DNA of 64,000 nt, taken from NCBI GenBank assembly GCA_902728285.1, contig CACVBU010000743.1, positions 1,268,357-1,332,356 on the forward strand, written 5' to 3'. Numbering within the stretch: position 1 is the stretch's first letter; the number at the start of each line of letters is the position of its first letter. Source of the stretch: Clytia hemisphaerica. Taxonomy: Eukaryota; Cnidaria; Hydrozoa; Leptothecata; Clytiidae. The notes beneath the pieces are model-generated. The model did not search any database and was not told the origin of the DNA. It saw only the letters and a program-made list of their open reading frames with translations. Below, piece by piece: positions 1 through 64,000 of the stretch. The translations under genes and the position numbers were made by a program.

Positions 1-464
1 GTAACTTGGAACTTGGTGAATTGGGAGCTCGTTTTGGTACCATTGGAAAGCTATTTTTATACTCTTTCTAAAAGCATTTATGCCCTTTTAAATCAAGTTG
101 TCAGGAGCTATGGCCTGTAGATGGGGGATAGGTATTTTGCCTATTTTGGAACGCCAAAAGTCGTCTTTCATGCCTGAAGGGTTAAAACCATAAGAAGTTA
201 GTAAAGATATACAGTTGGGTGAAACTACTCTTGGGTACATTCTCATTTCAACCCTCTGCTTATTAATCTTCTATATTAACCCTATTTTCAAAAATTTCCT
301 CCCAGGACATTATAAAATTTTGAAACATTTCCAGCAATCCTGCTTATTTCAGACTGTACCCCCCTCCACGTATATTATTAGGTGCCAAAGTGTAAATTCC
401 TGCAACCTTTTTTCTGCAATCACTCTTTTTTTCAACCCAAAATAATTTTATTCCTTCTATTCAG
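1..464. other. No gene recognised; probable intron upstream of transposase 1
   Basis: AT-rich sequence ending in a pyrimidine-rich tract and AG at 463-464, which is the acceptor of the first visible transposase exon. I see no convincing upstream exon. The short open frames have no recognisable content. The 5' part of the transposase gene must lie outside the window or be lost. Confidence 0.5.
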
Positions 465-2923
465 ATATCAAAGAAAATACAAGATATTTGCTGGGCTTTG
501 GTTTGATGTTAAAAAACCCGATTTCAAGACATTCCTTAATCCATTTATGAAAGAACTTAACACCTTTGGAGCGGAAGGTATTATTTTATTACAATTTTTA
601 ACTTGAGATAATTTTTTCTTTTTATAACCATAACACTTATAAGCATATCCAGGCTCCAATCTTGGAAAACTCCATATGCTAAGCCTCAGTTATATAAAAC
701 ACAAGATGGAGCTTCTCTGTACCTGCTGAATTGAAATTATGTGCCATCTTTAAAAAAGTAGACAACAATAGACTACAGTTTGGTGCCAGAAATTTGTTTA
801 ATCAAATCAATTCTCATCTCCTTGTTTCTTGCATTTTGCAAGAAGTTTCTTTGAGTGAATAAATTGGTCCACTAATAGTAAAGACGGCGCATAATTTTGC
901 TTCACCTCAAGTTGTGTGGGGAACACATAAAGCTGCATCTAGTGTTTTATTTAATTATTTTAGAAAAAGTGGGGGATCAGTCAGTCCCCTTTGGAGATTA
1001 AAGAATCCCACCTCTTATGATTCTAGAAATGTCAGTAGCCTTTTTTTAAGAAAAGCTGAAAACACATTTTTTAGCCAACCCAATTTACAATCAAATGGTT
1101 AGTTAGGGTAAGTAGGCAGAGTTAGTTTGGTCTATGAGTGGTAGGCATAGTCAAAGCACTCCCCATTTAAATGTATTCAATTTTTATGTTTTAGGTGAAA
1201 TCCTGAAAACATTAAAAGGACAAAAGAAAGTGCGTGTTTTTCTCTTATCTTGTATTTTTGACGCTCCCGCCAAAAGTCAATTCCAAAACATCACTCAATT
1301 TAATGGAGAATATGGCTGCTCATACTGTTTAGAGCCAGGCAAAACTGTTAAAGCTGGCAAAGGACATACACACTGCTTTCCTTTCAACCACAATAATGTT
1401 AATGGGCATGCAAAGATGAGGACCCACGAATCTATGATTGAACATGCTACTAAAGCTCAAAATCAAGTAAGTTATACTGTACTTTAGTGAGTTTGATTTT
1501 AAATGATATTCCTTCATATTTGTTTACTACCAAAAACACCAGACCCTAGATTGAGGGGGTGTTGGATTTAGGATCAAAGATCAAGTATAGGAAGCAAAGA
1601 TTTTCTGGGGTTCAAAATATTTTAGCCCCCAGAATAGGGCTAGGGAAAATCATTCAATTTCAATTTCTGTTATGAAGTATCAACTTTTAAAAATCCTTAT
1701 AGATGATGGAAAGTGGCCAAGAATCGAAAGTGTGTGGTGTAAAAGGTTTGTGTTGGCCGATGATGCTACCTCGCTTTGATATTGTAAATGGCTTGGGTTT
1801 GGACTGCATGCATAACACATTGCTCGGTGTGATTAAAATGTTAATGAAGCTTTGGTTCTTCAAGAATTACAAAAAGTGTGCTTGGTACGTTGGTAATCAA
1901 CTCAAGTCGTTAAAGCTACCTAATCTAATAAGTCGCGTTCCCAGAAGCATTGAAAAAGATTTTGGTCAGTGGAAAGCCTCTGAATTTCGATCTTTTTGCC
2001 TGATATATTCTATACCGTTGGCTAAAAACTTTCCACCTGAGGAGTATTATGATCATTATGTTCTCCTTGTTCAAGCTGTAGCTATTTTATTGAAAGAAGT
2101 GATAAGTGAAAAAGACTTAGAGGAAAGTAGATATTTACTGAAGAAGTTTTGTCTACAGATTGAACGGCTTTACGGTGAAAGATATTACACCTACAATGTC
2201 CATAACTTACTTCACATGACAACTGCTGTTGAAAACTTAGGGCCATTATGGTGTCAATCTGCATTTTCGTATGAGGACTATAACGGTGACTTTAAGTATT
2301 TATTCCATGGAACACAAAGTGTCAGCATGCAAATAGTAACTAACACAATAATCCAACATAAGATCCCTGAGATAGCCCGTTCACTCTTACCAGGCTGTAC
2401 CGGTTACACATTGTACTCTAAAATGACCCTTAATTATCATCAACTTGCCAAGAATTCTGGTGACAAAATAAGTCACAATGTATTTACTGTTGGAAAGTTT
2501 TCAAGCACTCCTTTGCCATCAAAAGATAGAGTTTTAGTTGATCATCGTTTGAACTCTTTCCAGGAAATCAAAGTTTTCAAAAGAATTTGTTTGAATGGAA
2601 ATATAATCCAGTGTGAAGAATATACACGTGTCACCAAAAGGAACTCTTACACAGTCAACTATAATGGCAGATATGGAAACTCCTATGGATTTGTCAAGTA
2701 TTTCTTAAGAGCCAAACATGGCGATGCTTTTGGTTACTATGCTGTCTTAGAATTGCTCAACGTTTACTCTAGAATGAAAAATACAACACATATTCTAACA
2801 GTTTCAAAAGACATAACTCTTGATGTATGCAGGATTGATGATATAATTGATCTGTGCATCTATATTTCATGTAAATCTGGCAATTACATTGCTCTTTTTC
2901 CAAACAAAATAGAAAATGATTAA
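465..2923 (+). CDS. CACTA-like (Transposase_21-type) transposase, copy 1, 5'-incomplete, three exons
   Basis: Encodes most of a DDE transposase related to the animal CACTA/EnSpm-type proteins. Exons by splice consensus and phase: 465-577, 1195-1466 and 1703-2923 (stop). Donors are GTATTA, GTAAGT; acceptors are TTCAG, TTTAG, TATAG. Exon 1 carries the block ending FAGLWFDVKKPDF, which matches the block before the first catalytic Asp in copy 2. Exon 2 has the FDAPAK motif, with its Asp as candidate catalytic residue, followed by a CSYC zinc-ligand-like pair. Exon 3 has LGLDCMHNTLLGV (second Asp) and a downstream HNLLHM...AFSYED block with the probable Glu. It is clearly a paralogue of the protein at 25548-27497, but it has introns where that copy has none and is diverged throughout. 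No start codon or 5' exons were found, and no CCCAGTGG-type terminus was found nearby. It may be an old element, or a domesticated gene cut by the window edge. Confidence 0.75.
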
Positions 2924-4440
2924 GTTTAAAGATGATACAATTTGCTTGACATTACTTTTACAGATAACTTTTAATGGACAATGCCAGAAGTCATCACTTT
3001 AAACCTTCCCTCTTTGGATTTATACTGTTTCATATTTCTACTGACTTATTGGAAATTCTACGATATCATAATATCTTGATTATCAAGAAAGAGTAAAACT
3101 CAGAAGGAGCCGGCGAAGCAATTCTTTAGAAAAGTTAGAAATATATGTTCTTCATCTTTCAACCTAATTTTATTACTGCTTTATATTACTATGATAGTTG
3201 AACAAAAAATAAAATCTACACAGTTTAGTACTATGATAGGAGATGTTCTGAAATCTAGGAAAATCTTTTTGTCTACATATTATATTTTTGAAAGAAAGAT
3301 GTTTTCTCAAGCTTTCTAAGGTTTCTAGGCAGCAAATCACTTCAGCTTTTCTCTTAATGATACCCCTGTCTCATTGAAGGATGTGATCTGAAGCTTTTTA
3401 GGGTCGCCTAGGTAATATCATCAAGGATACATCAGTTTTTCTTTATGATAACCCTGTCTCCTTATTTTAGAACACATCTAGTTTTCTAGTTCTAACATGC
3501 GCCCAGAACCCATCCTTAAAAAGATCGTCTCGTCAGCCCCTTTCGAAAGCCCTTATTATTTGTTTATTCCTCTAATTTAATTTGTTACTTTATTTAGTTT
3601 GTCCACATACTTTGTAGTTCGTTGACATGTGTCTGGAATATATTTTCCCTTGCTATGATACTCTTGTAGAATTGATACTTCGAGCCTCACACTGGTGCTC
3701 TTGGCGAGAGAATTCTTAAATGCTCTACCTTGACTAAACCCCATTGAGAAGTTGCTCCATAATTTCATCCCAATTGAAAATTAAATATCGTCCAGACCTT
3801 TATTTAGTCGCTTTTAGAATAATATTGATTCATGTTTTCAAGAAGTTTTCATTCCGTGACAGTTTCCCATTTATAATTTAATCCCATTTTTTATAAGAAC
3901 TGTGTCTGTATATGTTATTTTTTTGCTCTTTCTTAAAATATTATCTGTTGTTTGAAATATGTCATAAATACACCTAGGCTCAAAAATTTTATTCTCGTTA
4001 TATGTATAATAAAAATATCAAAAAGAATAATTATTGCCAAATAAAATTACTGGTTGCTGTTCATCCACTTGATAATGTGATTGAAAGATTGATTCTTTAG
4101 CCCACGGCATTGGCTTCTGTGGATCTTAGACCCTCTACAATATTCATACTTTTTGTTGTCGGATGTCAAAGAAAATCTCTTGAAAACTGATTTGGTAGGT
4201 GAGTCACTTGATTATGTTTCACATTCAGCTAGGACCGTTTTGCAGTTTTGGATAGAGTTTATTCATTGACCTTAATACTTACTTTCTTTGGGTTCTAGGA
4301 CTGCTATGAGAAGTGAAATTTTAGTGTAAATTAAGAGAGTTAGGCTCACATAAAAAGATAAAAATAGAAATTTTTGGTTGGCAAAAAAAATTCATGATGG
4401 GAATATTCTTAGAATTATTGTTAATTTTTCGGCCAATTTC
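2924..4440. other. Gene-free stretch after transposase 1
   Basis: No coding signal. An AATAAA-like sequence lies near 3207, about 280 bp after the transposase stop. Two diverged direct copies of a segment containing CTTTATGATAACCCTGTCTC-like sequence lie at about 3337-3372 and 3425-3459. The rest is AT-rich with no recognised structure. Confidence 0.5.
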
Positions 4441-4449
4441 ATCATGAAG

Positions 4450-4490
4450 ATTCTTATAAAGTATATTCTTATAAAAAAAGCGTGTAACAC
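4450..4490. repeat. Terminus-like fragment of a MITE (ATAAAAAAAGCGTGT motif)
   Basis: The sequence around 4470-4485 reads TTCTTATAAAAAAAGCGTGT. The same end sequence forms both arms of a small inverted-repeat element at 21490-21641. Only one arm is visible here, so this is a solo end or a degraded copy. Confidence 0.4.
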
Positions 4491-4539
4491 GGAAAACTCC
4501 ATATAACTTTGGAGTATGCTATTAGTAAAGCATTTTGGC

Positions 4540-4990
4540 TTGCTTCAAGAGGTATGTTTTGAATTTTTCAAAGTATTGTAGTATGTTTGTAGTATCTGGT
4601 AGTTTGTATCCTGTATTTTGACACGCTACAATTTAATATACTAGGCCTATACTCCAAGCTTAATTGAAGTTTGAAGACGGTTGAAGTATTTTTTGAGTAC
4701 TCGCTGACTTTTATTTTTTGAAAAATGGGAGTTTTTGTGCGTTGTTTGCAAATCTTTATGACATACATTTTTAATACTTCATCATTAAAGTATGAGAAAA
4801 GTACGTACCTTTTTCATACTCCAAATTGGAAGTAGAAAAGAAGTATGTTGTACTTCTTTATTTCAGTAATATTTTTGACATACCTTAATCATACTACACT
4901 TTTGAAGTACAAAATAAGTATACGCATGTTATACTACGTGCAACAGAAGTATTGAATAAGTATGCTTGTAATACACTTAAAGTATAGTTT
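4540..4990. repeat. AAGTATG/CATACTT motif cluster 1
   Basis: The heptamer AAGTATG and its reverse complement CATACTT (also AGTAT/ATACT variants) recur every 10-40 bp in both orientations. Similar clusters occur at 7160-7380 and 9040-9290. Spacing is irregular, so this is not a simple tandem array. It looks like a degenerate self-complementary dispersed repeat. Confidence 0.55.
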
Positions 4991-5339
4991 ATGACATGAA
5001 AATTTGGTAAGGGCGCTGGCTAATGAAAAAAGAGTTTTTTTATCAAAGCTAATTCAGAACTGTACTTTTAAAGTTAGGAATTTGTGCCCGAAGGTGAAAG
5101 CAAGTGAAATTGCATGCTTTCAGTGGAGTTTGTGGACGAAATCAGAAAGAAATTGGCTAAAAAGATTTTCGTCACAATACTTGCTTTTTTATCGGTATGT
5201 AGTTGGAACTCCTGACTGTCCAAAATTTTACTATGCAATTGTTGTGGCTGTTCTCTCCTTCATCATGCTTGTTTTCAGGGTAGAGCGGAAGAAAAGGCAA
5301 GAGGAAAAGCGGGCAATAAATGTCTACCCCCATATCGCC

Positions 5340-5710
5340 CTGGAAATTTCTGGGGGCTGCAAGGGACGAGTGTTAACGATTGGTTCGATTGACTGTCGAT
5401 TACGTTTGATTCGTTCGATTCATGGACAATGATGTTTGATTGCATTTGATCGGACAAGGCCGCGACCACAGAATTCCTCTATCAAGCGCCGCCCCCTATC
5501 AAAGCCACCCTCTATTTAAAAAGCTCGCACCTAAAATCAAAAGCGGCACACTTAGTTAAAGCAAGTAATATTCAATTGATTCGATTATATCTCATAATCG
5601 AATGGCAATAAATCCTGGGTAATATTCGATTGCAATCAAATTGTATTCGACAATCGAATTAATCGCATCATTCGATTGCGCTCGATTCGTTCGATTGACA
5701 TTGTCTGGAA
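5340..5710. repeat. TTCGATT-rich dispersed repeat, copy 1
   Basis: A block dominated by TTCGATT, ATCGAAT and related words in both orientations, ending TTCGATTGACATTGTCTGGA at about 5688-5707. Two other blocks (23585-23700 and 36405-37345) have the same word content and a closely related end (TTCGATTGAGATCGTCTGG, and CTTCGATTGATATCGCCTGG). The shared end argues for a repeat family rather than chance low complexity. Confidence 0.6.
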
Positions 5711-6416
5711 ACGGGCATTAGGCTGTTACAGTTTAAGACCGTAAAATACCATCTAAATTTGGAAATATTGTTGTTTTAGAGGTAGGTCGGGATTAGAAAG
5801 GGGTGGTCAGGATATAGACGTTTTGTGGCCTATTCTACTCGATCTGAAAAATTTATATTCCAAAAAATACATACCTCTTGTTTTACAAATGAGCAAGCAG
5901 CAAACAACACAGTAAAAGGATGAATAATCACGAAAAATAAAAATATCGATTGTATATCAATAAATCTGTAAACAGCAACAATCAAGATCAATCAATGAAA
6001 CAACAGCGTCTGGTCTGAAAATGTCAGAGTTGGTCTGATATTTCAGGAGGAGAAAAAGAAAAAGTTTTAAGAAGCTAGACTTTTCTTTGCTATTTTGTGA
6101 AATTGAAAGCCGCGAAGCCTGGAGTTGAAGTTGAAGTTCTTGTCCACTTAATCCGTCATTTTGAGCTATAAAATGCAAATAGAGCGAGAGCTACAACAAC
6201 AACAACATAGATAGACTAGTAACTAGTCGTTGTATTTCACTCTGCAGCTCCGCTTGCAACAGACTCGCTCCCTTCACTGAATACAAACCGCAATACGGAC
6301 GCTTGCTAGTCTACAATTTAGAAGGAGCGCGGTTTTTGTAAAAACGAAAACGAAAGTGGGACGGACAAACAGACAGTTGCTTTTGAAAGGCCCGTTTGCT
6401 AACGCTGGGCCAAAAA
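5711..6416. other. No gene recognised
   Basis: Contains a short (CAA)n run at 6193-6207 and a small palindrome ACTAGTAACTAGT near 6216-6228. No open frame with recognisable content on either strand. Confidence 0.5.
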
Positions 6417-6745
6417 ATGTTTCAATTTTTCAAAAATACAGTTGCGCTAAAAAATAATTTAAAGATTCTCCAAATTTCATAAAAGTCTCTGGAAATCTAT
6501 CGAAACACTTTACAATTTGTTTTTGCAAGAAAGTTCTTTCAGCTCCCTGATTGAGCATGTGCTTGAAAAATTCTGAAATTCTGGGCAGAACATCTTCAAA
6601 AAGAGTGCATCTAGCAAAATGCGTAGGACCTCAGAAAATATAGAACTGTAAAAGATGATTGATGGTAAATTACTATCTTTATGTGGCATTCTCACAATGA
6701 AAAAGGGAAAGGCCAGGGGCGCTGAGACACCCCTGCAAAACATGC
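6417..6745 (-). pseudogene. Reverse-transcriptase C-terminal fragment, copy 1 (degraded)
   Basis: On the minus strand the sequence encodes a fragment with FPFFIVRMPHKDSNLPSI followed by a block ending in CPEFQNFSS. It is closely related in DNA sequence (same flank TTTCAATTTTTCAAAAA) to the longer copy at 35110-35600. The conserved FLDLD...LFDKRDAFPF section seen in that copy is missing here, and reading frames shift inside the block. The motif string is one I associate with reverse-transcriptase proteins of invertebrate retroelements, possibly Penelope-like. The element class is uncertain. It is truncated and not functional. Confidence 0.5.
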
Positions 6746-7159
6746 ACTCGCAGGGTATGCTCCGGAGTTTTTTTGTCGCAGCTTGTTTTTAGCCTACCCG
6801 GAGTTGTTTTTCCTAATCATTCGTTAGTGTCATTAGATTTATTTTACTGACTTAAAGTCCACAGTAAATATAAGAAAACTGTTTATCAAGTCGTCTCACA
6901 GGAAGCGTGAATTCGAGTCTGTATTTTAGGTTTTGTGTACAAAAGTGTTTTGCAGGCCTGCACCCTGCAAATTTTTGCAGAAAGACCTGGATGAGGTCAA
7001 AATGCAGGGTCTGCCCGGGATTTGATGGCTGTTAGTGTCAAAACGTTAAAAGTCAAGACTCGTCAAATGGCTTTAGATGCTTGGAGAACAAAAAACAAAA
7101 TATACAGTCCTGGTTTTATCTATTTTGTCGCAAATTCTGAAGAATTTGAAGCCTGCCCT
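6746..7159. other. No gene recognised
   Basis: Short open frame near 7022 without recognisable motifs. It runs into the AAGTATG cluster that follows and I do not support it as a gene. Confidence 0.45.
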
Positions 7160-7380
7160 TATGAAAAAATCCAGTATGCATCAAGTATGCACATATTTTC
7201 ATACTTGAAAACAAGTATGAAAGTTGAAGTATGCAAACAATAGATCAAGTATGCAAAGTACAATGCAAGTATGAGAGGGAATATTCATACTTGATTGATG
7301 TATGCAAGAAAGAGGCATACTCAAACCGAGTATGCATATAAAAGTACCATTAATCAATTAAGTATGAATGAAAATCTTCA
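7160..7380. repeat. AAGTATG/CATACTT motif cluster 2
   Basis: More than ten copies of AAGTATG or its complement in about 220 bp, many in the form CAAGTATGCA. Same word set as the clusters at 4540-4990 and 9040-9290. Confidence 0.6.
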
Positions 7381-7504
7381 TATTCAGAAAAACAAAGTTT
7401 GAGAAAGATAGCAGACAAAATCTGTTTTACTTGAATAACTCAAGTAAGGGGCAGTTTAGTAATAAACCTTAAAGTAAAGAATGTACATCTAAAGGAAAAA
7501 CCAG

Positions 7505-8040
7505 GGACCCCGGGAGTTACCCAAAGATCCAATGCGCTAAATACGGCCTTTTTTCATGACTCTTAGCCTACCCCAAAGTTATTAGCTTCGTTTTGGCGAA
7601 AAACTCGTCCCCAGGCCCCAAAAATCAAAATTTTTAAAAAATGAAAAAACTCCCCCAAGGATGAAGTGTGCAAAATTTCAGTCTGATCGGACCATCTTTG
7701 AAGTCCCCAGCCTGTCCCAAAGTTCTAGCCTCGTTTTGGCGAAAAACTTGTCCCCAGGCCCAAAAAATCAAAATTTTGAAAAAATGAAAAAATCACCCCC
7801 AGATGTTCACCCAAGGATCAAGTGTGCAAAATTTCAGTCAAATACAATCATTTTAGAAGTCTCCAGCCTGCCCCAAAGTTTTAGCCTCTTTTTGGCGAAA
7901 AACTTGTCCCCAGGCCCCAAAAATCAAAGTTTTGAAAAAGTGAAAAAAATACCCCCAGAGATTTGCCCAAGGATGAAGTGTGCAAAATTTCAGCCCAATC
8001 AGACCATTTTTGAAGTCTCCAGCCTGCCCCAAAGTCGGTG
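7505..8040 (+). repeat. 153-bp tandem repeat, about 3.5 copies
   Basis: Consecutive units share AAAGTT-TAGCCTCGTTTTGG, GCGAAAAACTTGTCCCCAGG and a GTGCAAAATTTCAG segment. Equivalent points fall near 7571, 7720, 7874 and 8032, giving a period of about 150-158 bp. Because the period is close to 51 codons, one frame stays open over 7661-8068 and encodes the repeated words KCAKFQ, EVSSLPQS and LAKNLSPGPKNQ. I see no family match, and regard the open frame as a by-product of the repeat. Confidence 0.75.
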
Positions 8041-9039
8041 GGACAACGGACATTGTCAGAGATTCTAGCTCAACTGAAATTGAGAACTGCACTGAAGCAC
8101 TGGGCATTATGTTTGAATATTCCCCGCAAAAACATTCAAACATAATTATGGAAAAAAGAGTCATCTATAAGATTAGAGGACATATAAATATCATACCTTT
8201 ATATCCCTACAGTTAGGAGCTGTAGGAGCACCCTGCCTCACTTGAATGCCTTTTTGTTTACTGTTTTGTTTTTCTTTTCCATCGTATTTTGCCGCGCGCG
8301 CGTTCGCGGGCGTTCGAACAATGCAATGACTTCCATTCGAATGTTTTGGTCAAATTCGAATGCTTTTGCTATTTAGCTGTCTTGGTATCCAAAACAAAAC
8401 ATTTCTTTCAAATTTTAATAGTGACAAGATGATGAAGGCGATGAAAATGGAAAGAAAAACAGAAATAATAAACTTTATTGCAAAGACTTATTTGTTTCTA
8501 AAAGTTTATGTTTTAATTACATATTATATGTTCACCAGTTTACTATCAATCAATGGAAAGCAGGAAATTTTAGCCATGTATGGAGGTTTTTGGATAGATT
8601 GGAGTGGATTAGAATCAGTTTTCTATATAGTTTTGTAAAAAACAAATTATGTGAAGTTTGTGATTATGTTTGAGTTGAGTGGAATGTGATGGAAGAATGT
8701 TTCAAGAAGTTTTGATGACAAGCAAAGGAGGTAGCACAAGACAGTTGGATCTCTGTAAGTTCTACATATTTTATTTTTATTCATCAGATTTTTAAAAAAA
8801 TACGCAGACGGGTTCCCGTCTAGTTGCGCCTGAGCTAAACTTTGGACAAAACAAAAATTTCAATTGGGTTTTAAAATTTCATGTCTTTGTCTTGAACTTG
8901 ACTGTCTTCGACTGTTTTGTTTTTTTCATCAAAAAATTCTTCCAGTCCTGATTTGACAAATGAAAATAATGATAAAAGTCTAAATTGTAGTGAGCCTACA
9001 TTTTTTTGGATTGCATGTACAAATATGACTTTGTCTCAA
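8041..9039. other. No gene recognised
   Basis: Contains a short CG-rich patch (GCCGCGCGCGCGTTCGCGGGCG) near 8291-8312 that stands out in AT-rich surroundings. The open frame at 8360-8638 is hydrophobic low-complexity sequence with no recognisable motif. Confidence 0.45.
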
Positions 9040-9290
9040 TAGCATACTTCGATCCAAGTATGGCACCAGAATTTGCATAATTCATAAATCAAGTATGCAA
9101 AACCAAGTATGAAGAAAATCAAGTATGCATACTTCAAGTATGATTTGTCTCAAATGCAGAATTGATTCCAAGTATGAAAATTCAAGTATGCGTACTAAAT
9201 CAAGTCTGTATTTTTAAGTCTGCATTTGAGACAAATCATACTTAAATTTTCATACTCATGGCATACTTAGCTGCATACTTGGCATACTTC
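9040..9290. repeat. AAGTATG/CATACTT motif cluster 3 with a perfect inverted repeat
   Basis: Same motif family as the clusters at 4540 and 7160. Within it, 9136-9159 and 9220-9243 are exact reverse complements over 24 bp (core GATTTGTCTCAAATGCAG), separated by 60 bp. This could fold into a long hairpin. The perfect arms suggest recent formation or gene conversion. Confidence 0.7.
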
Positions 9291-10876
9291 AAATATTTTC
9301 TTAAGGGTGTACATTTTCGATCTTCTCCAAATTCGTCATCTGAGGGCTGCCATCAAGGTCATCTCAATGTTTGTTTTTCTTCTTATGGTTATCTTCTGAA
9401 ATCCATTGCAACAAGGAAAGTCAAATCTGTAAGGTATGTGGTATTTCTTTCTATTGTTTTTTATTCCTGCATGTTATCAATTATAATCTGATAAGTGCAG
9501 GAGAAACTGCTTCCCTTCCCCCTCTTTCTCTACTTATCTGCCTATGGCCTATGACCTTTCATAATTTTTGGTTATCAACAAAACCACTTGTTGTGTGTGG
9601 TGGTGAGTCAGAGGCCAATCATGAAATACCAGGTGACCCACGAAAAAGTATAAGAGTTTGGAGGGTAACTGTGTCCGAAAAAAATTGAATTTTAACTAAA
9701 TTCTTTTGGTAAAGAAGAAAGGCAAACTTAAATTTTGGTGTATCATTTTTTAATTTTGGAAAAGTAGTTATCGAGATATGGAGGTATAAAGTCAAAAGTC
9801 ATTATTAAAAACAGTCAAAAAACATCAAAAAAGACAGTATCAAATTTGTATCAGAACGAACAACTTTCCGTTGATCATTTGCTATTTCTTTGTCTTAAAA
9901 GTTTCGTTAAGAAACAAATAAGTAATATCGAATTTTAGACAATTCCCAAATTGTCCTTTTGGAAATAAATAAAAAGTACCAAAAGTAGCATAAAGGATTT
10001 CCAAAATGTCTAACAATCGATAAGTTGCAATCGCCAGAGCTTGTAACAACTAGCTTTGTCCGCAAAGGAAACTGTCATGGCGGCTCGTAGATGTCCGATT
10101 TTAAAAAAATGTTTATCTGTCTTATTTTTGAAAAGTTCTCTAGCTCTTTCTTTTTGTACATTTGTAGAAAAAAAGTTTGAAAGTAAGGCTAGTATTCCAA
10201 GCCAGATACATTTTTAAAATCTAATGTGAGAAAAACATCATTAGACAAGAAATCCAGCTTATAGTGACACAAAATTTTGAATTGGAAATATATTTCCAAG
10301 ACTTTTCCCAGAAGAGCTGAAACAAACATACATAAGATTTGAGTGTCTTGGCTCCACTGTGATATAAAAATCCTTTGGGGGTACGTGGTGGCAAGGTTGT
10401 TTTTTTGAAATTGAAGTTTGAAAATTTCCGAAGTCAACAATAAATTTCTTATACACAACACGTCTTTTGCATCTTTCTCAGCTTGAAACATCATAACGAC
10501 TTATAATTATCAATTAAGTGGAAGAATCTGACTCTCACAGGAAAGTTTTGAGTCTCTTCTGGGAATTGGATGAGTGATTTTCGATAAGAAATGCAATAAA
10601 AATGCTTCGAAAAATAATTTAATGAGGGAAGGAGAGTGAACAATACTATCATTACTGCGGACATAGCTAGTACACGAGAAATCAGCAAAAATCTGTTACT
10701 TGTATATCCAGTGTATAATAAATCCTTGATTTACTGATATGGACCAAGCTGAGGTGAAAACTAAAATATTCACTTATTTAAAAACAGAAAAAAACTCAAT
10801 ATAAACGAAAGTGGGTTTAATTATATTTATGCTAGGTGAGAAGGGAGAGAGAGAAAAATCAAACACGTTTCAACAG
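9291..10876. other. No gene recognised
   Basis: Several short open frames on both strands with no recognisable motif and no supporting splice pattern. A possible upstream exon of the gene starting at 10877 could lie here but I could not identify one with matching phase. Confidence 0.45.
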
Positions 10877-12750
10877 GCCCTGAATTTATTTCTGATGCAG
10901 TGGCTTTCAAAGACTTGTCAAGTGGTACTCCAAATAAAAATATTCTTGTGTTGCTGATAACCCCACTTCCTGGTCAACCAAGCCAGAGTAGAACTGGGAC
11001 TTTGAGTGTCAATCAAGACAATTATGCTTTCACTGAAGTAGGAAACTCAATGGACTACTCTAGTGATGATTCTGATTTACCAAATGCTTTTGGTACTAAC
11101 CCAAATTTATGTAATAGTTCTACACCTCAAGATCAATCTTCTTCAAAAAGAAAGAAATCTCCCTTTGTTAACAAGCCAAGAAAATCTCAAAAGAAGGTAA
11201 TTTATTTTCGATGCTGTCATTGGATCTGTAGGTTTTCATAGGTTTTGCTGAATAACGAAGTCTCTTCTCTGTTTCTGTAAAATTCTGTAATTAAAATGAA
11301 ACTTTCTTTAACACATTGCAAATTTTGAAAGTTTACCAAAAAGCTCTCTATTCGCAAAATTGCCATTAGGTCTATCAGGTGATTTAAGCCTAATTGTCAT
11401 CTTTCCTTTTTTGGCTCCTAACTTTCGAACAAGGTTACCAAGGGTACAGTATGTGGCCCCCAATATGTCGGTCGGTTCAGTCCTCACAAATCGTTCATTA
11501 TTGTATAATAGGAACGACCCTGCTCAACTCCTCACAATTTAATTTCAGAAAGGTTTTTAACTTTATTGAAGTCATTTCTATTTGAATATCCTATCCTGGA
11601 ATATGTAGCAACAGACGCACCATAGCCTTGGCACTATTAAGTCTACTGGTCAGAATTCTCATTAGAATCAAAACGGACTGAATTTAATTATGCACTTTCT
11701 GATTAAAATCATATATTGTTGATTTAAGTTTGAGTTGATTTAAATTTGGTGAGTGGTAAATGATCAATTCTGTAAAATTTGGATGAAATTTAATTTAGCA
11801 AATGCCATTATCAGATATCTTAAAAAGATTGTCTACTTAAGGTATTTGATTTTAAAGTTCTTTCTTGTTCTTTCTTAAACTATAGCGTAATGTGGTTGTT
11901 CTCAACTCAAGTTCAGAGACTGAAGATCCTGAAGAGTATCACCTGAATTTCAAGGACTTTGATAAAATTTCAAAAAATGGTAAATGCTAAAATAAAAATT
12001 AAAAATTCATTTTATATTAAGTGTCAAAATTCTTTTTTCTTATCAATTGAAATGTCACTAAGAAATATTTTCTCCCTAACTTGTTTTTGAGACAGAAAGT
12101 AGTATAAGAGTGGGATAATCTTGATTTAAGCTTCTGAATTAATGACAATATCATACTGTATAATTGAATTATTCTCGAGCGCTAACTTACTATTTATACA
12201 AATACTTAAATTATTTTAAACTTACTTGCTCTATTATAGCATACTGTATGGAATGTGACAACAACACCTTACTTTCAATGTTGACTATTTTGAGACATTT
12301 AGCTCCATTTATGCATTCACTCAATCTGGCTATAGAGCTGAATGGAGATAATGCATCAAACCTGGAACTCTCACTTGCCCAGGTGAGTTGAATTATCATT
12401 GTCTTGAAAACATAGAACACTTATTTGTTGAGAAAAACGTGTTCGAATACCAGACCTAAAAAAACATCATTGAGATAAAACTTTGTTTCGTTTTAATTTT
12501 ATTTACATCGTTAGGGCTGATGAAAGTAGTATTTGTAAAGTTATTACATTTGTATATGTTTTGCAGGTAGATGATGATACTTTTTGAGAACGAAAACCTC
12601 AAGAGCTGCTGGAATATGGCTTTAAGTGAATTAGCAACTATCCTGCGTCTCTATCCTAACTTTTCTGTTCATGACACTTTCAAAGTTTTACTAAATGCAC
12701 TACAAAATATTGATAGTGAGATTAGTAAGCTGCTACCTATTCAGATTTAA
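10877..12750 (+). CDS. Spliced gene of unknown family (four visible exons, 5'-incomplete)
   Basis: Visible exons are 10877-11195, 11886-11979, 12240-12382 and 12571-12750 (stop TAA). Phases agree at the joins: donors GTAATT, GTAAAT, GTGAGT; acceptors TTTCAACAG, CTATAG, TTATAG and TGCAGGTAG. The predicted protein begins in a disordered Ser/Asp/Lys-rich region (DYSSDDSD, a basic KRKKSP stretch near the end of the first exon, SSSETEDPEE in the second), then a mostly helical C-terminal part (LLSMLTILRHLAPFMHSL, and SCWNMALSELATILRLYP). I do not recognise the family. Its order, orientation and low-complexity-then-helical build resemble the DUF4806-type gene that follows transposase 2, so it could be an accessory gene of the older transposon. 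This is inference. The last acceptor is ambiguous: using AG at 12566 instead of 12570 gives an early stop at 12583-12585. Confidence 0.55.
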
Positions 12751-13027
12751 TATTTTTTAATCAAATACCTTTTAGAAAATCATTTTTTCTGGAAATAATT
12801 TTGGCACTTTTGGAAAAATTAGTTGCCATCAGCCTGTTAAAAAGTATTTGCATTTTCAAATATACATGCCATCTGCTTGTCAAGAATTTCCCCATCAACA
12901 AATATACTGCACATTGTTAGGGTTGATACAGGATCGTGATTTAAAGACAATATTCTGGCAGAATTACAAAATGTTTTGGTGAAACTTTCAAAAAGACTCC
13001 ACACAAGGTTTTTTGGGGTCAATGTAA
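12751..13027. other. Intergenic sequence, nothing recognised
   Basis: AT-rich. Sequence near 12960-13027 has weak complementarity to 13764-13810 and may be the outer part of the palindromic element that follows. Confidence 0.4.
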
Positions 13028-13763
13028 CCCCAATATGATGTAGAATAACAACATATCCAAAGCCTCACTCTGAGAACCTTGGGGAAAAAGTTTTGTGGAT
13101 CAAAAAGAAAACGAATGATGGGTCATTTGTTAAATTGGTCAAGTCCTCTTTAAGATATAGTAAATTAAAGTTCCAAAAGACAATTTTGTTTGAACGGTTT
13201 TTCATCAATTATCAAAAAATAATGGTAAAAAAAAAGGCACAAGACACCTCAGCACGTTTAAATTTATGGTAATTATTTTCTTAATTGATGTAAAAAGACT
13301 TGAATTTTTATCTATTGAGCGTGTCATTGACAGAAAACAAAACACGGCCAGTGAAAAATTTTTCCAGAAAAAATACAATAACTTTTTGTGGGAATTGTTT
13401 ACTTCAGCGACACTATGATTAAAGTAAAGTCTTATGCGGTTTCAAAAATGTAATAACATCATAGGGCTCAGGTGTCACTAAGTCATTTTTTGTGGCTCAT
13501 TGAAAAACCATGGGAACTTTTGGGAAAATTGCCCTAATTTCCTAGATAATAAAGTGTAAGACTTGAAATTTTTTCAGGAGATTTTATTTTATTTTACTTT
13601 TATGATAAGAATGCCTAAAAACTTTACTCCATGATTTGAAGTGGCCTAGATCTTGAGATCAAGAATTTGGTCGAGTTCAATCTATTTACCCCTGTCTCGT
13701 GCGGTTCCTACCTAAGGGCCTCAGAGTAAGGCTTTGGATATGTTGTTCTACACAGTATTGGGG
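13028..13763. mobile_element. Palindromic (long inverted repeat) element, unclassified
   Basis: 13028-13080 and 13714-13763 are imperfect reverse complements over about 50 bp. The shared core is ACAACATATCCAAAGCC, with CCCCAATA at the outer end. The roughly 630-bp spacer has no coding capacity. Consistent with a fold-back or MITE-like DNA element. No target-site duplication could be assigned. Confidence 0.55.
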
Positions 13764-15481
13764 TCCTGTTTGCACCAAGAAACATAGTGCAGAAATTCTT
13801 TCAAGGTCAAATTTCAATTCTATCAGACTACAATTGTTTCTTGCGCGAAATGAAATTTTCCTGTTTTATTAAAATCTTCACCTTCACAGCAACAAACCTT
13901 TTACACAAAAGTCAATGAAAAAAGTCCTCTACTCATCTCAAAGACAAATAGTGGACTTTTTAAAGGTTTATTTTTCTTTTTAAAACATGGTCACAATTTT
14001 TCTTTCTTCCCATCTTATCCTCTGAACTGGTTACTGAATACCTTGGTGAAAACAGTTTTGAACACGTTCCTGATATTGGTAATTATTTCTTGCAAAATAT
14101 TATTAGATCACGAGTTTAAAAGTTCTGAACGAACATAAATTGTTTTCATCTTGTTATATTGTTTTCAATTACAAATTTGGAACCCTATCTAGAAGAAAAT
14201 ATGCACATGCCATTTGAAACGTCAAATCTTTACAAATTTGATAATTTTTTAAACGTACTGAAAAACTGTGATTAGTGGATGCTTGTCATTGGACCAGGTC
14301 ATTCGGAAAAAAATGAGCGTTTCTTTAATTAGATATCGAAACGATCAAGTTTGACGATGTTAATGAAGTAAACAATATGCAGGTTGAATTTGAAAGCTCT
14401 CTCAAATCCGCAGGAAAAGATATTTTACAAAACTTTTTCTGCTTTTAAAACTTCAGCACCTCTACTGTTTTTCTCAAAAGTTCTTTTCCCAAAGTTTCAA
14501 CTTGAACAATATTTTTCAGTCGCTTGAAGACAGATAGCTTTTTTTTTCATGGCCCCCAATATGTAGGTCAGGAATTTTTGTAATTTCTCCAGATATATTT
14601 GAGTACAAGTATAAATTTTTGACCATAGTCTGGAAGTATAATTTGAAAGATGACGAGTATAGATTTGCTAGATAAAATGTTCACAGTATCCCTTGTTGGT
14701 TAAAATGTAGGTTTGTGGCCCCAAAAATGCAAGTCTACCTAAAATCAAACTGTATCGTCCAGTGGTGTTAGAGTGAAAAATCATTGGTATGTGCTTGTTC
14801 TCCTATAAATTTTCCAACTAACTGATGTAAAATTTGGTAATTTTGATAAAGGATTTCAGGATTTTCGATAATGCGAAGTTCAAACCGAAAATTTTGAAAA
14901 TGACTGTTTAAATGAAATGACATTTTGATTGAATTTTTGAAAACCATTCTCTTTTGGAATTAATCCTATTTGGGTATGGATTACGCTGTAAAAAAATCAG
15001 AACTAAAACTTGGCTCAATCCAAAGATATGAGGCTTTAAAGTTATTTTTCTCTTATATTTTCCACGGAAACGATAATTTTTCCCGATTTTGCTTATTAAG
15101 CAAATATTATTGTATATTAAGTTGATTTTCTGTTGCAAACTATGAAGTTAAGTTGGTAGCAAAAGAATTCCACAGGTTTTAGCTATTACCCATCTTTAGA
15201 ATTTTCAATTCTATTTATGCTAATTCAAGGGCCCCCAAACTGTTGGTTGACTTAAAGATCTTTCATTCTACTTCTCAAGATATAAAAACATCTGGATTTT
15301 TGGATAGTTATTATCTGTAGAAAGCATCCTATACTCCATCTTCATAACTTAATTTAAGTATATAAAGAGCTACATACAAGGAGTTACATATAATTTTTGG
15401 CAGATTTTGATGCAACATTTTTTCATTTAGAAGTAAATTAGCTACGTCAAATATGTTTTAGACCACCAAAACATGTTTTTC
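13764..15481. other. Gene-free stretch
   Basis: No coding signal on either strand. The 20-bp word ATGGCCCCCAATATGTAGGT occurs at 14549-14568 (see separate entry). Related GGCCCC words recur at 14717 and 15230. Confidence 0.5.
14549..14568 (+). repeat. 20-bp inverted repeat, left copy
   Basis: ATGGCCCCCAATATGTAGGT. An exact reverse complement lies at 20441-20460, 5.9 kb away, and a 15-bp partial copy (TGGCCCCCAATATGT) at 11453-11467. These are probably ends of one dispersed element family. Whether the pair at 14.5 and 20.4 kb bounds a single element is unknown. Confidence 0.5.
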
Positions 15482-16022
15482 TTAAAGGGACCCCTCGCTT
15501 AAAAATGATAACAAGACACTCACTTCATAATCATATGAAAAGCAACTTCCCAAAGTATTAGCATGTAAAACTCTTTCTTCGCTCCATAATTACAAATTAT
15601 AAATTTTGATGTTCACTCAACTTTCAGAAATTTCAACTAACTTCTGAAGGCCTTCGAATTTTCTCGCGCTCTTGTCGCACCAAGTTGTCGACACAAATGC
15701 ACCGGAAAATTACAGTACGAGTGTAGAGGCCAGCTCTGGTTCGAACAGTCTAGAATCCGCGCTCTTCTCCTAAGAAAAACCCTTTGCTTGGAGTCGAGTT
15801 GCAGGTTTATGGAGAATCGATATCGGCTTCAGAACTCCAAATGAGCCCCAGTTGTGTTGGTTTCAGTTAGACGGAGACACCATACTGTTTTCAGAGGAAT
15901 TTTTCGATATCTCTACAGGAACTAGCAGTAAGTTTTATGTTCTTTGAATATGTTGTTAGGGGTATTTGGACCGATATAGTTTGATTTCCTAAAGATCACA
16001 AACAAGCGAGGGGACCCTTTAA
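15482..16022. mobile_element. 533-bp MITE with TTAA target-site duplication
   Basis: TTAA (15482-15485) is followed by AGGGACCCCTCGCTT, and AAGCGAGGGGACCCT (16004-16018) is followed by TTAA (16019-16022). The 15-bp terminal inverted repeats differ at one position. A TTAA duplication is typical of piggyBac and Kolobok-type elements. No transposase is encoded, so this is a non-autonomous copy. Confidence 0.8.
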
Positions 16023-16107
16023 AGAAGAAATACTAACCTACCAAAAAAAATCAAAAATCATTTCATTTTGACTAATCTACAGATCAGAATCCTCATTAGA
16101 CTATGCT

Positions 16108-16188
16108 ATAGTCTAAGACGAGTTTCATCTAAGAGGAACCAACGTGAGACGGGAATTTTTTACGGGAGTAGCTGTTGTCTTAGACTAT
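16108..16188. repeat. Short hairpin
   Basis: ATAGTCTAAGAC (16108-16119) and GTCTTAGACTAT (16177-16188) are exact 12-bp reverse complements with a 57-bp spacer. Could be a solo inverted-repeat remnant. Confidence 0.5.
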
Positions 16189-17600
16189 ATCAATTTGGTA
16201 GAAAAGCGGAAATTTTGGATTTTGGTTAGCGGTGTGATCGGCCGGCCCGGTTCGAACAAATGTAAACAAACAGTTGGGTCTGACTGGTAAATCCCGCGGC
16301 AGTTCTTGCTGTGAATACAGATTGACCCGACTGGAATAATGATTCCAAAACAGAGCGACAGAAAGTTGATCTATATGTGTGGAAATGTTTTATGCAATTC
16401 TATAGCATTTTAGTCTCTTATCCTCCTATTAGTTAGTACCTTAGTTTGTAACTTCTTTGCAACAAGGTGTTTTATGTAAATGGTTTGTTTTGAATTCATT
16501 TTTAACAATCAGAACTCAGATTCAAGCAAGTATCATATATATTTTTTCAAGAATAAAAGAGGGAAGAGGTATAAGCAGTACGGCTTTTTTCTTTTATTTT
16601 GAAAGACTAATCTTTTTGTAATACAAACTTGTATCCACCAGGCTTATCTCCAGTGTATGGGGCTTGTTTTGTCTGATTGCTCTAGGAAAATTTTATTAGA
16701 GCGGCATTTTTCAATCACAGCTTTTTTACAAGTTTTACAAGTGTAAGTGTGATGCATTATTTTTCTTTATCAAAATTTTTTTAATTTGTCATTTTCTTAC
16801 AGGCCGCAAGCTAACGAAAAAAGAGGATCAGTTTGGTTTGCAAAAAAAGAATGAATCATACTCATATATCATAAATGGTATTGTAAATAATTATACCCGT
16901 GAAAACATCTGCAGTCTATAACAGTGAAAATCAGAAATTAATTCTTTTTAGAAATGGTGTAACATAGATTTTAATAGAAAAGAGACATTCACATATCCCG
17001 TGAGAATACCTCTTTTCATTTTTAATAGCTTTCTTTTATTACTTTTTAATGATTTTAGACGAATAAATTCGTAACTTTTTAGATTTTCAATTTTACTATT
17101 CTATAGCACTGATAATGGAAAGACCGAAAAGCTTTTGCTAATTTTAAATGTTGTTGTTTTTTATTTTTTATCAGAAATTAAAGATTATTGGTGAATTGCA
17201 GTTTTATTGAAAAATTGAGCATAAAATTCTGAAAAACTTGAGAAAGCTTTTCAAATTTTGAATAAAGCAATACAGTAGTCTACTAGTCACTATATATACT
17301 ACTAGTCACACATAGCAAACTTTTTTTAAATCACCATGATATTTTGGGTGAATTTACCAGATTTCATTTTCACAATTGCAACTTTTTAAAGTGAATTATT
17401 TGAGTTCACCCGAAAATCAAGGTATATACTTTGTTAGATTTTTCCTAAGTGAATGATCGGCATTAACTTTGATTTTTTAAATTTTAAGTGCGGTCGGGGC
17501 CGTAAAACAACAAATCAAATTGGTCCCACCTTATGGTCTTTCAAAACTTTTCAAGTCCAACACAGAAAAAATTCAATGTAAATCATTGCATGACTTTTTA
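16189..17600. other. Gene-free stretch
   Basis: AT-rich, no coding signal, no recognised element. Confidence 0.5.
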
Positions 17601-17700
17601 GTGGATTCGCGGTGAAAAGCTGCAATTAATAATTCACGATGAAAAGGTGAAATTTCACCGTGAATTGTTGTCAGATGCCAGCTTTTCACCGTGAATTCAC
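17601..17700. mobile_element. Small palindromic MITE, copy 1 (GGTGAAAAGCTG arms)
   Basis: Arms 17601-17622 and 17679-17700 are near-complementary (GCGGTGAAAAGCTG against CAGCTTTTCACCGTG). A second palindrome with related arms and spacer word GAAATTTCACCGT lies at 18986-19089. Two copies within 1.4 kb indicate a dispersed family. Confidence 0.6.
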
Positions 17701-18058
17701 TGAAAAGCCAAGGTGAATTTCATTGATTTTTTTCCTGTGCGAAGTTGTCATATACTGATTATAATTTTGATAATTATTAAAAATATGAAAGTTTCAGAAC
17801 AAATAATCTAGGTAGTTTCAAAATAATGAAAAATTATACAAGTAGCGTATGTTAAAATTTTTTATTTTTAGAAAAGTATATATAATAAACATTTCCAATG
17901 ATGTTGACACCAACTTCAATTGTGGACAACCAGTAGCAACCATTCCTAGCAAGATAGTCATTAAGAAAAGATTTTTCTTTATTTATCTTCTTATTGACTG
18001 CTATATGTTAGTAATAGTTGCTATTTTGCCCTACTGTATTCAAGATGGGCATTATATA
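17701..18058. other. No gene recognised
   Basis: An open frame at 17849-18154 runs into the MITE that follows and has no recognisable motif. I do not support it as a gene. Confidence 0.45.
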
Positions 18059-18590
18059 AGGGGCCATCCATATAGTACGTACCTTAAGGGAAGAAATTTT
18101 CGCGGAAATTTAATTTCGCGGTTGGTCAAATTAATTTTTTTCGCGGGAATTTAATTTCGCGGTTCAGCGATTTTCGAAAAATTCGCGGGAATTTAATTTC
18201 GCGGTTGCAGGATATTTTTGGCCAAAAGCGTTATTAAATAAGCAAAAAAACCTGTTTTAAGGCTTGAAATAGTACGAATTTGAGGGAATACGCGAAATAA
18301 ATTAAATTTCGCGGGAATTTAATTTCGCGGATTGACGATTTTGTAAAATTTCGCGGGAACTTAATTTCGCGGTTTTAGGCAAAATCCGCGAAATCCGCGA
18401 AAACCGCGAAATTTTGTTCCCGCGAAAATTTCTTCCCTTAAGGTACACAAAGATTTTCCAAAAATTTGATACTCCCTCCCCCTTTTACGCAGAGAACGAT
18501 AGAAATTATGTCATTTAAACAATAGATGTACGCTTTTGCTAAACCCCCCTCTCCCCCCTTCACTGCGTACGTACTATATGGATGGCCCCT
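18059..18590. mobile_element. GGGGCCATCC-type MITE, copy 1 (outer element of a nest)
   Basis: Terminal inverted repeats of 24 bp: 18059-18082 begins AGGGGCCATCCATATAGTAC and 18567-18590 is its reverse complement. The interior (TGATACTCCCTCCCCCTTTT, ACAATAGATGTACGCTTTTG) matches the interior of the copy at 36538-36942 in reverse orientation. A 360-bp second MITE is inserted at the inner border of the left repeat. No perfect target duplication is visible here. Confidence 0.8.
18083..18442. mobile_element. 360-bp MITE (TTCGCGGGAATTTAATTTCGCGG family) nested in the previous element
   Basis: Terminal inverted repeats start CTTAAGGGAAGAAATTTTCG at 18083 and are exact at 18423-18442. Internal copies of GGAATTTAATTTCGCGG recur several times. 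GTAC occurs on both sides (18079-18082 and 18443-18446), and the uninterrupted outer element would have it once, so GTAC is the likely target duplication. Degenerate relatives lie at 23386-23460 and possibly 45181-45748. Confidence 0.8.
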
Positions 18591-18985
18591 ATGGACATGA
18601 CATTGTATTCAATATTTATTTTTGTCATGCAAAAATCAATGTTGTATGAATTTTATCATATTTTTGGTTATCTTTTTTTTTCAATTTTGAATAAATATTC
18701 ATTTTTACGTGTTATTTTATGGGTATTCCACTTGGATCATTTAAAAGGATATTTGAGTAAAGAAATTTATTTTGAATAGGTATTTTTTGCAAAGCATTCG
18801 GTTTACAGTCAAAAACGCCTTCTCAGCCTTAGGTCTAAAATTGAAAATTTGAACCACAGATTTTTTGGGGAATTTTTTTTTACAAATACATTTCAATCGT
18901 CACAGTGACCCTACATTTGTAAAATTTTCGATGAAATTTGCAAACTATATCACAAGAAAAAAACAATTATAAACCTTGACTATAG
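18591..18985. other. No gene recognised
   Basis: AT-rich sequence. The open frame at 18582-18779 is hydrophobic low complexity without family features. Confidence 0.45.
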
Positions 18986-19089
18986 ATGAATTGGCGGTGA
19001 AAAACTGTAATCTTTCAATAATTACTTGATGATTAGCTGAAATTTCACCGTAAATCATTAAAAGATTGCAGCGTTTCACCTTGAATTAC
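18986..19089. mobile_element. Small palindromic MITE, copy 2
   Basis: Arms ATGAATTGGCGGTGAAAAAC (from 18986) and GTTTCACCTTGAATTAC (to 19089), with the shared spacer word GAAATTTCACCGT. Diverged relative of 17601-17700. Confidence 0.55.
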
Positions 19090-19389
19090 CCTAAAAAAAT
19101 GAAGGTTAATTTTTATATCTTGCATTCTGTGTATGGTCTGATTGGGTAGCAGATAATTTTGCATTTCTCCAGAAGAATGTGGAGATTTGAAGTGAAAAAA
19201 GATTCTTTTCGATACAATTTTTTCTAACATCGTAGAAATGTGTCCTAAAAATATTTATGGTTCAAATTTTCAATAGACCTGAGGCTTAGAAAAGCTGTTT
19301 TTGAACGAACCAGCTGCTGCCCCAGCTGCGCTAAAAATATGGTCAAAAAGAAACTTTTTGTTCAGATGTTTGAAGATGCTAGAGTACTG

Positions 19390-19545
19390 CTTTTGTATCA
19401 TAGAAGGTGTTGTTGTTCAGATATCGTGGAGGGTTTCCTTCAGTCATAATGAAAAGTGTTGATCAGCCACCGTGGAAAGTGTTGTTTAGATATCGCAGAA
19501 AGTGTTGTTTAGACACAGTGGAGGGTGTCGGTCTGATATCGCATG
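19390..19545 (+). repeat. Degenerate minisatellite
   Basis: The words AGTGTTGTTTAGATATCG and variants (GTGTTGTTGTTCAGATATCG, GTGTTGTTTAGACACAG) recur about five times with spacing of 28-35 bp. Not coding. Confidence 0.5.
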
Positions 19546-20313
19546 TGTTGGTTGAATTTTGTAGAAATGCATTGGTTATTGAAATATGCCAGAAAACCAT
19601 AGTTTTTAAAATATTGCGGGTACCACTGTACTTTCACTCAAGTGCCAAGCTGAAAAATTGACTATCAACAAATATAAAAGATAGCTAAACTTTAAACTCA
19701 ATCAAACCCAACAAAAATATAAACAGAAAGTAGAATCTATTAAAATTCACGCCTTCTTTCTTAGAAGAAACTTTAAAGAGATTGAAGATTTTTGACGTGC
19801 ACAAAATCATACTTGATGACAGAACTGGAAAAAGTCAATATTTCAGTCTCAACTGACACTGATTCCTGCTACCATAAAAGAAACTACAAAATCCAGTGAA
19901 TGTAAACCTTACCTTTAGATGCTACTTCAAGCTTCAGGTGTCAGGCATCAAGTTGAATAAAATTTCCAAAAAATCAAAGTTAGAATTTGTTTGTGGGCCT
20001 TGAGGAAAACAATCCCTTCTAACTAATATTGTCAAAAAAGCTAAAGAAACAGCAGATGCATTTATGTAAGGTCTTCAGCCTCCAATTTATCCTTCAAGAG
20101 CATTCTTCTTCACCAGACCCAGAACCATCATGCTCAAAGAAAACAACCATTTTTTGGATAAAGTTCACTTGCATCCCTCCCTTCGATTTTGTGTTATTTT
20201 GGTTTTCTCTTCCAAGTTCGTCTATAAATCTGCAGGGATTTTTCGCGAAAATCACCGACCCTTCTCCAAGGTCGGTAAGGGCAAAAGCAAAATCAAGAAA
20301 AGCGCCAAATTGA
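19546..20313. other. No gene recognised
   Basis: Two overlapping open frames around 20029-20366 have Ser/Lys-rich ends but no motif I recognise and no splice support. Confidence 0.45.
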
Positions 20314-20411
20314 TATCGTCCGTAAACACAGACTCTATCCGCCGCGAAACATATTACGTTTTATAATATACAAACTATGTTATATCATAATAACATATTA
20401 TACGGACGATA
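20314..20411. repeat. Hairpin with 11-bp arms
   Basis: TATCGTCCGTA (20314-20324) and TACGGACGATA (20401-20411) are exact reverse complements. The spacer is itself AT-palindromic (ATAACATATTAT). Possibly a small palindromic element. Confidence 0.45.
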
Positions 20412-20440
20412 GCATCGTCTAAATCCGCATTTGAATTAAA

Positions 20441-20460
20441 ACCTACATATTGGGGGCCAT
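20441..20460 (-). repeat. 20-bp inverted repeat, right copy
   Basis: Exact reverse complement of 14549-14568. Confidence 0.5.
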
Positions 20461-20562
20461 ATACTGTACTGAACACCTTTATGGAGAGAAACAAATGCAA
20501 GTTCCCATATGGTGATGAAAAGTATATTATTCAGAAAGGTATGTGTTCTTAGAGATATAAAA

Positions 20563-20760
20563 TGTGTCGTGGTTTAGTAGCATGACTGTCCTCCAGGAGG
20601 TCAGGGTTTGATTCTTAGGTGATGTTGTGATACACTTGGCAAGATAATGTACCTTCTTCGCCTGGGCCAACCCGTGCACGGTGAGGGAATAGGGTAGACA
20701 TGATTCGGGACTAGCATTTAGGGTGGGGGCTTGTGTATAAGATGAGTGATAAAAACAAAA
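20563..20760 (+). mobile_element. Possible tRNA-derived SINE
   Basis: GTGGTTTAGTAGC at 20569-20581 resembles a tRNA A box and GGTTTGATTC at 20605-20614 a B box. A non-tRNA body follows, with TTGGCAAGATAATGTACCTT and CCGTGCACGGTGAGGG. The layout fits invertebrate tRNA-derived SINEs. The A-to-B spacing is shorter than in a real tRNA, so this is not a functional tRNA gene. No clear 3' tail or target duplication was identified. Confidence 0.45.
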
Positions 20761-21245
20761 AGATATATATGATTTATCAACATTTTGACATATGTTGTTT
20801 ATTTTAGATTTATATATAATATATGTCATGTACAAAATTTTTTGAAAATTTTCCTGGGTTTACAATTTGCATGAAATAAATAGAAAACTTTTGGTATATA
20901 ACATCTTCATTTTAAGAAGAAAGGTATTTGGCCATTCTTGGCATACATAATAACCAAAAATTATTTAATTAATAGAGAAAGAGAACAAAAGAGTTGTTAG
21001 GGCACAAAGATATTTTTCTAGCCGGAGATAGCTAAATTGTTAAAGGGTAGTTAAGAAAATTTATTTTTATTAATAAAATTTAAATTAAAAAATAATATCA
21101 AAGCCCTCCATCCACCTACCATAAAATGGTAGAAGAGCTATCTGGAGATGGAACTGTCATCCTATTTCTAAAACAGTTTTCAAGGAAAAAAATTGGTTCA
21201 GCAATCATGTGGAAATTCAATATTTAATTTCACCACACGTGTGTA
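20761..21245. other. Gene-free flank of the 12.2-kb transposon
   Basis: AT-rich, no coding signal. Ends in TA (21244-21245), the target dinucleotide of the element that follows. Confidence 0.5.
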
Positions 21246-21260
21246 CCCAGTGGGCACGAG
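21246..21260 (+). repeat. Left terminal inverted repeat of the 12.2-kb transposon
   Basis: CCCAGTGGGCACGAG, preceded by TA. It pairs with 33466-33480. Confidence 0.8.
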
Positions 21261-21489
21261 CTGTTTTCGAGTTGTCTGGTTCTAATCGTAATAAGATCAT
21301 GACTATGACATCAGCAGGATGTTTACAAGACGTCATATTATGGTCTTTTTAGCATCTTAATTGCAGACATCTGTTTTGGCGATATATATCGACGTCCGTC
21401 ACAACGTATTTAAATAAGGCGGATGGTTTTACGACACTGCTGAGATGTTGTCGAGACTTTTTTCAGAAATAGAACTTTTTATCACCCAT

Positions 21490-21641
21490 ACACGCTTTTT
21501 TTATAAGAATAGTGTACTTTGGCTGAGGGTGAGCGTTATTCTTATTTTTCTATTGTTCTCAACAATAGGGCTATCGCTCTAAACCCGAAATCTCACCCTG
21601 ATATTCTTATAGAAGTTATTCCTATAAAACAAAAAGCGTGT
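21490..21641. mobile_element. 152-bp MITE (ACACGCTTTTT ends)
   Basis: Begins ACACGCTTTTTTTATAAGAA and ends in a sequence whose reverse complement is ACACGCTTTTTGTTTTATAG. Inside there is a shorter inverted pair (TTATTCTTAT...ATATTCTTAT). A related single end occurs at 4450-4490. It lies in the left subterminal region of the large transposon, so it either inserted later or is part of its subterminal structure. Confidence 0.5.
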
Positions 21642-22291
21642 AGCCATTTTTGAGCCCGGGCAACGCTCAACTCCCGGACACCAAGAGAAATTTTGGCAAT
21701 TTTTCAGTTTACCATCCCACCGGACAATACACACTCTTGGGAGAAAGTTAAGGGGATTTATTTACATTGGACTTTATGTCATGCGAAATAGTTGATTTAT
21801 TTATCCCATTTTCTTTAATTTTAAAAAGGACTTTCCACGGAACAAAATAATAATACTACTCATACAAAGTCTAAAAGACGGCTGTTTTTAACAAATATGC
21901 AGTTTTTTCAGCAGAAAATAAGTATATTCTTAAAAAAATCTGACAGACCATTACTCTTCAGTGCCTAATTAAGGGAGGGTTCTTATTGTACTTTGTGACA
22001 AATTTCAACGGGTGGTGGGGGGGGGTTGAAAAAAATCTCAAAACTTAATAAACGGGGGGTTGGAATAAGAATGGCCTGGGTAGAAAACTGTTGAAAATTT
22101 AATTAGCGGGCTATTACGGTAGGTACCCAAGAGTTATATGGTCCCCCCATTTAACTAGCTTTTTTTTTCTCGGAGTGACAACCCTAAAATTAGGCAGAGA
22201 AATAGAAAAATGAAACCGTGATAAGGTCACGTGGTATTAATATAAAATTTACAAGGACCTGGAAAAACATTTAAAAAGATAGGTTACAAGT
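21642..22291. other. Non-coding left arm of the 12.2-kb transposon
   Basis: No open frame of interest. G-rich runs (GGTGGTGGGGGGGGGTTG) at 22010-22030. Holds the 3' untranslated side of the kinase gene. Confidence 0.5.
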
Positions 22292-24188
22292 CTAAACATT
22301 TAAAACATTTAATGCTCCCTCTATACTCAGCCTATCCGAGGGCTCTTGAGTTTTCATATGGCGACCAAGGTCAATCAATGGCTCGTACTTCAAAAGTGCA
22401 GCAGTGTGCTTAAACATATAGCCAATTGAGTATATGTCAGTCATTTGGGTTTGTTTAGCATTCTGTAGGTTGCGTAGCTCAAATGCCAAATGTCTGTGAT
22501 TTAAATTATATGAAACTTGACCTGATTTGTTCAGATTGTATATAACCGGACACTTCATCATGGTAGCTTTTCCCAAATCTATCAGGACAACACGATCATC
22601 ACAAACTACAACATTATCTGATTTGATGTCATTATGGAGTATTCCTTTAGAATGAAGGAACTGGACAGCCTTGAGCACTTCTGTGAAAATGTATTTCATC
22701 GAACTGACGTCAATTTTACGCAAGGTATTGAGCTTAGCTAAGGTTGGGTACGGAGAATATGTATCACCGTCAGTTTTGCCAAGAAACTCCATGAAAATAC
22801 ACTTTTGCTGATCTAATAAACCATAGCAAAATGGGAAATGCTGATTTCCTGATAATGTTAGTAGAGCTACAACTTCGGCAAGGAGACTTTTTTGAGATGT
22901 TTTCTCATCCAATACTTTTACAACAACGATTGTTTTAAGAGTATGAATTTTGGCCAGTTTTACTGAGCCAAACACACCAGCACCAATAGTACAATCCAAT
23001 GCTTCAAAATTATCTTTGGAAATTTTTGGTATTCCTTCTAGTTGTCGAATTACAAAATCTTTGGACGTTGTCACATTTAAATGATTTTTGTGGTGAGTTG
23101 CAATAACAGTTCTCGTAAAAAAAAGACGAAATTTTTGGTAGTTTTTTACGTTGAAGTTGGTGCAACCTTTCCTGTAACCTTTTGATAGTATCATCTTTTT
23201 TTATGAGTTCCAGTTTTGATTTCAACTTTGCTTTGTTAACTCTTTGTCGGACTTTAGTTTTTTGATTTTTCTTCTTTTTCCCAGCTTCACTTCTCTTGTG
23301 ACGATTTTTCCTACAAAATAAAATGAGAAATAAGGTAACAATTACAAAAAATTAATTCTGTCTTTCTTTGTGAAAGTGCTACCTTAAAAGGGAAGAAATT
23401 TTTGGAGAATTAAATTTTGCGATGTTAAATCGCAAAATTTAATTCCCGAAACAGGAATTTTCTCAGATTTTCAAAAATAGACCTTAAAATTAATGCACTC
23501 TTTTTGATTTTTTAAACTTTTCAAGACAGTGGCGCTCTGGACGGCACATCCTGTTTCCGGAATTAAATTTCACGATTTACAACTAACATTGCAAAATTCG
23601 ATTGCGTTCGACAATTGAATTTCAATCAGTCGATTGCGTTCGATTTGGTTTGATTGGTTCGATCATCGATTCCGTTCGATTGAGATCGTCTGGTAATAGG
23701 GTTCAGTTTATTTAAATACCTATGAATGGAACAGCTGGTGAAACGGACAAAAATCGATTATTGGATTATTGGAATCCCGGAAAATAATGAAAACATCACC
23801 CTTGAAAATGTGAATGGATCGGGGGTTCTGCTTTCTGCTTTCTGTTTCTCTTCAGCAGACTGAGTTGTGTGTGGCAGTGCAGTGGGTGAACTTAGCAACT
23901 TTTGCTATAACTAAACCCAAACCAAATAGAAATAGGCAGCTTTGTTATAATAGGCCGCTACACTAGCAGTTCCTGGGTATTTTTCTAACAAAACAAAGTG
24001 TTAGACACTGAAAGAACACTGAATGACTCTCTACACACACACACGCTATAAACCATATAAAGACCAAAGCAAAGCAAAGCAAAGACTTACCTAGCATGTA
24101 GTTTGTTTTGACAGTTCCCAAGAGATTCGTTCGGGAGTTCAATCTGGATTGGTAAATTATTGTTTGCTTTGGAACTCATTGTCTTCAT
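22292..24188 (-). CDS. Protein kinase with basic coiled-coil N-terminus, transposon-borne, frame-interrupted
   Basis: Serine/threonine-type kinase fold. Exon 1 is 24188-24091 (ATG at 24188 or in-frame 24179; donor GTAAGT). Exon 2 begins at 23310 after TTTTGTAG, and the split AGG codon rejoins in phase. Exon 2 first encodes a basic, probably nuclear-targeting stretch (KKKKNQK) and a coiled coil (KLELIKKDDTIKRLQERLHQ). The kinase domain is in another frame, open from 23194 to the stop at 22292. Numbered within that 300-codon frame it has glycine loop GAGVFGSV (71-78), Lys93, Glu107, catalytic loop HNDIKSDN (Asp189, Lys191, Asn194), DLG in place of DFG (Asp206) and Asp255 of helix F. All catalytic residues are present. 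Moving from the coiled-coil frame to the kinase frame needs removal of one base. An eight-base homopolymer at 23117-23124 is the simplest site. It is transcribed away from the transposase inside the same terminal repeats. Confidence 0.8.
23386..23700. repeat. Degraded MITE plus TTCGATT block (copy 2) in the kinase intron
   Basis: 23386-23460 resembles the AAGGGAAGAAATTTTCGCGG end and the AATTTAATT words of the 18-kb MITE. 23585-23700 is a TTCGATT-rich block ending TTCGATTGAGATCGTCTGG, the same family as 5340-5710. Both lie in intron 1 of the kinase gene. Confidence 0.5.
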
Positions 24189-25547
24189 TTTACAACAAAG
24201 TTGATTTTGATGGTAAATCAGCTTCAAATTAAATGCAAAAGACCAGTAACCGCAATTGTAACTGCTCTAAACCAGTATAAGCCACTGTTTTGACGGTACA
24301 AAATTAAAAATGGTGGTCGCAATATCGGACCGCACTTACTAAATCAAATTTCTATAAGAGCCATCCAATTCTATTTTGTGCGTGTGACCGCGTATGGATA
24401 ACTTAACGGTACCGAAAGCCGCACAGTTTCAAAATAAGGATTCCTGTGGTTATGTCTCCTCTTTCTTGTACATTCTGATTCTGTCAAGTGTCTAATTACT
24501 GAATTAATCCAATGTAATCTAATCGATATTACTATAAGTAACAAATCCTGTCAATGTCATGGTAACGTATGAAGAAAATTTTTTATGATGTTCAGGTTAT
24601 TTAGAGGGGTGATAGGAATAATTTTTCTGTTAAATTATATTTATCCAGTTTATCAGATTATCTCACTAGCAATCAGTGACTTTGGATTTGAAGTTTTTTT
24701 CTTTTAATTGAGCTATACATAGCATTTACAAGGTGTGTCCTGACCAGCATTATCTCTATGATAGTGTGAATTGACTCGACGTACAACTTTCTCTTTGAGA
24801 AAAGTTTGAATGATTGAATCAATCAAATGGTCGGACGCCTCCTTTGAACTGCTTGTATATTTTGGGCCAGTTTTCCAAGTTTTTAAAAAGTTATATTCAA
24901 GTCTTCTGTATATATTGCGGATAAATATTTTTTAATTCAGAAAGGTGTTTTTAAGTCAGTCAGTCGGGAGGGGAGGGAGAGGGGTTGAATGAAAAAAGTA
25001 CGTACTAAACCAAGGGGGATTAACCCATTTGTGTACGTTTGCGTACATGGAGGGAGGGGGTACTTGATTTCAACATTTTAGTGTGTACATACTTTGTGGA
25101 CGGCCTCCTGGTGCACAAGTAAATTCGGCCACCATAATTTTTGCATACAGTACAATATGCTGGATGGAATGGCAAAAAGGTCTATTGATTGTCTCTTCAG
25201 TTTTCTGGTTTTCAATTCTCAAATATACTTTAAAGGAGGAAACTTTTGCTGTTTTCACAAATTTTTGGCAAATCCGTGAAAGTTATTTCCACAAAAAGTT
25301 TTAAAAACTCGATTTGCGGAACTTTATCCTCGCCAAAAATATTTTGTTTAAGTCATAAAAGTTTCTAAAAATGTATTTTGAAGAGCAACTTTAGGGCAAG
25401 TTTGAGGCTCGTCAATTAAATTTGTGTAAACAAAGTAAAATATAAAGACATTTAGGTGTACAAAATTGGGCACACCCTTTCTATGTCTGTCTGTTTGTTA
25501 CTTTTTACTTTGTTTTTTCTCAAGAATAAAAAAGTTAATTATTAGAG
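24189..25547. promoter_or_regulatory. Divergent intergenic region between kinase and transposase
   Basis: 1.36 kb with no gene, separating two genes that start back-to-back inside one transposon, so it must contain the promoters of both. TATA-like AAAATATAAAG lies near 25438, about 110 bp before the transposase ATG. A truncated relative of the GGGGCCATCC-type MITEs (GTACGTAC near 24998, G-rich centre, GTACATACTTTGTGGACGGCC at its right end) lies at about 24969-25105. Confidence 0.45.
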
Positions 25548-27497
25548 ATGTCTGCTAATTATCAGAAAGAATGGCGGCTAAGAACCAGAATGGAAGAAGA
25601 ATTTTTGAGAGACTGTGAAGAGGAATTGACATGTAGTGATCTAAGTGGAGGTAGTTCTGAAAGTGAACATGATCCTAATTCAGGTGTCTCTCAAAATGAA
25701 CCAGATAACATATCATCCCTTGATGAAACTATTCCAACAGATGATGAAGACCCTAGGGAAGTAGGCAGTCAAGATTCCTCTAGTAGCAGTTCAGAAGAAG
25801 AGTTTGACTTTGATTTCCATGATGAACGCCCATTACTCAATGATAAACTTAGAGATTGGGCTTGTAAATTCAATTGTACACGTGGTGAAATAGGTGATTT
25901 GTTGACAATTTTGCGTGATTATGGTCACGAAGAACTTCCTAAAGACCCAAGAACACTTTTAAAGACACCAAGAGAAATAGCAACAGAGCAAAAGTGTGGT
26001 GGAAGGTATGTATATATTGGTATAAAGAGAGGAATATTGAGATGCTTGGAAGATTTTCCAGACTATAACTCAAATATGATTAAATTAACAGTGAACGCAG
26101 ATGGAATCCCTCTATTCAAGTCTTCAGCAGTCGATCTGTGGCCTATATTGGGAATGTTTGTTTATCCTCACCCATTTGTAATCTCCTTATATGTTGGAAC
26201 TGGTAAACCTAATGACCCTGAGGAATTCTTGGAAGATTTTCTAAATGAGTACCAAGATCTTAAAACAAATGGGATTGTAACCATTGATAATAGACATTTT
26301 GATTTTTCAATATGGTGTTTGACTTGTGATGCTCCAGCAAGACAGTTCATCAAATGTATTAAGGGTCATGGTGGTTACTATGCATGTGAGAGGTGCACCA
26401 TAAAAGGACAAAGGATAGACAACAGAACAGTTTTCCTTTCTATAAATGAGCCAGAAAGAAATGACGAGGAATTTAATCAGTTTTCTTATGAAGGAAGCCA
26501 CCAACACACCCCAAGTCCAATCATTGGCTCTGGAATAAAATGCATCAAAGATTTTCCTTTGGATTATATGCATCTTGTGTGCCTTGGTGTGGTCAAAAGA
26601 TTACTTCAATTTTTCAAAGATGGGCCTCGTTTGTGTCGTTTATCACAAGGTCAATTAGCACGCATATCTCAACAGTTGCAAAACTATAGAGGCAAAATGC
26701 CATCTGAATTTGCAAGGCAGCCGCGTGGACTTGACCAATTGAGCAGGTTCAAAGCTACTGAGTTCAGATCTTTCATTGCATACTATGGATGTGTTGTTTT
26801 GTCAGAAATACTTCCAGAGCCAGCCTACAAGCATTTTCTTTCCTTGGTATGTGCCATGAGAATTTTACTGGATGAAAATGATGCTCACCGAAATTATTAC
26901 TTGGATTTTGCTAAACAGCTGTTACAATTTTTCACTGATAACGCATTTACATTCTATACAAAGTCCTTTGTGGTCTACAACCCTCACAATTTGATTCATT
27001 TACCCGATGATTGTCGTAGGTTTAATGTTTGTCTTGACAAGTTATCATGTTTTCCGTTCGAGAACCACTTACAGATATTGAAAAAACTTGTTAGAAACGC
27101 AACCAACCCTTTAGTTTCTGTTGTCAAAAGAATCACAGAGCTTGAAAATGCTGGAATGAAAAAAATTTCTAAAGTAATTTTTACAAAAGTCTCAAAAAAT
27201 CCACGTGATAGCTGGTTTTTACTTGACAATGATGAAATCATTTGTGTTAAAGAAATTCAATCTAGTACCACTTTTCTTTGTGAGGTTTACACACGCAATG
27301 AGCTGGATGACTTTTTCACTGATCCACCATGTGATTCAAGTTTAGTTGGAATCTTCCTTTTGCCAAGAATCAGAATGAACAATCGTGAGAGACATATAGT
27401 CTATCGAGAACACATTAAACGTAAAGTATCATGCCTCAAAGTGGAAACAGGCAATGTTCTAATCACAGAACTTCATGATGTAAAGTTTGAAAACTGA
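25548..27497 (+). CDS. CACTA-like (Transposase_21-type) transposase, copy 2, single exon
   Basis: 649-residue uninterrupted frame. It is the mobilising enzyme of the 12.2-kb element: a DDE transposase expected to cut at the CCCAGTGG termini in the nucleus. The N-terminus (about 16-95) is acidic and Ser-rich. A conserved block VNADGIPLFKSSAVDLWPI (about 183-201) precedes CDAPAR (Asp261). A small CERC zinc-ligand-like pair follows, then DYMHLVCLGVVKRLL (Asp339). Further on, PHNLIHLPDD and FPFENHLQ (Glu505) give the likely third acidic residue. Assigning these as the DDE triad is inference from their conservation in the copy at 465-2923. The ATG at 25548 is the first in the open frame. It lies 212 bp upstream of the DUF4806-type gene start, in the same orientation. 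I see no disabling mutation, in contrast to the kinase. Confidence 0.85.
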   Translation: MSANYQKEWRLRTRMEEEFLRDCEEELTCSDLSGGSSESEHDPNSGVSQNEPDNISSLDETIPTDDEDPREVGSQDSSSSSSEEEFDFDFHDERPLLNDKLRDWACKFNCTRGEIGDLLTILRDYGHEELPKDPRTLLKTPREIATEQKCGGRYVYIGIKRGILRCLEDFPDYNSNMIKLTVNADGIPLFKSSAVDLWPILGMFVYPHPFVISLYVGTGKPNDPEEFLEDFLNEYQDLKTNGIVTIDNRHFDFSIWCLTCDAPARQFIKCIKGHGGYYACERCTIKGQRIDNRTVFLSINEPERNDEEFNQFSYEGSHQHTPSPIIGSGIKCIKDFPLDYMHLVCLGVVKRLLQFFKDGPRLCRLSQGQLARISQQLQNYRGKMPSEFARQPRGLDQLSRFKATEFRSFIAYYGCVVLSEILPEPAYKHFLSLVCAMRILLDENDAHRNYYLDFAKQLLQFFTDNAFTFYTKSFVVYNPHNLIHLPDDCRRFNVCLDKLSCFPFENHLQILKKLVRNATNPLVSVVKRITELENAGMKKISKVIFTKVSKNPRDSWFLLDNDEIICVKEIQSSTTFLCEVYTRNELDDFFTDPPCDSSLVGIFLLPRIRMNNRERHIVYREHIKRKVSCLKVETGNVLITELHDVKFEN

Positions 27498-27708
27498 TTC
27501 ATAAGTATTTGTTTAATTTGTTTGTATTGTTTTGTTAAAGACAAGGCTACACTCTGCTACACTACACATTTTTCCTTAAGTTGATGATCAGTTTCAGAGC
27601 TAGTTTGCTAAGCTGATTTACTTTCACATACCATGAATCTTGTTTTTTTCTGATAATATTTTTACTTTTTGTCATCAAAAACATTGAAGATAAAAACAAT
27701 AGAAAAAC
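27498..27708. other. Short spacer between transposase and DUF4806-type gene
   Basis: 211 bp of AT-rich sequence. No clear polyadenylation signal, so the two genes might share a transcript or the second might have its own promoter here. Confidence 0.4.
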
Positions 27709-30700
27709 ATGAATTCAGATAACAATAATCACTCTGGCAAATATGCTTGTGTTGTTTGCATTGAGGACAATGGAGAGGAGTCTCAGATAGTAGTTCCATC
27801 AGCTTGGGTTGACGAAGAAAATAAAATAGTACACTGGTCAACTTCTTTAAATGCAAGAAGAGAATTTGAAACTTGTGCCAATCCATCAAACAAGTGGCCA
27901 ACATATCACCTTGTAAAAACTATTTTTATTGGGGGTAAGTAACTTTTTTTTTCCTATAACGTAGTAATCAAACAAATCAATAGTAAATGATGCTCAATCC
28001 TTGCTTGCGTTTCTCTAGTTGAAGTTCTCTAACATTATTGAAGAATGCAACAAGTTTGAAGTTCTGCCAAATGTTGCCCAATTGTGTACTATAAGATTTT
28101 TTGATATTCCTTTAGAACATAGCCTTTGCAAACAGGTGTGGGAGGAGTATAGCACCAGCACCACAGAAGAATCACCAATAAAGCAGCAAAAGCAAAAATC
28201 TCCTGAAAAAAGAAGCCAGTAAGTTTTCAGTCATTATTTTCAGAAAAAAAAATCCTTCAGGTCTGATAATGATCTATTAACTTAACATTGGTCTGTCAAG
28301 ATATCACAAGCTATTTAAGTAATTTTAGTCATTCTCTTTTCCAGCAAAATTGTATCCCAAGCCACCACCAAGGAGAAACACTCGCAACGACAATGCTAAT
28401 AATTCAGCAATGAATAAATCTGAGTCTGAAAGTAAATCTGGTAAGTATCTTACGAGAAGACATTTTGGTGGTAATTGAATTTGATGGATGGCCTCAGAAA
28501 TCAATTTGGCAGATCAGCAACAAAATTAAATTTGATTTGGTGGACAATAGATTTAAAATTTCCAAGTCAAGTTGACAATGTTGAAAACACACTCCATTAG
28601 GGCCTAAATCGTCACAAGTTAGCTTATTTCTATTTTCTATCATTATCAACCTCTTTTCAGCAAACCCCAGTCCACAGTCATCTAGGAGAAATACCCACAG
28701 TGACAATTCTGATTACTCGCCAGTACGAAAGAAGCCAGATTCTAAAAGTAGATCTGGTAAGTATTATATTAGTTTTTGGAATGAAAACTTTTCATTTAAT
28801 AAAGGAATTTTTCTCTTAAAAGTGTCAAATAAACCAATAATTATAACTTTTTCTACCTAAACATCACAAGTCAGCTTAGTTCTATTTTTTATCAACCTCT
28901 TTTCAGCAAACCCCAGTCCACAGTCAACATCTAGGAAGAAATACCCACAGTGACGATTCTGATTGCTCGCCAGTCCGAAAGAAGCCAGATTCTGAAAGTA
29001 GATCTGGTAAGTGTTATATCACTTGGAATGAAACCTTTTCATTTTAAGGAAATTTTTTCTTAAAGTGTCAAATAAACCAATGATTAAACTTTTTACCATT
29101 ACCATCTAACTTTTTTTATAACTTTTTCTACCTAAACATCACAAGTCAGCTTATTTCTATTTTTTATCAACCTCTTTTCAGCAAACCCCAGTCCACAGTC
29201 ATCTAGAAGAAATACCCACAGTGACGATTCTGATTACTCGCCAGTACGAAAGAAGCCAGATTCTAAAAGTAGATCTGGTAAGTATTATATCACTTGGAAT
29301 GAAACCTTTTCATTTAGTAAAGGAATTTTTTTCTTAAAAGTGTCAAATAAACCAATGATTATAACTTTTTCTACCATCTACCATCTAACTTTTTTACATA
29401 TAACTTTTTCTACCTAAACATCACAAGTCAGCTTATTTCTATTTTCTATCAACCCTTTTTCAGCAAACCCCAGTCCACAGTCAAAATCTAGGAGGAATAC
29501 CCACAGTGATATAACTTTGTTTACCCAAACATCACAAGCTACCTATTTTCTTTTTTATCATTTTCTTCAGCAAGATCTCGATCAGTATCAGCAACAAGAA
29601 AAAGGATTATGCCTGACAACAATATTGATGATTCGCCAGTCAGAAAGAAACCTGACTCTGAAAGTAGATTATGTAAGTTTTAACTTTAACATTGGTTCAA
29701 TCTTTGTTGAAATCTTGGCAGTATATTTTGCCAAGCCCTGTTATGATGGAAAAAATTGTGAAATTGCAGAATTGTAGAGGGTTATTTTATTGCATTAAGG
29801 TGCATTTGGAATCATGATAATAAATTCCGTAATATAATTGTGTTTTCAGGCAACAATACTCTAAATAAGGAAATATATCAGAAACAATTGTCTACAACTC
29901 GACCTCGCCCAGTACCACAACATTCAGCGTATGGTTGTGAATCGGATGAAACGAACAAATCTCTTTTAGATGACCATCAATGTGAGTCATATGACTTTTG
30001 CTCTATTCTTTGCCGTCTATATATATAAATTGCCAAAAAACAAGAAAACAAAACCTTCCAACAATCTCTTCAGTGAACCCCTGTTTTCATCCTTATCCCC
30101 ATGCAAGATAAAATATGTTTAATTACTAAATTGAATCAATGTGTGCACTCCTGGTTTTACATTTGGCCCTTACAAATTCTTAAAACTTACGCTATTTTTT
30201 AAAACAATACTGCTTCGACAATAGAAACTGTTTGAATAATGAATTGCTTCACGAGGTGTATTACAAGGTTAATTAACTTGAAGGTTCGAGAGTGTTTCTA
30301 CATATCCAATCCTGTTTGATTATTTCAGTCTATTACAGTAACAATTCGCATACTTATCGCTAGTAGTATAAAAATTGTATTTATTATTTTCAGCTGGATA
30401 CAAAAAATCGAAATCTTCCTGCCAGAAAGTCCAAAAACGTACTCATTCCCCAATGTCAAATTTTATTGACTTCGTGAGTTCACCTAGAAGATCTCCAAGA
30501 TTGAAGCAAAATGTATCAAGAGCTCGAAAATCACTCGGCTTTGACTCGCGTCACCAATCTCGAGGTGTGTTTGATATTCTGTGTTGTCCAAACCCTTTGT
30601 CTTTTAGTCAGATACTTAAAAAGCAAAAATATATTCTATATTATGACAACTAAGAGAGAACAACTTACTCTTTTGTGCTTAATTATAGGGGGTGGGTACT

Positions 30701-32893
30701 TGGAGAAAAATCAATAAAATGGAGGGTCATTATAAACTGATATTGAGCGATTTTCCCCCAAAACCCCTTCACTAATCTATGTTTTACTTCTTCAGAAAAA
30801 GAGGGGACACAGGAAAGACCATCTTCCTCCAAAAATAAGGATCAATACCCTCTTTCTGAAGCAGGTAATCTTTGTTTATGAACTTTATACGTTATACTTA
30901 TGGTTGTCATCTAAAGTATGTCTATAAACAACCTGGCTACTTTATTTTTCCTTTATTTAAGTCTCCTTTCCCACCATTAGACTTGCTACGTTGAATTTTG
31001 CAACAACCTACATTTCTTGATTATTTTTATTGGGAGCCTCAGAAGGGGAGGACTTGAGGCTCAAGTATTGTTAACATATGTCTGTTTTTTAATCAATTAT
31101 TTTCTCCTTTTCCTCCTATTTCCCCTGTTTTTACGGGAAACTGAATGTAAAAAATGACGTTCTACTTCTACTTCATTAATTTTTCAGCCTTCCAACGTAA
31201 AATGGTGAAACTTCTTTTGGATATTAAGTCTGAGATAAGAAAAAATAATCGTCAGCATGCTGAAAACCTTTACAATAGAGGGGCCCCTGCCAAGTGCACC
31301 ACAATTGAACAATTGCTCCAGTTTGAAAAGAAACTCGACAACCAAGAAGAATATAATAAGTTGGTACGTACTTTAATATCAGTTTTGCAAATTTTATGTT
31401 TCTAGACAGAGATGCCTCCACAAAAATTGGAATACCATACAATTCTTGCCTAATTGTAGGGAGAAGGGTTAGCAAACACGACATGTCGTGAAAATTAACT
31501 TCCACTTTGCTCTTGTAGTGAAAATACCAAATCAACGTAGAGCGTGAGGCGGGGCAAAGCCGACATAGTACCTTGCTTTTTCGTAGTAATATTTTTTGTT
31601 CACTAGAAGGTCCTCTTTCAAATGAACCAAAAGTTTTTTTGATTTTGACGATTTTTTGAATTGGATCTGTCTCGTGTAATAGCTCTTCAAATATTGATTT
31701 TCGGATATATTTTTTGTAATCCTCATGTTAAAACCTTTCTTTTAAGCCATATTTGAGCTCTTAATTTTCACTTTCATTTTCAAGCCCCAGCAAAAGTGAT
31801 GACATCACATGGGGACTAGTCAAATTCTCAAAACCCAGTTCACCATAACTTTTTGTGACCTTACGGACCCAAATGATCATTTAAAAAAATTAGTTTGCTT
31901 CTAACAAGCCTGTGCACACGAAGGATGTTTTTGGAACAAAGTGGCTCTCACTAAATGGATTAGTCCATCTTTTTTGGCAAACTTATCCAATTGGGTACTT
32001 CCCATTTCTTTTAGATTGATTTGTTTATGACTGTTGGTGGGAAAGATCTTCGGCTTGTTATCAGGAGGATGCTGCAGTTGTAAGTAACATTACATTACAC
32101 CTTTTACACTTCATCAGATTCTTGGAAATACCGGAACAAGGGATTTCCTGTTATTCACATTTCTTGATTGTTTTTATTGAATGAACTTAACCTAGCTTAC
32201 CGTGATTTGGAGCCTTAGAAGTGGAAGGGTTAGAGTGTTAAGCATTTTTGACATTTTATTTTTATTTTTATTAAAGGATCACCACGAATGAAGTATTATC
32301 CTGTATAAATTGGGATGGAAACGGAGACAAAATCTCCTTTAACAAAAAGCTAAAGAACATCTTCCAAGCTCTTGTGGGTAAGCTCCTTCATATATTTATT
32401 TCCACAAATTTAACTTGACTTGCCTCCGGATATAAAAACTTTACACCCTCCTGGAAAACGGAAAAAGTTCGCAATTTTTTCAGTATACCTTGTATAAAAT
32501 ATATCCTCCACTCCGTACAAGAATTTTTTCAGTTGCCTTATGGGAACTAATTTACGTTCGCGTTACGAGGGTCTAGTATAATACGCGGACTAATCTTCGT
32601 GCACGACACCCACTTTTGACCGAAATTCTTTAATTTTTTATGAATTTTTCAATTTTTTTTAGTTCCCTTGAAGTAACCAAAATTTGTGCATAATGAAAGA
32701 TTTCTGGTAATTTGTTAAATGTATACCTAATACTTTGAAGCTGTTCTTGTTCTTAACCTTAGCTTGTGCAAGCCAGAAATTCAGAACGACACAAGAAGAT
32801 GTGAAGACCAAACTTCAACTGGTGTTGAAAGATGCACCCGATCGTGAAGGAGGCCTTCGTTGGGCGGAAAAACAAAGGAGAAAGAGTTCCTAG
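27709..32893 (+). CDS. DUF4806-type protein gene, about 15 exons, transposon-borne
   Basis: Exons by consensus and phase: 27709-27912 (or to 27934), 28019-28218, 28345-28440, 28661-28756, 28907-29006, 29182-29277, 29464-29509, 29571-29672, 29850-29981, 30394-30564, 30796-30864, 31188-31363, 32015-32079, 32277-32377 and 32763-32893 (TAG), with AATAAA near 32907. The first exon encodes an N-terminal module ending near NKWPTYHL; exon 2 has EVLPNVAQLCTIRFFDIPLE. The middle is a disordered, repeated Ser/Arg/Lys region. The C-terminal four exons (TTIEQLLQFEKKL, TVGGKDLRLVIRRMLQ, NEVLSCINWDGNG) match the DUF4806 pattern as I know it. The molecular role is unknown; it is probably the second protein of the transposon. 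With the 27912 donor the first join is in phase; the strong-looking GTAAGT donor at 27935 would not be. The 28218 to 28345 join appears one base out of phase. Confidence 0.7.
28661..29510 (+). repeat. Tandemly duplicated exon-intron unit in the DUF4806-type gene
   Basis: A unit of about 250-280 bp, with the exon CAAACCCCAGTCCACAGTCA... and its flanking intron, is repeated four times: exons at 28661-28756, 28907-29006, 29182-29277 and 29464-29509. Exons 1 and 3 are 96 bp and phase 1-1. Exon 2 is 100 bp (a 3-bp and a 1-bp insertion), which would shift the frame. Exon 4 runs into intron sequence after about 46 bp with no donor. The exons at 28345-28440 and 29571-29672 are older relatives. The encoded module is about 32 residues with NPSPQSSRRNTHSD and SPVRKKPDSKSRS. 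Confidence 0.8.
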
Positions 32894-33465
32894 CTTATTA
32901 TAATGAAATAAAAGTGTATAGAAGAAAATGAAATTCATTCTTTTCATACCCTACCTACCTACTATTAAGAAATTAGAACAATTTATCGAGGAAAAAAATT
33001 CGTGCTTGAAAATTATAACCTACATATAAGTAAGTTACCGCCAAAATTTCTTTTTTTTTCACCATCCGCCAAAATGAATACCCGTAAAAATTAATTTTTC
33101 TCAAGTGTTGCTCGATTTTTCACTGTGTATTTTGGTCATAAAAGGAGGTTTTCTTAACATTTTCACCTTAAAACCCATCGTCCGCCAAATTAAATTGCCT
33201 CTTAAAAATCTTTTTGAGCCATCAGCCAAAATTTCTTCCAATAAAGCACGTCGGATCATTCAACTGTAAGACATCTCTTCAACGTCGTGTAGGCTGTATT
33301 TTACTGATTCCACTCCAATAAATGATATCTGCATGGACATCTCGCGAGACATCCTTCAACCTGACCTCTCACAAATAGCTTCAATGAGACGTCTAAAAAG
33401 ATTTTCATTTCCCGACATCTTCAAGACGCCTGGCCAGGCGTCTGATCGGATGTCCAACAAGACAT
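32894..33465. other. Right non-coding arm of the 12.2-kb transposon
   Basis: 33000-33250 holds scattered CCGCCAAAAT words that look like a degraded MITE. 33330-33465 has the GACATCTCGCGAGACATCC, GAGACGTC and CAAGACGCCTGGCCAGGCG words that mirror the left subterminal repeats. Confidence 0.5.
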
Positions 33466-33480
33466 CTCGTGTCCACTGGG
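33466..33480 (-). repeat. Right terminal inverted repeat of the 12.2-kb transposon
   Basis: CTCGTGTCCACTGGG, followed by TA at 33481-33482. One mismatch against the left end. Confidence 0.8.
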
Positions 33481-35109
33481 TAATCACCCTTGCAATGTTC
33501 TTTTTCCAATGTTTGAAACAAATAACGAAAGCTATATACAACATTGACAAGCTTACGTAATCATCCATGACGAGAGAAATCGATTACATCACGCAGAGTA
33601 ACTTTCTTATCTGAAGTCACAGTTAAAACATTAGTGTCAGTACGTCTCAGTACGTCTACTTTGTACTTGTGTGTCGTTTGGTGTTTCGTTTTCACTTTCA
33701 CGTCCTTTGTCATAGTCAATGTCAAGGTTAAAAAGAAAGGAAGGGCCAGAAAGCCACTTATCTTGAAAAAGAGCAACAAAATCCTCAAAGGTCTAGTAGG
33801 AGCATCGGCTGGATTGTTAGTACCAGGAACATGAAACCAAGACTCCCGCCAGGAACAACTTTCCTTATCTTAACAACTGTTTTCCACCCAAGTCTCTTTT
33901 ATACTCTTCATAGTTTGTATCCAGAGGTTTGTCAGGGGTTTGTCCAATATCATTCAATTCTCCTCAATCAGACGTAAAACCATAGGCTGGAAAAAAGATC
34001 GTTTGTAATAATTGATTATATCAATTATGGGCTCCCCTGGCATTGTGTAAATGAATTGGATATCGCTTGGTTCTGATAATCGTCAGTTTATTAAGCGAGA
34101 GGAGTGCAATTAATCGTTAATTGCAGTTAGTGGGCAGGGAGGGGACAATTTTCCCCTCTTTATTATTCCTTTCTCTCCCACGCCCATGTAAAGCAATTCA
34201 ATGCAGAGACTTCTTAACTACTATAACAAAAGAGTCAATTTCTATTACAAAGTGCGTCAGGCAGGTATTACAAAGTGCATTAAGCTCCTTGAAAAGCTCT
34301 TGACATCTCCAGAAATATCTTCCTATCAGTCACACTTGACCTTTTAAAATGGAATTATTATATAGCCAAGTGGCACCAAATGAAATGAAGCAAAAGATGA
34401 CAAATTTATCCCTTAATTAAATCAACACTTTACCTTTTTCATTCGTGCAAAAGGGACAGCTAATTCCATTTTTTATCATTCTCAGACGATCAGGAGTTGT
34501 TGGATATCCTTCAATCTTTCAAGAAATATATTGAGAATTCCGGTTATTTTGACGTTTTTCGAGATTTAAAGTTCGGGCGAAAAATCCGATTTTGGGCTAT
34601 CTCTTTAATTTAATCGAATATTTCAATTTGAGACAGGTAGGCAGACTTCCAGGCTATAATCGGAGCCTTACTGGACCATTTTTGAACTTTTGTCTTAAGT
34701 CTAGCGTTAAAACTCAGAGTTAAAACTCTACCCTTCGAACCTACTTTAGAGCACTTACAAATCGATTGTGGTTTCGAAACTTCCTGGGGAATTTCCCATG
34801 TCTCAAATATTTCTTGAAGGATTGTTGCTGCAATATATCTTCGTGGACTTTATCTATAAAATGCACCATTTTTGTTACTTTCGTTTTCTTATTACCACCT
34901 GCGATGGAGTCACTATTATTAACCGGAGTTGAACAAAAGACTATACGATGTCTTACTCTGGTTCCACGGGGCTATTCGGAGTTCAACTCCGTATGGAATT
35001 TCACTCCGGTTGGAACAATACAAGTATCAATACAGATCAATAAACACAAATTTTCAAAAAGTAGGCCCAGAACCCGGTTCGACACCTAAAGTCCGTGCAG
35101 CCGTCTGAA
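33481..35109. other. Gene-free stretch
   Basis: Overlapping short frames on both strands (33356-33834) have no recognisable motif. Around 34920-35005 several GGAGTT/AACTCC pairs could form small hairpins. Nothing else recognised. Confidence 0.45.
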
Positions 35110-35600
35110 GTTTCAATTTTTCAAAAATGCAGTTGCGCTAAAAAAACATTTAAAGATTCTCCGAATTTCATAAAAGTCTCTGGAAATCTATCAAAACACT
35201 TTACAATTTGTTTTCGCAAGAAAGATATTTCAGCTCCCTAATTGAGCATGCGCTTGAAAAGTTCTGAAATTCTGGGCAGAACATCTTCAAAAAGAAGAGT
35301 GCATCTAGCAATGCGTAGGACCTCAGAATATATAGAACTGTATAAGATGATTGATGGTAAATTATTATCTTTATGTGGCATTCTCACGATGAAAAAGGGA
35401 AAGGCGTCCCTCTTGTCAAACAATTTGTAGCGAAAGAGGATATTTTCAATGCTTATATCTAGATCCAAAAACGTTGCATGTGTTCCATGATGTTCAACTT
35501 TCAACTGTAGCTCTTCCGGATATATATCATTATAACATGAGAAAAAATCAACTCTATCATTAATAGTGCAAAGGTACGGTAGTTTGTTAGGGCCATACAC
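35110..35600 (-). pseudogene. Reverse-transcriptase C-terminal fragment, copy 2
   Basis: A 120-codon open frame with YPEELQLKVE, HATFLDLDISIEN, YKLFDKRDAFPFFIVRMPHK and SSIYSEVLRIARC. This pattern is familiar from the region after the catalytic core in reverse transcriptases of invertebrate retroelements, possibly Penelope-like. The catalytic core itself is absent, so the copy is 5'-truncated. The DNA of its 3' part (35110-35400) is closely related to 6417-6745. The class assignment is tentative. Confidence 0.55.
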
Positions 35601-35650
35601 AAAACATATATAATTAGCTAACTAAATGACTCAAAACGCAATATTTTAAT

Positions 35651-35795
35651 GACTTAGCGTACTAACTCGACTTAGCGTACTAACTCCACTTAGTGTGCTA
35701 ACTCGACTTAGCGTACTAACTCGACTTAGCGTACTAACTCCACTTAGTGTGCTAACTCCACTTAGCGCGCTAACTTGACTTAGCGTACTAAACTC
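35651..35795 (+). repeat. 18-bp minisatellite, about 8 copies
   Basis: Unit GACTTAGCGTACTAACTC with variants CACTTAGTGTGCTAACTC. Eight consecutive units. Because 18 is a multiple of three, the minus strand stays open and encodes repeated STLSRV. It ends about 200 bp before the start codon of the SAM gene. Confidence 0.85.
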
Positions 35796-35992
35796 GATTT
35801 TGGCGGGAAAATACACGAGGTTATAAACACATCCACTGAAATGTTTACCATGACGTAATACTCTCAAACTGCCGAGTTTGATTGGCTCATTTCACAAAAT
35901 AATATTTGAAAACAATCCGCTGAACTGAGATGGTGTGCTGAGATCAGGAGATTCCATTCCATCTGGAACCAGCCAGTCAGCAGCTATCAGCT

Positions 35993-38900
35993 ATGGAGGG
36001 AATCAATAACAATGAGGTAGATACTTGTACTTTTTCCTTCTGCTACTCTGTCTTAAGTTATTTTTTAAAGTTCTTACAACCAGGCTAGGTTACAGCAGAT
36101 TTAAAGTGATTAAAAATCAATTTTATCTCATTAACTACCTGGTTGGGGAATTTTTTATTTTTCATGAAATAATTTATATAATGGATAATTTATATAATGG
36201 ATATACACAAAAGACTTACTAGGGTACCCGCCCTGCGGGTGCGTGGGACTGAACTGAAAGGGTTAACAATTTGAAAATTGTTTTCCCCAACCAGGTAGTT
36301 AATGTATAATGACATGATTGATTTTCAATCATAGAGCCTTAGATTACTAGGTATTCAGTTAGGCTTTTACCTTCATCGAGTGAGGAGCTATTTTATAGAA
36401 GTTAATATGACTGCTAATCGAAATTAATCGAAAATAATTGAACGATTAAAATTCGATTATCAAATATAATCGATGATTAATCAAAGTTATAAAGAAATTC
36501 AATGCAATTACAAATGGATCACCTTCGATTACCGTTCGGGACCATCCATATACCGTAAGATGCTCTAATACCAACCCCCAGGTTCTAATTCCGACATTGT
36601 CGTAAAAAACAGACAACTTTTTTTGCAATTAAAATTTCTTGCAAAAACTATTTAAAAATTGTTTTTATTTTGAATAATTCAGTTTATGACATGAAATTCA
36701 AGTTTTTCGCAAAAAAAATAATCATTTTTCTAGCATTCGATTTTAGAGCAGGGGAGTCAGAGTCAGTATTAGAACATCCTACGGTAGTACGTACGCAGTG
36801 AAGCTGAAGGGGGAGAGGGGGTTTAGCAAAAGCGTACATCTATTGTTTGAATGACATCATTTCTATTGTTCTCTGCGTATACAAGGGGGAGGGGGTATCA
36901 AATTTTGGAAAATTTTTGCGTACATACGATATGGATGGCCCCTTCGACTCCCTTCGATTACTATTCGATCACTTTTTCGATTAGTATAAGATTACTTTCA
37001 ATCCTCAATTCTTGATATTCATAACTATATTATAGTGAGGTTATAACTCGCACTATGACAGATGAATTTTTGAAGCCTTCATTCGCGCTACGGCACTTTT
37101 CTACAGGCTATTTACATATTTGTAAGTATTATCGAGCATAATCGAAGCTAAAGGAATACAATCGAATTTAATCGAACTGTAAACTAATCGAATATAATCG
37201 AATTAACAGTGAAAAAATGTAAATATTCTATTAGTATTCGATTAGATTCAATAATTGAATTTTAATCGTTCAATTAACTTTGATTGACTTTGATTGACTT
37301 CGATTAATTGGATAATCGAAATCTTCGATTGATATCGCCTGGAAAACATAGTACCAGAAATCAAATTTTATTGGCCAGTGTTGTCGTTGGTATCAAAATT
37401 TTTAAATTGATCTTGCTGTTGGTATCGGAATTTTGTTGACCTTTATCTTAACTGTGTCAGAATTCTGCTAAAGAATACACCTATTTCCTATTAGCAGATT
37501 CATGCAAAAGTCACGAAAAAACGTCGAGTAAACAAACTTTGATTGGCGGAGGCATGCAAAGATTACCTCATACTCTGGACATTTTGAAAAATATGCTTGT
37601 ATATGCAATATTTCAGCCAATCAGAGACTTCCTCGACGTTTTTCGTGACTTTTTTACATGAATCCGCTAATAGGAAATACGTGTATTCAAATTAGGTATC
37701 AGAAATTCCAGTAATTTTTTTGTTGCTTTTGTTTCGGAAATTGCGTGTCGTCCACTAGGGGGGTAACGGACTATAACTGGAACGGGCCATTAAAATCAAT
37801 AGAGCGTGGTTTACATCAACTACAGTCAGATCAAAAGCTATCAAACAGTGTCTCTAAAAAATTATGCAATCAGGGATTTTGTGTCTCGATAAGTAATCTT
37901 TTACAGTGCGTATATTAATTATTTTGTTGAATCATCGAGTAATCCAGTGTAATCCAGGGGGTAAAATTACTTTAATTGATCTAGCGATCGAAGTCCCTGG
38001 TTGGGAATCTTTATTTTTTGACTGATGATGGATGAAGGTATGTACAACGAGTGTGCCAAATTTCAAAATCCCAACCAGGGACTTCTTCCAAAAATGAAGG
38101 AAATGTAAATAAGAAGATTTCAACCAACGAAGGAGCATGTTCAAATATGGAAACAGTAATAAACATCCTTCCATCAACTTTTCTCTCCCCACGGAATAAA
38201 GCACAAAATTGCGGCAATTCATTAAAAATTCTAATTCCTAAAGGCTAGTTTACACTGAGCCGTAAAATTGACAAGATTGTGGAGCAAGATTAGTTTTAAT
38301 GAAAATGGGGCGTGGCAGCACGGGGCGTTGGGGTGGTGAGGTGGTGAAAGGGAGAAGAAAAGGGTGCTGATAGTGTAAATAAAGCCTACCGCATGTGAAT
38401 TATTCCTCCCCAGGCTCCGTTGTACTTACTTTCATTTTCTCACTCGCGCTGTCAACAAAGTCATAAGGGAATTGAAAAGTCTTGTTATTTGTTGGACTCT
38501 TTGCGGTTTTAATACACAGCCTCTGGAATATGGTTTGTTTACATTTAATGAATCCACAGTAGCTTCTCTCCATCATTTATCTTTTTTTTCCGTGTGAACG
38601 TTTGTTTATATTTTTTTAGAGACACTTGTTTGATAGCTTTTGATCTGACTGAACTAACTGTCATCGGCTCGAACTTGAGATGAGTGGTCATATCATGGGA
38701 TGGTTGACTTTCTGGTCTGTATTTTCACTTACTGCTAAGTCTCTCTTGACAACAAGTTTGTTGGAACTACCTGGAGGTCCTACCGTCAATTGGGGTTACT
38801 TTCATAAGTGAGCCGATTGTCGTGCCCAAAAAAAGATTTTCTTCAATTTCTCGAGTGTTACTCATATTTCATTCAGGAATTTTTGCTCTATTCTTTCGCT

Positions 38901-41900
38901 CGCTCTTTCATTCGTTTACTCGTTCTTTCGTTCGTTCTTTTGTTCGTTCATTCGCTCGTTTTTCAGGATCTTTTCCATCAATGTCTTTCATCATCAGGTA
39001 GGTCCAATCAGCATCCAACTTGTTTTCTGTGAGATTTGCGACTATGTTAATTGAATGACTTTGGATGTTTCGGTAAAATGATGGCCGAATTGCTGGCCCA
39101 TGTTTTATCAGACTGTCCCAAGTTAGAGCCGTTGACGATATTGCAGTGTGCAATAGGACTGTGTGATATCAGTAGAAATTAAATTAAGGAAGCTGCTAAT
39201 TTCTCTCTATTCATTCCGAGAAAAATCTTTTGTTTAATTTGTTTTCAAATCTGTAACATCAAATCTTTGTGGAGATATCACACTGGTGGAAACAATCAAT
39301 CTTATCACCATATTTTCTAATTACAAAAAAAATTATTGCAACAATAGCTCTATCACACTGGTGGAAACCACGCTTAGCTAATTGATATCAATCGATCAAT
39401 TACCGTTGTTAGACAAAACTGCTAGCGTCAGCACCCCTTTGGGTTGGGGGGTTACAGCCTAAATTTTACCAAAAAAGGAGGGGGCTGGAAGTACGTACCC
39501 CTTGTTGGGGGGACCTATGCACTTTAGGGGAGCTAAAATCTCATCACTTAGTGTTGGGGCTGAATAATTCAACTTAATAGTTGGCTTCAATTTCTCAAAC
39601 TGAAGCTCGTAAACCTGAAAAATGTTTGCGTTTTTATATATTTTAGATCATTCAATTTCTTGAAGAAGCAAAAGTGGGGGAAGTTGTGATCGAGAAATTC
39701 AAGTGTGCCAAGGTAAATTAATTTTATTTGTGGATTTTAGGAATTCCTATTTCTGAGGTTTCTTTGTTATATTTGATTTTTCCACACAATAGTGTGATGT
39801 CCAATATTTCTGTCCACTTTTGACAATTATTTTCTTATCTTCGAAACGAAAATAACTTTATTTATTTACTATTTTTCCGAAAATGAGAACACGAGTAAGT
39901 CAAAGGGAAAAGAAATTGAAACATATGTAGTTTAACTCGAGACAGCTTTCACACTTTATCTTATAGTAAATGTCGAAGGAGAAGCCCTCAAACGAAAACA
40001 AAATACACCATACTTTCGATACTCCTATAATAAAAATAATAAAAAGTATAAATTATTTTCAACTAACATAACACTTTGCATAAAAGTCAGTCAGTGACAG
40101 ATAAAGCATCTTCCACACTTCTCTTTAAATAAATATTGTTTTCATTCTTCTGACCATCAGTAATAGGTTTCAATTAAAACGAGTAAACCACTTTCTTTGA
40201 ACCTCTTCTTTATGATAAAACACTTCGAATTTCGTTCTCCCCCGGACAAAAACTTTCGAACCCCGGTGGTCAAAATTGGGTGCCCAGACTGCCTCTGAAA
40301 ACTGGGCTGTTTGAAAGAAACCGTAAGGAGTGGAATTTCGAAAATCAGATTAATCACGTCTTGTATGCACCCTCGCAATCTTGGAAATCATATAAATTGC
40401 AATTTGTAAATACTGTATCACGTTTGACGACTGTGCACCCTAGCACGTTCAACATCAGAATAAACTAAATTTGTGAATGAAGTGTTTTAAAGACTGTGCG
40501 CCCTCGCACGAACATGTGATTTCATTACTTTACTTGATACATAGAATAATCAACGTAACTATTATCGAATTATGACCTGTAACCTTTACGAGGAAAGTTG
40601 CTAGAAGTTACATGTTTGAGGCTAAGTTCGACGTGTGATTAAAACTATTTTTGGCTACCCTTTTGATTAGCACGCGAAACTCTTGAAATCTGAATAGTTT
40701 ACGGAACGCTCATTTTGGTCAAAGTCTACATTTTTCAAAACGCCTCAACTAATTTACGGAACGCCAACTCTTTCGGCAAAACAATTTTCTCTCAAACCGT
40801 AAATAAATTCATTTATTTTCTTATCTTCAAAACGAAACTAACTTTATTTATTTACTATTTTTTCGAAAATGAGAACACGAGTAAGTCAAAGGGAAAAGAA
40901 ATTGAAACATATGTAGTTTAACTCGAGACAGCTTTCACACTTTATCTTATAGTAAATGTCAAAGGAGAAGCCTGTAAACTAAGAGCATGTGTGAGAGAGA
41001 CGCCGTGAAGGTTGACAGGTTTGACTTATACGCCTAGGTTTCTAGAGATAAACAATAAACTATCAATATCCTCTGATATATACTTATTCTTTACACACCA
41101 ACTGTTTTCCATCTACCATGTTTTGAATCAATCTATCTTTCACGCCCATATTGGCAGCAGCCGATGCTCCACCGGATCGTAAGCTGTGTAAGCCATATAA
41201 TTTCGAATTCAACCCAATACTTTCAATGTTAACACGAATTGATCTCTTATCGAAGAATAGCTAATCGGAACGTCCTTTTTTCGAAGAGTTTGTCGCTTGG
41301 TGCTACTTATGGCCCTGAAAATAAATTCATCAGAAAGAGCATTAATACCGACTCTATTGATATACTGTATCAAATTCATAATTGGACAGAGCTCAGTATT
41401 AGTTCTGGCAATCATAACCCAGTGACCTTCACGGTAAACGTCAGTTTTACTTTTCTCAATGAATATCATAGCATAGTCTTGAAAAAATTTTGTCCGACCT
41501 TCTGATATTTTGGCACTCGGAGAATCTCAAAAACCCAGCGAAGGAGAGTATCATAATAACTTTCATACGTAAGCTCTTGATGGATAATTTTTTACTCAAG
41601 AAACGACAAGCTATAGATAATTGCTCTACCGTTAAAGCCAATTAATTTTTAGGCTTATGTTTTGATATACGTTTAATTGCCTCTAAAACATGTTTTACCA
41701 TTGAATTGCCTGTGAAATTTACATTTATGAGAGAATGGAAATACTTGATTGCGGACACTGTTGCCTCTATTGATGTGAAAGATTTGCCATTCTGAAAAGA
41801 AGCTACAATAAAAAGAATAATGTATTGCACTTTCGTCGGAAGAGGATTAATCTCTCGAAATTTGCTGCACCATTCTAACCACTTCTTAAAATAACAATTA

Positions 41901-44900
41901 TATTTTTTCAATGTATTTGGTGCTCTCGACTGAGTAATAAGATTGGGAATCATAGTAACAATATCTTTTAAGTTCTGGTCCTGAACATCAAATTGAGATT
42001 GTATTCCTCGAGACAGTATCGTGTCTAAATAAAACAATAACATTCTCACTGAGATTAGTCTTTCTCTATCCTCAAGACATAAATTGGGTTATCGTAATGT
42101 TCACTCCCCAATAAAGAATGCTTAAATTCTCCTAAAAGGAACAATTTTGAGCTAGATGAAAAGAATTTGTAATCTTTAATAAAATCCTTGAAATTTTGAT
42201 TATAATCTACTAGAAAAGGCCAAAATACAGCAGATGGCCAATACGGTACAATAAGAACACCCTTTACGGGTCCTTTACAAGCTAAAAAATGCTTAACACA
42301 TTTCGCTATCAGATATGTTGGGGGAACCATTAGACAAACTTCGCCTGACCAGTCAAAAGAGAATGCATCAACCCTCATAGTTCCTGGGCACCAATACTTT
42401 GAACAAAAACGTTGACATTTCGCATTTTTATTATCTGCAAAAAGGTCTAGAGAGAATGGGCCCCACTTCTTTTGAATGTATTCAAAAAACTCTGATGATA
42501 TAACCCAATCATCGTAATCTATACTTTTACTAATTTCGTCCGATAGGCTATTTAAGTCCCTAGAGATCCAAGTGACTTTAAGCTTTATCCCTTTTTCTCT
42601 ACAAAATTCATATATGCTAGTAGCGAGTTGTTGTAGATTAAGTTTATTGCTCCCAACTCTTACAATAATAGCGGCACTAAAATGATCTGTGTGCCACAAC
42701 AAGTTTCTGCCTTTTATAAGCACATCAAAAGATTGAATAGCATGTAGAATAGCCAATAGCTCCCTGAAGGTAGAATTTTCACTCTTCTCCTCGAAATTCA
42801 AATTGCGATAGCAAATGTGTTGTTGAAATATGGCTCCTATTCCCGTGCTACTTGCGTCTGAGTATACTTTTACAAAAGGAACTTCGTATTTGATAATGGG
42901 TCTATTGTTTAGTTCTCTAACATTCAGTTTCCAAAAAAGCAACTCATGAATAACATTGTGTAAAGATAAGATACTGAATTTTCTATCCCATGAGACTCTG
43001 CTTTCAATTGCTTTGTATAAAAAACGTGTTTTTAACCTTACAATCGCTCCCAAAACGAACTTTGTTGAAATAATCTTTCCAGCAAAACAAGCGAGTAATC
43101 TAGCTGTCACATTCTTTGGAGAGTCAAGAATATCGTTTATGGATGCGAGAATAGAAGAGATACGGTGCTCTGTGATCGAGTAAGTTTTCTTTGTGAAGTC
43201 TAAAATAATACCCAACCATTCCATAGAAGTAGACGGTTCCCACTGAGATTTCTCAGTATTAGCTATGAATCCTGATGAATTTAAAGACTTTTTGACAAAA
43301 TCCGAGTTTTCTTTAGCCCTTTCGTCTGAATATTCTATCCCCATACCATCGTCTAGGAAACAAGCAATTTTTATAGAAAAAGATCTCCAATATTTAACGA
43401 GAACTCTAACCACTTTCGTGAAAATAAAGGGAGCCGAAGTTAAACCAAAAGGGAGGACTGTGTATTGAAAATACTTTTTTGAGCCGTCCTTGAATGTCCA
43501 AGAAAATCCAAGAAATTTTTGAAAACTTTTGTGAATATCTATATGAAAATAACCGCTCTTCAGATCGAATTTGAATAGATATGCCTCTGAATCCGAATCT
43601 ATAAAATCTTCAAATATTTTCCAGTCGTCAAATTTGATCTTTTCTTTCCAAACAATTCATTGAGATAGCTCAAGTCTAAAATTAGTCTCTTTTTGCCTCT
43701 TGAATTGTATGCTACAGATAAAGGGCTCGTACAGTAAGGCTTGTCTCTGTTGTCTACTTCACAAACAAAGTCATTTCTAATTAGATCAAGAATAGATTCT
43801 TCAACAAATTCGTTTTCGGCTAAAGCTTTTTTGTTGTTTTTCATGTCATAAGAAGGAGGCATGTATCTAAATGGTATACAATAACCAAATTTGATAATAT
43901 TGAGAATAAATTCGTTAGCTTTCAAAGTGGATTTCCAAAAGTGTGAATGCCTCTTTAAACTACCCTTAACCTTTAACTTAGGTTGAGAAATATTAACATC
44001 TTCCATACCTTTCCTATTAGGGCACGAATGTCTCCAATGGCCAATCTGACCGCACTCGAAGCAACCATTGACGGGATGTATTGGATTCTGCAAAGATACG
44101 ATTCTTGGAGAGGTTGCTTGCTGTGGAATAAAAAATCGTGGTCGTTGAAACGATGGAGGTACCTGATTGAAATTCTGTTGGAATGATGGCACCCGATTTT
44201 GCTGAAAAGGCTGCAACTGAAGTTGTTGACGATATTGATGTGTACGAGTTGTGTTTGACCTGGACTGCTGCTTCTTTTTCTGCAACGCTCTACTCTCGGC
44301 TTGACGGATACGTTTATCGTCATCGCTATCAGATGCTAGTTCGTCCTGTACGTATTCATCTACAGTGGCCCAACCGCCCGGAGATTTATCTGCAATACGG
44401 ATTACTTTCTGACGTTTTGAGATTTTCTCTTCGATGTCTTCTAGACGACTGGCCAACCTTTTCTTCGAACCAGCTGCAGAAAGGTCCCTGGCTTCGTCAA
44501 TTGACTCTCTGATATCTTCCAAGAAATTATAATTTAGCCTGTTGTTTTTGTATTTAAAAAGAATCTCTGATTTTGCCTTCTTTCCTTTACTGGAAAGTTG
44601 GATGTCCATTTTCCTTTTGATATCCTGTGTATCCTCTATCAGAGAAATTAAATTTTGTTGAAAAGCACCAATCTGAGCCCAAGGATTCTGTGAAGGATCA
44701 AAAGCAGGGATAAAAGTGTGATCACCTGTTTCACTTGTGGTGCTTGTGTCCTCTGTGTTTGTAGACATCTCTAAAAGAGGGTTTTTCGACTTCTGGCCCT
44801 TCTTTGTTTTCTTTGGAGGACGGTTCTCGTCTGCCATGATTCTGGTTCTGCTCATCAAGTTGCTAGAAGTTACTTGTTTGAGGCTAAGTTCGACGTGTGA

Positions 44901-47900
44901 TTAAAACTATTTTTGGCTACCCTTTTGATTAGCACGCGAAACTCTTGAAATCTGAATAGTTTACGGAACGCTCATTTTGGTCAAAGTCTACATTTTTCAA
45001 AACGCCTCAACTAATTTACGGAACGCCAACTCTTTCGGCAAAACAATTTTCTCTCAAACCGTAAATAAATTCATAAAGACACCTAGTATTGCATAGATTT
45101 TTAAAAATATAACCTGTGGTTGCAAAGTGAAAGATTTGCTGAGAAATTGTTATTGACAATAAGCGCACAAGATCTGTACCTTAATAAGTGGATTAATTTT
45201 GGCGTGGATTTACTTTGGCAATTGGGCAAAATGCGATTTTTGGTGAGGATTTAATTTGGCGAATGATGAATTTTGTAAAATTTTGCAGGATTTAATTTGG
45301 CTAATGTGAGATATGGTTAAATTTGGCGAAAGGCACAAAAACATTTTTTTTATTCATGCGTTATAATGTGTTATAGTATCAGAACAGAAAAAAATGTATA
45401 TACATAACATAAGATGGCTAAATAAAGGTAAAAATAGGTTACTAAAATGTACTTACATACGTAAGATCCTGCTAAATGGAAGTAAAATTATTTTGGATAA
45501 AATTTATATACCCAACACGAGATCGGCTAAATAAAGTCTCAAAAAATCGTTGTTTTTAAAAAAAATGTTTGCGTGGATTTAATTTGGCGAATGGGAGATT
45601 TTGATAGATTTAGCTTGGGTTTAATTTGGTGAATGACCGATTTTTAAAATTTTGGCGAGGATTTGATTTGGCAAATTTTTGCAAAATTCGCGAAATTCGC
45701 CAAATTTAATCCACGCCTGTCCACGCCAAAATTAATCTACTTAATTAAGTAATTGTTTTTTATCTTTTTGTTTTCTCTTAGGTCACGCTTGACAACATTC
45801 ACCACTTTACAAAAGAAGATTTCTTAAACATGTGTTTGCCGTTGGGAGATTATTATTTATTGCATAGGAAGTTTTGTCAAAAGCAAAATGAACATGACAG
45901 AAAAGAGATTCTCACCAATTTGGTGAAAAATGTCCGAAGAGATCGATCTTCAAAAAATGTCAAGCATAAATCTGCCCCATCCTCCTGCAAATGGTACAAC
46001 TACGATCCTAAGAAGGATAGATACTGCATGGTTCGTAGTGAGACAGGTGGTGGTGTACATAGTAAATCCATCCCACTCAGTGAAGATCTCCAAGAGATAA
46101 CTGCAAAATTGAAAAACTTTTTCTTCCCCGGGGGAGTTAATTCCAAAGATGAGCATCTCGACTATTTCGGATGGTCTGTTGCCGACCAACAACTAAACGA
46201 AATTAAAGATCCAATTGACACTGAGAATTCTGTTAAATTCACAGTGGAAAATTTTTTGAAAATGAAATTTTGGCAAAAACCAGTATTTGTACTGAAAACA
46301 AAGAAACTCTCTTCTCAACAATTTATACTCAGAAAATATCACAATAATAGAAAGAATAACGTTGATGACAGTGACTCATCAGGATCTGATTTCGAAATTC
46401 CAAAGAAAAAGCCAAAAGATCAAAGGATTCAAAAAACACAACTGAAAGAAGCAACACCACCCACACCTCCATCATTGTTAAACAATCTTAATTGTCCATC
46501 ATCGTCACAACCGCAACAGCCACCAGCATCAATTCCTGGAGGGTCATCAGAAATTCGATTCCAACAAGACTTGGAATATCTTGATAGTCTGAAGCAGGAC
46601 CAACTGAAAGAAATGGTAAGTTTTCCAAAACTGTAAAAAAAAAGTTGTTCTGCTCTAAGGATAAGCAGTGTCAAAATGCCTTTTTTTTATATTTGACATT
46701 CATTTTCTCACCTGTTGTCTTACCTACCTTAAAAATGAATTTTTTTCCACACCCCCTGTGTATTTGGTATCCAAGAGTACAATTTTCAATCAAGCTCCTT
46801 CTTTACATTTTTTCTGAAACTACTTTGGACGTAAATTGACATCTTTTCACCCACAAGCGTAGTTTGACAGGTTGCTAAAATAAAGGCAATCTTTGCACAG
46901 ATGGGGCCATTCAAGAAGTACGTTCGTTGCTGAGGGGGGAGGGGGTCAGCCAGAAAGCAAACAAAAACGAACAGGGGGAGGGGGGTCAAGTTCGTCAAGT
47001 GTATGTACGCTTTTGAAGAGGTGAGGGGGTCTAGCTTCAATCTTAATTTTATCGTAAACAATTCTTTCTTTTCTTTACTGATTGCATTTTTTATATAAAT
47101 CACAGAGCTGACTAGACCATAATTGTTATAATGGGCGTTCTCTTATCTATTATCAAATGTAACAAAAAACTCTTTGAAGTCATATTGTTTAATTTTCCAA
47201 CAATTATCTTCAAGACAATTTTATAAACTCAAAATTCATTATCATTTTAATAAGTGTAAAATTAAACCTTCAAAATTGGAGGGGGATCAGAAATCTAAGA
47301 TTAAAAACGAACTTACTGAGGGGGGGGGGGTACTTTGAAACAAACGCCGACGAACAGAGGGGGGAGGGGGTCTAAAAATAGGTGAAAATGGACGAACGTA
47401 CTTTTTGAACGGCCCCATGACAGAATAAAAGTTAGATTATAAGTCAGATGGATTTTTCTCTAATGTTTGTATTTTTATTTTTCTCGATGTTTAAAGACAT
47501 GTGTCTGCCAATTACCCTGTCCCCTAGTTGGCCCATCCACTATAGTTATTCATGAGACAAATCTCAAATCTTATTGATAGTAAACTTTTGCCTTTTTTCA
47601 TTTTAGAATGCAATCAAGGAGAAAATGCAGAGTGAAACAGAGTCTCTCAGAACCTCAATCGAATCATTGCGAAAGAAAGAAAAAGAAAGAGAAGCTCGGC
47701 AACAAAATCTTCTACTCGAACCAGAAGACTCGGAAGATTTCATTATGGTTTCTGTGATGCACATTGTACTTGGGAAAATTCAACGAAAATTTCCTTTAAA
47801 TTGTCAATTAAGACATGTTTATGATTGGATAGGCTCTTTAGACTAGGTTAACTTTTATCTTAGTTTACCTATGCAGTTGAATTCACCGCTTCCAAAAGCA

Positions 47901-48140
47901 GAATCAATTGATATTTGTAAAGGGACGCTACTTCGTATGATTGAAACCAATGAAGAAGTTGCTGAGCATGAGTTGACCTCATGGACATCTAGTATTAAGA
48001 AGATCGAAGAGAGACGTGAAATGCTAGCTGATCACCTTGTGCCCATTCCTAGGAAACTTATTACGCACGAGCGAGCGCAGCGAGCGAGTGCGTCCCTTTT
48101 TTCAACGGCGGGCGGGCGGGCGAAAAAAAACCGAAATTAA
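35993..48140 (+). CDS. SAM-domain plus UBX-like-domain protein, multi-exon, with an in-frame stop
   Basis: Exons: 35993-36016 (ATG, MEGINNNE; donor GTAGAT), 39647-39712, 45782-46615 and from 47607. All joins are phase 0, with TTTAG/TTAG acceptors and GTAAAT/GTAAGT donors. Residues 1 to about 60 form a SAM-like helical domain across the first three exons (IIQFLEEAKVGEVVIEKF, TKEDFLNMCLPLGDY). A disordered, Ser/Asp-rich, basic (PKKKPKDQR) and Pro-rich region follows, then a short coiled coil. The last part matches a UBX/ubiquitin-like end (IMVSVMHIVLGKIQRKFP, HVYDWIGSLD). A TAG at 47844-47846 interrupts this, and the same frame stays open to 48140 with plausible continuation (NSPLPKAESIDICKGTL). 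SAM/UBX-type uncharacterised proteins of this layout are familiar from cnidarians and other invertebrates. The stop may be a true end, a null allele or an error. An inverted CCAAT (GATTGGCT) lies near 35880. Confidence 0.7.
36017..36404. other. Start of intron 1 of the SAM gene
   Basis: No coding signal. The segment CAACTACCTGGTTGGGG-like near 36133 and its complement CCCCAACCAGGTAGTTAATG near 36285 form an inverted pair (arms about 16 bp) with AATTTT/AAATTG flanks, another small palindromic unit. Confidence 0.45.
36538..36942. mobile_element. GGGGCCATCC-type MITE, copy 2 (itself interrupted)
   Basis: Left end GGGACCATCCATATA and right end CATACGATATGGATGGCCCC are inverted. The interior matches copy 1 (18059-18590) in opposite orientation (AAAAGCGTACATCTATTGTT, GGGGGAGGGGGTATCAAATT). 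TTC on both sides is a possible target duplication. A 232-bp element interrupts it near the left end. Confidence 0.75.
36553..36784. mobile_element. 232-bp TA-flanked MITE nested in the previous element
   Basis: CCGTAAGATGCTCTAATAC at the left and GTATTAGAACATCCTACGG at the right are inverted with two mismatches. TA lies at both borders (36551-36552, 36785-36786), and joining across gives the uninterrupted outer end, so TA is the target duplication, as in Tc1/mariner-type elements. Confidence 0.75.
37473..37688. mobile_element. 216-bp fold-back MITE with about 75-bp arms
   Basis: Arms at 37473-37547 and about 37614-37688 are reverse complements with few differences: GAATACACCTATTTCCTATT at one end, AATAGGAAATACGTGTATTC at the other, and AAGTCACGAAAAAACGTCGA with its counterpart inside. 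The spacer is only about 65 bp, so most of the element is arm. Confidence 0.8.
37820..38655. mobile_element. About 836-bp inverted-repeat element
   Basis: CAGTCAGATCAAAAGCTATC (from 37823) and its complement (GATAGCTTTTGATCTGACTG, to about 38651) are arms of about 42 bp ending in TGTCTCTAAAAA. The interior has no recognisable coding content. Non-autonomous DNA element of unknown type. Confidence 0.65.
38890..38962 (+). repeat. (TTCGTTCK)n simple repeat
   Basis: A run of TTCG, TTCA, CTCG and TTCT tetramers such as TTCGTTCGTTCTTTTGTTCG within SAM gene intron 1. Confidence 0.7.
38963..39646. other. End of intron 1 of the SAM gene
   Basis: Non-coding. The 17-bp word ATCACACTGGTGGAAAC occurs twice in direct orientation (39277-39293, 39352-39368). 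G-rich runs at 39445-39540. Confidence 0.5.
39827..39988 (-). repeat. Split direct repeat B2
   Basis: Starts TTATTTTCTTATCTTC and ends near GAGAAGCC. It matches 40812-40975 with a few substitutions. Confidence 0.85.
40595..40811 (-). repeat. Split direct repeat A2
   Basis: AAGTTGCTAGAAGTTACATG to CCGTAAATAAATTCAT. It matches 44858-45074 almost exactly, and carries two copies of TTTACGGAACGC. Confidence 0.85.
40812..40975 (-). repeat. Split direct repeat B1, abutting A2
   Basis: Matches 39827-39988. Its direct junction with A2 at 40811/40812 is the signature of split direct repeats. Confidence 0.85.
41036..42049 (-). pseudogene. Tyrosine recombinase of the PAT/DIRS-type element (broken)
   Basis: The integrase of the element, expected to insert circular cDNA by site-specific recombination. 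An N-terminal SAM-like/core-binding part runs 42049-41645 (SRAPNTLKKYNCYFKKWLEW). A stop at 41642-41644 is in frame with the next part (ALTVEQLSIACRFLSKKL, MILSFAGFLRFSEC; the Arg is the box I candidate). A frameshift near 41460 leads to IEKSKTDVYREGHWV on 41469-41209. The box II motif LYGLHSLRSGGAS lies at about 41192-41150. The segment with the expected HGRW and catalytic Tyr region is spread over two frames around 41040-41120. At least three disabling changes are visible. Confidence 0.75.
42055..43640 (-). CDS. Reverse transcriptase / RNase H / methyltransferase-like region of the element
   Basis: The open frame from 43413 (no stop upstream until the break near 43640) encodes the DIRS-group RT with YTVLPFGLTSAPFIF and catalytic FLDDG (complement of about 43345-43360). 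RNase H follows (VKVYSDASSTGIGAIF, about 42870-42815; ATLLA-like AILHAIQ; HTDH). A C-terminal section (FSLDLFADNKNAKCQRFCSK, MVPPTYLIAKCV, VPYWPSAVFWPF) corresponds to the methyltransferase-like (DAM) region of DIRS pol. The RT N-terminus is in the other frame, shared with the gag ORF: a shift near 43635-43650 separates NELFGKK from KFDDWKIFEDF. The core residues survive. Confidence 0.8.
43599..44858 (-). CDS. Gag-like protein with zinc knuckle, running into the RT N-terminus
   Basis: 419 codons from an ATG at 44858, exactly at the border of repeat A1 (a second in-frame ATG is two or so codons on). Contains a basic, disordered N-terminus (PPKKTKKGQKSK), a coiled region, a Gln-rich stretch (about 200-240) and a CCHC knuckle CFECGQIGHWRHSC near residue 270 (complement of about 44020-44070). 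The last 90 codons are the start of the RT domain (PYCTSPLSVAYNSRGKKRLI). The frame stops at 43599 after a shift, so gag and pol may have been one frame originally, or joined by programmed frameshift. Confidence 0.75.
   Translation of the reverse strand: MMSRTRIMADENRPPKKTKKGQKSKNPLLEMSTNTEDTSTTSETGDHTFIPAFDPSQNPWAQIGAFQQNLISLIEDTQDIKRKMDIQLSSKGKKAKSEILFKYKNNRLNYNFLEDIRESIDEARDLSAAGSKKRLASRLEDIEEKISKRQKVIRIADKSPGGWATVDEYVQDELASDSDDDKRIRQAESRALQKKKQQSRSNTTRTHQYRQQLQLQPFQQNRVPSFQQNFNQVPPSFQRPRFFIPQQATSPRIVSLQNPIHPVNGCFECGQIGHWRHSCPNRKGMEDVNISQPKLKVKGSLKRHSHFWKSTLKANEFILNIIKFGYCIPFRYMPPSYDMKNNKKALAENEFVEESILDLIRNDFVCEVDNRDKPYCTSPLSVAYNSRGKKRLILDLSYLNELFGKKRSNLTTGKYLKIL
44858..45074 (-). repeat. 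Split direct repeat A1 (5' end of the element)
   Basis: Matches 40595-40811 with very few differences. It should hold the promoter. Confidence 0.85.
45181..45748. mobile_element. 568-bp MITE (ATTAATTTTGGCGTGG ends) in SAM intron 2
   Basis: Left end TTAATAAGTGGATTAATTTT GGCGTGG and right end CCACGCCAAAATTAATCTAC TTAATTAA are inverted over about 27 bp with small differences. Interior words GATTTAATTTGGCGAATG recur, in the style of the TTAATTTCGCGG MITE at 18083-18442. It ends about 30 bp before the third SAM exon. Confidence 0.75.
46616..47606. other. Intron 3 of the SAM gene
   Basis: Donor GTAAGT at 46616, acceptor TTTTAG at 47606. About half of it is the MITE at 46903-47416. Confidence 0.6.
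46903..47416. mobile_element. 514-bp MITE (GGGGCCATTCAAGAAGTACG ends)
   Basis: Terminal inverted repeats GGGGCCATTCAAGAAGTACG TTCG at 46903-46926 and complement at 47393-47416, with AT on both sides (46901-46902, 47417-47418) as likely target duplication. G-rich subterminal runs. The GGGGCCAT start and GTACG word place it with the 18059 and 36538 elements as a distant relative. Confidence 0.8.
48060..48120. other. GC-rich palindromic patch
   Basis: CGAGCGAGCGCAGCGAGCGA bounded by ACGCAC and GTGCGT, followed by GGCGGGCGGGCGGGCG. Sharply GC-rich in AT-rich sequence. It disrupts the plausible end of the SAM frame and lies 380 bp before the Helitron start, so it may mark an insertion border. Confidence 0.4.
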
Positions 48141-48500
48141 CCCGAAAATCAATACTATGCGTGTTGCATTTTCAAATCTTTAACTTTTTTGCAACTTTTC
48201 GAACGATTCGAACGTTCTACGTACAAACTCACTAAGATGACTTTACATTTACGAAGTTGTATTTTAATATGGTAAGTGCAACCAACTATAAGAAATCGGG
48301 AAATAGGCGGCAAAGTCAGTAATCGGCAAATCGGGATTTCTCCACGACAACAAGAAACTAAACAATCAGTACGTGCTTGACTTCCTTCGTTCAAAGACGT
48401 TCAAAGAAGAAAGAAGCCGTCAGAAGTTGATGTAAACTGAGCTGCTTAGTCCCCATACAATCGAATAATTGAAGACTGAAACAAAGTAAGAGATAACAAA

Positions 48501-51500
48501 ATGTTAAATTCATCTCCTACTATTGCTGAAAAGGTATATACTTTCGGGTTTCTCTTTTTTACATCATTTCTGTAACTGTAGTTTTCTGTGGTTATTTGTA
48601 TCTGTAATATATGCAATATGGGAACTTCTTAGAGAATTTTTTTTAAAGTTTTGCGTTTACTTTTTCCTCTGGAGATGCTGTACCCCATACCGATACCGAT
48701 ATGCAATTGTCGCTGTTACCGAAACCGTTCAAATTTTAATAGTAACCACCCGAGTAAGTAAGCAACCGACCAAGTAAGCTTAAAGGTTACACAGACAGAT
48801 TAGTTATTTTCTCTTATTATAGACTTTTTATAAACTTGTTGCGATTGCGTTGATACTTTTGGGTTTCTTTTTTTTTTTTTGAATCATTTTTGTAGTTTTT
48901 TGTATCTGTAATATATGGGAACTTCTTAGAGAATTTTTTTTAAAGTTTTGCAATTACTTTTTCCTTTGGAGATGCTGTACCCCATACCGATACCGATACC
49001 AATATCCAATTGCCGCTGCTACCGAAACCGTTTAAATTTTAATAGTAAGCACCCAAGTAAGTAAGCAACCGACCAACAAGTAAGCTTAAAGGTAACACAG
49101 ACAGATTAGTAATTTTCTCAAACTGCGTGATTATTATAATTATAGACTTTTTATACACTTGTGTTGTGATTGCGTTGATACTTTTGGGTTTCTCTCTTTT
49201 TTTTTGAATCATTTTTGTAGTTTTTTGTATCTGTAATATATGGGAACTTCTTAGAGAATTTTTTTAAAAGTTTTGCGTTTACTTTTTCCTATGGAGATGC
49301 TGTAGCCCACACTGATACCGATACCGATATCCAATTGCCGCTGTTACCGAAATCGTTCAAATTTTAATAGTAAGCACCCAAGTAAGTAAGCAACCAACCA
49401 AGTAAGCTTAAAGGTTACACAGACAGATTAGTTTTTTTCTCAAGCTGCGTGATTATTGTAATTATACACTTTTTATACACTTGCGATTGTGTTGATACTT
49501 TTGGGTTTCTCTTTTTTAAATCATTTCTGTGGTTTTTTGTATCTGTAATATATGGGAACTTCTTAGAGAATTTTTTAAAAAGTTTTGCGTTTACTTTTTC
49601 CTTTGGAGATGCTGTACCCCATACCGATACCGATATCCAATTGCCGCTGTTACCGAAATCGTTCAAATTTTAATAGTAAGCACCCAAGTAAGTAAGCAAC
49701 CAACCAAGTAAGCTTAGAGGTTACACAGACAGATTAGTTTTTTTCTCAAGCTGCGTGATTATTGTAATTATACACTTTTTATACACTTGCGATTGTGTTG
49801 ATACTTTTGGGTTTCTCTCTTTTTTTTTTAATCATTTTTGTAGTTTTTTGTATCTGTAATATATGGGAACTTCTTAGAGAATTTTTTAAAAAGTTTTGCG
49901 TTTACTTTTTCCTTTGGAGATGCTGTACCCCATACCGATACCGATATGCAATTGTCGCTGTTACCGAAACCGTTCAAATTTTAATAGTAAGAACCCAAGT
50001 AAGTAAGCAACCAACCAAGTAAGCTTAAAGGTTACACAGACAGATTAGTTTTTTTCTCAAACTGCGTGATTATTATAATTATACACTTTTCATACACTTG
50101 TTGTGATTGCGTTGATACTTTTGGGTTTCTCTCTTTTTTTTTGAATCATTTTTGTAGTTTTTTGTATCTGTAATATATGGGAACTTCTTAGAGAATTTTT
50201 TAAAAAGTTTTGCGTTTACTTTTTCCTTTGGAGATGTTGTACCCCATACCGATACCGATACCGATATCCAATTGCCGCTGTTACCGAAATCGTTCAAATT
50301 TTAATAGTAAGCACCCAAGTAAGTAAGCAACCAACCAAGTAAGCTTAAAGGTTACACAGACAGATTAGTTTTTTTCTCAAACTGCGTGATTATTATAATT
50401 ATACACTTTTCATACACTTGTTGTGATTGCGTTGATACTTTTGGGTTTCTCTCTTTTTTTTTAATCATTTTTGTAGTTTTTTGTATCTGTAATATATGGG
50501 AACTTCTTAGAGAATTTTTTAAAAAGTTTTGCGTTTACTTTTTCCTTTGGAGATGTTGTACCCCATACCGATACCGATACCGATATCCAATTGCCGCTGT
50601 TACCGAAATCGTTCAAATTTTAATAGTAAGCACCCAAGTAAGTAAGCAACCAACTAAGTAAGCTTAAAGGTTACACCGACAGATTAGTATTTTTCTCAAA
50701 CTGCGTGATTATTATAATTATACACTTTTTATACACTTGTTGTGATTGCGTTGATACTTTTGGGTTTCTCTCTTTTTTTTTGAATCATTTTTGTAGTTTT
50801 TTGTATCTGTAATATATGGGAACTTCTTAGAGAATTTTTTTAAAAGTTTTGCGTTTACTTTTTCCTATGGAGATGCTGTACCCCACACCAATACCAATAC
50901 CGATATCCAATTGCCGCTGTTACCGAAATCGTTCAAATTTTAATAGTAAGCACCCAAGTAAGTAAGCAACCAACCAAGTAAGCTTAAAGGTTACACAGAC
51001 AGATTAGTTTTTTTCTCAAACTGCGTGATTATTATAATTATACACTTTTTATACACTTGCGATTGTGTTGATACTTTTTGGTTTCTCTTTTTTAAACCAT
51101 TTCTGTGGTTTTTTGTATCTGTAATATATGGGAACTTCTTAGAGAATTTTTTAAAAAGTTTTGCGTTTACTTTTTCCTTTGGAGATGCTGTACTTTTAAT
51201 GTGTACCCCATCATTAGTCCTCTAATTCATGAGGCCCTGTATAAGGATAATTTGTTTTTTCTTCCTTTTAACTCTCTTACTTATTTTTAAGTAAGAAGTA
51301 AGGCAATTACTTTTTTATTTTCTGGTTTACGGACATTTGGAGATGATCTTTTGGACCGGAGGGTGGAAAAAAAATAAAAATAAAAATTCTCTTTTCAAAC
51401 TTGTTGTAAAAAATTAAAAAATTAAAAAAATATGTTTTGTATTATAAAAAACATGACATTCAATATCATTTCCACAAGTAGCTTAGTAAAATACTGAAGG

Positions 51501-54500
51501 TTAGATAGTGTATATAGCTTGATAGATTAATGAGAACTGTGTGTATAATTTAATAATATATTCCTTTCTTCCTTTCTTCCCTTTAGGTCGTTACCCAGTC
51601 ACCAAATGAGACTCAAGCAGATAAAATTAGAAAGAGAGCCCAGTCTATGGTAATCAAAGCACGTAGTATTGGACTTAATGTTCTTTTAAACAATCCAACA
51701 CCAGGCGATGGGAATTGCTTTTTTCATGCTGTTATAGAACAAATCCATCGTGCCAGTGTTTTTTTCAAACTTCCAGAACAACTAAGATATACAGATATTG
51801 GCGATTTGAGAAAAGATGTTGTCACCTTTGTCGAAGATATGAAAAATGATTCCCCATTTTATCAAATTATCCATAATTTTGGTCAGCAAAATATGATCAT
51901 TGACGACAAACAACAAGACAATTTGGGAGGTGATAAATGGAATGTACTTTTAGAAAGGCAGAAACGAGACACTGTGTATGTTGAAGTTATCATATGCTTA
52001 GCCACAGCATTTTTTTTCGATGTCAACATTCGTGTCACAAGTGAAAATAACACTCCGACCAATCCGTACTTTGACTTAAACCCAACAGCTACTTCTGAAA
52101 TTGACATGTTTTTATCATCCTCATCAAACAACCATTTTCAGTCCTTGATTCCCTGGGGAGATGTTGTTTTACCATTTAATGTGACAAATTTACTTAATCC
52201 ATATGTCACCTTTGGAAAATGCCGTTCACCAGAGCAAGCTCTTGCTGAAAGAGCACAATATATGGTAGCAAGAGCGCGTAGTATTGGATTAGATGTTTGG
52301 ATGCACCACCCAACTCCGGGGGATGGAAATTGCTTTTTCCATGCTGTTATTGAACAAATCCATCGAGGCAGTGTGTACTCAGATCTTCCAAGAAACTTAA
52401 GATATACAGATATTGGTGATTTGCGAAAAGATGTTGTCGCCTTTGTTGAAAATATGCAAGATGATTCCCCATTTTATCAAATTATCCATAATTTTGGTCA
52501 GCAAAATATGATCATTGACGACAAACAACAAGACAATTTGGGAGGTGATAGATGGAATGTACTTTTAGAAAGGCAGAAACAAGACACTGTGTATGTCGAA
52601 GTTATCATATGCTTAGCTACAGCATTTTTTTTCAATGTCAACATTCGTGTCACAAGTGAGAACAGCGCTGCAGCCAATCCGTACTTTGACTTAAACCCAA
52701 CTGCTACTTCTGGAATTGAGATGCTTTTATCATCCTCATCCAACGATCATTTCCAATCCCTAATACCCAGAGGGGATGTGGTACTTGTATTCGAGGTAAA
52801 GAATTCACTCAAATCAGTTTTCGCATTTTCTCTCAATGGACAAGACCAAAAACAATATCAAAACCAACCAAAAACAAAGCAACTCCAAAATTCGATTCCA
52901 TTAAGAGATATTGAAGCTGAAAACAAGCTGCTCAAATCTTGTGTCGACTTTAACATCGACTACCTAGAGCCACCAAAGCAAGAAACATCATCCGAAATGA
53001 AAGCCCGTTTTAAGAAACTGAAACACAAGATTCAATATCAGAAGGCCAAGCTAAAGAAGGCCCAAAAATCTCAAGTGTCAGTACCTTTACCTGTTTCACC
53101 TCCGATGCAAAATATAAGTGAACAAGATACCTTACCTGAAATGAACATTAATCCCAATAATGATGGTACCAGTGCTGCGGAGCAAGGTAGTCAATTGTCG
53201 AACTCTCTTCACCCAAATCCTGAAGTTGGTCAATCTCTCGTTGATTTTTTAGAAGGTGAAAGTAATCATGGTGCGGCCACTTGTGTCGTATGTAGAGAAA
53301 CACGGCCAGTATACACTCCATCCTTTAACAATGATCAAGCTCGTGTGAAATTGAAGACTTGGAAAATTAACAAAAATGGCCTTTGTGAACGTTGTCGCAA
53401 GGATCGAACAAGTAGAAAATCTGCTACAACCCGATTGAAGAAGAAGCGCAATGATTCCAAAATATCCAAAAACAATATTCCAGAACCTTTTCAAAAGCCT
53501 GCTAAATACTCTGGATATCTTACTACTGATGATCAGGACTTAGGGCCACCTACAGACCGAATTCGTCATAATGGAATGCATTTCTATCCTGTTCCCCCAT
53601 ACCTACAAAATCTTACCATGGTCGAGAGATTAATGATAGCCAAAATATCTGTTTGTACCAATGTACACCTACTACGCCATGGCATGCTGGCAAGTAAAGG
53701 TCACTGTGTCAGCATCCCTAATAAAATGTCCATTGCTAGACACCTGCCATTGCTGCCAAATGAGATTGGTGTTATCATACTGAAAAGGAAAAACCAAAAC
53801 ACTAACAGCAAGCAATATGGTGTAAGGAAGTTGAAAGTTGAGGAAGCACTCAAGGGAATATGCTTTGGATATCCAAATGGTGGACTTGAAAATGAGGAAC
53901 CTGGAACAGAAAGATATGATGGGCCAAACTGTATGGGTGTTCAGTTAAATGGAAGATTCTTTCAATACCTTCCAAATAGCTTTTATGCTGATACAATTAT
54001 TCACCAAGACCGAATTGATCAACTTCCCGAGGAGGCAACTCAATTGCCAGGATTAAGAATCGTTGAAGCCGAGGATGAGTTGACTGAAGATCAAAAAGGG
54101 CCTGCTCCAAATCAATTTTTCATCCCATTCGACCAGGGAGACGACAGTGTTACAGGCTCTGGCATCAGCTGTCCCATAGATCCTCAAGATGCTGATAAGG
54201 AGCTCAAGATGATTGTCAAAAAACTGACTGGGTCTGAAGAAATCCTACATCAAGGTGGTGTGGCATCCGCTGATTGGGAACAAACTCGTGCAGATCCAAT
54301 CAAAGAATTAAAAACTCCTGGTTTCTTTACAATGGTTGCGCCTGACATTTTTGTAAATGGAAGTTGTGACAAAACTTGCAACAAACTGGTATCATTAGAT
54401 CTGGATGAATGGACACAACACATTTACTTTGTTGGGGGAGATCGTGTATCAAAGCATCCGTTTCTAAAATTCCTTTTGCATAACCTCAAATTACGAGAAC

Positions 54501-57500
54501 GAGCGCTTAATCAAGGAAGCTTTTTGGTTGCCCAGCAGTTGAATGATGCACATTTGAGTATTGAAGAGCTTCGGACCAATTTAGAAAACAATGATGAAAG
54601 TGTTCCACACAAGATCATCAAGATGGGAGCAAATCTTGTCAATACACACCCATACTGGATGGAAAGAAAGAAAGAACTTGAAGCGTTTATGTTCTATCGC
54701 AGAAAGGAGATTGGGGATTTGCCAGCATACTTCCATACAAATTCCTGTGCAGAGTTCCATTGGACTGGGCTGGCTTTGTTACTGTCTAGGTACAAGGCTG
54801 AATCATGCAATATCAACCAGGAGGAGTTCTACCAACAACTAACTACTGATTCCAGATTCTTTCGACAGACAGTTTTGGATAACCAACATATTGTTACCAG
54901 CTATTTCAACGCCAGGACAATAAACTACTACAATACAGTGATTGCCAAACTCTTACAGACAGACTCTTTTTGGTTCAGATATGAATTTGCCAAGGGACGT
55001 GGTCAAATTCATTCCCATGGTGTAATATTTTCTGAAAAACACGCGAAACTGGTAGAAGATTGTCTAAATTTACCAGAAGATCAAAGGCCAGGAGAGTTGT
55101 ATGAATGGCTTCAAACTGATTCTAAAAATACTCAGAATGTTTTCTCACCAATGCTCACAAGTTTGCACCCTGCTGGAGGCTCAGAAATGTTAAATGATGT
55201 GGGTGATTTGGACTGGAATCCAAATAAAGAAGACTGGCCACCACCTGAAGGAACACGGGATCCTCCCGAATATGACCCATTAGCAATACCTATTCTCGAA
55301 GCTTGTACCAATGAGGATGACTTGAATAAGCTTCACATAGATCTCGTCAATATGGTTGCTCTTCACTCTTGCAATGGATATTGTTTGAAAAAGAAGAAGA
55401 AGGAATCTAAAACACGTTATTGCCGTTCACATTTTGGCAAAGAAGATCCAATAACAAAGAAAACTCCTGGTAAAGAGCTGCATCCCTTTGATCCTCGCAT
55501 CATTTGTGCTGGTCATCCAAGATATGAAGGACCTCGTGACCATACTCGGATGCTGAATCACATCAAAACTTTACTGATCTCCTGGCAGGCAAATTGTGAC
55601 TGCCAGGCCCTCATCGATCAGGATCTTTTGAACTTGGTAAAGTATATCTGCTCTTACTGTTGCAAAGGTGCAACCACTACAGAAGAGTTTGTGACCATTT
55701 ATCGTGAGTTGTTGGATTCTGCTGATATCAGCACAACTGTGAAGAATGTTGCCCATCGATTGCTGATGAAGATTGTCGGTATAGTAGATGTTCCTGCTGC
55801 TGCGGCCGATTTTATAAATACTGGTGGTCAACTTTATCATTCAACAAACAATATCCAAAGGGTTGGATTGAGTGGCTATCGCCAATTAAACAGTAAAGGC
55901 CCTAACAGTGATGAAAATGCTACTCTGGAGACACCCTTAGACAAGTTTCTAAGTGAAAAGCGTCGCGAAGAAGACCCTGAGATTACTCTCTATGATTGGG
56001 CCAAAACATGCAGATGTAAAGTTCGATGTGGACGTGACCATGTTCCCCTATTCACTGGTACAGCTGTCAAACCAATTTGGCCGCTGTCTGAAGACTGTTG
56101 CAAAGCCCAGTTAATGATTTATTCAAAAGGCACGTGGGAAACACCAGAGGATTTAAAAGATCAAGATGAACAGTTTTCGGATGCCCTCGCCGCTTTCCTC
56201 AATGATGATCCTGACTGCCCTGAATTCTTGAAGGAAATAATTGCTTTGTCAAAGAAAAAATACGACAAGAAAGAAGAGAGAGATCTGCGAAGAAACAGAA
56301 ATGTTAATGCGGATGAAGTTGATGAAAATCGTGATGTACAACTCAGTCAACCACCATCGGAACAGCTGTCACAGGAATCTCAAGAGTCATCCCAAGATTC
56401 AATGTATAATGACCTTAGACTTGGAGAAGCATTGTTGCGTGATATACGACTTAACAACAATGTAAATTTTGATTCCATCATTGGCGAAGCAAACCTCTTT
56501 AATGGTGGGCCAGGATTTGATTGGAACGCTTATGCCAAAGACTGTTTTGGATCTGATGAATGGCCTGAAAACACCAAAACTTGGTTAAAAGACAAGTATA
56601 AGGAAGCAGAAGAGAGTATCAACACTCACCTTAACAACCTCAATCTCCCAGACGTCAATCTCTTATGGGCCAATCCGAAACAAAGACTCGTCATAGCAAT
56701 CAACTTGGAGAAGCTTTTAGATGTCGCCTCCGGTGAAAACAGCTCAGAGCCCTTACGCCTCCTTGTACAGGGCTATGGCGGAACTGGGAAGACCTTCACA
56801 ATAAATGACATTACATACATTACCAGGCGTTTATTCAGACGAAACGGATCAACACTCAATATTGCTCCAACTGGTGCAGCATCTACTTTGATTCCAGATG
56901 GAAGAACTCTCCACAGTACCACTCCTATCCCCTTCGTCTCTCGTAAAGAAAGAAGTACCCTCAACATGACAGATCGGCCAATGAACAGTAAGAAGTTGGA
57001 TAAGCTACACAAAGTGATCGGTTTTAACAAAGAAACTCAGAGTCATGGCTTGCACACATTGAATATGGATGAACGATCCATGTATTCTCCAAGGTTGCTG
57101 GCGTGGTGTAACCAGAGAATGATGGAAGCCACCGGGGATTTCGATCACGATTTTGGGAATATTCCAGTCGTTAACTTCTTTGGCGATCTTGGGCAACTTG
57201 GTCCAATAGAAGGTAAAGATTTACATATCCATCCATCAAAGAACGCAACACCAGAAAATTTAAAGGGCCATGGCATATATCGTAATTTCACCCAATGCAT
57301 TCTTTTGGATCAAACAATGCGTCAAAAACCCGATCAAAAATCTCTACTCGAAAGATTGTTACGAATTCGATCCGGTAATATAACTCAACAAGATTGGCTG
57401 GATATCAACGCAAAGCACGAGAAGAATATGTCACAAGAAGAAAAGGATGAATTCAATAATGGACGTGTTATAACCCTTAATGAAACATGGCAAGAAGTAT

Positions 57501-58336
57501 TTGATGAAAACCGAGAAAAACTTGCCGGTTTGGGTGTTCCAGTTGCCACGATTCCTTGTACAGAAGGAAGAGGTAGATGTCATAAAACTACTGGTGAAAA
57601 ACAAATGGGTCAGATACCAGGCATTTCTTTTATTGCTGTGGGTTGCCCTGTCATGCTCACCAAGAACCAAGGGCCCTTAACCACTTTTGGTCTAAATAAT
57701 GGAGCCATTGGTACGGTTATTGCAATCCTTTATCCGGATGGAATCCAGCCACCTTCCATGCCAGATGCTGTTATTGTTAACTTCGAAAGTTACAGAGGAC
57801 CTGTTTGGTTAGAAGGTCACCCCAAATGGGTTCCAGTCGTTCCAATGAAAACAATCTGCGATGTCCACGACTCTTGCACTCGTACTGGTCTGCCGTTAAT
57901 TGCCGCTTATAGCATTCCTATAGCAAAAAGTCAGGGAATGACTGTCGGTGAAGGTAAAGCAGCAACTCATATGAGAGTAAAACTCCAAGAAAAGATTTTC
58001 ATGGAAGCCCTCTCACTCGGAACGACTTACACAGCTCTCAGTAGAGTAGAGTCTGATCGAAGATGGTGTTTGGTCGACCAACTACCGATGGAAAGAATTT
58101 TATACTGTAACAATCATCCAGATATGCCAGGAAGGAGACAAGAAGAAGAGAGATTGAATACAATGTCCGACGAAACCATCGCACAATATTCTCACTACAT
58201 GGAAGACATCGATTCTTATCTAAACCTGCTGAATCGATTTGACTCTGTTTGTAATGATGGAATCATTTCCACTGTTTGTAGAAGAAATGATGATAGTTGT
58301 CCATGTTTGCTTTGCAAATCGACTCATCGCCAATAA
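48501..58336 (+). CDS. Helitron protein: tandem OTU domains, Rep (HUH) nuclease and PIF1-type helicase
   Basis: The transposase of a rolling-circle Helitron. The main exon is 51587-58336. A probable first exon, 48501-48533 (ATG, MLNSSPTIAEK, donor GTATAT), joins it in phase 0 after acceptor CCTTTAG. Numbering from the Met at 51647 (2,229 residues): OTU protease-like domain 1 with GDGNCFFHAV (Asp21, Cys24, His163); duplicate OTU domain 2 (Asp226, Cys229, His368); coiled coil about 420-480; zinc ligands Cys546/549/580/583; Helitron N-terminal region (PGFFTMVAPDIF); HUH motif HSH 1122-1124; catalytic tyrosine pair YICSYCCKG (Tyr1333, Tyr1337). PIF1 helicase follows, with Walker A GYGGTGKT (1709-1716), GDLGQLGPI, LDQTMRQ, YTALSRVES. 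No endonuclease domain is visible at the C-terminus. No disabling change seen. The Helitron's own TC/CTRR ends were not located. Confidence 0.9.
48534..51195 (+). repeat. Tandem array of 8-9 units of about 315 bp in the Helitron intron
   Basis: Units aligned at ACTTTTGGGTTTCTCT start near 48541, 48857, 49181, 49499, 49801, 50117, 50437, 50757 and 51071 (302-324 bp apart). Each contains TATCTGTAATATATGGGAAC, a (CCGATA)2-4 microsatellite, and AAGTAAGTAAGCAACC-type sequence, which resembles splice donors. The last unit breaks off after GGAGATGCTGTAC at about 51193. The first unit begins at the intron donor itself. Open frames of 60-90 codons per unit (for example CICNIWELLREFF) are by-products of the repeat. 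Confidence 0.9.
51196..51586. other. Remainder of the Helitron intron
   Basis: AT-rich, ending in a TTCCTTTCTTCC polypyrimidine tract and TTTAG at 51582-51586. Confidence 0.6.
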
Positions 58337-59990
58337 GTTTTCCATCGGATGGGTAAGAATAGGACACAAAATCGAACCATTCGTGTCCCCATTCAAAATT
58401 TACATGACATGAATTTACAGCTCTTATTTGTTACTCCAGAATTGTCATCATCATATATAATAATGTCCTGAAGAACTTCTCTCCAGCATTTCATTTCCAA
58501 CTTAAAAAAGCAAGAGCGAGTTGGAATCACTTTCCAGCCATCATGACGAATAGGGACCTGGAGATAGCTCCTGGAGTCCCGGCGCCCATCCCATGACACA
58601 CAGGCCATTACATTGTGTTGTTACCAAGACGAGCTTTGTGCCATAATAGTGGAATATTAGTACACGGCGCCCAATTTTGACACAGTTCCTCAACTGTTGT
58701 CTGCACTACAAGCTTATCTTATCGCTGGAATAAAGATTCCTCTTGCAGGACTGTAGATGGATCTCTTAGTATTGTTGAAGTAAATCTTCGCAATCCATGT
58801 CTTATTGTAAATTTTGAATGGTTGCATTACGAGTCATCGTACTAAGGTGTGGTTATGGGCTGACTATTAGGGGTGTAGGGAGGTCAGCCACGATGACTCG
58901 TGTTGGTTTCAAACTCATTTTAAATAAAAAAGATTGACACTGATTCTTTTGATGTCTTTTTAACTTCTTTTTTTTTTCGTCCATAGATTGGTGAATGCTT
59001 CTGGAGATCAACTAATCACAAAAGTTTGAAATTCAACTTTATTATTTAGCTATATCGTTTTCGAGTGCTTTAATCTACTAGCAAGTTGAGTATTTCTAAT
59101 GACTATTATTGCTTATGTGGGACTTTCCAAAACGTGATTTGTAAATGGTTAAAACCCAATGCTATCTACTTTATATCTTAATTTTACTTCTGCAGATCAA
59201 TCTTGACGATGGATAACGAACTTCATTACCTATTTTCTACCTATTTTCATATATCTACATACACCCGTCACGAGACAACAGGTATTACTTATAGTAAATC
59301 GGATTTATTTTTACTTATCAGCGTTTGAAAAATCTTTTTTGCGATTCTTCCAAGAATAACTTGTAACAGTTCCTGTAAATTTTCGTCAAAACTATAAAGT
59401 GTATTTTAAGCAAAATCTGATTACTTGCTAAAATTAATTATGTGCGATATTTACTTTCAACTTTTCCTGTTTTTACTTGCAGGTCCCAATCGACTATTCT
59501 CTACAAGACCAGAAGGAAAACGAATGCTATTTTAAGATATATAGTATATTCTAACAAATGTACAATATTCTTCTTCTTTAAGAGATTTATACTTTAATAT
59601 GACATATCTCTTTCATCTTTTATTGAAAAATCCATTAAACATTCGGTTGAAGTGGTTCCCATTTCCAATTATTTTCCCAAGACAAAATATTTATTCTAAA
59701 TCAAGAATATGCAATAGATTATAGAAAGGTAAGAGCAAAGTATCCACGTCTGGACTAATTTCCTCATCGAATCAAATAACTAGACTTTACAAACAATTGC
59801 CTTAACCAGTCATTTCTCTGCCCGAATATACTCTTACCAGCGTGGTCATCCTCTTGAGGAGACGAGCTAAACATCTAAATTGAATCTGCTCGATTAAGTA
59901 GTACCACCTTTCTTCGGTCCCTTTTACTTGAACTTCTTTACCCTTAAAGATTATTCGCATAAGTAATATCACTTTTATCAATCCCCCACT
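58337..59990. other. Downstream of the Helitron gene
   Basis: No recognised gene. AAATAAAAAAGA near 58923 is a possible polyadenylation signal. ACGAGTCATCGT (58829-58840) and ACGATGACTCGT are a 12-bp inverted pair about 60 bp apart. This is too widely spaced for a standard Helitron terminal hairpin. A 71-codon minus frame at 58393-58608 is unrecognised. Confidence 0.45.
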
Positions 59991-59999
59991 AGAGCAATA

Positions 60000-60324
60000 C
60001 TTTAGGCGTACAAACTTTGAAACAGTGAAAATTCTTAACAGGGTAATTTGCGAAAAATTCCTAGAAAAATTGAAAATCTTGGAAACTTCGAAATCGTAAT
60101 AAATATAAAACTTTTACTCTATTTTAAAGGTTAAAGAATTTTTTTGTCGGATTCAGGGAACATTCGTTACTTTCTACCTAATCTTCGTTCAAAATTGCTA
60201 ACTTTTATCCAACGATTCACGAAAGTTTATGTTCGCGATAAATATTTTTTCCTGAGAAATACGCGAATGTAAAAGTTGTGAAGTTTGCGATTTTTCAACC
60301 TCGCGAAAGTTTTTACGCCTAAAG
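60000..60324. mobile_element. 325-bp MITE (CTTTAGGCGTA ends)
   Basis: CTTTAGGCGTACAAACTTT (60000-60018) and AAAGTTTTTACGCCTAAAG (60306-60324) are inverted with one mismatch. The interior has CGCGAA/TTCGCG words. AGTACTTTAGGCG-like outer bases suggest the true ends are a few bases further out. Confidence 0.65.
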
Positions 60325-60579
60325 TACTTATCGGGAAAATAACGTTTCACGAAATAAAATCCTCACAAAAAGTTGCGTCCGTCGCACAAACAATCGAAAA
60401 ATAACATACACAAGCAAGTTTTTTTAGCTTGTTAATTTGTTCGAGGTTATCCTCTTTTCTCGGTCTACTAGGACACAAAAAAACATTAGGAGCCAAAAAA
60501 TCACTCAACATTAGGAAATTGATTACTCTAAGGATCTGTTTTCGGAGGTCCCGGCCGGCAAAATTATTTTTCCGTAAGC

Positions 60580-60794
60580 GGTCCAAGCCCTGATTTAGCG
60601 GCCCAAGACCTGGGAAACTTGCCACTTTTGACACTTGCTTTTTGCCATGATTTTAGAATTTATAGTGCTGCCGGACCTGAATTTTCGGCCTAAATGGTTC
60701 TAAAAAACTAGTAGAACACATTCATCAGAAGATCATCAAATTGAGGTACTTTTCCATGGGAATATAACGGTTCGTCTAAATCAGGGCTTGAACC
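60580..60794. mobile_element. 215-bp MITE (GGTCCAAGCCCTGATTTAG ends)
   Basis: GGTCCAAGCCCTGATTTAG (60580-60598) and CTAAATCAGGGCTTGAACC (60776-60794) are inverted with one mismatch. A second partial copy of the end word (GCGGCCCAAGACCTGG) follows the left arm. An open frame on the minus strand here is not a gene. Confidence 0.6.
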
Positions 60795-61063
60795 ACTTTT
60801 TTAGCGTGGGCAGATAAAGCTCAGCGTACTGTGCCAGAAAACAGGCAATCTGTTATCAGGTTACTCTTGAAACTCTTATCAGCGTAAAATTTGATGTCAG
60901 ATGTACGTCATACGTTTCGTTCGAAAAGTAGATTCAATTTTTAGTAAGTTCTTTAACCTTATATGGAAATTCGAATATTCGAATATGATAATTAAGAATG
61001 TTCTTGATATAAAGAATGAAAGTTCTTCTACACATCAAACTCATTTATTATCAGTTAGAGAGG

Positions 61064-62263
61064 ATGGCTGAAGAATTAGAAAGGCAAGCTGCTGAAGCAG
61101 CCATCCAGCAGCAAATGCAAAGTAAGTTCTCCCCTTGACACCTTATTATTCTTTGTAACTCCAGTGTCACAAGGCCTTGAATTTTGAAAAAAATTTTTGT
61201 TTTATGTGGAGGTTGGAAACATTGATTATTTCTTTGCCTAAAAGACAAAGACAGTTGGGGAATTTTTTTTTTTGTAAGACCTTATGTTTTTACCATTCCT
61301 TTGAACTTTTAAAGCTGTTGTGTGTGTTGGGTAGAAAACAGGTTTTCCCCGATTTGATTAATTATAACTTATATATTAAATTTTTTTTTTCAAGGAGAAC
61401 GAGATCGCGCCGCCAAAAGAAGGGAGCAGCTCCTTGAAGAGGCGGCAAACGAGCAAATGCGTAAGTATTAATTTGCCTATTGCCACATAAATAATTTTGG
61501 TTAACAAATAGGGAAAGTATTTAACTCTTGGTATGATCTCATTTCCAGGTTTCTGTTAGCTAAAAAGGAAAATCATCAGCTTTATTTCTGTCATGTCAAT
61601 TATGAAGCATTTAATTATAATATTGTGATAGTAGACCTTATGTTACATTTTGTTGCTAAATTTTCTGTTCAATATATTATTTTTTATGTATGAAAAAGTA
61701 TTTGTTTAAATTTACAGCATTGTGGTTCAACGAATACCAGACCACGAAACCCAACAACAACAACAACAACAACAACAACCACTCAAGTAGGAGCAGTCAT
61801 CACCAGCTCCAAAGAGATGAAGAGAGGGAGATGATGCATTTTGGAATGTGGGTGCACAGAGGGGGTTTTCATATACAGGCAGAGAATAGGGTGGCAGATA
61901 ATGCAAAAAGTATGTTATTATTTCGTAATTTTCAAATGACTGATGAAAAAGCTTGTTTTTAATGAATCTAAATTGATTATCTTAAAGTGATTTTTGACAT
62001 GCTCCTCCCCTGTTTTTGACTTTGAAACCAAAATGCAAAATACATATAGGGCTACATTGAGTAAACAATCACAATTACAATATATAATTTTTTTCTCAAT
62101 AGCACGTGCATTTCAGCGCTATGCCAAGGCGAAGAAGAAGGCAAATCATCGCCATCCAACAACAATGCTAGAGTTTGGCAATTGGTGTGCCTGTGGTGGC
62201 TTGTTTTTTGATGTGCCAAGGAGCAGCAGCAGAAGAGACCGCAAAAGAAAAAGTTCCAGGTAA
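61064..62263 (+). CDS. Short spliced gene of unknown family, four exons
   Basis: Exons 61064-61121 (ATG; donor GTAAGT), 61395-61460 (donor GTAAGT), 61718-61909 (donor GTATGT) and 62103-62263 (TAA). All joins keep phase 1. Acceptors are TTCAAG, TTACAG, CAATAG. The protein is about 158 residues. It starts with a charged helical/coiled-coil region (MAEELERQAAEAAIQQQMQ, AAKRREQLLEEAANEQM), then an Asn repeat from (AAC)9, then MMHFGMWVHRGGF and a basic C-terminus with CACGG (FGNWCACGGLFFDV) and RDRKRKSS. I do not recognise the family. The fourth exon may instead splice on at CAG|GTAAAT (62259/62260). It lies 2.7 kb after the Helitron gene in the same orientation, which could be chance or capture. 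Confidence 0.6.
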
Positions 62264-62718
62264 ATTGACATAAACAAAACGTATCTTACTACCTACACTA
62301 TATATATTATATAAATGTTGTATTAGGAAGATGAACATCAAACAATTTAACCATAGTGTAGAGGTAAATTACCTTTTGTCCATGTCAATTTACCTATTAT
62401 TTATATCATAATATTTTTATATATTTTTGCGGCCTCTTCTTTTCTTTGGTGCATCATAAGATAGCATACCACTAGCACACCAATTCCCAAACTTTAGCAT
62501 TGATGTTGGGTGATGATGATTTGCCTTCTTCTTTGCCTTCGAATTTACATATTAGTCATCTGCCACCCTATTTTTTGCCTACCCCTGTGGACCCCTTTGT
62601 CTAACTTCATCATCTACCTCTCTTCATTCCTTTGAAGCAGATGATGACATGAGTGTTTCCCTCCTTTGATGTAAACCAAAAACTTTTTCTTTGTTGTTGT
62701 TGTCGTTGTTGTTGTTGG
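62260..62718 (-). pseudogene. Inverted, intron-lacking diverged copy of the preceding gene
   Basis: On the minus strand, 62718-62429 matches exons 3 and 4 of the gene at 61064-62263: an ACAACAACAAC run, GAATGAAGAGAGGTAGATGA, AATAGGGTGGCAGATGA, then directly AAGAAGAAGGCAAATCATCA and GTTTGGGAATTGGTGTGCTA. The 193-bp intron at 61910-62102 is missing. Stops and indels break the frame. The complementarity continues toward the centre (GTAAATTGACAT at 62260 and ATGTCAATTTAC at 62382; CTACACTAT and ATAGTGTAG). The whole forms an imperfect palindrome of about 950 bp around 62330. Confidence 0.75.
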
Positions 62719-64000
62719 TTAAAAGTTACTCCTAAATTGAAAATTACACTGATTAAGTATAGCTAGGGAAATTTCTAGAATCTAATGGTATTTTTGTCTC
62801 GACCCTTCATCCTATTTACGATAGATTAAGTATAGATATATGTAGTCATGATCATTTTACAGTTTCACAAATTATGAATATTGCACTATTGATCTTTCAA
62901 ATTTACTTTACAATACTATCTTTCGTTAGCCTACTGATCTATATAGATCTATATAGTGATCTATATTGAGTTATTTATATATCAATACTTTTCTTTTTCT
63001 AAAATGACAGATATTACATATCTTCACTATATATACATTATGTTCGAAATAAGCAGACGTATTTGCTACGTATTTGTATTGAGTCTATCACCCGTGCCAC
63101 CTCCTGTACCTCATAGTACTCTTTCAATAGAATGCCAATTTTACATTAACATTATTAATTTTAATAAAGCCAACTTGTCAAAATAATGTTATTGAAAATT
63201 TTACAGTATGAAACTTCAAAATAGTAATTATAGTAATATGTACATTTTTTGTATATAGATAAAATTTCCAAATTATTTATTATGGACAAATCTTTCAGAT
63301 ATGACGTCTAACATTAAAGTTATCATATTGACTTTTATTTTCACCACCCAACATCTAAATGGTAACCTTTTTATTTCGACCACTAAATTGATATCGTGAT
63401 GGGGATTGTAACTTTTGAAATACCGTTTCCCGTCATAATATTTGCTGAATCCTCTAATCCTGGAAATTAAAAAAAATTATATCATGGTCACACAGGTTTT
63501 TAGATGTTCAAATACCGGAATACAAACAAAAAATAAGGCTAATCATCGTCACCGTTTAATTTTGAAAACCGTTTTCCCGTCACTTTTTCGTCAAATCCCG
63601 TATATTAAAAAGAGTTCATCCCGTCACTTCGTAAATGTACAAACCCCCTATAGCTATAATTGGTACTACCGAATTTTTCGGTTTTTGCCTCCTACCAAAT
63701 ATTTATATCTCCGCAAAAATTTTAGGGCGTTTAAAAAACCTTTCGCTTGCGAACACGAGACTTTCGTATCGTGCGTAACCCCTTTTACAATTGATTGTTA
63801 GAAGGGACTTCGTGTTCGAAGATATCGTGAACTTCTTTAGTGATAAAGAAGTCTTCGACTATAGATTTGAGGTTTCTTTTGATGGTGAGAATGCTGAGGG
63901 CAGGGGCGGATCCAGGATATTTGATGAGGGTATGAAAAAAATCCGATTTCCCGATTTTGAAGCGGAAATCCCGATTTTTTCCCGATTTTCGGGAAAAATC
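62719..64000. other. Gene-free end of window
   Basis: AT-rich. CCCGTCAC/CCCGTCAT words recur near 63430, 63580 and 63625, and the last 50 bp contain CCCGATTTT and its complement repeated, probably the edge of another inverted-repeat element cut by the window. Open frames at 62956 and 63442 show no family features. Confidence 0.5.

Follow-up and report, generated by a model that had tools for sequence, protein, structure and literature searches.

A CACTA-related DNA transposon of Clytia hemisphaerica that carries a protein kinase gene and whose genes recur in other copies

DNA transposons are usually described as a transposase with or without a helper protein. The closest described systems are the CACTA/EnSpm elements, which in the available parts of two sources (PMC4158355, PMC12730594) combine terminal inverted repeats (TIRs) and a second protein of unknown function with a DDE transposase that has C(2)C and H(3-4)H motifs between the second D and the E. 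Their group, CACTA/EnSpm-Mirage-Chapaev-Transib (CMCT), is defined there by the motif D, D, C(2)C, H(3-4)H, E, by a target-site duplication of 2 to 5 bp and by 5'-CA..TG-3' termini "in most cases" (PMC12730594, in part), and the canonical CACTA definition includes TIRs beginning CACTA (PMC4158355, in part). Excerpts of PMC12730594 also describe two fungal types of interest here: ESTA, which are EnSpm-like elements with TA duplications, the CMCT signature and a possible accessory enzyme, the dioxygenase TET/JBP; and IS3EU, elements of another superfamily with a 6-bp duplication, which carry alpha-kinase and TET/JBP genes. TET/JBP genes are, in the same excerpts, common to unrelated transposons in fungi.

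We analysed a window of 64,000 nucleotides from the hydrozoan Clytia hemisphaerica in which positions 21246-33480 form a 12.2-kb cut-and-paste DNA transposon, and the results support a kinase-carrying, CACTA-related element whose genes recur in other copies. Its features are as follows.

21244..21245, no strand: target-site duplication TA, left copy; one TA only in empty sites
21246..21260, + strand: left TIR, kinase side; 15 exact copies in the genome
21246..21495, no strand: left subterminal region with GACGTC-like words; 4 GACRYC words per 250 bp
22292..23200, - strand: protein kinase domain ORF, outward toward the left end; Pfam Pkinase E 1.6e-19
23010..23351, - strand: ORF with the basic coiled-coil exon of the kinase gene; a likely splice acceptor precedes the exon
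25539..27497, + strand: CMCT-type transposase ORF; D188, D264, C283/C286, H483/H487, E508
27703..32895, + strand: gene 3, spliced; exon limits approximate, set by eye
27703-27939, + strand: gene 3, first conserved exon
about 28640-29690, + strand: gene 3, duplicated Ser-rich exons
about 31151-31402, 32024-32080, 32275-32385 and 32711-32895, + strand: gene 3, DUF4806-like exons
33231..33480, no strand: right subterminal region; 9 GACRYC words per 250 bp
33466..33480, - strand: right TIR, one mismatch; inverted complement of the left TIR
33481..33482, no strand: target-site duplication TA, right copy; one TA only in empty sites

An initial annotation of this DNA had described 15-bp TIRs with one mismatch, TA on both outer sides and shared GACGTC-like subterminal words, and had suggested that empty sites with a single TA be sought; all of this is borne out. 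The two TIRs are inverted-complementary at 14 of 15 bases with TA outside each end, the left 15-mer occurs exactly 15 times in the 417-Mb genome (0 times when read backwards as a control), and GACRYC words number 4 and 9 in the left and right outer 250 bp vs an internal density of 0.19 per 250 bp. When the element flanks were joined on one TA to give a query of 240 positions, six places in the genome covered all 240 at equal length and 98% identity; the three that were read are identical position by position at 236, 236 and 235 of 240, with one TA at the joint. Since the empty sites hold a single TA, the boundaries of the window element are proven. A related 13.9-kb element, C832, has a TT target-site duplication and three empty-site matches from the search alone, and insertion at TA only is accordingly rejected.

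The transposase ORF is open in the window copy and has the D-D-C2C-H3H-E signature of the CMCT group, with residues that are invariant in 22 aligned rows and at least 95% conserved in a separate 27-row alignment. An AlphaFold2 model (mean pLDDT 82.9, with residues 28-95 at low confidence) places them in strand-strand-helix arrangement; DUF4218 matches 11 of the 22 transposases weakly, and a transposase profile gave no meaningful match among PDB sequences. Judged by this signature, the window element is a member of the CMCT group. Its 2-bp duplication, like that of C832, lies within the range given for the group; its ends, CCCAG..CTGGG, are not of the CA..TG type. The transposase had been called CACTA-like, which holds for the CMCT/CACTA-related signature and for the second ORF expected of a canonical CACTA element, i.e. 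gene 3, found downstream here and in related elements. A canonical CACTA assignment is rejected: the ends are CCCAG instead of CACTA and the duplication is 2 bp in two elements instead of 3 bp. The extra kinase gene is a further difference. ESTA, compared here through its published description, shares the 2-bp duplication, the signature and the possible accessory enzyme, which differs in being a dioxygenase where the Clytia element has a kinase, and its duplication is TA where the Clytia elements have TA and TT.

Transposon-borne kinases had been thought to fall outside the standard description of DNA transposons. They are not wholly undescribed, the precedent being the alpha-kinase of fungal IS3EU in the part of PMC12730594 available; there too the kinase gene is opposite in orientation to the transposase and accessory genes are traded among unrelated transposons, although the window element differs in its 2-bp duplication, its superfamily, its animal host and its conventional Pkinase. 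Among the literature matches and abstracts listed, from a limited set of journals, we recognized no animal transposon with a conventional kinase.

Gene 3 is read in the same direction as the transposase. The DUF4806 type proposed for it is retained as a likeness: hand-stitched gene 3 exons, and only these, match DUF4806 (PF16064) at 22.7 and 21.4 bits (E 1.2e-4 and 3.2e-4), below the curated Pfam cut-off of 25 bits, and a six-frame genome search for DUF4806 gave no match, its control queries being likewise silent. A search for GFP-family sequences had the same outcome, again with silent controls. Because gene 3 is also present downstream of related transposases that lack kinases, it looks like an older helper of the element family.

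The kinase of the window copy had been credited with all catalytic residues, and these are present, but with DLG in place of DFG and in a frame that looks broken: relative to C39 and C832, a T-run at about 23117-23130 (manual count) is one base longer, so that coiled-coil exon and kinase domain no longer share a frame. Across 29 kinase copies the catalytic residues are conserved (Lys 28/28, Glu 27/28, HND Asp 28/29, Asn 28/29, DFG Asp 29/29), the catalytic Asp being lost in C39, and the AlphaFold2 model of the C832 kinase (mean pLDDT 80.8) orders its strands and helices as kinases do. The element-borne kinase, which also has the glycine loop of conventional kinases, is thus assigned to the protein kinase superfamily (PF00069), with predicted activity. 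Its peculiarities are HND where the usual kinase motif is HRD, a YN..H.HLA.ELRN stretch after DFG and an N-terminal basic coiled coil; among the best 60 of 173 matches to sequences of solved structures, resemblance is weak and general (MELK, CK2, PAK4, RIPK1). Recent kinase pairs have dN/dS of 0.20-1.47.

An association of kinase and transposase is evident from the genome-wide count, in which 66 merged transposase loci were divided into close (at least 50% identity, n=15) and distant (below 50%, n=51). A kinase lies within 12 kb of 7 of the 15 close loci vs none of the 51 distant ones (Fisher p 8e-6, the 50% threshold having been chosen after the data were seen), and in all seven the two genes are divergently oriented; by chance, roughly 0.5 kinases would be expected within 16 kb of the 66 loci in any orientation. 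These seven loci are not independent and represent about four lineages; the eight close loci without a kinase are mostly fragments. Both frames are open only in C832 and C250, the C517 kinase is frameshifted and reads DLG, and C170, C613, C608 and C843 have stops or fragments in kinase or transposase. In the test that the initial annotation had suggested, kinase, transposase and gene 3 do recur together, and other copies keep both their order and their orientation. Its concern that other copies might lack the kinase applies in part: 7 of the 15 close loci carry one, all 51 distant loci lack it, and so does an internally deleted copy with an end at C170:150864, which retains element positions 1-693 (93.9% identity) and then 6458-7266 (99.3%), without kinase or transposase. 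This copy apparently sits nested within a C843-like element; C170:141002 and C170:150864 were rejected as a single element because both are left-type ends. On the evidence of these sequences, the kinase is an add-on to the element family.

The six kinase-bearing transposases in our tree form one clade, yet their kinases fall in two (lineages A and B), so the history was one of double acquisition, of exchange or of unequal retention; in the last case the two clades could be old paralogues. Joining A and B in one kinase clade is rejected (lnL difference 84, p 6e-50), a p value that is not blind since A and B had been delimited from linkage and kinase similarity once a first tree was known. Lineage A kinases branch as their transposases do, as far as both are sampled, and between C517 and C832 divergence is similar for kinase (dN 0.236) and transposase (0.224), with dS saturated. 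An unrelated gene, a putative transposase with no meaningful match among PDB sequences, has 73 merged loci, and at 4 of these (C797, C327, C25 and C675; 0.05 expected by chance) a relative of the kinase follows it on the same strand after 3.1-3.7 kb.

We propose, with a probability of about 0.5, a CMCT transposon whose kinase phosphorylates a host factor that restrains transposition or element expression. The core is the DDE transposase and the spliced, co-oriented DUF4806-like helper gene, to which one clade of the family adds the outward-facing conventional kinase gene near the left end. A coiled-coil kinase produced from the element would then act on its host target, with chromatin, small-RNA silencing, repair or cell-cycle machinery as candidates, and different elements would draw interchangeably on a single kinase family, much as fungal transposons use TET/JBP. 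We favour a host target over regulation of the transposase, and infer it solely from the promiscuous association of the kinases with unrelated transposase types, which makes a transposase-specific target less likely. Weighing against the proposal are the disrupted frames at most of the linked loci, the lost catalytic Asp of C39, the dN/dS range of recent kinase pairs, the non-independence of the seven loci and the paralogue alternative for the two clades. The broader idea, that in this genome the coiled-coil kinase family is an accessory module common to DNA transposons of unrelated types, taken up or exchanged again and again because it switches off or diverts a host control that they all face, and thus a kinase counterpart of fungal TET/JBP, is tentative, and we give it somewhat less than even odds.

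Direct control of transposition, by phosphorylation of the acidic, Ser-rich transposase N-terminus or of the Ser-rich gene 3 protein, is unlikely in our estimation. It would account for the composition of transposase residues 1-100 (30 Asp/Glu, 21 Ser/Thr and 11 S/T-x-x-D/E sites, overlapping the low-confidence stretch of the model), for the duplicated Ser-rich exons of gene 3 and for the parallel divergence within lineage A; acidic Ser-rich tails also suit host CK2, however, and related transposases occur with no kinase nearby, lineage B has a kinase of only about 31% identity, and the same kinase family adjoins the unrelated transposase-like gene. If the kinases were instead neutral or host-serving cargo, i.e. 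members of a large family picked up repeatedly with no role in transposition, then the size of that family (109 and 110 matches in genome searches, many of them tied to no element here) and the broken kinases in several element copies would be expected. Neutral cargo would not, however, be expected to hold one position and face outward in all 7 of the linked cases, to fall in two clades where the transposases form one, to be linked to a second transposase-like gene or to conserve its catalytic residues, and we regard this reading as distinctly improbable. Very improbable is a linkage due to insertion preference, with the kinase genes as mobile units of their own inserting near transposon ends: near-identical kinase copies with common flanks exist in several subfamilies (C254/C770, 98% over 3.45 kb), but the linked kinases all face the same way, those of lineage A track transposase branching, and no repeats around the kinase alone were recognized, incidentally to other analyses.

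Catalytic conservation of the enzyme, its fixed place in one clade, the two kinase lineages and the second linkage together suggest selection for transposon signalling. The second linkage also hints at a signalling enzyme put to use by mobile elements. Whether an element controls the phosphorylation of its host or its transposase thereby becomes testable, and annotated "expanded kinase families" may turn out to be passengers of transposons.

Separately, other kinase subfamilies, C254/C770 and C332/C928 among them, exist in multiple copies whose flanks also align.

The 12.2-kb element lies where the initial annotation had placed it, with the 15-bp ends, the TA flanks and the genes at the same positions when the sequence was re-inspected. 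Its left terminal inverted repeat (TIR) occurs exactly 15 times in the 417-Mb assembly (951 contigs), and the reversed control not at all. The empty sites with a single TA that the annotation had proposed looking for were found: when 120 bp of each flank were joined on one TA to give a 240-bp query, six other genomic places matched at all 240 positions, with equal length and 98% identity, and a seventh matched over positions 26-240. Three of the six were compared base by base; they are identical at 236, 236 and 235 of 240 positions and have a single TA at the joint. Because these sites match with one TA, the insertion is exactly 21246-33480, with the TA duplicated. The element sits within repeated sequence, and a flanking ORF at 33561-33869 is presumably retroelement-like, judging from a motif. 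A second complete element is present on contig C832, whose joined flanks gave three full-query matches of 97-99% (at the alignment level, one of equal length and two one base shorter).

Complete elements
21246-33480 of the window: left to right, TIR and subterminal GACRYC words; kinase (-); transposase (+); gene 3 (+); right subterminal region and TIR
C832:2163183-2177111: 13,929 bp, perfect 15-bp TIRs, duplication TT

The gene order is repeated in C832, at identities of 65% for the kinase, 68% for the transposase and 42-58% for pieces of the gene-3 exons. In the window element the kinase gene stops roughly 1.0 kb short of the left end. Its outermost 250 bp hold 4 GACRYC words on the left and 9 on the right, versus 0.19 per 250 bp inside (C832: 9 and 8 versus 0.32).

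Asp188, Asp264, Cys283, Cys286, His483, His487 and Glu508 of the transposase are invariant in 22 transposase rows and conserved to 95% or more in 27; they fit D-D-C(2)C-H(3-4)H-E, described in PMC12730594 as the signature of the CACTA/EnSpm-Mirage-Chapaev-Transib group. An AlphaFold2 model from the 22-row alignment (mean pLDDT 82.9; residues 28-95 low-confidence) places D188 after strand 180-186, D264 after strand 253-261 and E508 within helix 505-518. DUF4218 matches 11 of the 22 members weakly (best E 4e-4). The description "CACTA-like" stands as regards the group signature; canonical CACTA identity was rejected, as the element lacks both the CACTA ends and the 3-bp duplication by which PMC4158355 defines it.

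The kinase belongs to a large family, with at least 109 genome-wide matches to the window query and at least 110 to a query from lineage B (one of two kinase groups carried by these elements), both lower bounds because the searches score best candidates only. The alignment and trees use the best 30 matches (loci L009-L038, 30 ORFs), from which the short L015 was dropped to leave 29 rows. The catalytic residues hardly vary (Lys 28/28, Glu 27/28, HND Asp 28/29, Asn 28/29, DFG Asp 29/29). A basic coiled-coil exon is common at the N-terminus of many longer copies, preceded, by eye, by a T-rich stretch and AG at the 14 loci inspected; the C832 kinase model (21-row alignment, mean pLDDT 80.8) has a long N-terminal helix at 23-69, then strands and helices in kinase-like order. 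ORFs are open in C832, C250 and C843. The window copy reads DLG, not DFG, and one surplus base in the T-run near 23117-23130, which may be an assembly error, puts its coil exon and kinase domain out of frame with each other; C39 has HNG at the catalytic Asp position, and the C170 ORF is in three pieces with stops. In several further kinase subfamilies the kinase is followed, on its own strand, by a short coiled-coil exon that may begin a different gene of an element (L018:2965-3213, L019 and L027 read in flipped orientation, L023:3045-3335, L017:2976-3440).

Among 66 transposase loci (hand-merged from 71 matches; a second query gave 69, largely the same set), seven are accompanied by a kinase no more than 12 kb away: C517 (apparently the window element's own locus), C832, C613, C608, C250, C170 and C843. 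All seven pairs are divergent; with 93 merged kinase loci, chance alone would place some 0.5 kinases inside 16 kb, whatever their orientation. Two more pairs at 13-16 kb have other orientations (C508 and C613:90968, the latter's nearest kinase being part of a neighbouring element). Linkage is found at 7 of 15 loci with at least 50% identity to the window transposase and at none of the 51 less similar ones (Fisher p 8e-6), a value that overstates independence because the seven loci represent about four lineages, and for which the 50% line was set after the data were seen and most of the eight unlinked close loci are fragments. Both frames are open at only two of the seven (C832, C250). At six of the 15 exact TIR copies a kinase is found no more than 2.5 kb inward (C517, C39, C832 left, C613, C170:141002, C843); of the other copies, one is the C832 right end, one the deletion derivative, and C464 looks like a right-type end. 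No kinase match was close to C240, C473 or C566 (1.5 kb inspected each way); C781, C797 and C894 were outside this inspection.

The kinases of these elements fall into two clades. In the 29-row maximum-likelihood tree, lineage A (C517, C39, C832, C613, C628, C608) is one clade (98/95), to which C628 and C39 were assigned by kinase similarity, C39 also by TIR, and neither through a linked transposase; C250 and C843 of lineage B are nested in another clade, which also holds C677, C327 and C797 (100/100). Forcing A and B into one group lowers the log-likelihood by 84 units (p-AU 6e-50; long branches were flagged by the program). Six kinase-bearing transposases nevertheless form one clade (SH-aLRT 99; 29-row tree, C608 fragment left out), to which C480, on a contig without a kinase match, is sister. 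Two kinase clades within one transposase clade imply two acquisitions of a kinase, a single replacement at that position, or the differential retention of two old paralogues. Within lineage A, kinase and transposase diverge to a similar degree (C517 versus C832: dN 0.236 and 0.224; dS saturated). Recent pairs, from a set of 19 kinase and 9 transposase pairs overall, give dN/dS of 0.20-1.47 for kinases and 0.27-1.30 for transposases.

Gene 3, annotated initially as DUF4806-type, does match that model (E 1.2e-4 in the window, 3.2e-4 in C832), but below the curated cut-off and with hand-stitched C-terminal exons. Its first conserved exon (27703-27939) has 17 genome-wide matches, of which 14, by eye, have a transposase match 0.2-6 kb upstream in the same orientation, one is within the C170 deletion derivative, and two (C321, C500) have no transposase among the matches listed. 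Among the 14 are cases whose transposase lies on a contig that has no kinase match (C480, C720, C195, C760), which suggests that gene 3 is the older companion of the transposase and that the kinase joined later. DUF4806 genes are tabulated as numerous in Hydra in PMC7642931.

The C170 derivative shares 99.3% identity with the window element across 809 bp and 93.9% across its first 693, with a gene-3 exon identical at the protein level; this near-identity suggests fairly recent movement. Its deletion junction removes kinase and transposase, as would be expected of a non-autonomous copy. The region (C170:141002-156305) holds nested elements, the internally deleted copy (left end 150864) apparently sitting inside a C843-like kinase-bearing element.

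Related kinases also accompany a second type of gene. The C797 kinase is preceded, on its own strand, by a gene whose motifs and copy number resemble those of a transposase gene. It lacks a Pfam match, and similarity to the window-family transposases was not detected; we infer that it encodes a transposase.

L079:1653-3836, minus strand: transposase-like gene without a match in Pfam (E up to 1; the best, at 0.18, is an unrelated family)

A C-terminal piece of the C797-type gene in L030 matches a zinc knuckle weakly (E 0.008). The 300-aa exon of the transposase-like gene has 95 genome matches, hand-merged to 73 loci, and four of these (C797, C327, C675, C25; 0.05 expected) are followed on the same strand, 3.1-3.7 kb further downstream, by a kinase; other pairs no more than 16 kb apart (C113, C677, C522, C850) are arranged differently. 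Separately, the kinase copies at L032 and L033 (C254, C770) are 98% identical over 3.45 kb including flanks, with similarity stopping abruptly, and may be another recently mobile or duplicated carrier.

We infer that the element benefits from its kinase. Because related kinases accompany unrelated transposases, and one lineage tolerates a kinase only about 31% identical, we favour a kinase that would act on a host target over one that acts on the element's own transposase. Direct regulation of the transposase is a less likely alternative, which the acidic and Ser-rich N-terminal 100 residues of that protein (30 D/E, 21 S/T, 11 S/T-x-x-D/E) would suit. PMC12730594 describes fungal IS3EU elements with an alpha-kinase opposite in orientation to the transposase, a precedent for a transposon-borne kinase, although the kinase here is of the conventional type, and TET/JBP enzymes passed among unrelated transposons. 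In the literature searched, of limited coverage, no conventional kinase in an animal transposon was recognised.

Other ORFs in the window
1703-2923 (+): 406-aa ORF; DCMHNTLLGV motif resembling, by eye, another transposase type; nothing in Pfam at E 0.1
42055-44900 (-): ORFs of a retroelement; 42055-43656 is similar to models of reverse transcriptase (RVT_1 E 6.9e-20), of RNase H and of Dam methyltransferase (Dam E 1.6e-8)
45782-46636 (+): 284-aa basic, Ser-rich ORF; nothing in Pfam at E 0.1
51587-58336 (+): uninterrupted frame of 2249 aa that matches OTU, DUF6570 and PIF1 helicase and that we take to be Helitron-like
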